This document shows, in pieces, positions 1-33,933 of a DNA stretch of 33,933 nucleotides (the first letter of the stretch is position 1; each line of letters opens with the position of its first letter). The stretch comes from a virus. The stretch is taken from the IMG/VR virus record IMGVR_UViG_3300032213_002871, positions 1-33,933 of that record, one strand, 5' to 3'. Made by a program: the position numbers and the translations under genes. The notes beneath the pieces were generated by a model, which saw only the letters and a list, made by a program, of their open reading frames with translations, did no database searches and was not told the origin of the DNA.

Positions 1-676
1 CCAAAGCGAGATCGTTGGCAAGTTCGAGACTGTCTTCGATTCCCCAGGAGATTTCGTCGTTCTCGATGGTGATGCAGTTTCTTGCTTCGGGGGTAAGTCT
101 TTTGAGGGCAGCTTTGATACCGGAGGGACCGGCTCTACCGGCAATGTGGACATTGATCTTAAAGTCCTGATATCTTTGACCATACCCCATCCATCTCGCC
201 ATATCCGCATGATATTCGAACTCTTCTATACTGCGATCTACAACATCGGCCCTATCACTAGCCAGAACCACAAACTGACCAGGATGCATACTAAGCCTAA
301 CATCCATCTTCCTAGCAACATCACCAATGGCTCCGAAATGTCTTTCGGCGTAGGCCCTGACATCGGATAGCCGATAAAACCAAGACCAACTCGGCTCAGT
401 ATAAGCAGGAAGTATATCACTGCTGAGTCGTACCATTCTAAGATGCGGTTCAAGTGTGCTAACCTTTTCTACTAACAGTTTAGTTGCTTCAATATTTTGG
501 CGCATCAGTGCCCAAAGTTTTTCTTCAGCAATCTGTTTACTTTGTTTATTTAACCAAGTAATTGTAGTAGTGCCGGTGTTATACTTTTTGCAGTCATCTT
601 TAGGTTTAATGCCGTCAATTTGATCTGCATGATCGATCCATTTACAAGCGAAACCAATTCGGGGTGTAGTAGTCAT
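1..676 (-). CDS. uvsE: UV-damage endonuclease UvsE/UVDE (3' end beyond window)
   Basis: This is the first 225 codons of a UV damage endonuclease, which nicks DNA 5' of UV photoproducts in an alternative excision-repair route. I translated it by hand from the ATG at 676; it stays open to the window edge, so the C-terminal quarter is missing (the family is usually about 280-320 aa). Recognisable motifs are RIGFACKWI near residue 6, VRLSSDILPAYTEP (82-95), LSMHPGQFVVLAS (128-140), NVHIAG (175-180) and ITIENDEISWG (202-212). H131, H177 and E205 fit the metal-binding positions of the TIM-barrel family. A sigma-70-like promoter sits directly upstream and leaves almost no 5' leader. Phages carry such genes to repair their own UV-damaged DNA, an inferred role here. 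Confidence 0.93.
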   Translation of the reverse strand, partial: MTTTPRIGFACKWIDHADQIDGIKPKDDCKKYNTGTTTITWLNKQSKQIAEEKLWALMRQNIEATKLLVEKVSTLEPHLRMVRLSSDILPAYTEPSWSWFYRLSDVRAYAERHFGAIGDVARKMDVRLSMHPGQFVVLASDRADVVDRSIEEFEYHADMARWMGYGQRYQDFKINVHIAGRAGPSGIKAALKRLTPEARNCITIENDEISWGIEDSLELANDLAL

Positions 677-682
677 ACTGCA

Positions 683-711
683 ATTATAGCAGCATTTAAT
701 ATTTCAGTCAA
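683..711 (-). promoter_or_regulatory. sigma-70-like promoter of uvsE, leaderless geometry
   Basis: Read on the minus strand, TTGACT (706-711) and TATAAT (683-688) are separated by 17 nt. The ATG of uvsE begins 6 nt after the -10 box, so transcription should start at or next to the start codon and no Shine-Dalgarno can be present. The -35 box overlaps the stop codon of the upstream gene. Confidence 0.7.
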
Positions 712-1100
712 GCTATCCAGCCTTGCCCTGTAATTTGATGGTACCATAGATAAAAGTTGGCGGGGATTTCGAAACTCCATTCGCCATAAAAATCTATATA
801 ACTTGTGGGTCTGCTAGCCAAATGTAAATATTTCGGCAAAACTTCTAATCCGTTAATTCCGAAATATTCAATTTCTAACGCACTAGAACCTTCTTTAAAA
901 TCTATTAGATTGACCCGGAGACTAATAGGATCAAATAAATTTACTGGAATATGACCGCTACCATTTTCAATATAAAAGCAATCATTAATACAAACTGTGG
1001 CCAAACAATAACCATGCACTTTATATCTTAATTCGATATTGAGTACATTTACAGTTTCAATAGCCGTAAGATCTGAGAAATTCTTTATATCGTGGTGCAT
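708..1100 (-). CDS. hypothetical protein, 130 aa
   Basis: I do not recognise this protein. It starts with MHHDIKNF and has alternating hydrophobic and polar residues suggesting a beta-rich fold, with no signal peptide or membrane segment. The start lies inside the 3' end of the radical SAM gene (44-nt overlap), and no in-frame start closer to the end of that gene was found. It is the last gene of the 708-5860 enzyme cassette and ends at the uvsE promoter. The tight coupling suggests that it works with the radical SAM enzyme, for example as partner or substrate, but that is inference only. Confidence 0.6.
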   Translation of the reverse strand: MHHDIKNFSDLTAIETVNVLNIELRYKVHGYCLATVCINDCFYIENGSGHIPVNLFDPISLRVNLIDFKEGSSALEIEYFGINGLEVLPKYLHLASRPTSYIDFYGEWSFEIPANFYLWYHQITGQGWIA

Positions 1101-2358
1101 AATCTAAAATGCTATTTTCTCTCAGTGATTCGAATCCTTGGAGAAAGTTAACTAGTTTATATCTTAATTCTTCTTCGTCTGCCAAAGGGGAATATGTTTG
1201 TAAAAAATTTAAATAATCATAAGCAACATCTGATATTACTTTTTTAAATGATTCAGCGACACGTACATTTACTATGTTATGCTTTTCTAGTTTAAATTCT
1301 TCTATTACTTTTTTTAACTTAACAATAGTTTCTTGTCTAATATCATTTGGTAATAATTCCATTCTGAGATGCGCTGGTTTATATAGTATATTACAACTTT
1401 CTGCAATGACTTGTTTTTCAAGCATGAATTTAATTAACAAATCTATATCATATATTGTAAAGATATTAGGAGTTATACGCAAACTGATAACAAGATTAGA
1501 AGTTTTTCTTAATTCTAAAAATTTATCTATGTTAGGAATAATATCAACTAGCTTACCAGGATACCTGATATAATCATTGATGGGAGTGACTGCTTCTACA
1601 CTAATACCCAAATGAAAACCACCGAACTCATTTATTAATCGTTCTATTCTACTATCATATATTGTGCCATTTGTTGTTGTGCCAATAATAATATTTTTAC
1701 TAATACCTGCATCTATTAGTTTTTCACAAATTTTATAAAATGCAGGGTCATATAATGTTTCACCGCCGAGAAAGTGTATGTATTTTAAATTTTTTATTTC
1801 AGCAATTTCATTAACAAACTTGTCAAGAAGAGTCGGATCTTGTGTCCACGATTTGTAAAGAGTCGGTTTGGCAAATAATGGGTGTGTTTTACTGAGTTTA
1901 TCGTAGTCTGCTGTTAACCTACTACTCGAAAATGGTTCGCACATAATACATGCACTATTACAAACATTGCCCAAATCTATTTGTAAATCAACTGGTTCGT
2001 ATTTTGCTTGTCCGTTATTATTTTGACTATATTCAAATAATTTATAGTGCGGGCTACTTCTTGTGGTCAATGCAAAATTATTTTTATCTATTCCACTTTT
2101 ATTCAATTGACGAATTCTACCATTTAACTTGCCAAATGTTTCTTCATAATAACAAATTTCGCAATTCTTAGGCTTCTCTCCATTTAATAATTGAAATCTC
2201 ATACGGGACATTTGTTCACTGTTGTAGTATTCCATAATACTAGTATTGGCAAAATTAAGTCCGGCACTTTTTTTGCCCCATCTACATTCCCCAAAAGTGC
2301 CGTCATATTTTAACCGCAGATGAAACCACGGACTAGAACAAAAGGATTTGTCAAACAT
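1057..2358 (-). CDS. radical SAM protein with extra cysteine motifs
   Basis: A 433-aa radical SAM enzyme. The cluster-binding motif CNSACIMC (C133, C137, C140; CX3CX2C) follows LQIDLGNVC, and the SAM-contacting GGE motif is at 198-200 (FLGGETLYDP). An unusual N-terminal section holds further cysteines (CSSPW at 7, GECRWG at 24-28, CEIC at 66-69) that could hold an auxiliary cluster, as in SPASM/twitch-type enzymes. Phage and bacterial members of this group are often annotated only as twitch-domain radical SAM proteins and their substrates are mostly unknown. The gene lies 4 nt after the methyltransferase-like gene and overlaps the 130-aa gene. No clear Shine-Dalgarno precedes the ATG, so translational coupling is likely. 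Confidence 0.88.
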   Translation of the reverse strand: MFDKSFCSSPWFHLRLKYDGTFGECRWGKKSAGLNFANTSIMEYYNSEQMSRMRFQLLNGEKPKNCEICYYEETFGKLNGRIRQLNKSGIDKNNFALTTRSSPHYKLFEYSQNNNGQAKYEPVDLQIDLGNVCNSACIMCEPFSSSRLTADYDKLSKTHPLFAKPTLYKSWTQDPTLLDKFVNEIAEIKNLKYIHFLGGETLYDPAFYKICEKLIDAGISKNIIIGTTTNGTIYDSRIERLINEFGGFHLGISVEAVTPINDYIRYPGKLVDIIPNIDKFLELRKTSNLVISLRITPNIFTIYDIDLLIKFMLEKQVIAESCNILYKPAHLRMELLPNDIRQETIVKLKKVIEEFKLEKHNIVNVRVAESFKKVISDVAYDYLNFLQTYSPLADEEELRYKLVNFLQGFESLRENSILDYAPRYKEFLRSYGY

Positions 2359-2362
2359 TAGT

Positions 2363-3079
2363 TTATTTTTCGAAATTAATACTTACCACGTGTTCGTAAT
2401 TTTTTTTGATTAAACTCTTGTACATTAGATTTTTATGTACTAAAAAATTTTCAGCACCTGCATCTGAAGAAAACTTAGCTAACTGTTTAAAATATAATGT
2501 CCGTCTATTAAAAACATCACAGCATACAGATTCTTTGCCACTTAATTGATATAGTGCTGTAGTAAATGCATTCTTATCGCGTATATCCCAATCGTGAATT
2601 TCAGTGTATGCTGTTAGTTTACCGTTGGATTTAATTATTGAAGGCTGACTATATTCTCTATCTTTAAACTCTTGATTTTTATAATCTTTAATAGTCGTAA
2701 TAATTAAATTATTGGCTAATTTGCAAAGAGACTCTATTTTATTTTTTTGATGATCCTCATTATCTGTGAAAGTCAAATATTCATCGAAGGCTATGATCAC
2801 ATCAAATTTTCTAGGTTGATCAAATTTATTGACCAGAATCCCTTGACTACGTAGCCAATCGAATAAATTGTCGTTTATTTCTGCAACATAAATTTCTTTA
2901 GCATTAATAGATAAAATGGCAGGATTAAATCCTACAAATAAAATGCTTTCACAGCCAACATTATAAAACTCGAATACTTTATCGATAATATCTTGTTTTC
3001 GATCTATTATTTCTTTTCTTTTAGTGTGCAAACAAAAAGCATTAAAGATAGCATTGCTATAGATATTAAATTGACTCAT
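2363..3079 (-). CDS. putative SAM-dependent methyltransferase-like protein
   Basis: A 238-aa protein with a Rossmann-like first strand and loop (SILFVGFNPAIL, residues 45-56), an acidic residue at the end of a second strand (IYVAEIND, 63-70) and KFDVIIAFDEYLTF (about 91-104). These resemble motifs I, II and IV of class I methyltransferases, but the glycine-rich loop is poor (VGFNP rather than GxGxG). The call is therefore tentative. It lies between the amidinotransferase and the radical SAM gene on the same strand with short gaps. It could equally be a degenerate methyltransferase fold with a structural role. Confidence 0.5.
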   Translation of the reverse strand: MSQFNIYSNAIFNAFCLHTKRKEIIDRKQDIIDKVFEFYNVGCESILFVGFNPAILSINAKEIYVAEINDNLFDWLRSQGILVNKFDQPRKFDVIIAFDEYLTFTDNEDHQKNKIESLCKLANNLIITTIKDYKNQEFKDREYSQPSIIKSNGKLTAYTEIHDWDIRDKNAFTTALYQLSGKESVCCDVFNRRTLYFKQLAKFSSDAGAENFLVHKNLMYKSLIKKNYEHVVSINFEK

Positions 3080-3106
3080 ATTATTGTTGTTGTTCCAATA
3101 ATTTAT

Positions 3107-4120
3107 TTAGTGTTGTCGATTTAAATCTAAAGTCACACAGTGAAATCCTCCACCCAATGTTCTACTGTGCCTGAGTTCTAATGGTATAACTGTCATATTC
3201 TTTTGTTCTAATTTATGTATTAATTCAAATTGATTTTTATCAACAATAACGGTGTTCGGATCCACGCTGAAGATATTCATTGCTATCCATTTACTAGCAT
3301 ACGGATATTTGTAAAAGCTTTGTGGAACCACATCATCTACGTAGATCTTGTCCCATGATCTGAACAGTTTGGGACAGTTATCATTGTTTACTCTACTGCC
3401 ATTTAATAATACAAGTCCATCTCGCAACACGCTTATTGTACTATCTATATGTGCATAACTGTATAGGTTATCGACGATATGCACTCGATATTGTTTACCT
3501 AAAATATTTTGTAACCACTGAGCCCCTAACCTATTTCCGCTATTGCTGACCAGATATAGAAGGTCATTATTATGCCTCAATATATTCGCAGCATCAAACA
3601 TTGGTTCTCGTTCACTTAGTACAATATTGCCGTTATCAACATATGTATCTTGCGTTAGCAGTCTCGGCCTCGGTGCAGCAATCCACCTAGCATTATCATT
3701 GATTGCTTTGATTTTAATTTTAAAATAGGCAGACGATTCAAACTGTCTGCTTCTATACACCATCGGGCATTCTATTACTAAATCATCGACGACTAACAAT
3801 ACATCCCTGGGGCAATAGTTATACATACCATCCGTTTCCCATTCGTGTGTTTTTACTATGTATGCATGATCTATATCTGTAGGACGGTACACTTCAACAT
3901 TCAAAGACGTTAGTGTATCTGCTAAAATTTGCAGGTCTTCGTTGGCTTCGTCGATTACGTATTGCGGAAATTTTCCTGATGGCAAAGGTGTATCTTTCCA
4001 ATTAGTTACTTCTTTATTGTAATTAAAAATCTCATCTAATTTTGGAAAGCGGGCTGCTGTGGCATCACCGACTATACAAGATATTAGTTTATCATATTCA
4101 TTTTTGCTTGAAATTTTCAT
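3107..4120 (-). CDS. amidinotransferase (glycine/inosamine amidinotransferase family)
   Basis: A 337-aa member of the arginine:X amidinotransferase family, which moves the amidino group of arginine to an amine acceptor such as glycine or inosamine phosphate. Motifs include EVYRPTD (76-82), YNYCPRDVLLVVDD (100-113), a substrate-loop-like SRQFESSAYF, EPMFDAANI, YSYAHIDSTIS and LGGGFHCVTLDLNR. The putative triad is D176, H224 and C328. As I recall the human enzyme (D254, H303, C407), the His-Cys spacing is identical (104) and the Asp-His spacing differs by one, which argues for an active enzyme. The start overlaps the upstream 2OG oxygenase-like gene by 4 nt. The acceptor cannot be read from sequence. 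Confidence 0.88.
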   Translation of the reverse strand: MKISSKNEYDKLISCIVGDATAARFPKLDEIFNYNKEVTNWKDTPLPSGKFPQYVIDEANEDLQILADTLTSLNVEVYRPTDIDHAYIVKTHEWETDGMYNYCPRDVLLVVDDLVIECPMVYRSRQFESSAYFKIKIKAINDNARWIAAPRPRLLTQDTYVDNGNIVLSEREPMFDAANILRHNNDLLYLVSNSGNRLGAQWLQNILGKQYRVHIVDNLYSYAHIDSTISVLRDGLVLLNGSRVNNDNCPKLFRSWDKIYVDDVVPQSFYKYPYASKWIAMNIFSVDPNTVIVDKNQFELIHKLEQKNMTVIPLELRHSRTLGGGFHCVTLDLNRQH

Positions 4121-4635
4121 AGGTGCCCAGTAATTTGAAGAGTATATCTCGGCGCCAAACCTATATTAGCAGCCATATGTGGTGTATCATAGTGCCACAC
4201 TGCACAATCACCTGCACGCCATCCCACGAACGGATTATTATTGTATTCAGCATAATGGCCAGATTTCCAGTCTTCTAAAAAAACAATGGCGCGAAATATA
4301 CTCTGTTCATGTCCTTGTAAATTGAATAATTCAATATATTTTTTATAAAGGTCGCGGTGATCAGGCAAAACAGTACTAGTATCCATTCGATAATAGCTAG
4401 TGCCTATGTCCTTCCACCCTTTAGCTTTAAATATTTCAATGAATCTTTGATTCCACTGTGGCTGACTGCTACGCATGTCACACATCCATCCAGTAAAAGG
4501 ACCCGAATATCCTTGCGTAACCCAAAGAGCTATACTATCAGGATCATTGAAAGGTTCTCGGATGTAATTTAAACTTTTATATTCATCATCCCAGAACCTT
4601 GCAAGGTGCATCTTAGTGATGTCGCGTATTGCCAT
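4117..4635 (-). CDS. 2OG-Fe(II) oxygenase-like protein
   Basis: A 172-aa protein with the double-stranded beta-helix iron motif: H93-x-D95 (LPDHRD), distal H153 (YDTPHMAANIG) and R163 (APRYTLQITG), which would bind the 2-oxoglutarate carboxylate. WRAGDCAVWHYDTPHMAANIG is the usual jelly-roll C-terminal strand pair. Many phages carry such oxygenases, which hydroxylate proteins, nucleotides or small molecules; the substrate here is unknown. It overlaps the dehydrogenase gene by 23 nt and the amidinotransferase by 4 nt, so the three are almost certainly co-translated. Aspartyl/prolyl hydroxylase-like folds are the main alternative. Confidence 0.72.
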   Translation of the reverse strand: MAIRDITKMHLARFWDDEYKSLNYIREPFNDPDSIALWVTQGYSGPFTGWMCDMRSSQPQWNQRFIEIFKAKGWKDIGTSYYRMDTSTVLPDHRDLYKKYIELFNLQGHEQSIFRAIVFLEDWKSGHYAEYNNNPFVGWRAGDCAVWHYDTPHMAANIGLAPRYTLQITGHL

Positions 4636-5860
4636 AGTGTACTACAGTAACGTCATTGGTCGAACTTAGTTTACGCCACGGATCAACAATAATACTACCA
4701 GGAGCAATTACACAATAAGGTTTTGTGTCTGCTTGTTCGCCTGTATATTCGTAGGTAATTTTACGATTATGTGCCCACAGATAAACAGCCGGGCCATGAA
4801 CTTCTGCTATTACTTCATCTTTATTATCTGCTAACGGATCTACGTATGATACTTCGTGTCCAGCTTCTTTGACATAATGTCCAACTAATGTAGAATAAGA
4901 ACCGATACAATATTCAACGTCTGGTTTGTATGCCTTACCGTGAATGACAATGGGTAAGCCTGTGGCTTTAGATTGTTCAACCAAAAATAGTCCTAAATTC
5001 TTTGCTTGAATTTCTCTGGCATGCATGATAGTGTCAAACAAATCGTAGCCCACTTCATAGTGTTCAGCAAGCCAACGTAGAGCAATATTGTCACGTGGAT
5101 GGCAAGCACCTGCATCGCCCATGCCAGCAGTCATGTACTTAGGACCTTGTAAACGCATAGTACTACGAGCCAACGCATTAGTGACAACATCTACATTAAT
5201 ATTGCCGATCTTCATAGCAAAGTCTTGAATCATATTTACAATGCCTACTTTAGCACTAATGTAAGTATTGTAGAAGATTTTAATAGCTTCGCATTCGTCC
5301 CATGTTCCGACTTCATAACGGGGATCATTCTGCATCATAGTCTTGTATAAATCGATTAACTCTCCAGCGACTCCAGTGAGACTGCCATCTTCAGTTCCGA
5401 TGATAACCATTTCTGGATTAGCCATATCCCATTTGACACTGCCCATGGCAATCAAATATGGATTGTATAAGAATTGGTGTTTTTTATCTAATAGAGTAAT
5501 AAATTTTCTTCGAGTAGTACCAGGTAATACAGTACTAATTAGAACTACTTTTTTACTAGTTGTGGCATATTGATTAACTTTATTAATCGCATCAATAACC
5601 GCGTCATGCCCAAAATCTTTTGGTTCCATGTGACTCGACGGAACAGAGCCATCGTACCCTTCAGCATGTGGAGTAGGAACAGCGATGAAAATCCATTCAG
5701 CATTTTCGCACAGTTCTTTAATATCACAAACTTTTACAGTGTCGCTGGTGCGCGGGTAAATATCATAGCCCCAGACGTCGTGTTTTTCGGCCATTACTTC
5801 AGCACAGTCTAAACCAAGCTTACCAATACCGATAAATCCAATTTTTTGTTTTTCCATCAT
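4613..5860 (-). CDS. UDP-glucose/GDP-mannose dehydrogenase family protein
   Basis: A 415-aa NAD-dependent sugar-nucleotide dehydrogenase, the type that oxidises UDP-glucose or a related sugar nucleotide twice to the uronate. The NAD-binding GFIGIGKLG is at 8-16. The central-domain helix CEAIKIFYNTYISAKVG (from 190) holds the expected Lys (K194), and the catalytic cysteine is C253 in GAGACHPRDNIAL. HGKAYKPDVEYCIGS (from 318) resembles the C-terminal GLAFKPNTDD-type motif. The start is ATG-ATG at 5860/5857, preceded by AAGGA, with a sigma-70-like promoter at 5890-5918. It is the first gene of the enzyme cassette. The exact sugar is not determined; N-acetylhexosamine dehydrogenases of the same family are an alternative. 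Confidence 0.87.
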   Translation of the reverse strand: MMEKQKIGFIGIGKLGLDCAEVMAEKHDVWGYDIYPRTSDTVKVCDIKELCENAEWIFIAVPTPHAEGYDGSVPSSHMEPKDFGHDAVIDAINKVNQYATTSKKVVLISTVLPGTTRRKFITLLDKKHQFLYNPYLIAMGSVKWDMANPEMVIIGTEDGSLTGVAGELIDLYKTMMQNDPRYEVGTWDECEAIKIFYNTYISAKVGIVNMIQDFAMKIGNINVDVVTNALARSTMRLQGPKYMTAGMGDAGACHPRDNIALRWLAEHYEVGYDLFDTIMHAREIQAKNLGLFLVEQSKATGLPIVIHGKAYKPDVEYCIGSYSTLVGHYVKEAGHEVSYVDPLADNKDEVIAEVHGPAVYLWAHNRKITYEYTGEQADTKPYCVIAPGSIIVDPWRKLSSTNDVTVVHYGNTRHH

Positions 5861-7018
5861 ATGTTTTCCTTAGAAAATTTTTATCTTATATTATACACAA
5901 ATTTACTTAAACCTGCAAATCTACATGATTGCTATTTTTTTCCATTCGGCAGTACTAACGTAAATGAGTTAATGTTCAATATTCATGAGAATAGTTATGT
6001 TCATAAAAACTTTTGTTTCTTCTATGACCAAGAACCTTCCAATATTGATACTGTACAAACTTGTGTTAAACACTATGCGTCATTGCAAAAGAATAAAAAC
6101 AAAGAAATAATTTTTGCCAACAGTGAAAAATCATCTTTCATAGACACTATATGTCTTGAAAACGGTTTTAAAAATTGGTACTATTTCTTTCATGGATTTG
6201 CTGCGTTGACTTGGTACAGAGATTATCAATACATCCCTAATTTTGAAAATCACTTCACTAAAGTATTTATTAGCTATAACAGACTGGTAACAAAAGATAG
6301 AAGCTATCGTTTAAATTTAGTAAGTCATTTGTACGAAAGAGATCTGTTAAAACACGGACATGTAAGTTTAATACTGCGAGACAACGGATTGGGAACCTGG
6401 CAGGAAGAATTGGTGGATCCAAGTTCAAGATTAAGCTTAGAAGCCAAAGCCCGAGTCGAAAAAAATATTAAAGAATTAAAAAATGGATTAATAATAGATT
6501 CTGACAATCCGCCCGGACATGCCAGTGCTAATACAGGAATAGCAGAAATTTCTATGCATAAATCTGCGCTTTGGCACATAGTTACCGAAACAGTTTTTTA
6601 TGATGATAAAAAACATCTTACTGAAAAAATTTTTAAACCAATTACAGCAAAAAGACCTTTTATTCTAGTGGGAGCACTAAACAATCTTGCATACTTAAAA
6701 AGTTACGGTTTTAAAACTTTTGATCAGTGGATCGACGAAAGTTATGACAATGAGCCCGATCCAGATAAAAGAATACTGTTAATCACCGAGCAAGTTGAAA
6801 AACTTTGCTCATTGTCAGCTTCTCAATTGGACGCTATGTACATTGAAATGAAACCTGTTTTAGAATACAATTTTCAACATTTTTACGGAAACTTTAAAAC
6901 ACTTATAATTGACGAACTAGTTGATAACTTTCGTCAAGTTCTCTACGATTTCACCGACAGTAAAGTTGATATTTCTAACATTAATTTTGACCAAGTTAAA
7001 AACATCCTGCACAAATAA
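5861..7018 (+). CDS. glycosyltransferase-like phage protein
   Basis: A 385-aa protein when started at the ATG at 5861; an upstream in-frame TTG at 5846 would lie inside the divergent gene. It has no signal peptide. The C-terminal part contains LTEKIFKPITAKRPFILVG followed by LKSYGFKTFDQWIDESYD (about residues 255-300), resembling the nucleotide-sugar-binding TEK region of GT10/GT-B-like glycosyltransferases seen in many T4-like phages. No Shine-Dalgarno is visible before 5861. The neighbours (dehydrogenase, epimerase, GT2 gene further on) fit a sugar-transfer job, perhaps host surface or virion glycosylation. I am sure of the coding region, less of the activity. Confidence 0.62.
   Translation: MFSLENFYLILYTNLLKPANLHDCYFFPFGSTNVNELMFNIHENSYVHKNFCFFYDQEPSNIDTVQTCVKHYASLQKNKNKEIIFANSEKSSFIDTICLENGFKNWYYFFHGFAALTWYRDYQYIPNFENHFTKVFISYNRLVTKDRSYRLNLVSHLYERDLLKHGHVSLILRDNGLGTWQEELVDPSSRLSLEAKARVEKNIKELKNGLIIDSDNPPGHASANTGIAEISMHKSALWHIVTETVFYDDKKHLTEKIFKPITAKRPFILVGALNNLAYLKSYGFKTFDQWIDESYDNEPDPDKRILLITEQVEKLCSLSASQLDAMYIEMKPVLEYNFQHFYGNFKTLIIDELVDNFRQVLYDFTDSKVDISNINFDQVKNILHK
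5890..5918 (-). promoter_or_regulatory. sigma-70-like promoter of the enzyme cassette
   Basis: On the minus strand TTGCAG (5913-5918), 17 nt, TATAAT (5890-5895). Transcription would start around 5883 and give a leader of about 23 nt that includes the AAGGA ribosome-binding site of the dehydrogenase gene. The promoter lies inside the first codons of the divergent plus-strand gene, an unusual arrangement. Confidence 0.6.
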
Positions 7019-7058
7019 ATAATCAATAAGCTTTCGATAATATAAAAGGAACCGTCAA

Positions 7059-7340
7059 ATGGGAGATATTTTTAAATTAATAGGAGATCTAGGATTTCCT
7101 ATTGCAGTGGCACTGGCTGGCGGGTATTTTGTATACTTAACCATAAAACTATTATTACAGGGTGTACTAGGCAGCATCAAAGGTATGGCTGGAATCATTA
7201 CTGCACTGGATAATCGTGTAAAAACTATGAACCACGACGTTGTCCGAATTGACACCATTGTTAGTAATGCATTAGGTTTGAAACCCGACGTTGACCGTAT
7301 TGCTCGTGCAGATGGCAAAAATGATGCAAGGAGAGATTAA
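7059..7340 (+). CDS. small single-span membrane protein, holin-like
   Basis: 93 aa with a ribosome-binding site AAAGGAA just upstream. An N-terminal amphipathic stretch (MGDIFKLIGDLGFP) leads into one membrane segment (about 12-37), then an amphipathic helix (about 40-75) and a charged tail. The arrangement GFPIAVALAGGYFV resembles GFPIVMAVGMGYII in the gene at 7521, so the two are paralogues. The layout of one span plus a polar helix is like BhlA/UviB-type small phage membrane proteins, some of which act as holins. Without lysis genes next to it this remains a guess. Confidence 0.65.
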   Translation: MGDIFKLIGDLGFPIAVALAGGYFVYLTIKLLLQGVLGSIKGMAGIITALDNRVKTMNHDVVRIDTIVSNALGLKPDVDRIARADGKNDARRD

Positions 7341-7528
7341 TGAAATATATTGATTATGTTTGGGATTTAACCCCTACATCGATTATTCCAGATGCAGAGT
7401 TAGATACAGATAAGTTAGAATGGAAAACAGGAGATTTTTGGCAGGTAACTGAGTCGTCGCCCGGAAATAAAATGCTAGTTAAGGTAGATCCGATAGTAAA
7501 ATTTGTGTTAGGGCACGGCAATGAGTGA
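7340..7528 (+). CDS. small conserved phage protein, 62 aa
   Basis: A 62-aa acidic soluble protein (MKYIDYVWDLTPTSII) with an excellent ribosome-binding site (AAGGAGAG) and a start that overlaps the last base of the preceding stop. It overlaps the next gene by 8 nt. I associate similar short proteins beginning with YVWDLTP with T4-like phages of aquatic bacteria, but no function is known to me. It sits between two related membrane genes and is certainly translated with them. Confidence 0.65.
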   Translation: MKYIDYVWDLTPTSIIPDAELDTDKLEWKTGDFWQVTESSPGNKMLVKVDPIVKFVLGHGNE

Positions 7529-7910
7529 AGTAGTAGAATTAATTAACAAATATGGATTTCCGATTGTCATGGCAGTTGGCATGGGTTATATCATTAAATA
7601 TGTGTGGGAATGGTCAACGAAAGAAGTTAAACCAGTGATTTCGGAAGCCAATACTGTTCTTATTGCACTTATCGATCGTATCCGTATGTTAGACAATGAT
7701 TTAATACGTTTAAATCAGAAAGTAAACACAGTATTACACCTGCGTGGTAAGATGATTGAGTCGGACCGTGTTATGGAAGGTGTTAAAGTTGAAAGAGAAG
7801 CAGCAAAACAATTCGACAGGGCAGTACGCATGGATGACGAAAAGGCTGCTACCGCTGGTCGAAAAATCGACGAAGAAGACAAGAAAACAGCAGCAGCTGG
7901 CGAAGGCTAA
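7521..7910 (+). CDS. small membrane protein with long polar helix, holin-like
   Basis: 129 aa, paralogue of the gene at 7059: an N-terminal span in YGFPIVMAVGMGYIIKYVW (residues 11-29), then a long predicted helix (EANTVLIALIDRIRMLDNDLIRLNQKVNTVL, written here in parts: heptad-like I/L spacing from 42 to 72), and an Ala/Lys/Glu-rich tail that could form a coiled coil. Function unknown; a holin-like or membrane-anchoring role is possible. The stop codon TAA (7908-7910) touches the stop of the convergent cyclase gene, with no room for a separate terminator. Confidence 0.65.
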   Translation: MSEVVELINKYGFPIVMAVGMGYIIKYVWEWSTKEVKPVISEANTVLIALIDRIRMLDNDLIRLNQKVNTVLHLRGKMIESDRVMEGVKVEREAAKQFDRAVRMDDEKAATAGRKIDEEDKKTAAAGEG

Positions 7911-9965
7911 TTATTTTTCGTGTGCTACAAATTCTCCATTCCAATTTGGACCTAAATTCTGTTGCTTCATAAACTCACAACGTTCGATCCAAATCTTATA
8001 ATACTTGTCCATTTGACCACCAAATAGACCTTTCATCTTCTTACACATAGAAGCAGCTTCATCAAACTTTTTCTGTTTATACAAGGCATGCATTGCTTCG
8101 TGCTGTTCTCTATCTTTGCTATAATCTTCGCCACGCGGTCGGATTACGGTGTAGATTAAGTCTGCCACAGTCTTGCCTTTTGGTTGTAAATTATCTAGTA
8201 GTAAGTAGAAAAAGTCGTCTTTGGTTCTGTTGTATGTCTCAGCACCAATAATAGCCAACACACCATAGGCCTTACAACGTGCTTCTAAACGTGCCGCAGT
8301 GCTAACCATATCACCTAAGATATCATAACTGTGTCTATCAGTGCTTCCCATTTCACCAATAAAGCCAATGCCTGTGTTACAACCCCACCCCATTGCAGCA
8401 GGTGGTAAACCCTGTGCTTCCATTAGTTTAGTGTATTCATCTACAGCATCTAACATTTCTAACCCTACCTTAACGATAGTACGAGCGTGGTTGGGGTCTT
8501 CAATAGGAGCACCGTGTATGTGCATACTAGCGTCACCTACATACTTGATAACCATACCTTTGTTGTCCATGATAGGTTTGCTGATAGCATCCATGTAACC
8601 ATTCATATACTTGCCTAACCCGCCTACATCATCACCGTAGTGTTCACCGATAGGTGTAAAGCCACGCAGGTCACTGAACATAACTGATACGTCTTTACGC
8701 ACACCACGTTTGATTAAGTCTGGATCTTTTTGCAACATCTCTACTACTTCTTTACTGCAATATCCAGCAAACTGTTTCTTTATGGCTTGCTTTTGTAAGA
8801 ACTCTGAGACAAATTTGACACCATAGGCATGCAAAGCGACCAGGATTGTGCCAGCTGCAAAGGCAGTACTGTCAAATAAGAATAAAAAGTTGCTGTAAGC
8901 ATAGTAACTGCCAGCAATACCGCCAGCAACCAATACAATAACTGACGCAAGTCCAACATAAGTCCACCTTGTTAAAAACAGTAATAACAATCCTGCAATC
9001 GCAATTGCGATAATTTCTAAACCATCTGCATAGTCTGGACGTTGTATGTTTACTCCATTGGCCATAGTACCAATAACTGCGGCCTGCATGTCTTGTGGCC
9101 ACACACTACCGATACTGGTTGGCACAGGATTACCCAGTCCCGCTGCGGCAGTTCCTACAATAACAATGGCACCTTTAAGGTCTTTTGGCAAATCAGCCAT
9201 AGACACTGATTTACTTTTTTGACTCCAATCAATCCAAACACGGCCTAAATTGTCTGTGGGAATAACACCCACATCTCCAGGCAAGCGCATTTTTTCTACT
9301 CCACCCTCAAATAGTTTAACTTGAAAAGTACTGTTAGCAGTGGCCACACGCATGGTTTCCATGGCCAAACTGGGGTACAGTTTTCCGTCTACGGTGACAA
9401 TTAAAGGCAATCTACGATTAACACCGTCGATTTCTGGCAGTGTATTTGTTGTACCAACGCCTGCGGCTGCATTTTCTAACTGAGGTATATTAGCAATAAG
9501 ACCGGGATAGGTAACAATTTGGTCTAACCATTCTGGATTGAGTACAGCACTGCCTGGCGTTTTTGGAGTGTTCTTTGTTTTTTGTGCAGGTGTATTAGCT
9601 AGCACAACAGGATATTGTTTTAGTGTTGCAGCTAGTGCAGCGTCTCCGCCTTGCCTATCTGGTTCGGGCATTAGTACATTCCATACTACTAATCCTGCTT
9701 TGCGGGCATACAATTCTTGAATCATAGCTGCATAGACATCACGCTTAAATGGCCATTGTCCGTATTTGGTCATAGTGTCTTCGTCAATATTGACTGTGAC
9801 TATGTTATTTTCAGTTGGTGCTTTGCTGGTTATTAATGTGTCAAAGTAGCGTAGTCTTACACTTTCGATAAATGTAGTGTCAGATACCCGTAGACCTAGC
9901 ACAACCGCTAGTGTAATTAATGCTGTCCATGGATTAACTAGTATTTTTTTAAGGTTGATCTTCAT
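7911..9965 (-). CDS. CHASE2-domain adenylate cyclase (class III)
   Basis: A 684-aa transmembrane sensor cyclase. A short cytoplasmic N-terminus and one span (about 13-27) lead to an extracytoplasmic CHASE2 domain (about 35-305, with VTVNIDEDTMTKYGQWPFKR and KGAIVIVGTAAAG). Three spans follow (about 315-385), then a class III cyclase domain (about 425-590). Using numbering with the upstream TTG as residue 1, metal aspartates are D433 (MFSDLRGFT) and D479 (KYVGDA), and the adenine-selecting pair is K475 and D549. R560 is present, but the usual transition-state Asn is Ser556 (MVSTAARLE). The product should be cAMP if active. ATG at 9965 has AAGGAA upstream. A full-length sensor cyclase on a phage genome is unusual. 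Confidence 0.92.
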   Translation of the reverse strand: MKINLKKILVNPWTALITLAVVLGLRVSDTTFIESVRLRYFDTLITSKAPTENNIVTVNIDEDTMTKYGQWPFKRDVYAAMIQELYARKAGLVVWNVLMPEPDRQGGDAALAATLKQYPVVLANTPAQKTKNTPKTPGSAVLNPEWLDQIVTYPGLIANIPQLENAAAGVGTTNTLPEIDGVNRRLPLIVTVDGKLYPSLAMETMRVATANSTFQVKLFEGGVEKMRLPGDVGVIPTDNLGRVWIDWSQKSKSVSMADLPKDLKGAIVIVGTAAAGLGNPVPTSIGSVWPQDMQAAVIGTMANGVNIQRPDYADGLEIIAIAIAGLLLLFLTRWTYVGLASVIVLVAGGIAGSYYAYSNFLFLFDSTAFAAGTILVALHAYGVKFVSEFLQKQAIKKQFAGYCSKEVVEMLQKDPDLIKRGVRKDVSVMFSDLRGFTPIGEHYGDDVGGLGKYMNGYMDAISKPIMDNKGMVIKYVGDASMHIHGAPIEDPNHARTIVKVGLEMLDAVDEYTKLMEAQGLPPAAMGWGCNTGIGFIGEMGSTDRHSYDILGDMVSTAARLEARCKAYGVLAIIGAETYNRTKDDFFYLLLDNLQPKGKTVADLIYTVIRPRGEDYSKDREQHEAMHALYKQKKFDEAASMCKKMKGLFGGQMDKYYKIWIERCEFMKQQNLGPNWNGEFVAHEK

Positions 9966-9996
9966 CAATTTGTTTCCTTAACTTCTAATCGATTGA

Positions 9997-11361
9997 TTAT
10001 ACATTAGCGGTATTTGTGCTAGGGTATGCTCGGCCATCGCCCCATATTATACGTACCGCACCATTACCCCCGAATCCAATTCTATCATCAGGATCAAATA
10101 TCATTTGTGGGCCGACAGAGCCACCACCTGCACCATATAATCCGCCGTCTCCGCCGCGTTGCAAAGAATTTGAATTATATACACCCACAGCACCAAATCC
10201 GTTGCCAATGCCTGGATAACTTTGATTTGAAATAGTAGGCCCTCCGCCGCTGCCTGGTTGCCCGACAGCTCCTTCGTCAATACCATAAGCAGTGGCATTT
10301 CCTGAAGTTATATATGTTTGTGTCGATGATCGCCAATACCCACCTGATGATCCTTCGCCGTAAATTCCAACACCCGACCCGCCGCTACCTGCTCCAAAAC
10401 TATAATCGTATGGACTTAATCCACCCGGACCTGGCACAAAGTTAGTGGGAGTTCTATTCCATGAACCTCCAGCGCCGCCACCTGTGCCGGCAGTTGGCAT
10501 AAAGATAAACCGTGGATTAGCAGAATTAAGTGTGGCGCCATCTGTACCTGCGTTACCACCATTACCTGAATAGCCTGCTGTACTACCACCCGATCCTCCG
10601 CCGACACGGTATACAACCCCACCACTCAATGATGCTGGGTTGTTAGCTGCCAGGCCGCCGCGGCCTCCAAAGCCACCACCATCTCCGACGTATCCGCCGC
10701 CGACTGCGCCGTTGGCATAATTGCTGCCGCCTTGGCCGCCCAGGCCAGCCACAGTGTTTGCACTTATAAAATAACTGGCATTACCAGCTTGGCCCACTTC
10801 ACCCTGAAAATACAAGTTCCACCCTAAATAACTTCCGGTTCCCACTTGTCCAGTCACTAACATTGTTAGACTAAGTTTGTTAGCAGCCAAAGAAGTTATA
10901 GTGCCCACCATATAATAGCTGGGATTTGCCATCGGAGATGCTTTGATGTCGTTGTATAAAGCAAAAGTTGTTGGGCTGTCTAGTGTAAAAGTAACTGTAC
11001 CAGAGTTTACGATCAGCACCGTATTAGACGATGTTGATACCGGAACGCCGGTGGCTAGTTCCGTTCCTCCGGCGCCAACTACTACAGTGTATGATTGCCC
11101 TGGGGTAACTGAGATATTATTTTTCCAACCCAAGCCGCCAGCGCCCCCGCCTCTACGCAATTGATCTACATCACTGGGACTAGTTCCTCTAGTTCCTGCA
11201 CCGCCCGCGCCAATACAAACCACACTCACTGAAGTGACACCAGTGGGTGCTGTCCATGAATAAGTTCCCGGTGTTGTAAACTCAGCTTGTCCTGCTGCTG
11301 CGGGCACTGGAGCCACCGCCAAAATTCTTGTGCCTCTGACACTACCGCCGCGTATAATCAT
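9997..11361 (-). CDS. glycine-rich adhesin-like protein 1
   Basis: A 454-aa protein with a short N-terminus, then a small beta module (AEFTTPGTYSWTAPTGVTSVSVVCIGAGG, from about residue 25, given here only to mark position) and long tracts of GG, GGxG and GNGG. The C-terminus GAVRIIWGDGRAYPSTNTANV is shared with the next gene. Poly-glycine tracts of this type occur in distal tail-fibre adhesins of T-even-like phages, where they form polyglycine-II bundles with variable loops that contact the host. It lacks a signal peptide and lies by a late-type promoter motif, so a virion receptor-binding role is likely. A cell-surface protein is less likely. Confidence 0.72.
   Translation of the reverse strand: MIIRGGSVRGTRILAVAPVPAAAGQAEFTTPGTYSWTAPTGVTSVSVVCIGAGGAGTRGTSPSDVDQLRRGGGAGGLGWKNNISVTPGQSYTVVVGAGGTELATGVPVSTSSNTVLIVNSGTVTFTLDSPTTFALYNDIKASPMANPSYYMVGTITSLAANKLSLTMLVTGQVGTGSYLGWNLYFQGEVGQAGNASYFISANTVAGLGGQGGSNYANGAVGGGYVGDGGGFGGRGGLAANNPASLSGGVVYRVGGGSGGSTAGYSGNGGNAGTDGATLNSANPRFIFMPTAGTGGGAGGSWNRTPTNFVPGPGGLSPYDYSFGAGSGGSGVGIYGEGSSGGYWRSSTQTYITSGNATAYGIDEGAVGQPGSGGGPTISNQSYPGIGNGFGAVGVYNSNSLQRGGDGGLYGAGGGSVGPQMIFDPDDRIGFGGNGAVRIIWGDGRAYPSTNTANV
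11081..11140. repeat. 60-nt perfect direct repeat, copy 1
   Basis: Identical base for base to 11528-11587. It encodes the module around LGWKNNISVTPGQSYTVV of the first glycine-rich gene, near its N-terminus. In the second gene the same module is near the C-terminus, so the copy is not simply the result of collinear gene duplication. Confidence 0.9.
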
Positions 11362-11368
11362 AGTCTAG

Positions 11369-11376
11369 TATTTAGC
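11369..11376 (-). promoter_or_regulatory. T4-type late promoter motif, leaderless
   Basis: GCTAAATA followed by CTAGACT and the ATG of the glycine-rich gene. It matches the T4 late -10 consensus (TATAAATA) in six of eight positions and continues with the CT typical of T4 late promoters. Only 7 nt separate it from the ATG, and there is no Shine-Dalgarno. Confidence 0.6.
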
Positions 11377-11406
11377 ATAATAGATTTATCAGTGATATTG
11401 TGTATT

Positions 11407-12303
11407 TTATACATTGGCGGTATTTGTACTAGGGTATGCTCGTCCTACACCCCAGATAATTCGAGCAGCACCGTTGCCGCCGTTACCACTAAAGTTGGGA
11501 CCATCAGTGGCGCCTCCGAGGCCCACAACTACAGTGTATGATTGCCCTGGGGTAACTGAGATATTATTTTTCCAACCCAAGCCGCCACCACCGCCATTAA
11601 TATTATAAGTTCCGCCACCACCACCGCCATATGCTCCACCTCTGTAGCCTTGTGCGCTGCTGCCATTTGGATATTGTACCCCGTTGCCACCAAACGAGCC
11701 GCCGCGAGCGAATCCTGTGCCATTCAAAGAACCAGCTATTGGAGAGCCATTGCCGCTGGTCCCTTGTCCGTATATACCCACGCCACCGCCTTGCCCCCAA
11801 GCGCCACCGCCAGCACCACCGCCTTGGCCATTGCCTCCTGCAATTGTAACAGTGGGCGCAGCAGTGCCTAATCCGCCATCACCACCGTTACCCGAGTATC
11901 CAGCTGCGCCACCGCCTCCATAGAAATTCGACCCAGATCCAGTATAACTATTTCCGCCAAACCCCCCACCGTCTCCTACATATCCGCCGCCAGCGCCGTA
12001 GCCTGCTCGTAGCGTACCAGAGGTACCGCTCATTGCGCCGCCTCTTAGTCCCCCAAAACCCGCAACAGTATCTGTACTGATAAAATAGGTATTCCCACCA
12101 GAAGTAACGCTGGCGGCTGAAGAGGATTGGCGGCAGCCACCGCCGCCTGCGCCCACGCATACAACAGACACTGACGTTACCCCCGCAGGCGCTGTCCATG
12201 AGAATGTCCCGGGAGTAATAAATTCAGCTTGCCCGGCAGGTGCCGAAACTTGTGGTACCTGTAACGAAACCCCGTTTGAAATAGTAACTCCACTTATAAG
12301 CAT
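11407..12303 (-). CDS. glycine-rich adhesin-like protein 2
   Basis: A 298-aa relative of the preceding glycine-rich protein. After MLISGVTISNG comes the same beta module (PGTFSWTAPAGVTSVSVV), then GG/GGxG tracts, then the GLGWKNNISVTPGQSYTVV module, here at about residues 240-260, and the shared C-terminal tail RIIWGVGRAYPSTNTANV. The order of modules differs from gene 1: the WKNNISVTPGQ module follows the glycine tracts rather than preceding them. It is likely a second host-binding tip or a variant of it. The ATG has no Shine-Dalgarno and lies 7 nt after a late-type promoter motif. Confidence 0.72.
   Translation of the reverse strand: MLISGVTISNGVSLQVPQVSAPAGQAEFITPGTFSWTAPAGVTSVSVVCVGAGGGGCRQSSSAASVTSGGNTYFISTDTVAGFGGLRGGAMSGTSGTLRAGYGAGGGYVGDGGGFGGNSYTGSGSNFYGGGGAAGYSGNGGDGGLGTAAPTVTIAGGNGQGGGAGGGAWGQGGGVGIYGQGTSGNGSPIAGSLNGTGFARGGSFGGNGVQYPNGSSAQGYRGGAYGGGGGGTYNINGGGGGLGWKNNISVTPGQSYTVVVGLGGATDGPNFSGNGGNGAARIIWGVGRAYPSTNTANV
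11528..11587. repeat. 60-nt perfect direct repeat, copy 2
   Basis: Identical to 11081-11140 over 60 nt, with both flanking bases different. It lies in the C-terminal part of the second glycine-rich gene. The perfect identity, while the rest of the genes has diverged, points to recent recombination or gene conversion. Confidence 0.9.
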
Positions 12304-12310
12304 AGTTTAA

Positions 12311-12318
12311 TATTTATC
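12311..12318 (-). promoter_or_regulatory. T4-type late promoter motif, leaderless
   Basis: GATAAATA followed by TTAAACT and the ATG of glycine-rich gene 2. It matches the T4 late -10 consensus TATAAATA in seven of eight positions. The 7-nt distance to the ATG equals that of glycine-rich gene 1 and of the gene starting at 23812. Confidence 0.65.
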
Positions 12319-13138
12319 GGAAAATCATGTCTTCCACAATCTGTTCCATAGAATATAAAGGTTTATAACCCAGTTTTTTTAATTTTTCTGTGTTCATGAA
12401 CATGCTGTGAACTTGAACAATTTTATGAAATTCGGGCGGTTCGATATTAACTAGCCGACTAGAACTGTTAGTAACAGTGTGTGCATATTCGATTATAGTT
12501 TTAAACTTGATGGGTTTTCCGTTGCCGATATTATATACAGTGTTAATATCTCCCTGATCTATCACTAATTTAACTGCTCTTGCCACATCAGTAACATGCA
12601 TATAATCCCTGTACATGTTACCGCCATCATATATTTTGATATCCTTGTTGGCTTTAATTTCATTAATTAAAAATTGCAGTGCATTTTTTTGTAGGCTGGC
12701 TTTTGGATCTCCTGGACCCACAACATTTGCTAATCTTAAAATTCTATATTTGATGTTAAAAACTTTGGCATAACACACTAATAAATCTTCTGCGGCCTTT
12801 TTTGTTATACTATAAAATCCAGTTGGTCGACAAGGGCTGTTTTCCTGAGCGGGCATTTCAGTATCACCGTAGACAAACCAACTACTGACAAAATTAAATG
12901 TTACATCTTTGTCCTTGCACTGTTCTAATACACGCATCAATGTAGTTAAATTGGTATTGATATCCACATACGGATCCGTTAGCATATTATAATTGCTAAT
13001 GGTACTGATGAGGTATAGGATATTTTTGGATTTTACAGTGTAATCATTGCGATCATTGACTATAACGTTGGGATATTGTTTAACGAAATTGGAGCCGACG
13101 AATCCCAGCCCCCCAAATACTTGAAGTTTTGTGTCCAT
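12314..13138 (-). CDS. NAD-dependent sugar-nucleotide epimerase/dehydratase (extended SDR)
   Basis: A 274-aa extended short-chain dehydrogenase counted from the ATG at 13138 (an upstream TTG at 13144 would overlap the -10 box). The Rossmann motif is VFGGLGFVGSN (near residues 7-17). A catalytic Ser in FVSSWFVYGD and Y-x3-K in YSITKKAAEDLL (about 109-113) are present, as is YRDYMHVTDVARAV, typical of UDP-sugar epimerases and dehydratases. It is somewhat shorter than the usual 300-340 aa. It lies between the curli operon and the adhesins and has its own sigma-70-like promoter. With the dehydrogenase, GT-like and GT2 genes it suggests a phage-directed sugar modification. Confidence 0.87.
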   Translation of the reverse strand: MDTKLQVFGGLGFVGSNFVKQYPNVIVNDRNDYTVKSKNILYLISTISNYNMLTDPYVDINTNLTTLMRVLEQCKDKDVTFNFVSSWFVYGDTEMPAQENSPCRPTGFYSITKKAAEDLLVCYAKVFNIKYRILRLANVVGPGDPKASLQKNALQFLINEIKANKDIKIYDGGNMYRDYMHVTDVARAVKLVIDQGDINTVYNIGNGKPIKFKTIIEYAHTVTNSSSRLVNIEPPEFHKIVQVHSMFMNTEKLKKLGYKPLYSMEQIVEDMIFR

Positions 13139-13143
13139 ACACA

Positions 13144-13172
13144 ATTATATAGTATTGACTACACCCAGTCAA
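13144..13172 (-). promoter_or_regulatory. sigma-70-like promoter of the epimerase gene, leaderless geometry
   Basis: TTGACT (13167-13172), 17 nt, TATAAT (13144-13149), then 5 nt to the ATG at 13138. The predicted transcription start falls at the start codon, and no Shine-Dalgarno is possible. It lies in the short gap after the last curli-operon gene. Confidence 0.72.
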
Positions 13173-13176
13173 ATTA

Positions 13177-14478
13177 TTATGGCTGCACCACTGTGGTTGC
13201 ACATCCGCCTACCATACCACAACTCTGGGTTATAGAAAATATTTGATTACCATTTTGTGTTAGATTAAGAGTGGCTGCACCACCTGCATTGGTTAGATCA
13301 ATGGTTGCTTTATTTTGTGTTGATCCTGTTTGATTAATATTCGCAGTATGGCCATTGCCTGTTAATTTGTAGTCTAAGTAATGTTGTCCAGTACCTTGTT
13401 GTGTGGCAGTAACATTGTTATTTGACCCGTTGATCACAGTTCCAAACATAATTTTATTACCATTATCTAATTGCTTGTTAGTAATAATGTTATTGTTGCC
13501 CGATATGGTTGTTTCCATATAATGGCCGCCCACTCCTCCCGAATTAGATTGCTGAGTAATCAAATTATTTGAACTTCCGTAAACATCCAATGCTAGATAA
13601 TGACCGTTGCCACCAATGGCTGTGCCTGTATTATTTCTAGCTTGCCCTATATTAATAGTATTAGAATTTCCGATGACTCGCAGTCCTATTTCATTTTGTC
13701 CAGCACCAGTTACGCCCTGATTAATGGTTATGTTATTTTGATCGCCTTGTATTTTGGATGCCTGTTGGCCAATGCCTGTGATAAGATTTTTATTTCCAGT
13801 TTGAACGACAGTTAGACTATTGTTATTACCAATTTGTTCAATGTATATTCCGTTGTTGGTGATAGTTTTAGCAGCCCATGCATTTACTCTTGTTTGCTGT
13901 GTTGCAGTTATATTAGAAGAATACACTGGGCCACCTCCGCCCGAATTATTGGGCGTGGATGTAGCTGTCTGACCAGCAGATAATGGTTCAGTACTATAAC
14001 TTGCATTTGCGTATGCATCAGCTTGTGCAATAGTAGGATTAAGTGTTCCTGTCCATGACACACCCCCCGTACCGCTCATCCCATTGCTGCCACTGAACAA
14101 TTGCCCAGTGTTATTATCACTGCCCACAAAGAAAAAATAGTCAGGTCCCATGTTAACTATCTTGCCAGAACCCATTGTGGCTTTTAGTTGTCCTAAATTA
14201 TTATATTGTTTTGCCAAATAAGGAAAACTGGCATTTCCGCTAAGTTCGAATTTTACATAGTCCCCCACTGCCCAACTTAGTTGCCCTGATGTCCACGGAA
14301 TTTTGTATGCAGTGCCCGGCTGCTTACTGTAAATTTGGCAGGTTGTAGTGTTCAAACATGCACTGACATTCCATTGACTGTCGGCAATTTGATATCTACC
14401 AAATTTTATATCCGTTAATGCTGAATGTGCATTAACAGAAAATACAAACAATGCCAGTGACAATAAAAAATTAATCAT
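13177..14478 (-). CDS. curlin-repeat secreted protein with N-terminal extra domain
   Basis: 433 aa. A signal peptide (about 1-20, ending VNAHSA) precedes a novel N-terminal domain of about 160 residues with C41/C47 (DIKFGRYQIADSQWNV onward). A Gly/Ser/Asn linker (175-190) follows, then curlin-type repeats from about 209 to 420. The clearest repeat is GIYIEQIGNNNSLTVVQTGN (210-229), the N-x5-Q-x-G-x2-N pattern of CsgA/CsgB amyloid strands, followed by further N/Q/G-rich repeats at loosely similar spacing. C420 and C426 near the end could form a disulfide. It is a probable cargo of the CsgG pore: minor subunit, nucleator or adhesive tip. The ATG overlaps the stop of the FecR gene by 4 nt. Confidence 0.82.
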   Translation of the reverse strand: MINFLLSLALFVFSVNAHSALTDIKFGRYQIADSQWNVSACLNTTTCQIYSKQPGTAYKIPWTSGQLSWAVGDYVKFELSGNASFPYLAKQYNNLGQLKATMGSGKIVNMGPDYFFFVGSDNNTGQLFSGSNGMSGTGGVSWTGTLNPTIAQADAYANASYSTEPLSAGQTATSTPNNSGGGGPVYSSNITATQQTRVNAWAAKTITNNGIYIEQIGNNNSLTVVQTGNKNLITGIGQQASKIQGDQNNITINQGVTGAGQNEIGLRVIGNSNTINIGQARNNTGTAIGGNGHYLALDVYGSSNNLITQQSNSGGVGGHYMETTISGNNNIITNKQLDNGNKIMFGTVINGSNNNVTATQQGTGQHYLDYKLTGNGHTANINQTGSTQNKATIDLTNAGGAATLNLTQNGNQIFSITQSCGMVGGCATTVVQP

Positions 14479-15584
14479 CTTTGTATTAAGGTAATAATTG
14501 TATTACCTCCCGCGTTGACACGATTTTTAAATTCCAATGTTCCCTGTGTTTGATAAATGGTGCTATTTTGAGTAAATGGCGTTGCTACACATTGTATGTT
14601 ACTGCCATCATTCCTGCATAGTTCAACTCTTGATTCGTCTTTGATCGCAATTATGCCACTGCTACGTCTATAATCTGGCAGAACAGTGTCTACTTCATCC
14701 AATAATTTTTCATTTAATATATCACCAATCATATCAAACAATCCATTTAAAAAAGATGTATCTAAAAAATCATAACTTAATCTATCCTGAAATATTCTAG
14801 CTTGTTGTATGTCAAGTTGATTTTCTAATCCTTGTTCTTTTAAAAAATCAACATCTAAAAAATTTTTAGTTGTTAATTTATTATCGGAGTTTTCTTTTCT
14901 CAATTCTTTTGGTGGACTTAACAGTATTATATTACTAATAGCGTCTTCACTTAAATTGAGAATGGCGGGTCTCATAGGTGGAGCACTACGACTTTCAACT
15001 CTGGTTGCTTGAAACGCTTGATTAAGTATTACTTGTCCTGCATCACTTTCGACGATGATTGTCCCAACTATGCAATTACGTTCAACATCTTGTTTGGTTC
15101 TACTAGGTTTATTATCCGGGCAACTGGGTAAAAGTATAATAGTACTTTGCCCAAGTTCGTCTACTGTGGCTGTGAAATCTGTGCCCCTTACACTGATAGT
15201 AGCAGTAGGGGTATTTAATGCTACGTTCTGAGGTGCATTTTTTGCAATCTGGCCCGATGCATATCTCACAGTACCTAACGCAATCTTTGCTCCTAATTTC
15301 CCAGACTTACTTTTTGGATCGTAGACAAAGTCATCTATTACCAGTTTAGAATTTTCGTTAATTTGGACTTTGGTGTCATCCTCAAACGTTATGCCCACTT
15401 TACCTCTGGCAGTTCTAATAGCGTCATTCATTTCCACTCCCGTTCCTCTACCCGCAGTGATTGAATTGTTTTGTCGTTGTATACTGGGAGGAGTATTCAC
15501 CAGTTCCGTTACTTTACCAACAGCAGCAATAGAAGTATCAGATAGAATTAATAAAAGTGAGAATGATAATATTCTCCATGTCAT
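14475..15584 (-). CDS. FecR-domain periplasmic/secreted protein in curli operon
   Basis: 369 aa with a signal peptide (about 1-20, LILSDTSIAAVG) and a FecR domain at about 50-140: IRTARGKVGITFEDDTKVQI, then SGKLGAKIALGTVRYASG and PTATISVRGTDFTATV. This is the beta-solenoid-like FecR fold used in many cell-surface and FecR-like proteins. Unlike true FecR sigma regulators, no membrane anchor precedes the domain and no sigma-factor gene is nearby. The C-terminal half is unassigned; it has a cysteine pair (C321, C329 region). Being sandwiched between two curlin-repeat genes implies a role in curli assembly, cargo capture or wall anchoring. Confidence 0.8.
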   Translation of the reverse strand: MTWRILSFSLLLILSDTSIAAVGKVTELVNTPPSIQRQNNSITAGRGTGVEMNDAIRTARGKVGITFEDDTKVQINENSKLVIDDFVYDPKSKSGKLGAKIALGTVRYASGQIAKNAPQNVALNTPTATISVRGTDFTATVDELGQSTIILLPSCPDNKPSRTKQDVERNCIVGTIIVESDAGQVILNQAFQATRVESRSAPPMRPAILNLSEDAISNIILLSPPKELRKENSDNKLTTKNFLDVDFLKEQGLENQLDIQQARIFQDRLSYDFLDTSFLNGLFDMIGDILNEKLLDEVDTVLPDYRRSSGIIAIKDESRVELCRNDGSNIQCVATPFTQNSTIYQTQGTLEFKNRVNAGGNTIITLIQR

Positions 15585-15586
15585 TT

Positions 15587-16369
15587 TTAATTCTTGGTTG
15601 TTATATTAAATGTATTTCCCGAACCAATGCCTACTATGTTTACTGTAGTGTCTATGGTACCTTGTTGTAATACAGTGGTGCTATTGCTAGATCCTGTCAG
15701 GTTTATAGTAGCAGAATGGCCAGAAGTACTTCCGCCACTTTGTGTTATTGAAGTAACATTCAATGTGCCCACTGTGGTAAGATTAACAGTGCCTTTGTCA
15801 CCGGTAAGATTTAAAGTAGTTTCATTTCCTCCACCACCTGTTTGATTAATCACTGATGTAGTAGAGTTGGCGTTAATTGTGGCAACTATTTTATTATTAT
15901 TTCCGCCAGCTTGGTCCACGGTTAAACTATTATTAGAACCTAGTATGTTAACTGTGGCTATTGCTCCATCACCGGACTGATTAATGTCTAAATTAGTACT
16001 AGAATTTATTCCAGTGCCAGCATTATTTAAATTAATAGTACCAACAGCATTGCTGCCTGTGACTTTATAAACAACGCTTGTTGGACTCGACCCGTTGGCT
16101 GTAGTGGTAACTAAACCTAAATTCAATATGTTGCCGCTACCAATTTGCTCCACAGATACGTTAACAGCATCACCAGTTATCTTAGCCGGGGTAGTATTTC
16201 CAGTTCCCACTCCCTGTATTCCTCGAATCCTATTACCCGCACCTTCTTGCAGCATTGTTACGACAGCGTTATCACCTGCTTGATCAATGTATATGCTGTT
16301 GTCAGATCCTATAGCTAATGATGATGATATCATCATTAATAGTACTGCTATAATTTTATTTTTTTTCAT
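15587..16369 (-). CDS. curlin-repeat amyloid subunit (CsgA/CsgB-like)
   Basis: 260 aa from the ATG at 16369, giving a classic signal peptide (MKKNKIIAVLLMMISSSLA). An in-frame TTG at 16402 has AGGAG four bases upstream and would add 11 residues, so the start is not settled. The first repeat, SIYIDQAGDNAVVTMLQEG, has the curlin pattern seen in the other subunit (IYIEQIGNNN). The remainder is a long N/T/G-rich solenoid of about ten strands with N, Q and G at regular intervals (VEQIGSGN, DINQSGDG, TVDQAGGNNN, VINQTGGGGN, ITQSGG, LQQG). Length is larger than E. coli CsgA (about 150 aa). Likely the main amyloid subunit or nucleator exported through CsgG. Confidence 0.82.
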   Translation of the reverse strand: MKKNKIIAVLLMMISSSLAIGSDNSIYIDQAGDNAVVTMLQEGAGNRIRGIQGVGTGNTTPAKITGDAVNVSVEQIGSGNILNLGLVTTTANGSSPTSVVYKVTGSNAVGTINLNNAGTGINSSTNLDINQSGDGAIATVNILGSNNSLTVDQAGGNNNKIVATINANSTTSVINQTGGGGNETTLNLTGDKGTVNLTTVGTLNVTSITQSGGSTSGHSATINLTGSSNSTTVLQQGTIDTTVNIVGIGSGNTFNITTKN

Positions 16370-16428
16370 TTTTGTTAAAAGTTGATTTATTTTTTTCCTC
16401 AACTTGCTCCTGTAGTTTTACTTTTATT

Positions 16429-17349
16429 TTATTTTCCTCCATTAGCTTGTCCGCGATCGGGCTGTGCCAATGATGCGGGAGATGTTTCTCCTCTTTTATC
16501 CGGGGTCGTCTCTTGAACCAGCTCAATTTGATTTCCCTCCTTATTATGTTGTGTTGTTTGTGTTTTAAAATCCCAAATTGATTTTCGTTGACCTTCTTTG
16601 ATTAACTCAACTACCGCCGCTTCTATAGCAGTCTTCACCGCATAAGTACCCGGTTCGTTTATTGTTAAACCAGCTTCAGCTTCAAATGCTTTAGTTCCCA
16701 GATCAAAGAATTTAAACGCTGTGGTACTATCGCTGCTACTTAATATGGTTTTTTGCACTGTTACGCTGATAAGAACTTTACCGGTGTTTACACTAACGGC
16801 TCTTAAACTAACTGTAACAATATCTTCACTATACTGAGTTTGAGTGCCTATACCCAACCATCTAGCACCAACTCCACCCGACTTAGTACTAGAATCATAG
16901 CCAATGATACCACCTTCTATAATCATACCAGCAAATTGCATAGGCATTAAAGGTCTGGCATTGTTACCTTCGTAAGCCTCCCTCATTTGTCGGATAATTA
17001 ATCTTTCTTTTGTCAGGTTATCTATTCCCACTCGCTCAACTACTTCGAACCATTGACCTCGTCCTACATCTTGCAGTGCCTTAATAAGAAACGATTCTGC
17101 TCCTTGGGTTACCGCAGTACTCAAACTTGCAATATTTTGTAGGGGTCTTCTTTGTCCAGTTTTATCTTGAAAACTGTATACTGCCACACTGATCGGTTTT
17201 CCTGCTGCAGGGGGTGGTACACTGTCAAATTCTTTTTGAAGTACATTTTTAGTAACTTCTGGCGGCGCGTCTAAGTCTCCTGCCAATTGATGTATTGCAC
17301 ATCCATTTAGCAAACTTACCATTGTTAGGACTATTAATTTATTCTTCAT
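16429..17349 (-). CDS. csgG: CsgG curli secretion channel lipoprotein
   Basis: 306 aa, the outer-membrane pore of curli (type VIII) secretion. A lipoprotein signal peptide ends in LLNGC (Cys17). Clear CsgG family blocks are SVAVYSFQDKTGQ, LSTAVTQGAESFLIKALQD, FEVVERVGIDNLTKERLIIR, IEGGIIGYDSSTKSGGVGARW and GIGTQTQYSEDIVTVSLRAV; the last ones match E. coli CsgG closely. The channel-constriction loop is GQRRPLQNIASLSTAV, different from the Y/N/F set of E. coli. A tail of about 45 residues after the CsgG domain is charged and Gln/Pro-rich. It is 2 nt downstream of csgF without a Shine-Dalgarno, implying translational coupling. Confidence 0.96.
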   Translation of the reverse strand: MKNKLIVLTMVSLLNGCAIHQLAGDLDAPPEVTKNVLQKEFDSVPPPAAGKPISVAVYSFQDKTGQRRPLQNIASLSTAVTQGAESFLIKALQDVGRGQWFEVVERVGIDNLTKERLIIRQMREAYEGNNARPLMPMQFAGMIIEGGIIGYDSSTKSGGVGARWLGIGTQTQYSEDIVTVSLRAVSVNTGKVLISVTVQKTILSSSDSTTAFKFFDLGTKAFEAEAGLTINEPGTYAVKTAIEAAVVELIKEGQRKSIWDFKTQTTQHNKEGNQIELVQETTPDKRGETSPASLAQPDRGQANGGK

Positions 17350-17351
17350 AA

Positions 17352-17816
17352 TTAAAATTGGAATTGTCCTAATGGAACAGTAATTTCAGAATTAACTCCG
17401 GGCCCATTTACTGTTAGTTTAATAGTGCCAGCCAAAGAATCTTTGACCCAACTAATAGTTGTATTAGTTGCTTTATCAAACGTAAAAGACCCTGAATCCG
17501 ACCCCCCACTTGCAAACATGGCTGTGGCCAAATTTTGGCTTATCTGTGCATAAATTCTAGACTCTAAATTGTTTAGAAATTTATTTAAATTGGTGTTTTT
17601 TTCATCAGCCTTGATTTTGTCCAGTTCGGATTGTACTTTATCTGCTATAGCTTTACGTCTAGTAGATTCTTGATTTTCAATGGTCAATATATGACTACTA
17701 AGCCCTATCCCGCTAAAGCTAGGATTTTTAAATGAAAAATCTGACAAAGGCGCTGATAAAACGACAATAGGCGCCGTAATGGCACCTATTAACAGGTATT
17801 TTATTGTTTTTATCAT
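17352..17816 (-). CDS. csgF: CsgF curli assembly protein
   Basis: 154 aa with a signal peptide (about 1-21) and then the CsgF signature DFSFKNPSFSGIG (26-38), close to the TFQFRNPNFGG of E. coli CsgF. That N-terminal segment inserts into the CsgG pore and forms a second constriction. The C-terminal domain (YAQISQNLATAMF and ISWVKDSLAGTIKLTV) aligns with the family pattern. CsgF couples export to nucleation at the cell surface. It is the first gene of the operon, with a strong GGGAG Shine-Dalgarno and a T4-type late promoter motif just upstream. Confidence 0.93.
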   Translation of the reverse strand: MIKTIKYLLIGAITAPIVVLSAPLSDFSFKNPSFSGIGLSSHILTIENQESTRRKAIADKVQSELDKIKADEKNTNLNKFLNNLESRIYAQISQNLATAMFASGGSDSGSFTFDKATNTTISWVKDSLAGTIKLTVNGPGVNSEITVPLGQFQF

Positions 17817-17832
17817 TCTTTTGCTCCCTTAG

Positions 17833-17840
17833 TATTTAAA
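17833..17840 (-). promoter_or_regulatory. T4-type late promoter motif of the curli operon
   Basis: TTTAAATACTAAGGGAG: TTTAAATA matches TATAAATA in seven of eight positions and runs on as CT, as in T4 late promoters. It lies 16 nt before the csgF ATG, with AAGGGAG in between, so this late transcript would carry a short leader with a normal ribosome-binding site. Confidence 0.6.
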
Positions 17841-17867
17841 GAGAACAGAAAGAAATAATCTGCCTAG

Positions 17868-18167
17868 TTATTCTTTGTAGCGATTTACAATTTCGTCATA
17901 AAAACTGTCTAGGTCACCATTGAATCTACCCTTGAGAAAAGGGGCAGCTTCGGTACAATACTTAAAATTTTTCTTATTAAGCTGGCTAATAAAATCGCTG
18001 TGCTGTTGTTTGTAGCTTTCCAACGCAGGAAGTTCCATAATGGGCACTTGATCTACTACACAAAAAGCTGTAATATCCTGCCCGTTATGATGAAAAGTTT
18101 CTAATTCTAATACAGTATAGTTTTCTTTAAGAGCTTCTGCGGCTTCTTTGCCCATAATTATATGCAT
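17868..18167 (-). CDS. conserved phage protein, 99 aa
   Basis: A 99-aa soluble protein starting MHIIMGKEAAEALKENYTVLELETF. I have a sense that related proteins occur in T4-like aquatic phages, but know no function. It overlaps the GGCT-like gene upstream by 10 nt, so the two are co-translated. Aromatic residues and a DSFYDEIVNRY C-terminus suggest a compact alpha/beta fold. It has no membrane segment, signal or metal motif. Confidence 0.68.
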   Translation of the reverse strand: MHIIMGKEAAEALKENYTVLELETFHHNGQDITAFCVVDQVPIMELPALESYKQQHSDFISQLNKKNFKYCTEAAPFLKGRFNGDLDSFYDEIVNRYKE

Positions 18168-18577
18168 TCTTCTAATTCCTCTAGTGCTCCAACAATTTGT
18201 GATATCGTCATATCATGCTGGGAATACCCCTCTACTACCATGTCTAAATAGCTGCGGCTAGGAAGTCCATAGTCATAATAATCTTTCATATAATATATCA
18301 TTGCACGAATGTTGTGACCATTATAAGCTACATCAACTTCTTTTTTTCCGTAAAAATGTGGATATCCTTCAAGCGCATCCAGACTGCGTTCACATTCTTC
18401 AGTAATGTCCCATAATGCACAGACCATTCGACTCTGCGGATCAACTACAGCATCACAAAAATGCTTAAATGCCAGCTTATGACCACCCAGGACCACAGAG
18501 CCTAGACTTTTTGCAGCAGGGCAACGTTGTGCCATACTGTTTTTATTGGAATTCATTCCGTATGCAAGATAAAACAT
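18158..18577 (-). CDS. gamma-glutamylcyclotransferase-like (AIG2/GGCT fold) protein
   Basis: 139 aa with the family start FYLAYGMN (2-9), where the YGxN loop binds the gamma-glutamyl group, and the acid residue E70 in LDALEGYPHFYGK, the catalytic position. The central WDITEE and DYYDYGLPSRSYLDMVV at the end are typical of phage versions, which often form hydrolases of unknown substrate. The length is normal for the family. A TATAAT (18587-18592) lies 9 nt upstream of the start but a -35 box is not convincing. Reaction on glutathione-related compounds is possible but unproven. Confidence 0.82.
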   Translation of the reverse strand: MFYLAYGMNSNKNSMAQRCPAAKSLGSVVLGGHKLAFKHFCDAVVDPQSRMVCALWDITEECERSLDALEGYPHFYGKKEVDVAYNGHNIRAMIYYMKDYYDYGLPSRSYLDMVVEGYSQHDMTISQIVGALEELEECI

Positions 18578-18594
18578 ATTATTTCTATTATAGA

Positions 18595-19125
18595 TTAAAG
18601 ATCAGTCAGACTATGTCGACTGACTGCATCTTGTATAGCCTGCGCCTGACTAACTGCATCGGCTAATGCGTTGTGTAACATCGACCCACCTTTTCGTGTG
18701 TCGCCCAGTGCTTTAAGCAGAGTGCGGCTATCACGTATAGTATAATATTGCCAAGGAGCAGGTTTCCCCAGTTGTCTATATAAGTTCTCAAGTATAACAA
18801 TATCAAACACCGGACCTTGTGCCCAAATTCGATTAGCACCCACTACAAATTTATTCAATGCTCGAGTAAACTCCCCAAGGGATATACGATCGTATTCCCC
18901 CAGTGCTTCTTCCCTTACTTCTTCACTTTGTGTGCCCCACCAAGCTACAGTGCCTTCGTCAACATTTCGACCCAAAGCAATTTGTTCGTCAACATTAATA
19001 CGAAAATAAATGCCGTCATCCATTTCTTGTTCGGGATCAAACGGATTAAATTTAATTGCGCCGAAAGTAAGTATCACGCTGTCTGGACTAGTAGCCAGCG
19101 TTTCCAAATCTAACATGATATCCAT
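18595..19125 (-). CDS. DEDDh 3'-5' exonuclease (Rv2179c-like)
   Basis: A 176-aa 3'-5' exonuclease of the DEDDh superfamily. Exo I DxE is D6-E8 (MLDLETLA), Exo II aspartate D108 lies in GPVFDIVILENLY, and Exo III His151/Asp156 lie in HNALADAVSQA. NVDEGTVAWW and the short length match the Rv2179c-like group common in T4-like phages. It is expected to trim RNA or DNA 3' ends; the substrate is not defined. The start ATG follows the clpS stop by one base, so both are transcribed together. Confidence 0.9.
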   Translation of the reverse strand: MDIMLDLETLATSPDSVILTFGAIKFNPFDPEQEMDDGIYFRINVDEQIALGRNVDEGTVAWWGTQSEEVREEALGEYDRISLGEFTRALNKFVVGANRIWAQGPVFDIVILENLYRQLGKPAPWQYYTIRDSRTLLKALGDTRKGGSMLHNALADAVSQAQAIQDAVSRHSLTDL

Positions 19126-19126
19126 A

Positions 19127-19441
19127 TTAAGCCTCAGGTTCGAGTTTAACTACTAATGGAAATCCGTTGTTTCGAGCCAGCATAGTTACTTCTACACCTT
19201 TTTGCTCAGCCATTTCATATGGCATAGTGGCAACCACCGCAGATCCTTCTTTATGGACTTTTATAGTCATTTCTTCTGCGTCGATCTGATTATAATTGAA
19301 AACAATGACCAATGTCTCTACTACAAATTCTTGAGTAGTAACTTCGTCATTAATGTAAATCACATTGTATCGGACCGGCTCTGGAATGTCTGACTTAGGT
19401 TTGATTTTTGATACAATTTTTGGTTCTGCAGTAGTTGTCAT
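19127..19441 (-). CDS. clpS: ClpS N-degron adaptor
   Basis: A 104-aa adaptor that delivers N-degron substrates to the ClpA/ClpP protease. The core RYNVIYINDEVTTQEFVVETL aligns with E. coli [20 protein letters not shown]. N31 and D32 match N34/D35 and H63 (KVHKEGS) matches H66, the residues that bind the N-terminal amine and side chain. Q37 stands where E. coli has the gatekeeper M40, which may alter which N-terminal residues are accepted. The N-terminal tail, which enters ClpA, is short and charged. It is not next to a clpA. It has its own sigma-70-like promoter inside the hsp20 3' end. Confidence 0.92.
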   Translation of the reverse strand: MTTTAEPKIVSKIKPKSDIPEPVRYNVIYINDEVTTQEFVVETLVIVFNYNQIDAEEMTIKVHKEGSAVVATMPYEMAEQKGVEVTMLARNNGFPLVVKLEPEA

Positions 19442-19448
19442 ATTTTAA

Positions 19449-19469
19449 AAGGGATTTTTTAGATCCCTT
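19449..19469 (-). terminator. hairpin between hsp20 and clpS (weak terminator or 5' UTR element)
   Basis: On the minus strand AAGGGAT, loop CTAAAAA, ATCCCTT forms a 7-bp stem followed by only a short T stretch. It could end hsp20 transcripts or cap the start of the clpS mRNA, since the -10 box is directly next to it. Confidence 0.4.
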
Positions 19470-19498
19470 ATTATATTACTTCGTAAAAGAAATTGCAA
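19470..19498 (-). promoter_or_regulatory. sigma-70-like promoter of clpS
   Basis: TTGCAA (19493-19498), 17 nt, TATAAT (19470-19475) on the minus strand, inside the last codons of hsp20. The transcription start would fall in the hairpin region, giving a leader of about 20 nt. Confidence 0.55.
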
Positions 19499-19922
19499 TC
19501 TTTTTGGGCTTTTGTTCTTCAGGAACATGAAGTTCAAGTGCTACACTAAGAACACCGTTCTTAACTGTGGCACCACGGACTTCAATATTTTCAGCCAATG
19601 GAAAATTGCGGGTAAAATTACGAGCACTAATACCTTTGTGCAGATATTTCGGTGATTCACCTTCAGTCTTTGGACGTTCACCTTTGACAGTAAGAACATT
19701 GTCTTTTAGTTCTACACCAAGGTCTTCCTCAGAAAAACCTGCCACTGCAACTTCAACCACAAAATGTGTATCATCCAATTGTATAACATTATGTGGTGGA
19801 TAGTTATCGCCACCGCGGCTATTGGCAAATGTACGATTGAGTTCTTCAAACATACGGTCAAAGCCGATAGCATGGCGTGCAAGCGAAGGAAGGTCGATGG
19901 TGTGAATAGAAAATTGTGTCAT
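19476..19922 (-). CDS. Hsp20 small heat shock protein
   Basis: 148-aa small heat-shock protein. An N-terminal arm with FDRMFEELNRTFANS (21-35) is followed by the alpha-crystallin domain (about 42-135: VIQLDDTHFVVEVAVAGFSEEDL and the family ATVKNGVLSVAL) and the C-terminal I-x-I motif (KIAISF). The length matches bacterial IbpA types. Phage Hsp20 genes are common in T4-like cyanophages and are thought to aid virion protein folding. A strong AAAGGAG Shine-Dalgarno and a sigma-70-like promoter at 19997-20025 precede it. Confidence 0.93.
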   Translation of the reverse strand: MTQFSIHTIDLPSLARHAIGFDRMFEELNRTFANSRGGDNYPPHNVIQLDDTHFVVEVAVAGFSEEDLGVELKDNVLTVKGERPKTEGESPKYLHKGISARNFTRNFPLAENIEVRGATVKNGVLSVALELHVPEEQKPKKIAISFTK

Positions 19923-19996
19923 TTTTAATCTCCTTTATTAAGCAAAATTATGACAATTGAAATGTAGACCCCACCCGGGCATCTACACAACTATTT

Positions 19997-20025
19997 ATTA
20001 TATAGAAATCAAAACTATTAATCAA
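19997..20025 (-). promoter_or_regulatory. sigma-70-like promoter of hsp20
   Basis: TTGATT (20020-20025), 17 nt, TATAAT (19997-20002). It overlaps the 3' end of the upstream 89-aa gene. The leader of about 65-70 nt holds a small inverted repeat GTAGA...TCTAC (19964-19986) around a C/G-rich loop and the AAAGGAG. The wider stretch TATAATAAATAG also resembles the late motif, so both early and late use are possible. Confidence 0.6.
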
Positions 20026-20287
20026 TCGATTTGGGGGGATTCATTGGTTCTATTAGACTCCAGTGAGAAGCACTGTAGCTAGTAGGCTCAAATGTTAGAG
20101 CAAAAAACGAGTAAGTTTCGATGTCGTCAAACATTACTCGTTTAGTTAGTTTATGAATTTTAGTTTTATAAGGGATATTGTACTTGTCACTCCAGACGTG
20201 TAAATCCCTGTTTATTAAATGAATTACCAGTTCTGTTCTTACTTTGCTTCTATCATCTTTAGCTGTCAAACGAAACTCAACATACAT
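20018..20287 (-). CDS. hypothetical protein, 89 aa
   Basis: An 89-aa protein (MYVEFRLTAKDD) with beta-strand-like alternation and no membrane segment. Its ATG shares one base with the stop of the bS21 gene, so it is translated behind bS21. I do not recognise it. The last codons overlap the hsp20 promoter. Confidence 0.6.
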   Translation of the reverse strand: MYVEFRLTAKDDRSKVRTELVIHLINRDLHVWSDKYNIPYKTKIHKLTKRVMFDDIETYSFFALTFEPTSYSASHWSLIEPMNPPKSID

Positions 20288-20526
20288 CAGTATAGCTTCT
20301 TAGGTAGTTGTTGTGCTTCTAATTTTTTTTGCCAGCGATTCTTTGCTGCACTAATTTTCTTTTTTCTAGTTGTAGTGGGTTTTTCATAAAACTCTTTTTC
20401 TTTAAGAGTTTGTAAGATACCAGAATCTGACACTTTTTTCTTAAACTTTCGAATGGATTTTTCTATGTTATCATCTTTGACATAGACCGTTAATCCTCTA
20501 GATTTTCTAGATCTGTCAAAACTCAT
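20287..20526 (-). CDS. rpsU: ribosomal protein bS21 (phage-encoded)
   Basis: A 79-aa homologue of small-subunit ribosomal protein bS21. The core EKEFYEKPTTTRKKKISAAK matches the E. coli RREFYEKPTTERKR region, and the N-terminal GLTVYVKDDNIEKSIRKFKKK matches the first helix. ATG at 20526 is chosen because AAGGAAG precedes it; a TTG at 20532 is less likely. bS21 sits near the anti-Shine-Dalgarno end of 16S rRNA and affects mRNA start selection, so a phage copy could tilt host ribosomes toward phage messages. It may matter here because several of this phage's genes seem to be leaderless. Confidence 0.94.
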   Translation of the reverse strand: MSFDRSRKSRGLTVYVKDDNIEKSIRKFKKKVSDSGILQTLKEKEFYEKPTTTRKKKISAAKNRWQKKLEAQQLPKKLY

Positions 20527-20794
20527 TATCAACTTCCTTGAGCCATTCTAAAGTATCTCGTTGAGTGTAATTTCTAAAATCGTAGACATGGTTGGGCTTT
20601 GTCATAGCTCTGATACCTTCAAACCACTGAATGTCATTCATGTTGTCATGATAGAGATAAATGTCATAATTCTTATCTCCTAAATTATCAAGTAAAAATT
20701 GTATTTGTTCGCCAGTCCAATTGCAATTTCTAATTAGAACTTTAGGGATAGATTTTTCGTATTCTACGTCTGGCGGTGTAATAAATCTGGGCAT
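20516..20794 (-). CDS. conserved phage protein, 92 aa
   Basis: A 92-aa acidic protein (MPRFITPPDVEYEKSIPKVLIRN). Patterns such as CNWTGEQIQFLLDNLGDKNYDIYLYHD and TLEWLKEVDNEF recall a small conserved protein found near bS21 in T4-like phages, function unknown. It starts one base after the methyltransferase stop and overlaps the bS21 gene by 11 nt. Confidence 0.7.
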   Translation of the reverse strand: MPRFITPPDVEYEKSIPKVLIRNCNWTGEQIQFLLDNLGDKNYDIYLYHDNMNDIQWFEGIRAMTKPNHVYDFRNYTQRDTLEWLKEVDNEF

Positions 20795-20795
20795 A

Positions 20796-21575
20796 TTATT
20801 TCTTTGCTGTAATCATTAAGTGCCATCCTAGGGCACGTTCTAAAATCTTAAACAATTCCGGTGGCATAGCTTCAAACCAAGGTTGCTTAACATACTCATA
20901 TTTAACATAATGTTCTATATTCCACGGAAAAATAAAATCTTGCTCAACATGAACATTATCAAAATCTCTGAACAATTCTCTTGCTTCTTGTTTGGTATAT
21001 GTCATAGCCTGTGGACAATTATCCTGTGCTTCAGGTTGATCCCATCCTGCTTCGATCATGATATTTTTCCAGCTATTTTTAGCATATAACATGCACTTAA
21101 TTTCACCGCCGGGCGCTAACAAGTTAGGCAAACATGCTACTACCCTGTCGGGTCGGGGTGCATGGTGTATGACCCCAAAGCTATAAATCAAATCAAACTT
21201 TTCATGCGGGTCGAATACGTGATTTAATTCTTCCGCGTTGCATTCAATGAATTCCCCCTGCAGACCGAACACTTCAAATCGAGTACGTGCTAGCTTAATG
21301 CTTTCATAGCTTAAATCAACTCCGGTATATTTTGCCCCAGCTCGAGCAAAGTTTGTAGCATCGGTGCCTATTCCGCAGCCAATTTCAAGCACACGTTTTC
21401 CCTTCCATCGGTCAAATTCTGGAAAAGTATAGTTGTGCGGTTCGTTGGCGTACCTACGAGCTTCGACTTCGTCGAAATATTCTTTTGTTCCGATCGGACT
21501 CCGACTATGTCGTATATTACAAGGTCTATTATTCCAATAAGTTCTGATTTGTTCAAGTAGCTGGTGGTTGTTCAT
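20796..21575 (-). CDS. class I SAM-dependent methyltransferase
   Basis: 259 aa. After a family-typical N-terminus (YWNNRPCNIRHS, residues 13-24) comes motif I VLEIGCGIGTDATNF (62-76), the acidic VDLSYESI (86-93), FIECNAEEL and FDLIYSFGVIHHAPRP. The C-terminal half has a tryptophan-rich segment (WKNIMIEAGWDQPEAQ). Members of this group lie in glycan and small-molecule clusters of bacteria and phages. It overlaps the upstream GT2 gene by 23 nt, so it may methylate the product of that transferase. Confidence 0.87.
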   Translation of the reverse strand: MNNHQLLEQIRTYWNNRPCNIRHSRSPIGTKEYFDEVEARRYANEPHNYTFPEFDRWKGKRVLEIGCGIGTDATNFARAGAKYTGVDLSYESIKLARTRFEVFGLQGEFIECNAEELNHVFDPHEKFDLIYSFGVIHHAPRPDRVVACLPNLLAPGGEIKCMLYAKNSWKNIMIEAGWDQPEAQDNCPQAMTYTKQEARELFRDFDNVHVEQDFIFPWNIEHYVKYEYVKQPWFEAMPPELFKILERALGWHLMITAKK

Positions 21576-22281
21576 CTTTAATCTTATATGCTAGTTTAGT
21601 GACCCAATCTATTAGGTCTTTTTGTCTGTCAGGATGTGCGTAATCTTCGGGGTTTGTTGGATCTTTACCATCGGCAGCATAACTTTGTTCTTTAAATGTT
21701 TCGTCATTATTACCACCAGTAACGTCTGCGCGATCATGATATACTTGTACAGGAATATTTAATAACCTACCAACAGGAGCAGTGACATTGTATATCCACC
21801 AGTCACTGTGATTTACTGGACTAATACATCCAAAGAATTCAATCCATGATCTTGGTATAATAGGAAACAGTGCAAATGGATGGTTCATAGTGACACAGGG
21901 CATTCTTAATAATCCAAAGAACCCGTTGTGTTTATAAATTTCCTCGTCCCAGTTATCAGTGAGCATAAGAGCATCGTCATTCCAGAACATAATCCAATCG
22001 CCTGATGCTTGAGTGCCTAGCATATTTACATACTTGTATAATCTCAAATAACCGTGACGTTCGCTTTCAAATACTTTTGTAGTTGTACCGCATTGTTCGA
22101 CAAATGGATGCCAAGTGGTACTAAAGAATTCCCTGCTTTCGTCATCGTCATCATCGTAGGCAATTAATATTTCAATTTGACTAGGATCTTTTGCAGTACT
22201 TAAAAGGCTGCTTACGCTTTTGATTACTGCTTCAGTTCTTTTTCTAGTAGGTAATAAAATAGATATCTTAGGTTTTTTCAT
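21553..22281 (-). CDS. family-2-like glycosyltransferase (GT-A fold)
   Basis: 242 aa from the ATG at 22281; an upstream in-frame TTG at 22305 is less likely. The GT-A start PKISILLPTRKRTEAVIKS (4-22), the acidic strand end ILIAYDDDDDESREFF (38-53) and FWNDDALMLTDNW (99-111), with the NDD in place of the usual DxD metal site, support the call. It overlaps the upstream membrane gene by 14 nt. The sugar and acceptor are unknown. Together with the methyltransferase behind it, it could decorate a virion or host surface glycan. Confidence 0.8.
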   Translation of the reverse strand: MKKPKISILLPTRKRTEAVIKSVSSLLSTAKDPSQIEILIAYDDDDDESREFFSTTWHPFVEQCGTTTKVFESERHGYLRLYKYVNMLGTQASGDWIMFWNDDALMLTDNWDEEIYKHNGFFGLLRMPCVTMNHPFALFPIIPRSWIEFFGCISPVNHSDWWIYNVTAPVGRLLNIPVQVYHDRADVTGGNNDETFKEQSYAADGKDPTNPEDYAHPDRQKDLIDWVTKLAYKIKDEQPPAT

Positions 22282-23812
22282 TTTTACTTTGAAGGTATTG
22301 TTCAACTAAACTTTGTTCAGTTTCACTTAATTGATCTACATCATATTCGCCTGTGCGAAGTTTTTCAGTCAGGTATTGTATATATTGTTCGTCGTAAGTA
22401 TAGCTATCTGTTTTGTCTTTGTCAACTTCAATCCATTTAAATCCGTTATATTTAAATAACTTATTTGGCAAATAGTCAACTCTTAAAAACATATCCCCTT
22501 TGTTTACTTGATCGGGAAATTTAATTCCAAATCCACTTTTTATAGCAGTTGAATCTACATTGTCTGCTTGCAGTTTTCTAACATTTAAAGTTTCTGGTAC
22601 TGCGGGAGGTTCTTTTTTAACACGATTTGCTGTTTCAGGCACTTTAACAAATTTACTCGATTCGACATTTGTTTCAGTCTGAACTTCTTGACTTGGTTGA
22701 TCAGGCATAGAATCAAGTGTTGTGGTTGGCACTAATTCTGGCTCAGGCACTGGATCTGGTTTATAAACCATTGGTTTTAAATTTTTAAAATGAACAAACG
22801 GCTTATTAAGGTATGTATGTTTGCTTATATCAAAGTCATCTTCAAATGGTGTCGACTGTGCTGTTATATTAGAGTCTGCGCTAGGTAATTTTTCTTCCTG
22901 CGATGATTTTTTTATTTCTTCAAGTTCTTCTTGTGTGGGCTTTTCGCCGACGTCGGCAACGTATGGATCGGGAGTTATATTGAATTCAGGATCGTTTTCT
23001 AATTCTTGTCTAGCACCGTCTTGGAACAGTTTTTCTTGTTCTTTTCTTTCCTGTTCTTCTTTAGCCCAACGAATACTTTGTTGAGCGGCTAGAATTAGCA
23101 CAAGAGCCAACGGATCAAATACAGCAACGATTAAAATAATAACCCAACGCACTGCTGCTTCTAATAGGTTTGTATCTGGGTTATCCCCATATATCAGCGC
23201 GGCAATATATTTGATCGGCCCTACTTCTGCTTCCACTTTACGTACTTCCGCTCGTATTGGAGCGGCTTCATCATTGAGAACACCAATAAGTTTTTGGTTG
23301 GCTTCAATGCTCTTGGCCAAAGCAGCCCTATCGCGGGCTTGAGCCCGACGAATAGCATTGGACTTAGTCGCACCTTCTTCTGTTGTGCTCCTTGCCATGA
23401 CTTGGTCAACCGCCTCATCCATTTGGCGGAGTTGCCGGCGGTCAGCTTCAATGTTTTCCTTTGCAGTTTTAATTTTTTCATCATAGATTGCAATCTTACT
23501 TTGTACATCTCCGCTTACTAAGCTTTGATCACTGTGAGCTTTGCTTAAGAAGCCAAAGCATCCGATAGATGTTAACATCATTAGCAACACAACTGCCGAA
23601 CACAAATAAACTTTATAAGTCCATTTTGCTCTTGCCCAATTTATTTTTAACCAAACTGCTCCAGTAATTTTACCAATACCTAGTGCCGCTCCCATAACTG
23701 CAACTGCAATTGGAGACGCGGCAAAAATAGCCATAAGACCTACTATGCTATAATATTCTGCTATAGCGGAAATAATTAATGCTACGGTTAGTGTAAAATA
23801 TCCAAATATCAT
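22268..23812 (-). CDS. large membrane protein with coiled coil and C-terminal domain
   Basis: 514 aa from the ATG at 23812. Three spans occur near the N-terminus (about 3-70), with a fourth at about 210-235 (VRWVIILIVAVFDPLALVLIL). Between them is an extracytoplasmic or periplasmic coiled coil (about 90-185, SKIAIYDEKIKTAKENIEADRR). After the last span come a charged helix (QERKEQEKLFQDG), a long acidic/Pro/Ser linker, and a small C-terminal domain (GIKFPDQVNKGDMFLRVDYLPN). The start is chosen because a late-type motif lies 7 nt upstream and it avoids overlap with the gene upstream. Function is unknown; a membrane-remodelling or lysis-inhibition role would fit. Confidence 0.65.
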   Translation of the reverse strand: MIFGYFTLTVALIISAIAEYYSIVGLMAIFAASPIAVAVMGAALGIGKITGAVWLKINWARAKWTYKVYLCSAVVLLMMLTSIGCFGFLSKAHSDQSLVSGDVQSKIAIYDEKIKTAKENIEADRRQLRQMDEAVDQVMARSTTEEGATKSNAIRRAQARDRAALAKSIEANQKLIGVLNDEAAPIRAEVRKVEAEVGPIKYIAALIYGDNPDTNLLEAAVRWVIILIVAVFDPLALVLILAAQQSIRWAKEEQERKEQEKLFQDGARQELENDPEFNITPDPYVADVGEKPTQEELEEIKKSSQEEKLPSADSNITAQSTPFEDDFDISKHTYLNKPFVHFKNLKPMVYKPDPVPEPELVPTTTLDSMPDQPSQEVQTETNVESSKFVKVPETANRVKKEPPAVPETLNVRKLQADNVDSTAIKSGFGIKFPDQVNKGDMFLRVDYLPNKLFKYNGFKWIEVDKDKTDSYTYDEQYIQYLTEKLRTGEYDVDQLSETEQSLVEQYLQSKNEKT

Positions 23813-23819
23813 AAGATAG

Positions 23820-23827
23820 TATTTATC
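23820..23827 (-). promoter_or_regulatory. T4-type late promoter motif, leaderless
   Basis: GATAAATA then CTATCTT then ATG (23812). The motif continues as the T4 late CT and is 7 nt from the start codon, as at both glycine-rich genes. No Shine-Dalgarno is visible. Confidence 0.65.
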
Positions 23828-23840
23828 GGCTTTTCCTTTG

Positions 23841-24194
23841 CTAGCGAATCTTAATTTCGTTATCCTTTTGTCGATCACTGTACAACTTTCGGCCACGCTC
23901 CCTAATTAAATCAGCCATGTGTTGCGGATCTTTGTCGAACATTGTTCGAAAGTCTTCGGCGGTGATATTGTCTTCAGTGTCTATGCAATAAATTTCGTAA
24001 TGACGTTGAGAATTAAAGCGAGCTCTCAGCACAATCATCCTTACAATGCTGCCTACAGTATTGGTTCGTCCTTTGTTAGGATTCTCCTTAGTTTCTTTTA
24101 AGGTTGCCCACATTTCTTCCTTTTCAATATCAGAAATGTTGACGACGGCTTCGAGCCCAGTACAATCCCAACTAAGAAGGTAAGTGTGGCTCAT
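23841..24194 (-). CDS. conserved phage protein, 117 aa
   Basis: A 117-aa protein starting MSHTYLLSWDCTGLEAVVNISD. It is charged, without signal or membrane segment; NITAEDFRTMFDKDPQHMADLIRERG near the end looks helical. I know it only as a conserved hypothetical type. It overlaps the upstream membrane gene by an ATGA junction, typical of this dense array of small genes. Confidence 0.65.
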   Translation of the reverse strand: MSHTYLLSWDCTGLEAVVNISDIEKEEMWATLKETKENPNKGRTNTVGSIVRMIVLRARFNSQRHYEIYCIDTEDNITAEDFRTMFDKDPQHMADLIRERGRKLYSDRQKDNEIKIR

Positions 24195-24436
24195 TGTAGT
24201 ATTACTCTCCCAACACCCATAAGATAAATTACTAGCAGTCCTGCATTCACAACTATAAGCGCATTGTCACGAATTCGCAAGGCCCAAATCAACCAAACCA
24301 GTGTGCCCACGTTCATTAGATAAACGTTCCAGGGATCAATTGCCAAACTAGTTAAAATTGCACCAATCAAAATAACAACTGTAGCAGTCCATTTCAAAAT
24401 TGCATCTATTTGCCTGTAAGATAATTCTTTGATCAT
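24191..24436 (-). CDS. small three-span membrane protein
   Basis: An 81-aa hydrophobic protein with three probable spans (about 13-30, 36-52, 58-78) connected by short loops (LAIDPWNVYLMNVGT; RIRDNALIVVNAGL). Related small membrane proteins recur in T4-like phages; I know no function. The DPxNVYLxNxGTLVWLIWA core looks like the SemiSWEET/PnuC-like small bundle, but that is only a fold impression. The ATGA overlaps at both ends show operon coupling. Confidence 0.65.
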   Translation of the reverse strand: MIKELSYRQIDAILKWTATVVILIGAILTSLAIDPWNVYLMNVGTLVWLIWALRIRDNALIVVNAGLLVIYLMGVGRVILQ

Positions 24437-24675
24437 TGGGCAACTCCGAATTTTTCTAATACTGCTCTAGCACAATCACGAATCACAGATTCTTCAATTT
24501 GACTGCGATAGTCTTTGTAGTAAAGCGGCACCTCTAACACAGCCCGATTACATTCTTGTACAATCAGCCGGGCGAACTTTTCTTTATCAAAATCTTCATA
24601 AGCAGGAGCGCCATTCCAATCGGGCTCATATCTCTTAGTAGCCTGGTCAACCAGTTCTTTAATTCGTTCGTTCAT
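24433..24675 (-). CDS. small protein, MNERI-family paralogue 1
   Basis: 80 aa: MNERIKELVDQATKRYEPDW, then FDKEKFARLIVQEC (28-41) and the C-terminal VLEKFGVAQ. It is one of three paralogues in the window (also 24818-25024 and 25908-26147) sharing MNERI, EKFAxLIVxEC and a FGVE-like end. The conserved Cys in a LIVxEC helix may be functional, but I know no function. It overlaps the next gene (24436) by an ATGA junction. Confidence 0.72.
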   Translation of the reverse strand: MNERIKELVDQATKRYEPDWNGAPAYEDFDKEKFARLIVQECNRAVLEVPLYYKDYRSQIEESVIRDCARAVLEKFGVAQ

Positions 24676-24818
24676 TTTATAAATCTACTCCAAAGAAATC
24701 TCAAAGTCAATCCATCTACGAAATTCTGTTTGAATCGTGTGTCTGGTGCCCAAACCACATAGCCAAGAAGAATGCCCGATGCCCAACCAACAAAAAAATA
24801 AACAGTGATTTCATCCAT
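24672..24818 (-). CDS. small membrane protein, 48 aa
   Basis: Translated by hand: MDEITVYFFVGWASGILLGY and VVWAPDTRFKQNFVDG. One probable span (about 6-24) is followed by a basic tail. The start shares a base with the stop of the 68-aa gene upstream, and its own stop overlaps the next start by TGA/ATG. Coupling at both ends and no competing gene support coding despite the small size. Confidence 0.65.
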   Translation of the reverse strand: MDEITVYFFVGWASGILLGYVVWAPDTRFKQNFVDGLTLRFLWSRFIK

Positions 24819-25024
24819 CATTCAACTCCGAAATGTTCGCTATACTTGTCTAACATTCGTGCAAACGCACTAAATGACAACTCTTGTCGGTTTAGTTCGA
24901 TGCATTCTCGAACAATCAATTCAGCAAACTTTTCTTCGTCAAAACCAAATTCAATTAAGTCACCAAACTGATTGTATTCTTCAATTCTGCATTGTTCAGC
25001 AAGTAGGTTAATTCGTTCGTTCAT
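24818..25024 (-). CDS. small protein, MNERI-family paralogue 2
   Basis: 68 aa: MNERINLLAEQCRIEEYNQF, FDEEKFAELIVRECIEL in the middle and SEHFGVE at the end. It belongs to the same family as 24433-24675 and 25908-26147. Function unknown. Overlapping starts and stops on both sides indicate co-translation. Confidence 0.72.
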   Translation of the reverse strand: MNERINLLAEQCRIEEYNQFGDLIEFGFDEEKFAELIVRECIELNRQELSFSAFARMLDKYSEHFGVE

Positions 25025-25194
25025 GGATGCGGACCTCTTCCCATATAGTAATCTGCTAGGCGTTCTTCATATTCTTCCTGCATTTCCGGAATCATTTTTT
25101 CCAAAACTTTGAGGACTTTTTTTAGTCGGCGTGGCCCGGTGCCAAAGGCAAAAATAATAGCTCGCCGAATTTCGGCTTCTTGTTCACCAGTCAT
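25021..25194 (-). CDS. hypothetical protein, 57 aa
   Basis: Translated by hand: MTGEQEAEIRRAIIFAFG, then TGPRRLKKVLKVLEKM and a Glu-rich end. It overlaps its upstream neighbour (ATG inside its TGA) and its stop overlaps the next start by TGA/ATG. The protein is helical and highly charged and could be a small nucleic-acid-associated or regulatory protein. Function unknown. Confidence 0.62.
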   Translation of the reverse strand: MTGEQEAEIRRAIIFAFGTGPRRLKKVLKVLEKMIPEMQEEYEERLADYYMGRGPHP

Positions 25195-25466
25195 TGTTCA
25201 ACCTCAAACAAAATACGTGGACTTCCGTCCAAATCGCCATTGGCACTGATGCGAATGATTTTACGACTTTCAATGACACCGCCCACAGAAATAAACGGAC
25301 CTCCACTGGGATCAACGAAACCCAAGTCAGTGAGGTCCATGCGCTCTTGCCCCTCTCGGCCACCAAAACGCCAATACTTGAGTTCACCTACGATAGTGTA
25401 AGTGTTGTCGCTGACTTTTTCAAAACGATATTCGTCGCCGTATCTATTTTTCATTTTTAATTCCAT
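25191..25466 (-). CDS. hypothetical protein, 91 aa
   Basis: 91 aa with predicted beta-strands (NTYTIVGELKYWRFGG; RKIIRISANGDLDG). The start at 25466 overlaps the previous gene by 10 nt; a second ATG at 25454 would shorten it by four residues. No recognised motif, and the function is unknown. Confidence 0.6.
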   Translation of the reverse strand: MELKMKNRYGDEYRFEKVSDNTYTIVGELKYWRFGGREGQERMDLTDLGFVDPSGGPFISVGGVIESRKIIRISANGDLDGSPRILFEVEQ

Positions 25467-25684
25467 GTCTCTAAGAGAGAACTATACTTTGCAAGTAGTT
25501 CTTTTTCTTGTTGGTTGATTGCATCTAGTGCCTCTTTAAGAGTACGACCAGTAGTGCCCACATATTGTGTGCCGTCACGCCAGTGAGCATACATGTGTAC
25601 GCCTTGGCGAAGGCCTTCGTGATAAGCACGAGTCTGTGCCAGTTGCAGATACTGATCCTGCTCGGGTGTAAAGGTGATTGTCAT
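25457..25684 (-). CDS. hypothetical protein, 75 aa
   Basis: 75 aa (MTITFTPEQDQYLQLAQTRA) with a helix-rich N-terminus, WRDGTQYVGTTGRTL in the middle and an acidic helix at the end. A good Shine-Dalgarno (AAGGAG, spacing 7) supports the start. The YVGTTGRTLKEAL segment looks like a small beta-turn domain. Function unknown. Confidence 0.65.
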   Translation of the reverse strand: MTITFTPEQDQYLQLAQTRAYHEGLRQGVHMYAHWRDGTQYVGTTGRTLKEALDAINQQEKELLAKYSSLLETWN

Positions 25685-25695
25685 GATTGAACTCC

Positions 25696-25911
25696 TTAGT
25701 TCTGCGTGATCTTTTCAACCAACTGGGAAAATGTGATAGATCGGCCACTGGTATACACAATATCAAAACTGTCGTTCTCGATGTAATATCGATTGCGGTC
25801 ACAGTTTACATATTCACCTTGATCGTCGGTGTAGACCTGACGCATTTGTGTATAGATGTGATCCACTACACCATCAAAGATCACTCGGGTGGTAATTTTA
25901 CGCTTGCTCAT
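25696..25911 (-). CDS. hypothetical protein, 71 aa
   Basis: 71 aa (MSKRKITTRVIFDGVVDHIY), basic at the start and rich in aromatic residues (NCDRNRYYIENDSFDIVYTS). Its ATG overlaps the stop of the MNERI paralogue 3 gene. No recognised motif, and the function is unknown. Confidence 0.6.
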   Translation of the reverse strand: MSKRKITTRVIFDGVVDHIYTQMRQVYTDDQGEYVNCDRNRYYIENDSFDIVYTSGRSITFSQLVEKITQN

Positions 25912-26147
25912 TCTTCAACTCCGAAATGTTCCAGAAAATCCATCTCTGCCATACTCATTGCTTCGTCTACATTCCAACCATCGTCAATGGCTTGGTTCTT
26001 GCGTTTAGCTACAATGTCAGCACATTCTCGAACAATCAACTCAGCGAATCTGTTCAACTGTGCTGGCAATAGTTTATCGGTATTAGGGTTGTCCCAATAT
26101 TCTTCTTTCCAAATTTTGTCAGCAAGTTTTCTAATTCGTTCGTTCAT
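25908..26147 (-). CDS. small protein, MNERI-family paralogue 3
   Basis: 79 aa from the ATG at 26147 (a TTG 12 bases upstream is unlikely). MNERIRKLADKIWKEEYWDN, RFAELIVRECADIVAKRK and FLEHFGVEE repeat the pattern of the genes at 24433 and 24818. The 15-nt stretch encoding the start (AACGAACGAATT on the minus strand) is the same in all three copies, suggesting recent duplication or constraint on the start region. Function unknown. Confidence 0.72.
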   Translation of the reverse strand: MNERIRKLADKIWKEEYWDNPNTDKLLPAQLNRFAELIVRECADIVAKRKNQAIDDGWNVDEAMSMAEMDFLEHFGVEE

Positions 26148-26148
26148 T

Positions 26149-26292
26149 TTACAGTCCAATCAGCAAGGATCGAAATTGAATTTGTTCGGAGCCGTCGGGA
26201 TGACGGATCACCACACACCGACTGCCCGGGGTGTTGGCCTCACGAAGAACGGTGACGACATTACCAGTGATTCTATCAATTGCCTGTTTCAT
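26149..26292 (-). CDS. small protein, 47 aa
   Basis: Translated by hand: MKQAIDRITGNVVTVLREAN, TPGSRCVVIRHPDGSEQIQF and RSLLIGL. The start overlaps the stop of the 64-aa gene by ATGA and its stop is one base before the next gene. It is a compact beta-strand-like sequence with no known function. Confidence 0.6.
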   Translation of the reverse strand: MKQAIDRITGNVVTVLREANTPGSRCVVIRHPDGSEQIQFRSLLIGL

Positions 26293-26483
26293 TTTTCAAA
26301 CTCCGCATCAACAGTGCCGCAGACCACATACTCCAACTCTGCCCAGGCTTCTTCTACTGTGTCAAAGCCCACGGCATCGTAGCTGCCATCGTAGAGCTTG
26401 GCATAGTAGGATCCGTTGCCGGGACTGGCGTCAGTGTCAATGCCAATCTCACCGTAGCTGGTTGCTCTAATCATCTTGTCCAT
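26289..26483 (-). CDS. small protein, 64 aa
   Basis: 64 aa from the ATG at 26483, the first start after the stop of the preceding gene (a TTG at 26495 is also in frame). MDKMIRATSYGEIGIDTDAS, then GSYYAKLYDGSYDAVGFDTVEEAW and a Cys near the end. The sequence looks like a small soluble beta-rich protein; unknown. Confidence 0.58.
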   Translation of the reverse strand: MDKMIRATSYGEIGIDTDASPGNGSYYAKLYDGSYDAVGFDTVEEAWAELEYVVCGTVDAEFEK

Positions 26484-26485
26484 GT

Positions 26486-26737
26486 TCAACCCCAATCCTT
26501 CTTGTCGCCGAACTTCTCGTTGTAATTGAAGCCTGCGGTGTAGGCTGTGATCTCTTCTGCGGTCATCTCTCCCAGAGTGACCATCTCCGATGAGTAAGTG
26601 TCACCCCGGAAGTAGTGCGGGTTATACCCTCGATGGTAATAACTGTCGGCAGAACCACGATCAAAAGGTCCACCATGTCGTTGGTCGTAGAAATTGCCTT
26701 CAAATTCTTGAGGCTTGCTGGTATAGTCAATCAACAT
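26486..26737 (-). CDS. conserved phage protein, 83 aa
   Basis: 83 aa starting MLIDYTSKPQEFEGNFYDQ with a strong TAGGAG Shine-Dalgarno. A Gly/Tyr/Arg-rich middle (QRHGGPFDRGSADSYYHRGY) and the acidic helical end MTAEEITAYTAGFNYNEKFG resemble small conserved proteins of T4-like cyanophage type genomes. I know no function for it. Confidence 0.66.
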   Translation of the reverse strand: MLIDYTSKPQEFEGNFYDQRHGGPFDRGSADSYYHRGYNPHYFRGDTYSSEMVTLGEMTAEEITAYTAGFNYNEKFGDKKDWG

Positions 26738-26755
26738 AATATACTCCTAATGTTT

Positions 26756-27070
26756 TCAATACTGATTAAGTGAAGGGTGCAGTTCTGCAATCAATTCACG
26801 CTCACGTGCATGAGCAGGTTTACGACCACGCAGAACTTCTACTACTTCAACTTCAAAAACTTCGGCACCATGTTCACGAATGCTGCGACACAGATTCCAG
26901 TCTTTGCCTTCAGTCAATGCACGGCGAACATGTTTCTGAAAACGAACCTTGAGCGCCTTTTTGAGTTGTTGAGCGCACACTGTGATGCCCAAATAGAACT
27001 CGCCCGTTTGGGTGTTCATCAGCATATAAACGGCGTGCTTGCGGTCTTGGCGTGCTTTACGTTTCATCAT
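26756..27070 (-). CDS. GIY-YIG-like nuclease domain protein
   Basis: 104 aa from the ATG at 27070. The usual GIY and YIG motifs appear as AVY and YLG in HAVYMLMNTQTGEFYLGI. An Arg in KKALKVRFQKHVRRAL matches the catalytic Arg region, and the late Glu and Asn (RERELIAELHPSLNQY) match the metal-binding Glu and conserved Asn. No DNA-binding tail is attached, unlike homing endonucleases. It could be a small repair or host-DNA-degrading nuclease. A sigma-70-like promoter lies exactly upstream. The changed first motif leaves some doubt about activity. Confidence 0.72.
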   Translation of the reverse strand: MMKRKARQDRKHAVYMLMNTQTGEFYLGITVCAQQLKKALKVRFQKHVRRALTEGKDWNLCRSIREHGAEVFEVEVVEVLRGRKPAHARERELIAELHPSLNQY

Positions 27071-27076
27071 AATAGT

Positions 27077-27105
27077 ATTATAGCAAAATGACGAATTTCG
27101 AGCAA
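27077..27105 (-). promoter_or_regulatory. sigma-70-like promoter of the GIY-YIG-like gene, leaderless geometry
   Basis: TTGCTC (27100-27105), 17 nt, TATAAT (27077-27082), then exactly 6 nt to the ATG at 27070. The 14 bases GGTTGCTCGAAATT around the -35 are the same as in the promoter at 27548-27576. Confidence 0.72.
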
Positions 27106-27143
27106 CCAAAAAATGCCTAATTTTTAAGCAAAAAACACCTATT

Positions 27144-27167
27144 TTTTGTTGTATTTTTACAACAAAA
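27144..27167. other. AU-rich inverted repeat between two small genes
   Basis: TTTTGTTGTA, 4-nt loop, TACAACAAAA: a perfect 10-bp stem just behind the stop of the 67-aa gene (27171) and ahead of the GIY-YIG promoter. No T run follows on the minus strand, so it is not a classical terminator; it might protect the mRNA 3' end or be a regulator site. Confidence 0.5.
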
Positions 27168-27170
27168 TCA

Positions 27171-27374
27171 TTATCTTGACAATAATTGTGCTAATTCTGT
27201 GTGCAATTGATCCACTTCTTCCCGGGAAACATAAAAGTCAGTAGTACTATCGTAGTACTCTCCCTCTTTTGGATCGTAATACAAAACTCTACCATTGGCA
27301 AAATAAAAAGGACCTTCAAGCCCTTTGATAGGCTGAAAACGACTATCCCGTTGTCCTAGCACTTTAAATCCCAT
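27171..27374 (-). CDS. hypothetical protein, 67 aa
   Basis: 67 aa from the ATG at 27374, chosen because AGGAG lies 6 nt upstream (longer in-frame starts lie in the previous gene). MGFKVLGQRDSRFQPIKGLE, GPFYFANGRVLYYDPKEGEY and an acidic C-terminal helix. No motif recognised. It follows the 50-aa gene at 27389-27541 and would be expressed from the leaderless promoter before that gene. Confidence 0.62.
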   Translation of the reverse strand: MGFKVLGQRDSRFQPIKGLEGPFYFANGRVLYYDPKEGEYYDSTTDFYVSREEVDQLHTELAQLLSR

Positions 27375-27388
27375 ACTAAACTCCTGTT

Positions 27389-27541
27389 TTAGGAAAAGGT
27401 AACTATACAACGAGTTTTGTCAATCAAAATATCTTCTGAGACAATATAACCGCCATAAATTTGCTTATACGTTTCTGCCACAGACTTGACATAAAATTGT
27501 AAAATTTTACCGTTTTTTGTAATCAGTGTGTATTGCATCAT
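27389..27541 (-). CDS. small protein, 50 aa, leaderless mRNA
   Basis: Translated by hand from ATG-ATG at 27541: MMQYTLITKNGKILQFYVKS, VAETYKQIYGGYIVSEDILI and DKTRCIVTFS. The protein looks like a small beta-alpha-beta unit. The promoter TATAAT is 6 nt from the ATG, so no ribosome-binding site can be present. The close match of its promoter to the GIY-YIG promoter and a stop just before the AGGAG of the next gene support coding. Function unknown. Confidence 0.66.
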   Translation of the reverse strand: MMQYTLITKNGKILQFYVKSVAETYKQIYGGYIVSEDILIDKTRCIVTFS

Positions 27542-27547
27542 GTCATT

Positions 27548-27576
27548 ATTATAACAAAATTGGCAATTTCGAGCAA
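27548..27576 (-). promoter_or_regulatory. sigma-70-like promoter, leaderless geometry
   Basis: TTGCTC (27571-27576), 17 nt, TATAAT (27548-27553), then 6 nt to the ATG at 27541. It shares GGTTGCTCGAAATT and ATTTTG next to the -10 with the promoter at 27077-27105, which suggests a phage-wide early promoter family. Confidence 0.72.
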
Positions 27577-27579
27577 CCG

Positions 27580-27813
27580 TTATTTGATGTGTATTTTGTT
27601 CTTATTTTTACTAAATTCTCGACCCATGTAGTACCTGATCATTTTTTGATTTATGCAATGCGGCAAGTCTATGTAGGGTTCTTCTACTACAAATTGATAA
27701 GGGCAGTCCACCCAACTAGCACTTTGCAAATATCGATAATAAGCCGATCGATGTTTTTGATTGGCTGCATCAAATATCGTATGTGGCCGACTCGACATGA
27801 ATGTTTTTAGCAT
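27580..27813 (-). CDS. hypothetical protein, 77 aa
   Basis: 77 aa (MLKTFMSSRPHTIFDAANQKH) with aromatic and basic residues and a Lys/Asn-rich tail. It starts one base after the stop of the 72-aa gene. Nothing recognised. The AAYYRYLQSASWV-like centre could be helical; function unknown. Confidence 0.58.
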   Translation of the reverse strand: MLKTFMSSRPHTIFDAANQKHRSAYYRYLQSASWVDCPYQFVVEEPYIDLPHCINQKMIRYYMGREFSKNKNKIHIK

Positions 27814-27814
27814 A

Positions 27815-28033
27815 TTAATGAAGCGTTCTTGATTCTAAGTTGTTAACGTTAAGCAGTTTAAAAATTTTAAGAATGTTTTCTGGAAGGTCGATATCTTTGT
27901 AATCTTCAGGCATTAAAAATGTTTTTAAGTTGCCGTCCTTGTTTAAAATTAAAACAAAATCGGTGTCGTCGATACTGTTAATAAATTCTTCTTCGGTAAC
28001 ATCCTCGAGATCGTCATTCAAAGATTGTGTCAT
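27815..28033 (-). CDS. small acidic protein, 72 aa
   Basis: 72 aa, very acidic N-terminus (MTQSLNDDLEDVTEEEFINS) and a beta-like FVLILNKDGNLKTFLMPEDY. The EEFINSID-DTDFVLILNKDG pattern recalls a small conserved protein of T4-like phages, function unknown to me. It overlaps the metalloprotease-like gene by 20 nt. Confidence 0.64.
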   Translation of the reverse strand: MTQSLNDDLEDVTEEEFINSIDDTDFVLILNKDGNLKTFLMPEDYKDIDLPENILKIFKLLNVNNLESRTLH

Positions 28034-28682
28034 GGTACTGCTGCTCCAATTTTTTTAAGTATCGATTTGTTAGGCGAACAAATTTTAATACCACAGGGTC
28101 GTTTTTGTCAAATAGATTTACATAAGTTTTATAAAGTCCCGAGTGTTCTACTGTATTTTTTTTAGATTTCGGATTCAGCATAGAATCTGTTATTAGGTTA
28201 GCTGCTGCTGTAAATGCATAAGCATCTATTTCGTCCGAGTCCCCATAATATTCTTGTTGTTCTTTGATGTTTGGATTAAGACTTGTAGCTTTGTAACTTC
28301 GACACCAGTTATAGTTTCTACGCCTAAACTGATTAAGATGCATGTATTCGTGACCGAGAATAAGAGAAAAATTGATACAAAATTCACTCCAGTGATTTCT
28401 GCTGAGATCACTTTCGCTAAAATAATAAAAATCTTTTCGTTTAGGAAAACTTATTTCTATTTCGATACAAACTTCACCATCGGCATCTTTTTCTGGATCA
28501 TACAATCCCGCAACGTCAAATGTATTAGATATCACCGTTAAAGTTTTATTGGCTAAAATTTTACAGTCTGAATAAGGAACTGCACATCTTACTTTTCGAA
28601 TAATAGTATTATGATCAACTACTTTATCAACCATTGGATCGTATATATCGTATAGTCTTTTAAGTAGTTGAAAATAATTCAT
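28014..28682 (-). CDS. zinc metalloprotease-like protein (HExxH)
   Basis: 222 aa with the zinc-binding motif HEYMH (111-115) in LILGHEYMHLNQF and an acidic third ligand candidate in DSDEIDAYAFTAA (E151 or D153). The layout is that of small gluzincin-type proteases found in phage genomes. CIEIEISFP and the Asp/Tyr-rich edge before the motif fit a compact domain. No signal peptide, so it would act in the host cytoplasm or inside virions. A target cannot be inferred; a role in host shut-off or head maturation is possible. Confidence 0.75.
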   Translation of the reverse strand: MNYFQLLKRLYDIYDPMVDKVVDHNTIIRKVRCAVPYSDCKILANKTLTVISNTFDVAGLYDPEKDADGEVCIEIEISFPKRKDFYYFSESDLSRNHWSEFCINFSLILGHEYMHLNQFRRRNYNWCRSYKATSLNPNIKEQQEYYGDSDEIDAYAFTAAANLITDSMLNPKSKKNTVEHSGLYKTYVNLFDKNDPVVLKFVRLTNRYLKKLEQQYHDTIFE

Positions 28683-28683
28683 T

Positions 28684-29001
28684 TTATTTAAACAGTATAA
28701 ATGCCATTAAAACTGATTGTGCTATAAAACCTGTTCCAATGGTAATAATATTTAACTGATCTTTGAGCACTACCGCCCTTGCAAATAGTAATACAAGACC
28801 TGCCCAAATAAACAATATAATGTCTACGCTAGGTAGTCGATCTGTCAAGCCGGTCATTAATGCTAATAAACTTGGAACTGTGGCACAATGTAAAACAATA
28901 GCAGCTAACCAGCCAAGTGTGTCTGCTGTTATTTTTTTAAAGTGATCCAAGAAAAATTTACGAATCATTACCATCAATCTTAGAATACTAAATTTTTCCA
29001 C
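28684..29001 (-). CDS. three-span membrane protein next to lysin, holin candidate
   Basis: 105 aa starting with GTG at 29001, supported by AAGGAT 6 nt upstream (overlapping the end of the lysin gene). Three probable spans lie at about 28-50, 59-77 and 82-102, with a positively charged N-terminus (RKFFLDHFKK). It lies directly behind the SleB lysin gene. Its position makes it a holin or pinholin candidate, but small membrane proteins of this sort also occur elsewhere in phage genomes. Confidence 0.6.
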   Translation of the reverse strand: MEKFSILRLMVMIRKFFLDHFKKITADTLGWLAAIVLHCATVPSLLALMTGLTDRLPSVDIILFIWAGLVLLFARAVVLKDQLNIITIGTGFIAQSVLMAFILFK

Positions 29002-29003
29002 AA

Positions 29004-29579
29004 TTAATCCTTATAAAAAATATGTTGACCTATTTGTGCAATTTTTTGTTTTCTCCAGCCAGGTTGCACATATGTAGCATGATAATACATAGCATTAGAA
29101 AGCCCAGGTAGTCTAAAGTTTTCTAATAGAACTTTTTTGGCCACTTCTTCACTTTCTTTATACTTAGTTGCATATATGGGTTTAATTTTGTGTGTGCCTT
29201 CGCATACCCAACTAAACTGACAAATTACTTTTTCATATATTATATTCTTTTGATAAACAACACCGCACACGCCTTTACCAAATCTACCATCGTCTACGCG
29301 ATTTAATGTTACTTGCGCGACTGCAACTTTACCTTCAAACGATTCTCCTGCTGCCTCCCAATAAATATTTTTAGTCAAGCATTCGAGTTGTTTGGTTCTT
29401 TCCGCCATCGAAATAGCTGTATCTTCTTGGGCGGCCATTGATGATCGTAAATGATCAAATTTTGCCTTAGTTACCGAAACTAAAAAAATCATAGCTACGA
29501 AAAATCCTAGCAATAATAAAGAAATTTTGGTAAAATTAATCACTCTTGCGTAGTAGCGATTTGATATAGATGATATCAT
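29004..29579 (-). CDS. SleB-type cell wall hydrolase with N-terminal anchor (SAR-like lysin)
   Basis: 191 aa. An N-terminal positively charged region and one hydrophobic span (about 19-37, ISLLLLGFFVAMIFLVSV) precede a Hydrolase_2/SleB domain (about 66-190: LTKNIYWEAAGESFEGKVAVAQVTLNRV, GVVYQKNIIYEKVICQFSWVC, YHATYVQPGW). E74 in YWEAAGES is the catalytic Glu position. A span of weakly hydrophobic residues with Gly, Ala and Ser suits a signal-arrest-release lysin, held in the membrane until depolarisation. AAAGGAT precedes the ATG. Confidence 0.86.
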   Translation of the reverse strand: MISSISNRYYARVINFTKISLLLLGFFVAMIFLVSVTKAKFDHLRSSMAAQEDTAISMAERTKQLECLTKNIYWEAAGESFEGKVAVAQVTLNRVDDGRFGKGVCGVVYQKNIIYEKVICQFSWVCEGTHKIKPIYATKYKESEEVAKKVLLENFRLPGLSNAMYYHATYVQPGWRKQKIAQIGQHIFYKD

Positions 29580-29663
29580 ATTTTAATCCTTTCATTCAGA
29601 GTGTATTTTATATACCAGTGAAATCCCACGGTAAACTGCTAACTTAACTAGTTAACAGATACT

Positions 29664-29691
29664 ATTATAGTTATTTTTTGATATAAAACAA
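29664..29691 (-). promoter_or_regulatory. sigma-70-like promoter upstream of the lysin gene
   Basis: TTGTTT (29686-29691), 16 nt, TATAAT (29664-29669) in the 122-bp gap before the lysin gene. The leader of about 80 nt holds the palindrome TTAACTAGTTAA (29643-29654) just behind the -10, which might be an operator. No other feature is seen in this gap. Confidence 0.45.
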
Positions 29692-29701
29692 GTAATTTGG
29701 T

Positions 29702-31483
29702 TTATACTGCACCGGTTATTCGAACACCGATACTGCTAAGAATATTGTTATTTTTATTTTGATTTAATAAAGATTTAACAATGTCGCCTGCTTGGTTTGG
29801 CTGGCACATACCAAATAACAAATAGTCGGTGCCCAGACTTTGACTGTCTGCTGCATAACTTGGTAAACTATTCACAAAGCCATAGATCAATGAATTATCA
29901 TTGAATGAACCTGCTGTAATATTAGCTTTATTATAGTTGACAACTTCGTAGTAAGTGAACTGACAAAGCTCTAACCAATTTTTGTTTATCTTTTCAACAA
30001 TACTACTAGTCTGTGGGTCAGTGGCTGCTGCACTTAAAATGTTATTGTAAGACTCCACAGCAGCGTTGTATGTTCTACGAGCATTATCTATTATAGGTTG
30101 TGAAAAATTTGAAACAGTTTCTGTGGTTCCTTCACTAGTGAAGATAGTAGTAGTTGCGGCCACAGCCGAATAAGCAGTATATGTTTTACTAACATTAGTC
30201 AGTGCTGTTCGAATTTGATTTCCGTAACTAGTCTTATTCAATTGATCTATACCCTGATTAACCGCAGTAATCTGACTTATTAGATATCCGCTGGCCATTC
30301 CTATTACATTTAAAATTGATATTGGTCCGCTATTTGGCCCAGTGGGCAGGAAGGCTCGTAGCCCATCTATTATTGCAGCAGGTAACAAACTAGTAGGAGT
30401 AGACAATGATTCCACACTAGAAGGGACCTGCGCCAACACTTGATCTATTACACTCAATAATTCTTGCCCGTTTGCTACAGTTAAGCCGGGGGCTCTTTGA
30501 TATAAATCTAGTCCAAATGTTTGAAAATTTGAAAATGCGCTATCATTTTTGGCGCCGCTGACTCGTTCAATACTAGTATAGTCTAAAGGATTACTGATAT
30601 TGGGTATATTGCTTCCCAGCACTGTTTGAATTATCACCAAGTCTCCTGCTCCAGTAATCGATTCCAACGCCAACGTTATATCTTGAGTATATAAATCATC
30701 GTAAATGTTTGAAAAATTTACATCCGCAGCTATTAATTTTGTTGACAAATCACCAATAGCCCCGAGACCTTTATCTAGTAAATGTTTTGCCACAGAATTT
30801 GCAGTGCCAAAATGGCCATTCTTAATCTCTGTTATCATGGTGCCGATATTACCTATAGCAGTTCGCAATGCATTTCCTATAACATAATTACTAAAACCTT
30901 GCGTTAGAAATTCTTGATAATTTTTAGCGCCGTAATATCCTAAATTATTCTCTTGTGAATTTTTTAATCCAGCCAAATATTCATTACTGGTAGTAACCCA
31001 ACCTAAAATTTGATTGAAGCTATTGATAAATGCATAATTATCAAAAAAGTTACTGCCGGACAATCTGGTAAGTTGTAGATCAACGTAGTACAAAGCATTG
31101 CCCTGTAGCTCTGCAATAGATGCAGGCATAACTCCGGTTAGTGCGGGAATAGCAGAATTCGCACCAAATGTAGCCTGTGTTGGGTCTTTCCAGTATTCTC
31201 TGAGATACCCTGTCAGGTATGGGATTTGAACAATTAATTCTTCAGGATCTGCACCGCGAAAACTTATGCCTAAAGATTTAAATTTAGGAGCACCGGGATT
31301 TACTTGCATGGCAACTAAATTTCCCTGAGCGCTCAATGTTCCTTGATACAGCCCGGTGACTGAAGGTACATTATTATACTGAGGCATTTCTACGTTATAA
31401 ACGTAGTTGTTGTCAGTGCTGCCCGCTTGGCTAGCCGATATGGTCGGTCCTGGGCTTGTTGTGTTACCTGTATCTAAAGACAT
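29702..31483 (-). CDS. putative virion structural protein, 593 aa
   Basis: A 593-aa protein with no signal peptide, rich in Asn, Gln, Ser, Thr and Gly. N-terminus MSLDTGNTTSPGPTISASQA, then a region with an ordered look (SLGISFRGADPEELIVQIPY, 70-89), followed by long helical and strand segments. It follows the PAAR gene and the 171-aa gene by overlapping starts; the AGGATA Shine-Dalgarno lies just before the ATG. This position and composition suit a baseplate, spike or tail-fibre component. I do not recognise the family. Confidence 0.6.
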   Translation of the reverse strand: MSLDTGNTTSPGPTISASQAGSTDNNYVYNVEMPQYNNVPSVTGLYQGTLSAQGNLVAMQVNPGAPKFKSLGISFRGADPEELIVQIPYLTGYLREYWKDPTQATFGANSAIPALTGVMPASIAELQGNALYYVDLQLTRLSGSNFFDNYAFINSFNQILGWVTTSNEYLAGLKNSQENNLGYYGAKNYQEFLTQGFSNYVIGNALRTAIGNIGTMITEIKNGHFGTANSVAKHLLDKGLGAIGDLSTKLIAADVNFSNIYDDLYTQDITLALESITGAGDLVIIQTVLGSNIPNISNPLDYTSIERVSGAKNDSAFSNFQTFGLDLYQRAPGLTVANGQELLSVIDQVLAQVPSSVESLSTPTSLLPAAIIDGLRAFLPTGPNSGPISILNVIGMASGYLISQITAVNQGIDQLNKTSYGNQIRTALTNVSKTYTAYSAVAATTTIFTSEGTTETVSNFSQPIIDNARRTYNAAVESYNNILSAAATDPQTSSIVEKINKNWLELCQFTYYEVVNYNKANITAGSFNDNSLIYGFVNSLPSYAADSQSLGTDYLLFGMCQPNQAGDIVKSLLNQNKNNNILSSIGVRITGAV

Positions 31484-31998
31484 TATCCTATCCCCGATGT
31501 GCTAGCAGAAACATTTGTACCATAAGTAGCAGTTACATTTGTTACTATGTCTGGTTGACGATCAACTCCGTTGTTGGGAGTGGGATCTTGGCTGGTCAAC
31601 CCGCCTGTTCCCCATGGACCACCAGCACCATTTGCGGCGCTGCCTCCCCTGACTAAAATTCCATCAAAACTCCAACTGTCTGGCAGTAAATCTTGTTTAG
31701 TTCCTGCATAAACATACTCATATCTATCAGTTTCATCTGGCCCGCAATCTGCTGCTCGTCTTTGTACATAAACGTCGTTGCCTTGTAGAACCACTGAAAT
31801 TCCAGGAACAGATATCATCTCTGGTGTTATTATTCCGCTGCTAGCAAAAGTAGTCATCTGTCTTAGAAATTCCTGATTAATAAAAAAAGGAATTTGCTGC
31901 CCTTGGTCCATATAATATGCAGCAGCTAGTTGCAACGGGCTTAGATTAGCTATTGCAATTTGCGGACTATTATTTAAATATTGTCTAGGAATGGCCAT
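31483..31998 (-). CDS. putative structural protein, 171 aa
   Basis: 171 aa from the ATG at 31998 (a TTG at 32010 is in frame but unlikely). MAIPRQYLNNSPQIAIANLS, a short helical part, VISVVLQGNDVYVQRRA-like beta section and a Gly/Pro/Asn/Thr-rich tail (RGGSAANGAGGPWGTGG). The tail looks like a disordered or fibre-attachment region. It lies between the PAAR gene and the 593-aa protein and may join them. Function unknown. Confidence 0.58.
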   Translation of the reverse strand: MAIPRQYLNNSPQIAIANLSPLQLAAAYYMDQGQQIPFFINQEFLRQMTTFASSGIITPEMISVPGISVVLQGNDVYVQRRAADCGPDETDRYEYVYAGTKQDLLPDSWSFDGILVRGGSAANGAGGPWGTGGLTSQDPTPNNGVDRQPDIVTNVTATYGTNVSASTSGIG

Positions 31999-32010
31999 TT
32001 TATTAATCAA

Positions 32011-32802
32011 TCATACCGTAATAATGGGTGATTCAGTTCTTACTGTTAAATTATCTGATCCCGCTTGAGAAGGAGATGTAGCTGTGGACGCAAATGCGGT
32101 TCGACTAGAATCGGGGGGCGGCGCAGAAGTTCTAACAGAGTCATTTACTACATAAGACCCCCAGGCAGAAGTAACTGCCGAAGTAGCAGCAGATCGAGCT
32201 GCGCCCACTGCGATATCCCCTATTATTCCCCCACCCAAGGCAGTTTTTATTGTATCAGTGACAGTGCCCACTGATTCTGCAATGGAAGTCAAAGGTTCGG
32301 TAAAAGCACTAAAGCTGTCGGCTAGTTGGCTGAATGTATCAGCAAAACCAGATATTGCGGTAGTAGCTACATTTTCAGCAGCCCCTAGTGCCTGATTAAT
32401 TGCTGCTTGTTCTGCTGTACTAGCTAGGCCACCCCCAACTGCATCTGCGCCCCCGTCTGCTGGCGAAAAACCGCCTTGAAGACCAGCACCTAAAATTGCA
32501 CCAACAATTCCCAATCCGCCGCCTATAATAAAAACATCATCGCTGGCTGTTGTAGGTTTGTGCCCGCATATTCCCAATCCACCTTTGGTTATTGGAGTCT
32601 GCCCTTCTATCGAAACACCTGCCGGTAAATCAAAAACAAATCCAAAACAATGTTGTAGTGTTTTAGGAGTACATCCCCAATGGGGAGTATATATGGCGCC
32701 GAATAACGCTACTGGCCTACCATTAACTGTTACTGATGAGCTTGCCGGCGCAGTAATAATACCACCGTAACCAAACATGTCACCTTGTCTTACTACAGAC
32801 AT
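32011..32802 (-). CDS. PAAR-domain spike tip protein
   Basis: 263 aa. The first 95 residues are a PAAR repeat domain (MSVVRQGDMFGYGGIITAPASS, VTVNGRPVALFGAIYTPHWGC with the metal-binding Cys/His set, GGLGICGHKP), which caps contractile-tail spikes. The tail (100-263) is Ala/Gly/Ser-rich with low complexity and probable amphipathic helices. PAAR proteins commonly follow baseplate genes in T4-like phages. A good AAGGAC Shine-Dalgarno supports the start. It may also carry or display further factors by its tail. Confidence 0.87.
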   Translation of the reverse strand: MSVVRQGDMFGYGGIITAPASSSVTVNGRPVALFGAIYTPHWGCTPKTLQHCFGFVFDLPAGVSIEGQTPITKGGLGICGHKPTTASDDVFIIGGGLGIVGAILGAGLQGGFSPADGGADAVGGGLASTAEQAAINQALGAAENVATTAISGFADTFSQLADSFSAFTEPLTSIAESVGTVTDTIKTALGGGIIGDIAVGAARSAATSAVTSAWGSYVVNDSVRTSAPPPDSSRTAFASTATSPSQAGSDNLTVRTESPIITV

Positions 32803-32810
32803 AAAAGTCC

Positions 32811-33122
32811 TTATACCACAATAGGACCTTTACTTACCGTTTGAATTCCAGTTGTGGTTTGTAGGTAATGGTCCTCGAGTTGCTTAATTACCGGAGAGTG
32901 CATCATTACGTGCTCCTTTTTAAGCTCTACATCTTTATTTATATCACCAGAAAATAGGCTTTGCATCAAGCCTATACCTTGTGGACTAGGAATAACTGTA
33001 CACGGTCTGCTTACAGTCCATCCCATTAGATGGGCATCTAATACTTTGGCGACAACTTCATCGCCGTTGACTAATTTAAAACAGGCGATCTCGCCACTGT
33101 TATAACTTTTATTCTGTAACAC
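32811..33122 (-). CDS. Sm-like-fold phage protein, 103 aa
   Basis: 103 aa starting with GTG at 33122; AAAGGA lies 9 nt upstream, and the start overlaps the glutaredoxin gene by 14 nt. FKLVNGDEVVAKVLDAHLMGW has the look of an Sm-like or small beta-barrel strand pair (LxxGxExxAKV), followed by TVSRPCTVIP and a helical linker with an acidic/charged section. Similar small beta-barrel proteins lie near nrd genes in T4-like cyanophages. An RNA- or nucleotide-binding role is a guess from the fold impression. Confidence 0.6.
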   Translation of the reverse strand: MLQNKSYNSGEIACFKLVNGDEVVAKVLDAHLMGWTVSRPCTVIPSPQGIGLMQSLFSGDINKDVELKKEHVMMHSPVIKQLEDHYLQTTTGIQTVSKGPIVV

Positions 33123-33363
33123 TTAATTTTTCCTTTAATTGATCTTCAGTTAATTTTGATAGGCCTTGGTAGCCCCCTTGCACAAATAATTTTTCACCTA
33201 AATATATTTGAGGCACTGTACGATGGCCTTCGTTTAACACAAATTCCTTTGCAGTTGAATCTTCGTCGATTTTTACTTCAGTAAATGGAATGTTTTTTAA
33301 CGTTAGTAAATTTTTTGCTTGTACACAAAAAGGGCAGTTATTTTTAGAATAGACAGTGAGCAT
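33109..33363 (-). CDS. glutaredoxin
   Basis: 84 aa with the dithiol active site CPFC (residues 10-13, YSKNNCPFCVQAKNLL), cis-proline motif RTVPQIYL (48-55) and GGYQGL (63-68), all canonical. Its start shares a base with the nrdB stop (33363). It likely supplies electrons to the phage class Ia ribonucleotide reductase, the usual arrangement in T4-like phages (T4 nrdC is analogous). Confidence 0.93.
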   Translation of the reverse strand: MLTVYSKNNCPFCVQAKNLLTLKNIPFTEVKIDEDSTAKEFVLNEGHRTVPQIYLGEKLFVQGGYQGLSKLTEDQLKEKLSVTE

Positions 33364-33933
33364 TATAATGTAAATCCTTTGAAAGTAGATTGATCGACGT
33401 CTTGCTTAGTTCCGCCAATCACATAGCTACTTATCTCTGTTTCCTGCGGTGCCACTTGAACTTCGGCTCCTGCAATCCACTTAGCAGTCCACGGTAAAGG
33501 GTTACTGCCAGGTTTGATACCACAATCTAATCCCACCGCAGTCATGCGCTTACAAGTTAACCAATCTACATACTGACATAACAACTGAGTATTAAGACCG
33601 ATCATTGATCCATCTTTAAAAAGATATTCTGCCCAAGTTTTTTCCTGCTCAGCGGCGCCCAGAAACATTCTTTCACATTCTTGCTTTGTTTCTATTTTTA
33701 ATTTTGCATAATCAGGATCATCTTGTGGCAGCAGTTTAATTAGTGTCTGAGTACTACCAAGGTGAATGTTTTCATCACGAGCAATTAACTTAATTGTTTT
33801 GGCATTACCCTCCATTTTCTTAAGTTCAGCAAAAGCCCACGAGCAGGCAAAGCTTACATAAAATCTTATGCCTTCTAGTGCATTAACAGAATTTAAACAC
33901 AACCACAATTTTTTCTTTAATTCATAAAGATCA
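33363..33933 (-). CDS. nrdB: ribonucleotide reductase beta subunit NrdB (5' part beyond window)
   Basis: C-terminal 190 residues, open at the window edge (first readable codons DLYELKKKLWLCLNSVNALEG). It is class Ia NrdB, which holds the diiron-tyrosyl radical that drives deoxynucleotide synthesis. EGIRFYVSFACSWAFAE and ARDENIHLGSTQ are conserved blocks with the diiron Glu and His ligands (EGIRF Glu; DENIH Glu and His). The radical tyrosine region is outside the window. The tail DVDQSTFKGFTL is the R1-binding end. nrdA is likely further upstream. It lies just before glutaredoxin in the same operon. Confidence 0.94.
   Translation of the reverse strand, partial: DLYELKKKLWLCLNSVNALEGIRFYVSFACSWAFAELKKMEGNAKTIKLIARDENIHLGSTQTLIKLLPQDDPDYAKLKIETKQECERMFLGAAEQEKTWAEYLFKDGSMIGLNTQLLCQYVDWLTCKRMTAVGLDCGIKPGSNPLPWTAKWIAGAEVQVAPQETEISSYVIGGTKQDVDQSTFKGFTL

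Follow-up and report, generated by a model that had tools for sequence, protein, structure and literature searches.

We describe a gene set in a 33.9-kb phage contig (the whole stretch analysed, hereafter the window) that we read as a phage sugar-decoration module of UGD, 2OG, AMT, MT4 and GT7, with the 2OG-AMT part swappable on a UGD core and the product most likely directed at a host envelope glycan or the virion; we give this reading about an even chance. A more specific form, which we advance only tentatively, is that phages make a guanidino sugar, whose chemistry is otherwise known from aminocyclitol antibiotics, and use it to decorate the surface of host or virion, or else DNA, the amidino module being interchangeable with NadE-type amidation plus carbamoylation on a common UGD core. 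Within the literature searched, amidino-adding chemistry of this kind is unreported for phages. Should the product indeed be a guanidinylated sugar, phages would be using a group new to phage biology, again within the literature searched, to alter the charge of surfaces and the way they are recognised. The block or parts of it are present in hundreds of aquatic phage contigs and are therefore common, and because some phages carry the amidino module and others the NadE module, a ready comparative test of the modification's role is at hand.

Organization of the locus

Open reading frame calls place six minus-strand genes at 708-5860 (Table 1), with junctions from UGD to ORF6 of, in order, a 23-nt overlap, a 4-nt overlap, a 27-nt gap, a 4-nt gap and a 44-nt overlap, in agreement with the run of same-strand, closely spaced genes described in the initial annotation. 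The 4-nt 2OG/AMT overlap and the approximately 23-nt UGD/2OG overlap were present in most relatives, at times changed through start-codon choice or insertions, and the 44-nt RSAM/ORF6 overlap was also found in the related loci L002, L003 and L008. When the window was compared with L002 and L003, dN/dS was 0.02-0.17 for all genes where it could be estimated, including ORF6 (about 0.15); judged from these sequences, all cassette genes appear to be under purifying selection. GT7 lay outside the six genes first noted, though it belongs to the gene set: its start codon abuts that of UGD (CATATG; the alternative start by ORF calling is a TTG at 5846), and it occupies the same divergent place in 23/23 relatives.

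Table 1. Features of the window discussed in the text.
Feature	Position	Strand	Description
UGD	4613-5860	-	415 aa; UDP-glucose/GDP-mannose-dehydrogenase-family enzyme
2OG	4117-4635	-	172 aa; small 2OG-Fe(II) oxygenase-like protein
AMT	3107-4120	-	337 aa; StrB1-type amidinotransferase
MT4	2363-3079	-	238 aa; class I methyltransferase-fold protein, optional member
RSAM	1057-2358	-	433 aa; N-terminal twitch radical SAM protein, rare add-on
ORF6	708-1100	-	130 aa; no family assigned; adjoins RSAM in L002, L003 and L008
GT7	5861-7018	+	385 aa, ATG at 5861; divergent GT-B-fold glycosyltransferase-like protein
Promoter and Shine-Dalgarno before UGD	5867-5919	-	TTTGCA-N18-TATAAT (5919-5890) and AAGGA; inside GT7 coding sequence
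UvdE-like endonuclease	2-676	-	PF03851 8e-31; downstream neighbour of cassette
SDR	12314-13144	-	nucleotide-sugar epimerase/dehydratase; PF01370 5.5e-32; GGLGFVG and YSITK motifs
MT20	20796-21575	-	methyltransferase; 54% identical to Synechococcus phage Bellamy gp226
GT21	21553-22305	-	family-2-like glycosyltransferase; overlaps MT20; PF00535 1.6e-4, just below cut-off

The sigma-70-like promoter proposed at the head of the cassette is likewise upheld, by conservation rather than by site counts. Promoter-like sites in the window occurred at chance number (33 found versus 32.4 expected from shuffles), and we therefore took conservation as support: the TATAAT and Shine-Dalgarno ahead of UGD were kept in 21/23 relatives, and one clade of relatives carries TTGACA-N18-TATAAT.

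Conservation and module exchange

Searches of IMG/VR yielded 360 stretches for UGD, 404 for 2OG and at least 578 for AMT. The order GT7 (divergent)/UGD/2OG/AMT was found in 23/23 first-found loci, and in wider samples AMT accompanied 2OG in 62/62 2OG loci, with 2OG in 52/54 and GT7 in 54/54 AMT loci; this conserved order, with its near-inseparable pair, supports sugar decoration. Most of these synteny counts were drawn from related phages, and gene order was still kept where AMT identity fell to 46-49%. MT4 is a common but optional member, present in 32/54 AMT loci and missing from the other 22, and RSAM and ORF6 are a rare add-on (6/54 and 3/54, respectively). No relatives of MT4, RSAM or GT7 turned up in a search of sequenced phage isolates at E 1e-5.

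The 2OG-AMT pair also recurs in other contexts, which further supports sugar decoration. For example, in Synechococcus phage S-SCSM2R adjacent, overlapping 2OG and AMT genes (26% and 40% identical; the former annotated as a 2OG-Fe(II) oxygenase) lie within a glycosyltransferase operon, in a run of GT25-type genes amid DegT and radical SAM genes, whereas UGD is elsewhere in that genome. In a Bdellovibrionota genome the pair adjoins a GT7 homologue. At locus L038 AMT is preceded by a 2OG gene of another family (PF13640), which likewise favours sugar decoration. Looking for the set in other viral and bacterial genomes, as had been suggested, thus recovered both the core order and the pair. The supposition that these genes make up a pathway-like set and no chance neighbourhood is borne out by UGD, 2OG, AMT and GT7, which are linked, not scattered, in relatives; the notion of all six genes as one unit is not, given the counts for MT4, RSAM and ORF6 and the association of UGD with other modules as well.

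Those other modules are illustrated by Bellamy and Pelagibacter phage HTVC008M, whose UGD homologues (58% and 47%) likewise sit amid glycosyltransferases and a methyltransferase, but with NadE and a NolO-like carbamoyltransferase in place of 2OG and AMT. AMT and NadE modules proved mutually exclusive (n=57: 30 with AMT, 20 with NadE, 0 with both, 7 with neither), and the UGD tree contains at least five switches between modules. The best reading is that 2OG and AMT together form an exchangeable module on a UGD core, which in other phages carries NadE-like and carbamoyltransferase enzymes instead; both this exclusivity and the glycosyltransferase surroundings of UGD in Bellamy and HTVC008M argue for sugar decoration.

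The literature searched holds no description of this gene set, so the initial remark that no described phage pathway was known with this gene set stands for the full set, but partial precedents exist. Campylobacter phages CP220 and CPt10 carry an amidinotransferase clustered with radical SAM and nucleotide-sugar-transferase genes (PMC2853527); their amidinotransferase is merely 27% identical to AMT, the cluster is without UGD, and comparison with it found no homologue of the window 2OG. In related pelagimyophages, which are large aquatic phages, cassettes with UDP-glucose 6-dehydrogenase, glycosyltransferase and radical SAM genes are attributed, in the available text of PMC7029224, to modification of the host O-chain, which favours sugar decoration here; that text mentions no amidinotransferase. 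A curli-like operon is additionally reported there for these phages.

Predicted enzymes and alternative readings

The best solved-structure relative of AMT is StrB1 (L-arginine:inosamine-phosphate amidinotransferase, PDB 1bwd; E=1.2e-94, 320 bits, residues 3-335), as compared to about 168 bits for AGAT, and AMT also matches phrog_25854 (1.8e-30). The triad is intact, as initially annotated (C328, H224 and D176), with D106 and R125 also present. The 300-flap reads YSYAH versus YASTH in StrB1, AGAT having DPNPM before the His, and this active-site element, whose role in amidinotransferases has been described (PMC4887976, PMC3684758), is by sequence predicted to be StrB1-like rather than glycine-type. 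The homology is thus full-length and extends to catalytic residues and flap, which argues for sugar decoration; unlike StrB1, AMT adjoins UGD, 2OG and GT7 and falls in a separate phage clade.

StrB1 itself makes a streptomycin precursor, and in the contig of locus L038 AMT occurs with halogenase-, ligase- and carbamoyltransferase-like genes. Both observations would suit a product other than a glycan, namely a small, diffusible guanidino compound such as an osmolyte or a metabolite resembling an aminocyclitol or antibiotic. We consider this unlikely: ORF and family searches placed none of the inositol dehydrogenase, inosose aminotransferase and kinase genes of the StrB1 pathway within the cassette, no assembly-line, transporter or resistance gene adjoins it, and the GT7 and UGD partners indicate sugars on acceptors.

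UGD matches PF03721 (6.5e-15) and PF00984 (9e-14), both above cut-off, and phrog_9148 (3.6e-88), and has the catalytic residues K194, N198, C253 and D257 (EAIKIFYN, ACHPRD). Its nucleotide is unproven because the C-terminal UDP-binding domain is weakly conserved (PF03720, E 0.0012; its 19.6 bits fall short of the cut-off, 30). Interrupted UGD copies, in which an Rfam search found no intron, are read as split-intein halves.

GT7 matched no Pfam, PHROG or NCBIfam family. Its AlphaFold model (pLDDT 84.2) retrieved GT-B glycosyltransferases in Foldseek (prob 0.9-0.99 but weak E 5e-3) and aligned along almost its entire length with GT-B enzymes (VIA-align Z 8.6-12.5), so that on the model GT7 is assigned a GT-B fold. 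The top match was T4 beta-glucosyltransferase (Z 12.5, rmsd 4.0-4.1, 270 aligned), followed by GT10 fucosyltransferase (Z 10.9). This match fits a scheme of DNA hypermodification in which GT7, like the T4 enzyme, would put a UGD-derived guanidinylated sugar on a modified base and so evade host nucleases, and base modification is compatible with 2OG enzymes and amidino groups. Nevertheless, we hold it to be quite unlikely, since no thymidylate-synthase/hydroxymethylase-type (PF00303) homologue was found in 15/16 relatives, including 212-kb and 225-kb records (though records may be incomplete genomes), members of the UGD family keep company with carbamoyltransferase, NadE and glycosyltransferases, and GT7 is strongly divergent (25-83% identity among relatives), as is frequent for surface-related genes.

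In 2OG, H93, D95, H153 and R163 were invariant in 25 sequences, matching an HxD...H iron triad and a 2OG-binding Arg. An hhalign comparison with an Asp_Arg_Hydrox set gave E 0.0012 (control 0.64) and superposed the invariant H/H/N/R columns of that set on H93/H153/N157/R163. Profile searches of solved structures with the 2OG, MT4 and GT7 alignments returned nothing significant. RSAM scored 253.6 bits against NF033640 (cut-off 170) and contains CNSACIMC at 133-140, with C133, C137 and C140 in a CxxxCxxC arrangement; ORF6 had zero matches in Pfam, PHROG and NCBIfam. Radical SAM/SPASM-like and 2OG enzymes often act on peptides, and the Campylobacter phage amidinotransferase lies in a radical SAM gene cluster, so RSAM, 2OG, AMT and MT4 might modify a peptide or virion protein. 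This is very improbable, as most loci lack RSAM and ORF6, a conserved short precursor gene was not seen in the core, and UGD and GT7 would go unexplained.

Even more doubtful is that these are unrelated auxiliary genes held together by common descent only. Most loci come from related phages, whose order could be inherited, but order persists at the low AMT identities given above, 2OG and AMT are found paired again in settings unrelated to this one, and modules were repeatedly swapped at UGD.

The AlphaFold model of MT4 (pLDDT 84.7) matched SAM methyltransferases in Foldseek (1e-10) and, in VIA-align (Z about 18, given as 18.4 for the fold; rmsd 3.0; 210-214 aligned), the amino-sugar N-methyltransferases CalS10, TylM1, DesVI and KedS8, as well as YunM. 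This likeness, together with the GT-B assignment of GT7, speaks for sugar decoration. VGFNP replaces the glycine-rich SAM motif I (E/DxGxGxG), and because of this degeneracy MT4 is termed a methyltransferase-fold protein, not a proven methyltransferase. Guanidinoacetate methyltransferase was not among the structural matches listed, which excludes nothing. Least probable of all is a creatine-like route of guanidinoacetate formation by AMT and methylation by MT4: an amidinotransferase and a methyltransferase do occur together, and GAMT annotations are reported to be enriched in ocean viruses (PMC11360552), but AMT is far nearer StrB1 than AGAT and is without the AGAT flap residues, MT4 is missing from many AMT loci, and UGD, 2OG and GT7 are left unexplained.

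A candidate route

For sugar decoration, UGD would oxidise a nucleotide-activated sugar, presumably to a uronate, and 2OG may hydroxylate a pathway intermediate. The reaction class of AMT, amidino transfer, is well supported, and the enzyme would move the amidino group of host arginine to an acceptor that we infer to be an amine on either the sugar or one of its substituents, yielding a guanidino group. MT4, by its fold, may methylate a neighbouring amine or guanidine, and GT7, a putative GT-B enzyme, would attach the product to an acceptor such as a glycan. A host envelope glycan or virion so modified could differ in charge and recognition, for instance blocking superinfection. The guanidinylated sugar first named as a possible product is the best-supported direction.

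Several observations count against sugar decoration: an aminotransferase or other amine source is absent from the cassette, the UDP-binding domain of UGD is weak, the SAM motif of MT4 is degenerate, the nearest GT7 fold is a DNA glucosyltransferase, and the synteny counts stem mostly from related phages. A DegT aminotransferase was considered as a general cassette partner and rejected, homologues above cut-off being found in only 3/20 relatives.

Other genes in the window

The UvdE-like endonuclease gene is a frequent downstream neighbour at AMT loci; a promoter-like site at 711-683 (11/12 matches, with TG) serves it separately, and it is probably its own transcription unit. Bellamy gp226, the homologue of MT20, directly precedes and overlaps UGD in Bellamy, and MT20 is likely a UGD partner in a wider pathway.

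Core and accessory genes of the cassette

The initial annotation took a block of six genes to look like a small pathway. We label these genes UGD (UDP-glucose-dehydrogenase-like), 2OG (2OG-Fe(II) oxygenase-like), AMT (StrB1-type amidinotransferase), MT4 (methyltransferase-fold), a radical SAM gene and an unnamed 130-aa ORF6. All six are present at the claimed positions and strand. From the first gene to the last, neighbours overlap by 23 and 4 nt at the first two junctions, lie 27 and 4 nt apart at the next two, and overlap by 44 nt at the last. Because dN/dS against the two nearest relatives was 0.02-0.17 for each gene where estimable, we read all six, ORF6 included, as maintained proteins. 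With AMT as query, 23 IMG/VR loci were recovered, and the order GT7 (a divergent GT-B glycosyltransferase-like gene), UGD, 2OG, AMT was found in 23/23, with insertions between these genes in a few (L002, L011, L018, L024). Wider scans were scored by profile HMMs on loci flanked by 3 kb or more on each side; their counts are not independent events, since the seed lists were ordered by how closely the hits resemble the window and came from related phages. AMT occurred in 62/62 2OG-seeded loci, and AMT-seeded loci contained 2OG (52/54), UGD (50/54), GT7 (54/54), MT4 (32/54), radical SAM (6/54) and ORF6 (3/54). MT4-seeded loci contained UGD (54/62) and AMT (45/62), while 28 of the 47 UGD-seeded loci contained AMT. 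Therefore, on co-occurrence, GT7, UGD, 2OG and AMT form the core, MT4 is an optional member, and radical SAM together with ORF6 is added in rare cases; the linkage of UGD, 2OG and AMT is supported, and that of all six genes as one unit is not.

The 2OG-AMT pair also recurs independently elsewhere. In cyanophage S-SCSM2R the two genes again overlap (26% and 40% identical) and share an operon with glycosyltransferase genes, a fragment of DegT and a radical SAM gene. In a Bdellovibrionota genome the pair adjoins a GT7 homologue and a weak aminotransferase-like protein, and in L038, a contig labelled Chloroflexi, AMT comes straight after a 2OG gene of another family (PF13640), and GT7-like genes flank them on either side. 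Sugars and their decoration are the theme common to the cassette's contexts. L038 (binned as Chloroflexi NAT137) also shows, mostly by eye, a long one-strand cluster of SGNH-like, B12 radical SAM, 2OG, AMT, GT7-like, DegT and carbamoyltransferase-, halogenase-, AMP-ligase- and nitroreductase-like genes.

Enzyme classes and a candidate route

StrB1 (PDB 1bwd) was by far the best solved relative of AMT (320 bits; about 168 for AGAT, the glycine type), and C328, H224, D176, D106 and R125 are kept. The flap reads YSYAH and that of StrB1 YASTH; flap residues help decide which substrates such enzymes accept (PMC4887976, PMC3684758). In a quick tree, 34/36 IMG/VR phage sequences formed one supported group amid StrB-like bacterial sequences. 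One phage clade (L013-L024) has Glu for catalytic Asp176, as do some actinobacterial relatives, and lacks ~30 loop residues. UGD has NAD-binding and central domains over cut-off, the catalytic Lys/Asn/Cys/Asp and a weak UDP-binding domain match. In 2OG, HxD, H and R are invariant, and aspartyl/asparaginyl hydroxylases match weakly in correct register (E 0.0012; control 0.64). The confident MT4 model (pLDDT 84.7) has its closest structural matches, at Z about 18, in amino-sugar N-methyltransferases and YunM, a shared fold that does not show function, and its SAM motif is degenerate.

The data show the gene content and its conservation, the classes of fold and active site, and how genes pair and swap; we infer a route in which UGD would form a sugar uronate, 2OG would hydroxylate, AMT would amidinate the amine of the sugar or of a substituent, MT4 would methylate and GT7 would carry out transfer. 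By analogy with an argument published for related phages (PMC7029224), the target would most likely be an envelope glycan or the virion. The main gap in this sugar-decoration reading is the amine source: the cassette contains no aminotransferase, and DegT is rare among relatives. DNA modification by the cassette has to be taken seriously as a rival mechanism, given the fold of GT7, whose confident GT-B model (pLDDT 84.2) most resembles T4 beta-glucosyltransferase (Z 12.5), with GT10 fucosyltransferase next (Z 10.9), a likeness that does not itself show function; the absence of thymidylate-synthase-type homologues in 15/16 relatives, whose records may be incomplete, counts against it. As to precedent, an amidinotransferase was reported earlier in Campylobacter phages (PMC2853527), and pelagimyophages carry UGD, glycosyltransferase and radical SAM cassettes (PMC7029224). 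The literature searched yielded no description of the UGD-2OG-AMT-GT7 set, which we file with phage glycan-modifying cassettes and not with the streptomycin pathway.

Probable module exchange at UGD

Isolates Bellamy and HTVC008M carry the same UGD among glycosyltransferases, a NolO-like carbamoyltransferase, NadE and a methyltransferase, the last being, in Bellamy, 54% identical to MT20, a methyltransferase of the window. Of the 57 UGD loci whose flanking sequence was long enough, 30 had AMT, 20 NadE, none both and 7 neither (Fisher p 7e-10, relatedness ignored). Since this state requires at least five changes on the UGD tree, at least two of them forced by well-supported branches, the modules have probably been exchanged more than once. 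A NadE-type enzyme could amidate the carboxylate of a uronate; this or NAD supply is a possible role for the NadE-like gene, which lies immediately upstream of UGD in many of the 20 loci (L151, L155, L158 and others). In L155, L158 and L167 a QueE-like radical SAM gene precedes it.

In L011, L018, L069, L070 and L071 UGD is interrupted at its catalytic Cys by apparent halves of a split intein, the N-half starting at Cys and the C-half ending ...VVHN ahead of CHPRD; in L018 an endonuclease-like ORF sits between the halves. An Rfam search of the interrupted copies found no intron. The arrangement looks like the known 'fractured gene' organization, here in a sugar dehydrogenase.

Promoters and genomic setting

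A promoter had been proposed at the cassette head. Consensus counting put promoter-like sites in the window at shuffle level (33 vs 32.4), but 21/23 relatives keep TATAAT and a Shine-Dalgarno sequence ahead of UGD, one clade having TTGACA-N18-TATAAT, so the site stands by conservation and not by count. It is embedded in the GT7 coding sequence. The UGD and GT7 start codons abut as CATATG, so that each gene's coding sequence contains the 5′ signals of its neighbour; in many relatives, too, the two starts are 0-3 nt apart. Directly ahead of UvdE, a strong TG-extended sigma-70-like site, TTGACT-N17-TATAAT, suggests a separate transcription unit.

Positions of features in the window and compared loci
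Feature	Source	Position	Basis
GT7	window	5861-7018 (+)	
MT20	window	20796-21575 (-)	
Abutting UGD/GT7 starts	window	5858-5863	
Site ahead of UvdE	window	711-683	
CHASE2/adenylate-cyclase-like gene	window	7911-9968	phrog_35576, 4e-175; domain call by eye
Curli-like operon	window	13177-17816	by eye
Curlin-repeat-like proteins	window	13177-14478, 15587-16402	by eye
FecR-like protein	window	14475-15584	by eye
CsgG-like lipoprotein	window	16429-17349	by eye
One-strand cluster	L038	1371-15690	mostly by eye
Interrupted UGD	L011	5808-7490	
Interrupted UGD	L018	661-3193	
Interrupted UGD	L070	1226-3779	
Interrupted UGD	L071	4445-6998	
Interrupted UGD	L069	C-half near 1307	

The window is a complete IMG/VR record in itself (33,933 bases) and probably a piece of a large phage genome, given that the small subunit of ribonucleotide reductase is encoded at one end, with a cut UvdE at the other, and PAAR-like and other virion-type genes. 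The gene for a 685-aa CHASE2/adenylate-cyclase-like protein adjoins the cassette in some nearer relatives only. The curli-like operon has a precedent in pelagimyophages (PMC7029224).

Follow-up and report, generated by a model that had tools for sequence, protein, structure and literature searches.

A phage-borne type VIII (curli) secretion cassette with an apparently exchangeable curlin head and a candidate FecR-cyclase signalling arm

In pelagiphages, both Podoviridae of the HTVC023P type and Myoviridae, a type VIII secretion module was described in 2022 that consists of CsgF, CsgG, CsgA/B, FecR, a second CsgA/B and an adenylate cyclase, and that is without CsgC, CsgD and CsgE (PMC9599517). 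The same order, FecR and adenylate cyclase included, was annotated or published between 2020 and 2022 for Methylophilales phage Melnitz (EXVC044M; GenBank annotation), Pelagibacter phage HTVC008M and uncultured pelagiphages. The phage curli gene set itself is already known, and a preliminary description of the DNA analyzed here, which saw novelty in the full set and its FecR partner, had been anticipated by that paper and by the Melnitz annotation. Three competing guesses about phage curli have been made since 2020, namely an uptake pore, the timing of lysis and the sticky capture of neighbours.

When the open reading frames of the window (the whole stretch of 33,933 nucleotides that was analyzed, IMG/VR record IMGVR_UViG_3300032213_002871) were checked and compared with Pfam, five intact minus-strand frames were found at 13177-17816 in the order csgF, csgG, curlin 1, FecR protein and curlin 2 (Table 1), in agreement with the coordinates, strand and order of the preliminary description. 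Its term "complete" does not cover the CHASE2-cyclase, p93 and p129, which are also members of the set and had been overlooked. A CsgG pore, CsgF and curlin-repeat subunits are all present, as in type VIII (curli) secretion systems. These three elements are shared with the E. coli curli operon (csgBAC, csgDEFG), whereas the FecR protein, CHASE2 cyclase, p93/p129 and headed curlin are additions, CsgE was not found in the window and CsgD and CsgC were not seen. Compared with the pelagiphage module (PMC9599517), the order is the same, but the window has an epimerase/glycine-rich slot ahead of the cyclase, with p93 and p129 encoded past the cyclase on the opposite strand. Melnitz and HTVC008M, which are Kyanoviridae (T4-like), also share the order, cyclase included, but are without the insert between curlin 2 and cyclase. 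Identities between the window and these two phages are 40-46 % for FecR, 46-47 % for CsgG and 50-58 % for p93 (58 % in Melnitz), and 46 % for the Melnitz cyclase.

Table 1 Features of the curli cassette and accompanying genes in the window
Feature	Position	Strand	Evidence or remark
csgF	17352..17816	-	Signal peptide; Pfam CsgF E 3e-9, above cut-off
csgG	16429..17349	-	Outer-membrane secretion pore; Pfam CsgG E 2.6e-51
Curlin 1, putative fibre body	15587..16402	-	Curlin_rpt E 3.9e-5, above gathering score
FecR-domain protein	14475..15584	-	Pfam FecR E 1e-9; signal peptide
Curlin 2, N-terminal head, type A	13864..14424 (approximate limits)	-	Clustering of heads
Curlin 2, C-terminal curlin-type beta-solenoid repeats	13177..13863 (approximate limits)	-	Curlin_rpt E 0.008
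NAD-dependent sugar epimerase	12314..13144	-	Pfam Epimerase E 5.5e-32; slot between curlin 2 and cyclase
Glycine-rich protein, tail-fibre-like	11407..12303	-	phrog_4474 E 4.8e-28; same slot before cyclase
Second glycine-rich protein	9997..11361	-	Gly_rich_2 E 2.4e-12; phrog_863 tail fibre assembly E 2.6e-10; slot before cyclase
CHASE2 sensor and class III adenylate cyclase	7911..9968	-	CHASE2 E 4.7e-41; Guanylate_cyc E 7e-14; last cassette gene
p129	7521..7910	+	Short hydrophobic N-terminus and coiled coil; conserved family, accompanies cassette
p93	7059..7340	+	Paralogue of p129; one predicted transmembrane segment; accompanies cassette

All viral relatives were collected by CsgG similarity, and 80 were compared. 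This profile and gene-order comparison, which the preliminary description had suggested, recovered the order csgF-csgG-curlin-FecR-curlin-cyclase of the phage module (PMC9599517) in the window and up to 80 relatives. The viral setting claimed for the genes is likewise upheld: as many as 80 viral contigs carry the same set, and so do two phages in culture. csgF adjoins csgG in 80/80 viral loci; where the contig extends far enough, curlin 1 was found in 62/62, the FecR gene in 50/50 and the second curlin in 35/40 loci, and the cyclase gene in 33 of the 34 relatives whose contig reaches its position. Because the neighbours of csgG are retained at these frequencies (80/80, 62/62, 50/50 and 35/40), the cassette is not a chance assembly. 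Judging from dN/dS values of 0.02-0.09 for each cassette gene (window against nearest relative), all parts are under strong purifying selection.

CsgG has the lipobox LLNGC and a variable C-terminal tail, and its profile matches solved CsgG (3x2r/6l7a) with an E-value of 4.8e-65 over 262 positions. CsgF contains the N-terminal FKxPxFxG segment, and the longer pattern PxxDxxFKxPxFxGxGYSSHxLTIENQE is kept across 70 viral members. From these sequences the two proteins are predicted to form an outer-membrane pore, and export by the cassette is well supported. CsgE, the periplasmic gate, was found neither in the window nor in seven large relatives nor in the two complete curli phages, Melnitz and HTVC008M, with E. 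coli and Pseudoalteromonas controls positive; its absence had been noted before and is confirmed. CsgE is dispensable for curli export (PMC7029224) and is missing from alphaproteobacterial curli modules (PMC9599517). We also considered the Phe to Leu change at the CsgG constriction as a phage-specific pore change and rejected it, since Leu is also present in several alphaproteobacterial CsgG proteins and Phe is kept in some phages.

The curlin 1 frame begins with TTG, and the ATG at 16369 is the likelier start. Curlin_rpt is matched by 35 of 48 curlin 1 relatives (best 6e-17), and the curlin-signature Q, G and N together with two Asp near the N-terminus are invariant across 48 curlin 1 proteins. 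The GxxN-x5-Q spacing occurs four times in curlin 1, a number reached in 0 of 2000 shuffles, and curlin 1 is the candidate for the conserved fibre subunit. In the case of curlin 2, the spacing was observed six times against 0.6 expected (0 of 2000 shuffles as high); the Curlin_rpt match is under the gathering score, yet the repeats still conserve curlin residues. The curlin-type repeats of the preliminary description thus pass the Pfam cut-off in curlin 1 but not in curlin 2. The predicted structure of the curlin 2 repeats is a solenoid of short strands, and their model aligned to solved beta-helices with Z up to 17.5 (VIA-align), matches that cover the repeats only and barely test the head. 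Foldseek with curlin 2, head included, gave no significant known fold. The structure models were built solely from sequences of the window and of IMG/VR loci.

When the curlin 2 relatives were compared, the heads were of PA14 type (7/33), of other types such as F5/8C (3/33), or absent. Curlin 2 of HTVC008M groups with the PA14 type and that of Melnitz with no head type. In a pair of near-identical relatives, L067 and L069, identity amounts to 96.7 % as far as the start of curlin 2 and to 92.5 % beyond the head; the heads alone have been exchanged, with PA14 in one and the unrelated type D in the other. Between the window and relative L005, identity is 87.8 % through FecR, after which the whole of curlin 2 differs. 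Curlin 2 appears to be modular, a second curlin with conserved C-terminal repeats and a swappable N-terminal head. This arrangement is apparently unreported, and exchangeable heads were not found in the searched text of PMC9599517. Adhesins of other bacteria use PA14 as a sugar-binding domain, and the RTX adhesins MpIBP and MhLap resemble these proteins in that they too are repetitive surface proteins whose ligand-binding head is PA14 (PMC6650083). Here, in contrast, PA14 is borne by a curlin-repeat protein of a CsgG system, in some relatives only, and the head in the window is not PA14 but another type. Exchangeable curlin heads speak for a function in extracellular binding; one fibre protein appears to carry such a head, as though the virus altered what the infected cell sticks to.

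The FecR protein has an N-terminal signal peptide, and its FecR domain (residues 55-148) is the sole Pfam match. In structure comparison its model aligned with the cell-surface signalling domain of PupR (Z 15.4, rmsd 2.8, 136 aligned), so that Pfam and structure both indicate a FecR-like periplasmic signalling fold. The cytoplasmic anti-sigma domain or transmembrane helix of the FecIRA type was not seen ahead of the FecR domain, and no sigma-factor gene was recognised next to the gene. A curlin-like unit at the end of the protein was considered and rejected (profile comparison, ~1 % probability). In Campylobacterota, CHASE2 cyclases and FecR-domain proteins are encoded in clusters (PMC9239204), and the two were also met together at several bacterial loci; as a general alphaproteobacterial rule the pairing is weak (adjacent in 2 of ~28 loci). 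In the cyclase of the window, the residues expected to bind metal and to select adenine (FSD, KYVGD, YD) are present, with two metal Asp, the Lys/Asp adenine selectors and an Arg. Within the VN motif this cyclase subgroup has Ser in place of the catalytic Asn, and activity may therefore be reduced.

Contents of the slot between curlin 2 and cyclase differ among relatives and include glycosyltransferases, epimerases and carbamoyltransferases. Neither a signal peptide nor a transmembrane segment was seen in the first glycine-rich protein of Table 1. Slot phosphoesterases were rejected as cAMP phosphodiesterases, their best NCBIfam matches, though weak, being LpxH-type enzymes.

Among phage records, p93 has matches only in curli-bearing ones. 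Proteins of the p93/p129 family (89-130 aa) sit before csgF in many relatives, the position at which one or two "histidine kinases" were described in the phage module (PMC9599517). p93 and p129 probably correspond to these, which is apparently unreported, and they are too short for kinases. Against solved structures they gave weak coiled-coil matches only. The parts list of phage curli is corrected by the addition of these two virus-only membrane proteins.

We think it reasonably probable that the cassette leads to variable adhesive fibres on the surface of infected cells, with FecR and the cyclase signalling the state of the envelope through cAMP. Both curlins would cross CsgG and then assemble, and the curlin 2 head would decorate the fibre and bind a glycan or other surface ligand. 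The FecR protein, predicted to be exported to the periplasm, may sense the state of pore or fibre and signal through the CHASE2 protein, which is predicted to span the inner membrane and has a putative adenylate-cyclase catalytic domain, so that cAMP would rise; p93 and p129 may be inner-membrane partners. We infer that the phage most likely benefits either because infected cells change in adhesiveness and capture neighbouring hosts or because receptors are masked against other phages, two options that we leave unranked. A wider reading is put forward more tentatively, namely that several phage lineages possess a virus-specific curli with exchangeable ligand-binding heads, in which a FecR-CHASE2-cyclase relay and two virus-only membrane proteins would act on cAMP. 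Swappable heads of that kind would be comparable to the tips of tail fibres, the difference being that the infected cell displays them.

Several observations count against fibre display. Clumping was not seen in Melnitz cultures (PMC9004378). CsgE is missing, curlin 2 of the window falls under the Pfam cut-off, and FecR stands beside CHASE2 in so few alphaproteobacterial loci. The head in the window has no significant Foldseek fold, and the catalytic Asn of the cyclase is Ser.

It is rather unlikely that the phage keeps CsgG, with or without CsgF, to time lysis as a secretin or a hole in the outer membrane, with the other genes regulating CsgG. This was suggested for Melnitz with altered CsgF models (PMC9004378), and it agrees with the absent gate and with p93 and p129, which are small, of membrane/coiled-coil type and close to holins in size. 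However, both curlins are retained and constrained, head-swapped curlins are needless for a pore alone, the N-terminal segment of CsgF is conserved, and neither p93 nor p129 shows a match to BhlA holins (for p93, no match in eight records); Melnitz, said to be without csgA/B, carries two annotated curlin-repeat proteins in its record. The conserved curlins and the swapped adhesin head make a lysis hole improbable as the main role. Of the surface amyloid proposed in the preliminary description, a putative fibre-making export set stands (profiles, synteny, purifying selection, invariant curlin residues), whereas the lysis hole that it also named is disfavoured as the main role. Import of cofactors or iron complexes through a wide outer-membrane channel, with FecR as iron sensor, was suggested in PMC7029224 and PMC9599517 and would fit the match to PupR, a siderophore signalling domain. 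We regard it as improbable: the FecR protein has a signal peptide, a FecR domain only (Pfam) and no adjacent sigma-factor gene recognised, there is no linked transporter partner, and curlin conservation is left unexplained. A functionless bacterial remnant or host contamination, conceivable in view of the bacterial nature of curli and of the same cassette in some MAG contigs of bacteria, has next to no probability and is already refuted in substance by the dN/dS values, by a gene order that stays fixed among as many as 80 viral contigs and in the two cultured phages, by the CsgG of cassette-bearing MAG contigs grouping with viral and apart from bacterial CsgG (99 % SH-aLRT, quick tree), and by the genuine curli loci of bacteria among those compared, which are without FecR, cyclase, p93 and p129.

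With regard to lineage, the preliminary description placed a T4-type late promoter ahead of the cassette. The exact motif TATAAATA is absent before csgF, its sole copy in the window lying at 32936, fewer than chance expects. Homologues of T4 gp23 and gp20 were present in 3/20 relatives and in none of the 123-kb nearest relative and four others of >100 kb, fragments that may lack them. None of the window's own ORFs match the two examined stretches of jumbo phage Atu_ph07, and 13 proteins of the nearest relative do, several of them collinear. Since the closest large relative appears to resemble Atu_ph07 and no T4 markers were found in it, the cassette probably extends to one more lineage beyond those known, which is apparently unreported, and the window probably comes from a jumbo phage group different from the marine pelagiphages. 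The cassette is thus indicated beyond T4-like and HTVC023P-type marine phages.

The five ORFs of the preliminary description were all present on the minus strand (13177-17816), reading csgF, csgG, curlin 1, FecR protein and curlin 2, where curlin 1 and curlin 2 are the two curlin-repeat proteins. When compared with Pfam, CsgG, CsgF, FecR and curlin 1 each exceeded the curated cut-off. For curlin 2 the match was slightly under the cut-off; its C-terminal repeats are curlin-type and conserved. A profile built from 19 viral CsgG proteins matched the E. coli CsgG of known structure, with 262 positions covered (E-value 4.8e-65). In PHROGs, CsgF, CsgG, FecR and the cyclase each match a family, but these families are unnamed. 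While the five ORFs were right, the cyclase and two small proteins, p93 and p129, had been overlooked. The window is the complete extent of its virus record (33,933 bases).

Cassette genes located beyond curlin 2
Gene	Position	Location	Basis or features
CHASE2-adenylate cyclase	7911-9968	downstream of curlin 2, beyond an epimerase and two glycine-rich genes	Pfam
p129	7521-7910	beyond cyclase, opposite strand to cassette	short hydrophobic N-terminus and coiled coil
p93	7059-7340	beyond cyclase, opposite strand to cassette	short hydrophobic N-terminus and coiled coil

Gene order around viral CsgG, the comparison proposed in the preliminary description, was analyzed in 80 IMG/VR loci gathered by CsgG similarity, with adjacency counted only over sufficiently long loci. 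csgF adjoins csgG in all 80, followed by curlin 1 (62/62) and FecR (50/50); a second curlin was found in 35 of 40, and the cyclase closes the cassette in 33 of the 34 relatives whose contig extends there. p93 or p129 was present in 51 of the 80 loci, and nearly all the others stop short of the expected position. Against the nearest relative, dN/dS was 0.02-0.09 for each of the ten genes tested from the cassette and the slot (the variable region between curlin 2 and the cyclase); the ratios are rough because several dS values exceed 1. Curlin 1 identity falls to 35 % among members, nearly all invariant residues being curlin-motif Q, G and N, and 35 of 48 members match Curlin_rpt.

The cassette belongs to a known kind, since the same order is annotated in the records of Pelagibacter phage HTVC008M and Methylophilales phage Melnitz and its parts have been published: csgF/csgG in 2020 (PMC7029224), and curlins, FecR and cyclase in 2022 (PMC9599517). 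A lysis role was also proposed in 2022, and clumping was not seen (PMC9004378). Neither exchangeable curlin 2 heads nor the p93/p129 pair as such was found in the main texts of these three papers or in a wider literature search. The Melnitz paper states that csgA/csgB are absent, contrary to its GenBank record (MZ577097.1), in which ORFs 101 and 103 are annotated as curlin-associated repeat proteins.

Among 80 loci from bacterial genomes, bona fide curli loci lacked the FecR and cyclase companions, which occurred only in metagenome-assembled (MAG) contigs that carry virus-type p93/p129 or are cut short. In a quick tree where long branches meet, viral and cassette-bearing MAG CsgG form a single group separate from 18 bacterial CsgG (99 % SH-aLRT). 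The MAG contigs with virus-type cassette and p93/p129 (L084, L086, L096, L098, L099, L102 and L109) are probably misbinned phage contigs; such contigs were binned as Rhodobacteraceae, Sphingobacteriales, Saprospirales and Synechococcus.

The nearest large relative, a 123-kb contig, is matched by 39 of 41 window ORFs. It has Clp ATPase, DnaJ, PhoH, clamp loader, MazG and other genes in common with jumbo phage Atu_ph07, partly collinear, and neither T4 gp23 nor portal was seen in it. From a fragment, we infer that the window's group may be jumbo phages. Window matches to Melnitz are chiefly the cassette and p93, and three other cassette-bearing contigs have T4-type capsid and portal genes. We read the cassette as common to several phage lineages. 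It is also carried by large viral contigs G002 (192 kb) and G005 (229 kb), in which T4 gp23, T4 portal and Terminase_6N were not recognised; 18 G005 proteins match Atu_ph07.

Curlin 2 is a modular protein. Its C-terminal part (about 220 residues) is a conserved curlin-type repeat, predicted to form a beta-solenoid, and its N-terminal heads sort into mutually unrelated types: type A (11 distinct loci, including the window), PA14-related (10), C (5), D (5), E (3) and a singleton (L035), with no head in 13. Among type A relatives, L007 for example, F5/8C domains occur. PA14 domains of other adhesins bind sugar (PMC6650083); the type A head could be assigned no function. Head types differ even among close relatives, as in 4 of 10 pairs that share 90 % or more identity in FecR. 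L067 and L069 are 96.7 % identical in DNA as far as the opening codons of curlin 2; past the head the identity is 92.5 %, and the intervening 500 bases are unrelated. These near-identical contigs (L067:3327-4637; L069:4038-5423) display a clean swap of about 500 bases coding for the head only. Between the window and L005, all of curlin 2 differs and the preceding DNA is 87.8 % identical. The slot is likewise variable and frequently holds sugar-related genes; among 44 slot ORFs there were glycosyltransferases (6), epimerases (4), carbamoyltransferases (2) and calcineurin-like phosphoesterases (6). A swappable tip on a conserved export machine would be expected for a protein meeting varied partners outside the cell, a role that the phage curlin 2 may have.

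The cyclase is predicted to have a single membrane segment at its N-terminus followed by CHASE2 in the periplasm, and then three further membrane segments that lead to the catalytic domain in the cytosol. Judged by sequence, it retains the metal-binding and adenine-selecting residues, and a catalytic Asn is replaced by Ser in the window's subgroup. Two kinds of active site occur among phage cyclases: YD..GD.VS in the window and Melnitz, and FDYT..GD.VN in many relatives, the change being this Asn to Ser.

In the FecR protein a signal peptide precedes the FecR domain, which excludes a FecIRA-type anti-sigma factor. Its model (pLDDT 73) resembles the PupR cell-surface signalling domain (Z 15.4, 136 residues). 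A 'cell surface anchoring domain' (5ix9) aligns with the N-terminal 72 modelled residues at Z 6.8, a score that may reflect a common arrangement only. Campylobacterota CHASE2 cyclases cluster with FecR-domain proteins and a common pathway was proposed (PMC9239204). FecR neighbours were seen at three bacterial CHASE2 loci and, among about 28 loci of Alphaproteobacteria, at 2. This makes a relay from FecR to CHASE2 a plausible candidate.

p93 and p129 are paralogous to each other. p93 matched only 6 of 50,697 phage records, all of Melnitz or HTVC008M and all also carrying CsgG and FecR. In many relatives the pair directly precedes csgF, where 'a histidine kinase, sometimes two' was reported (PMC9599517). 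Position suggests that these are the same ORFs, and their length (89-130 residues) rules out complete kinases. On the far side of p93, the window (1057-6000) encodes a radical SAM protein, UDP-glucose dehydrogenase and more unnamed ORFs, which suggests a larger surface-modification region.
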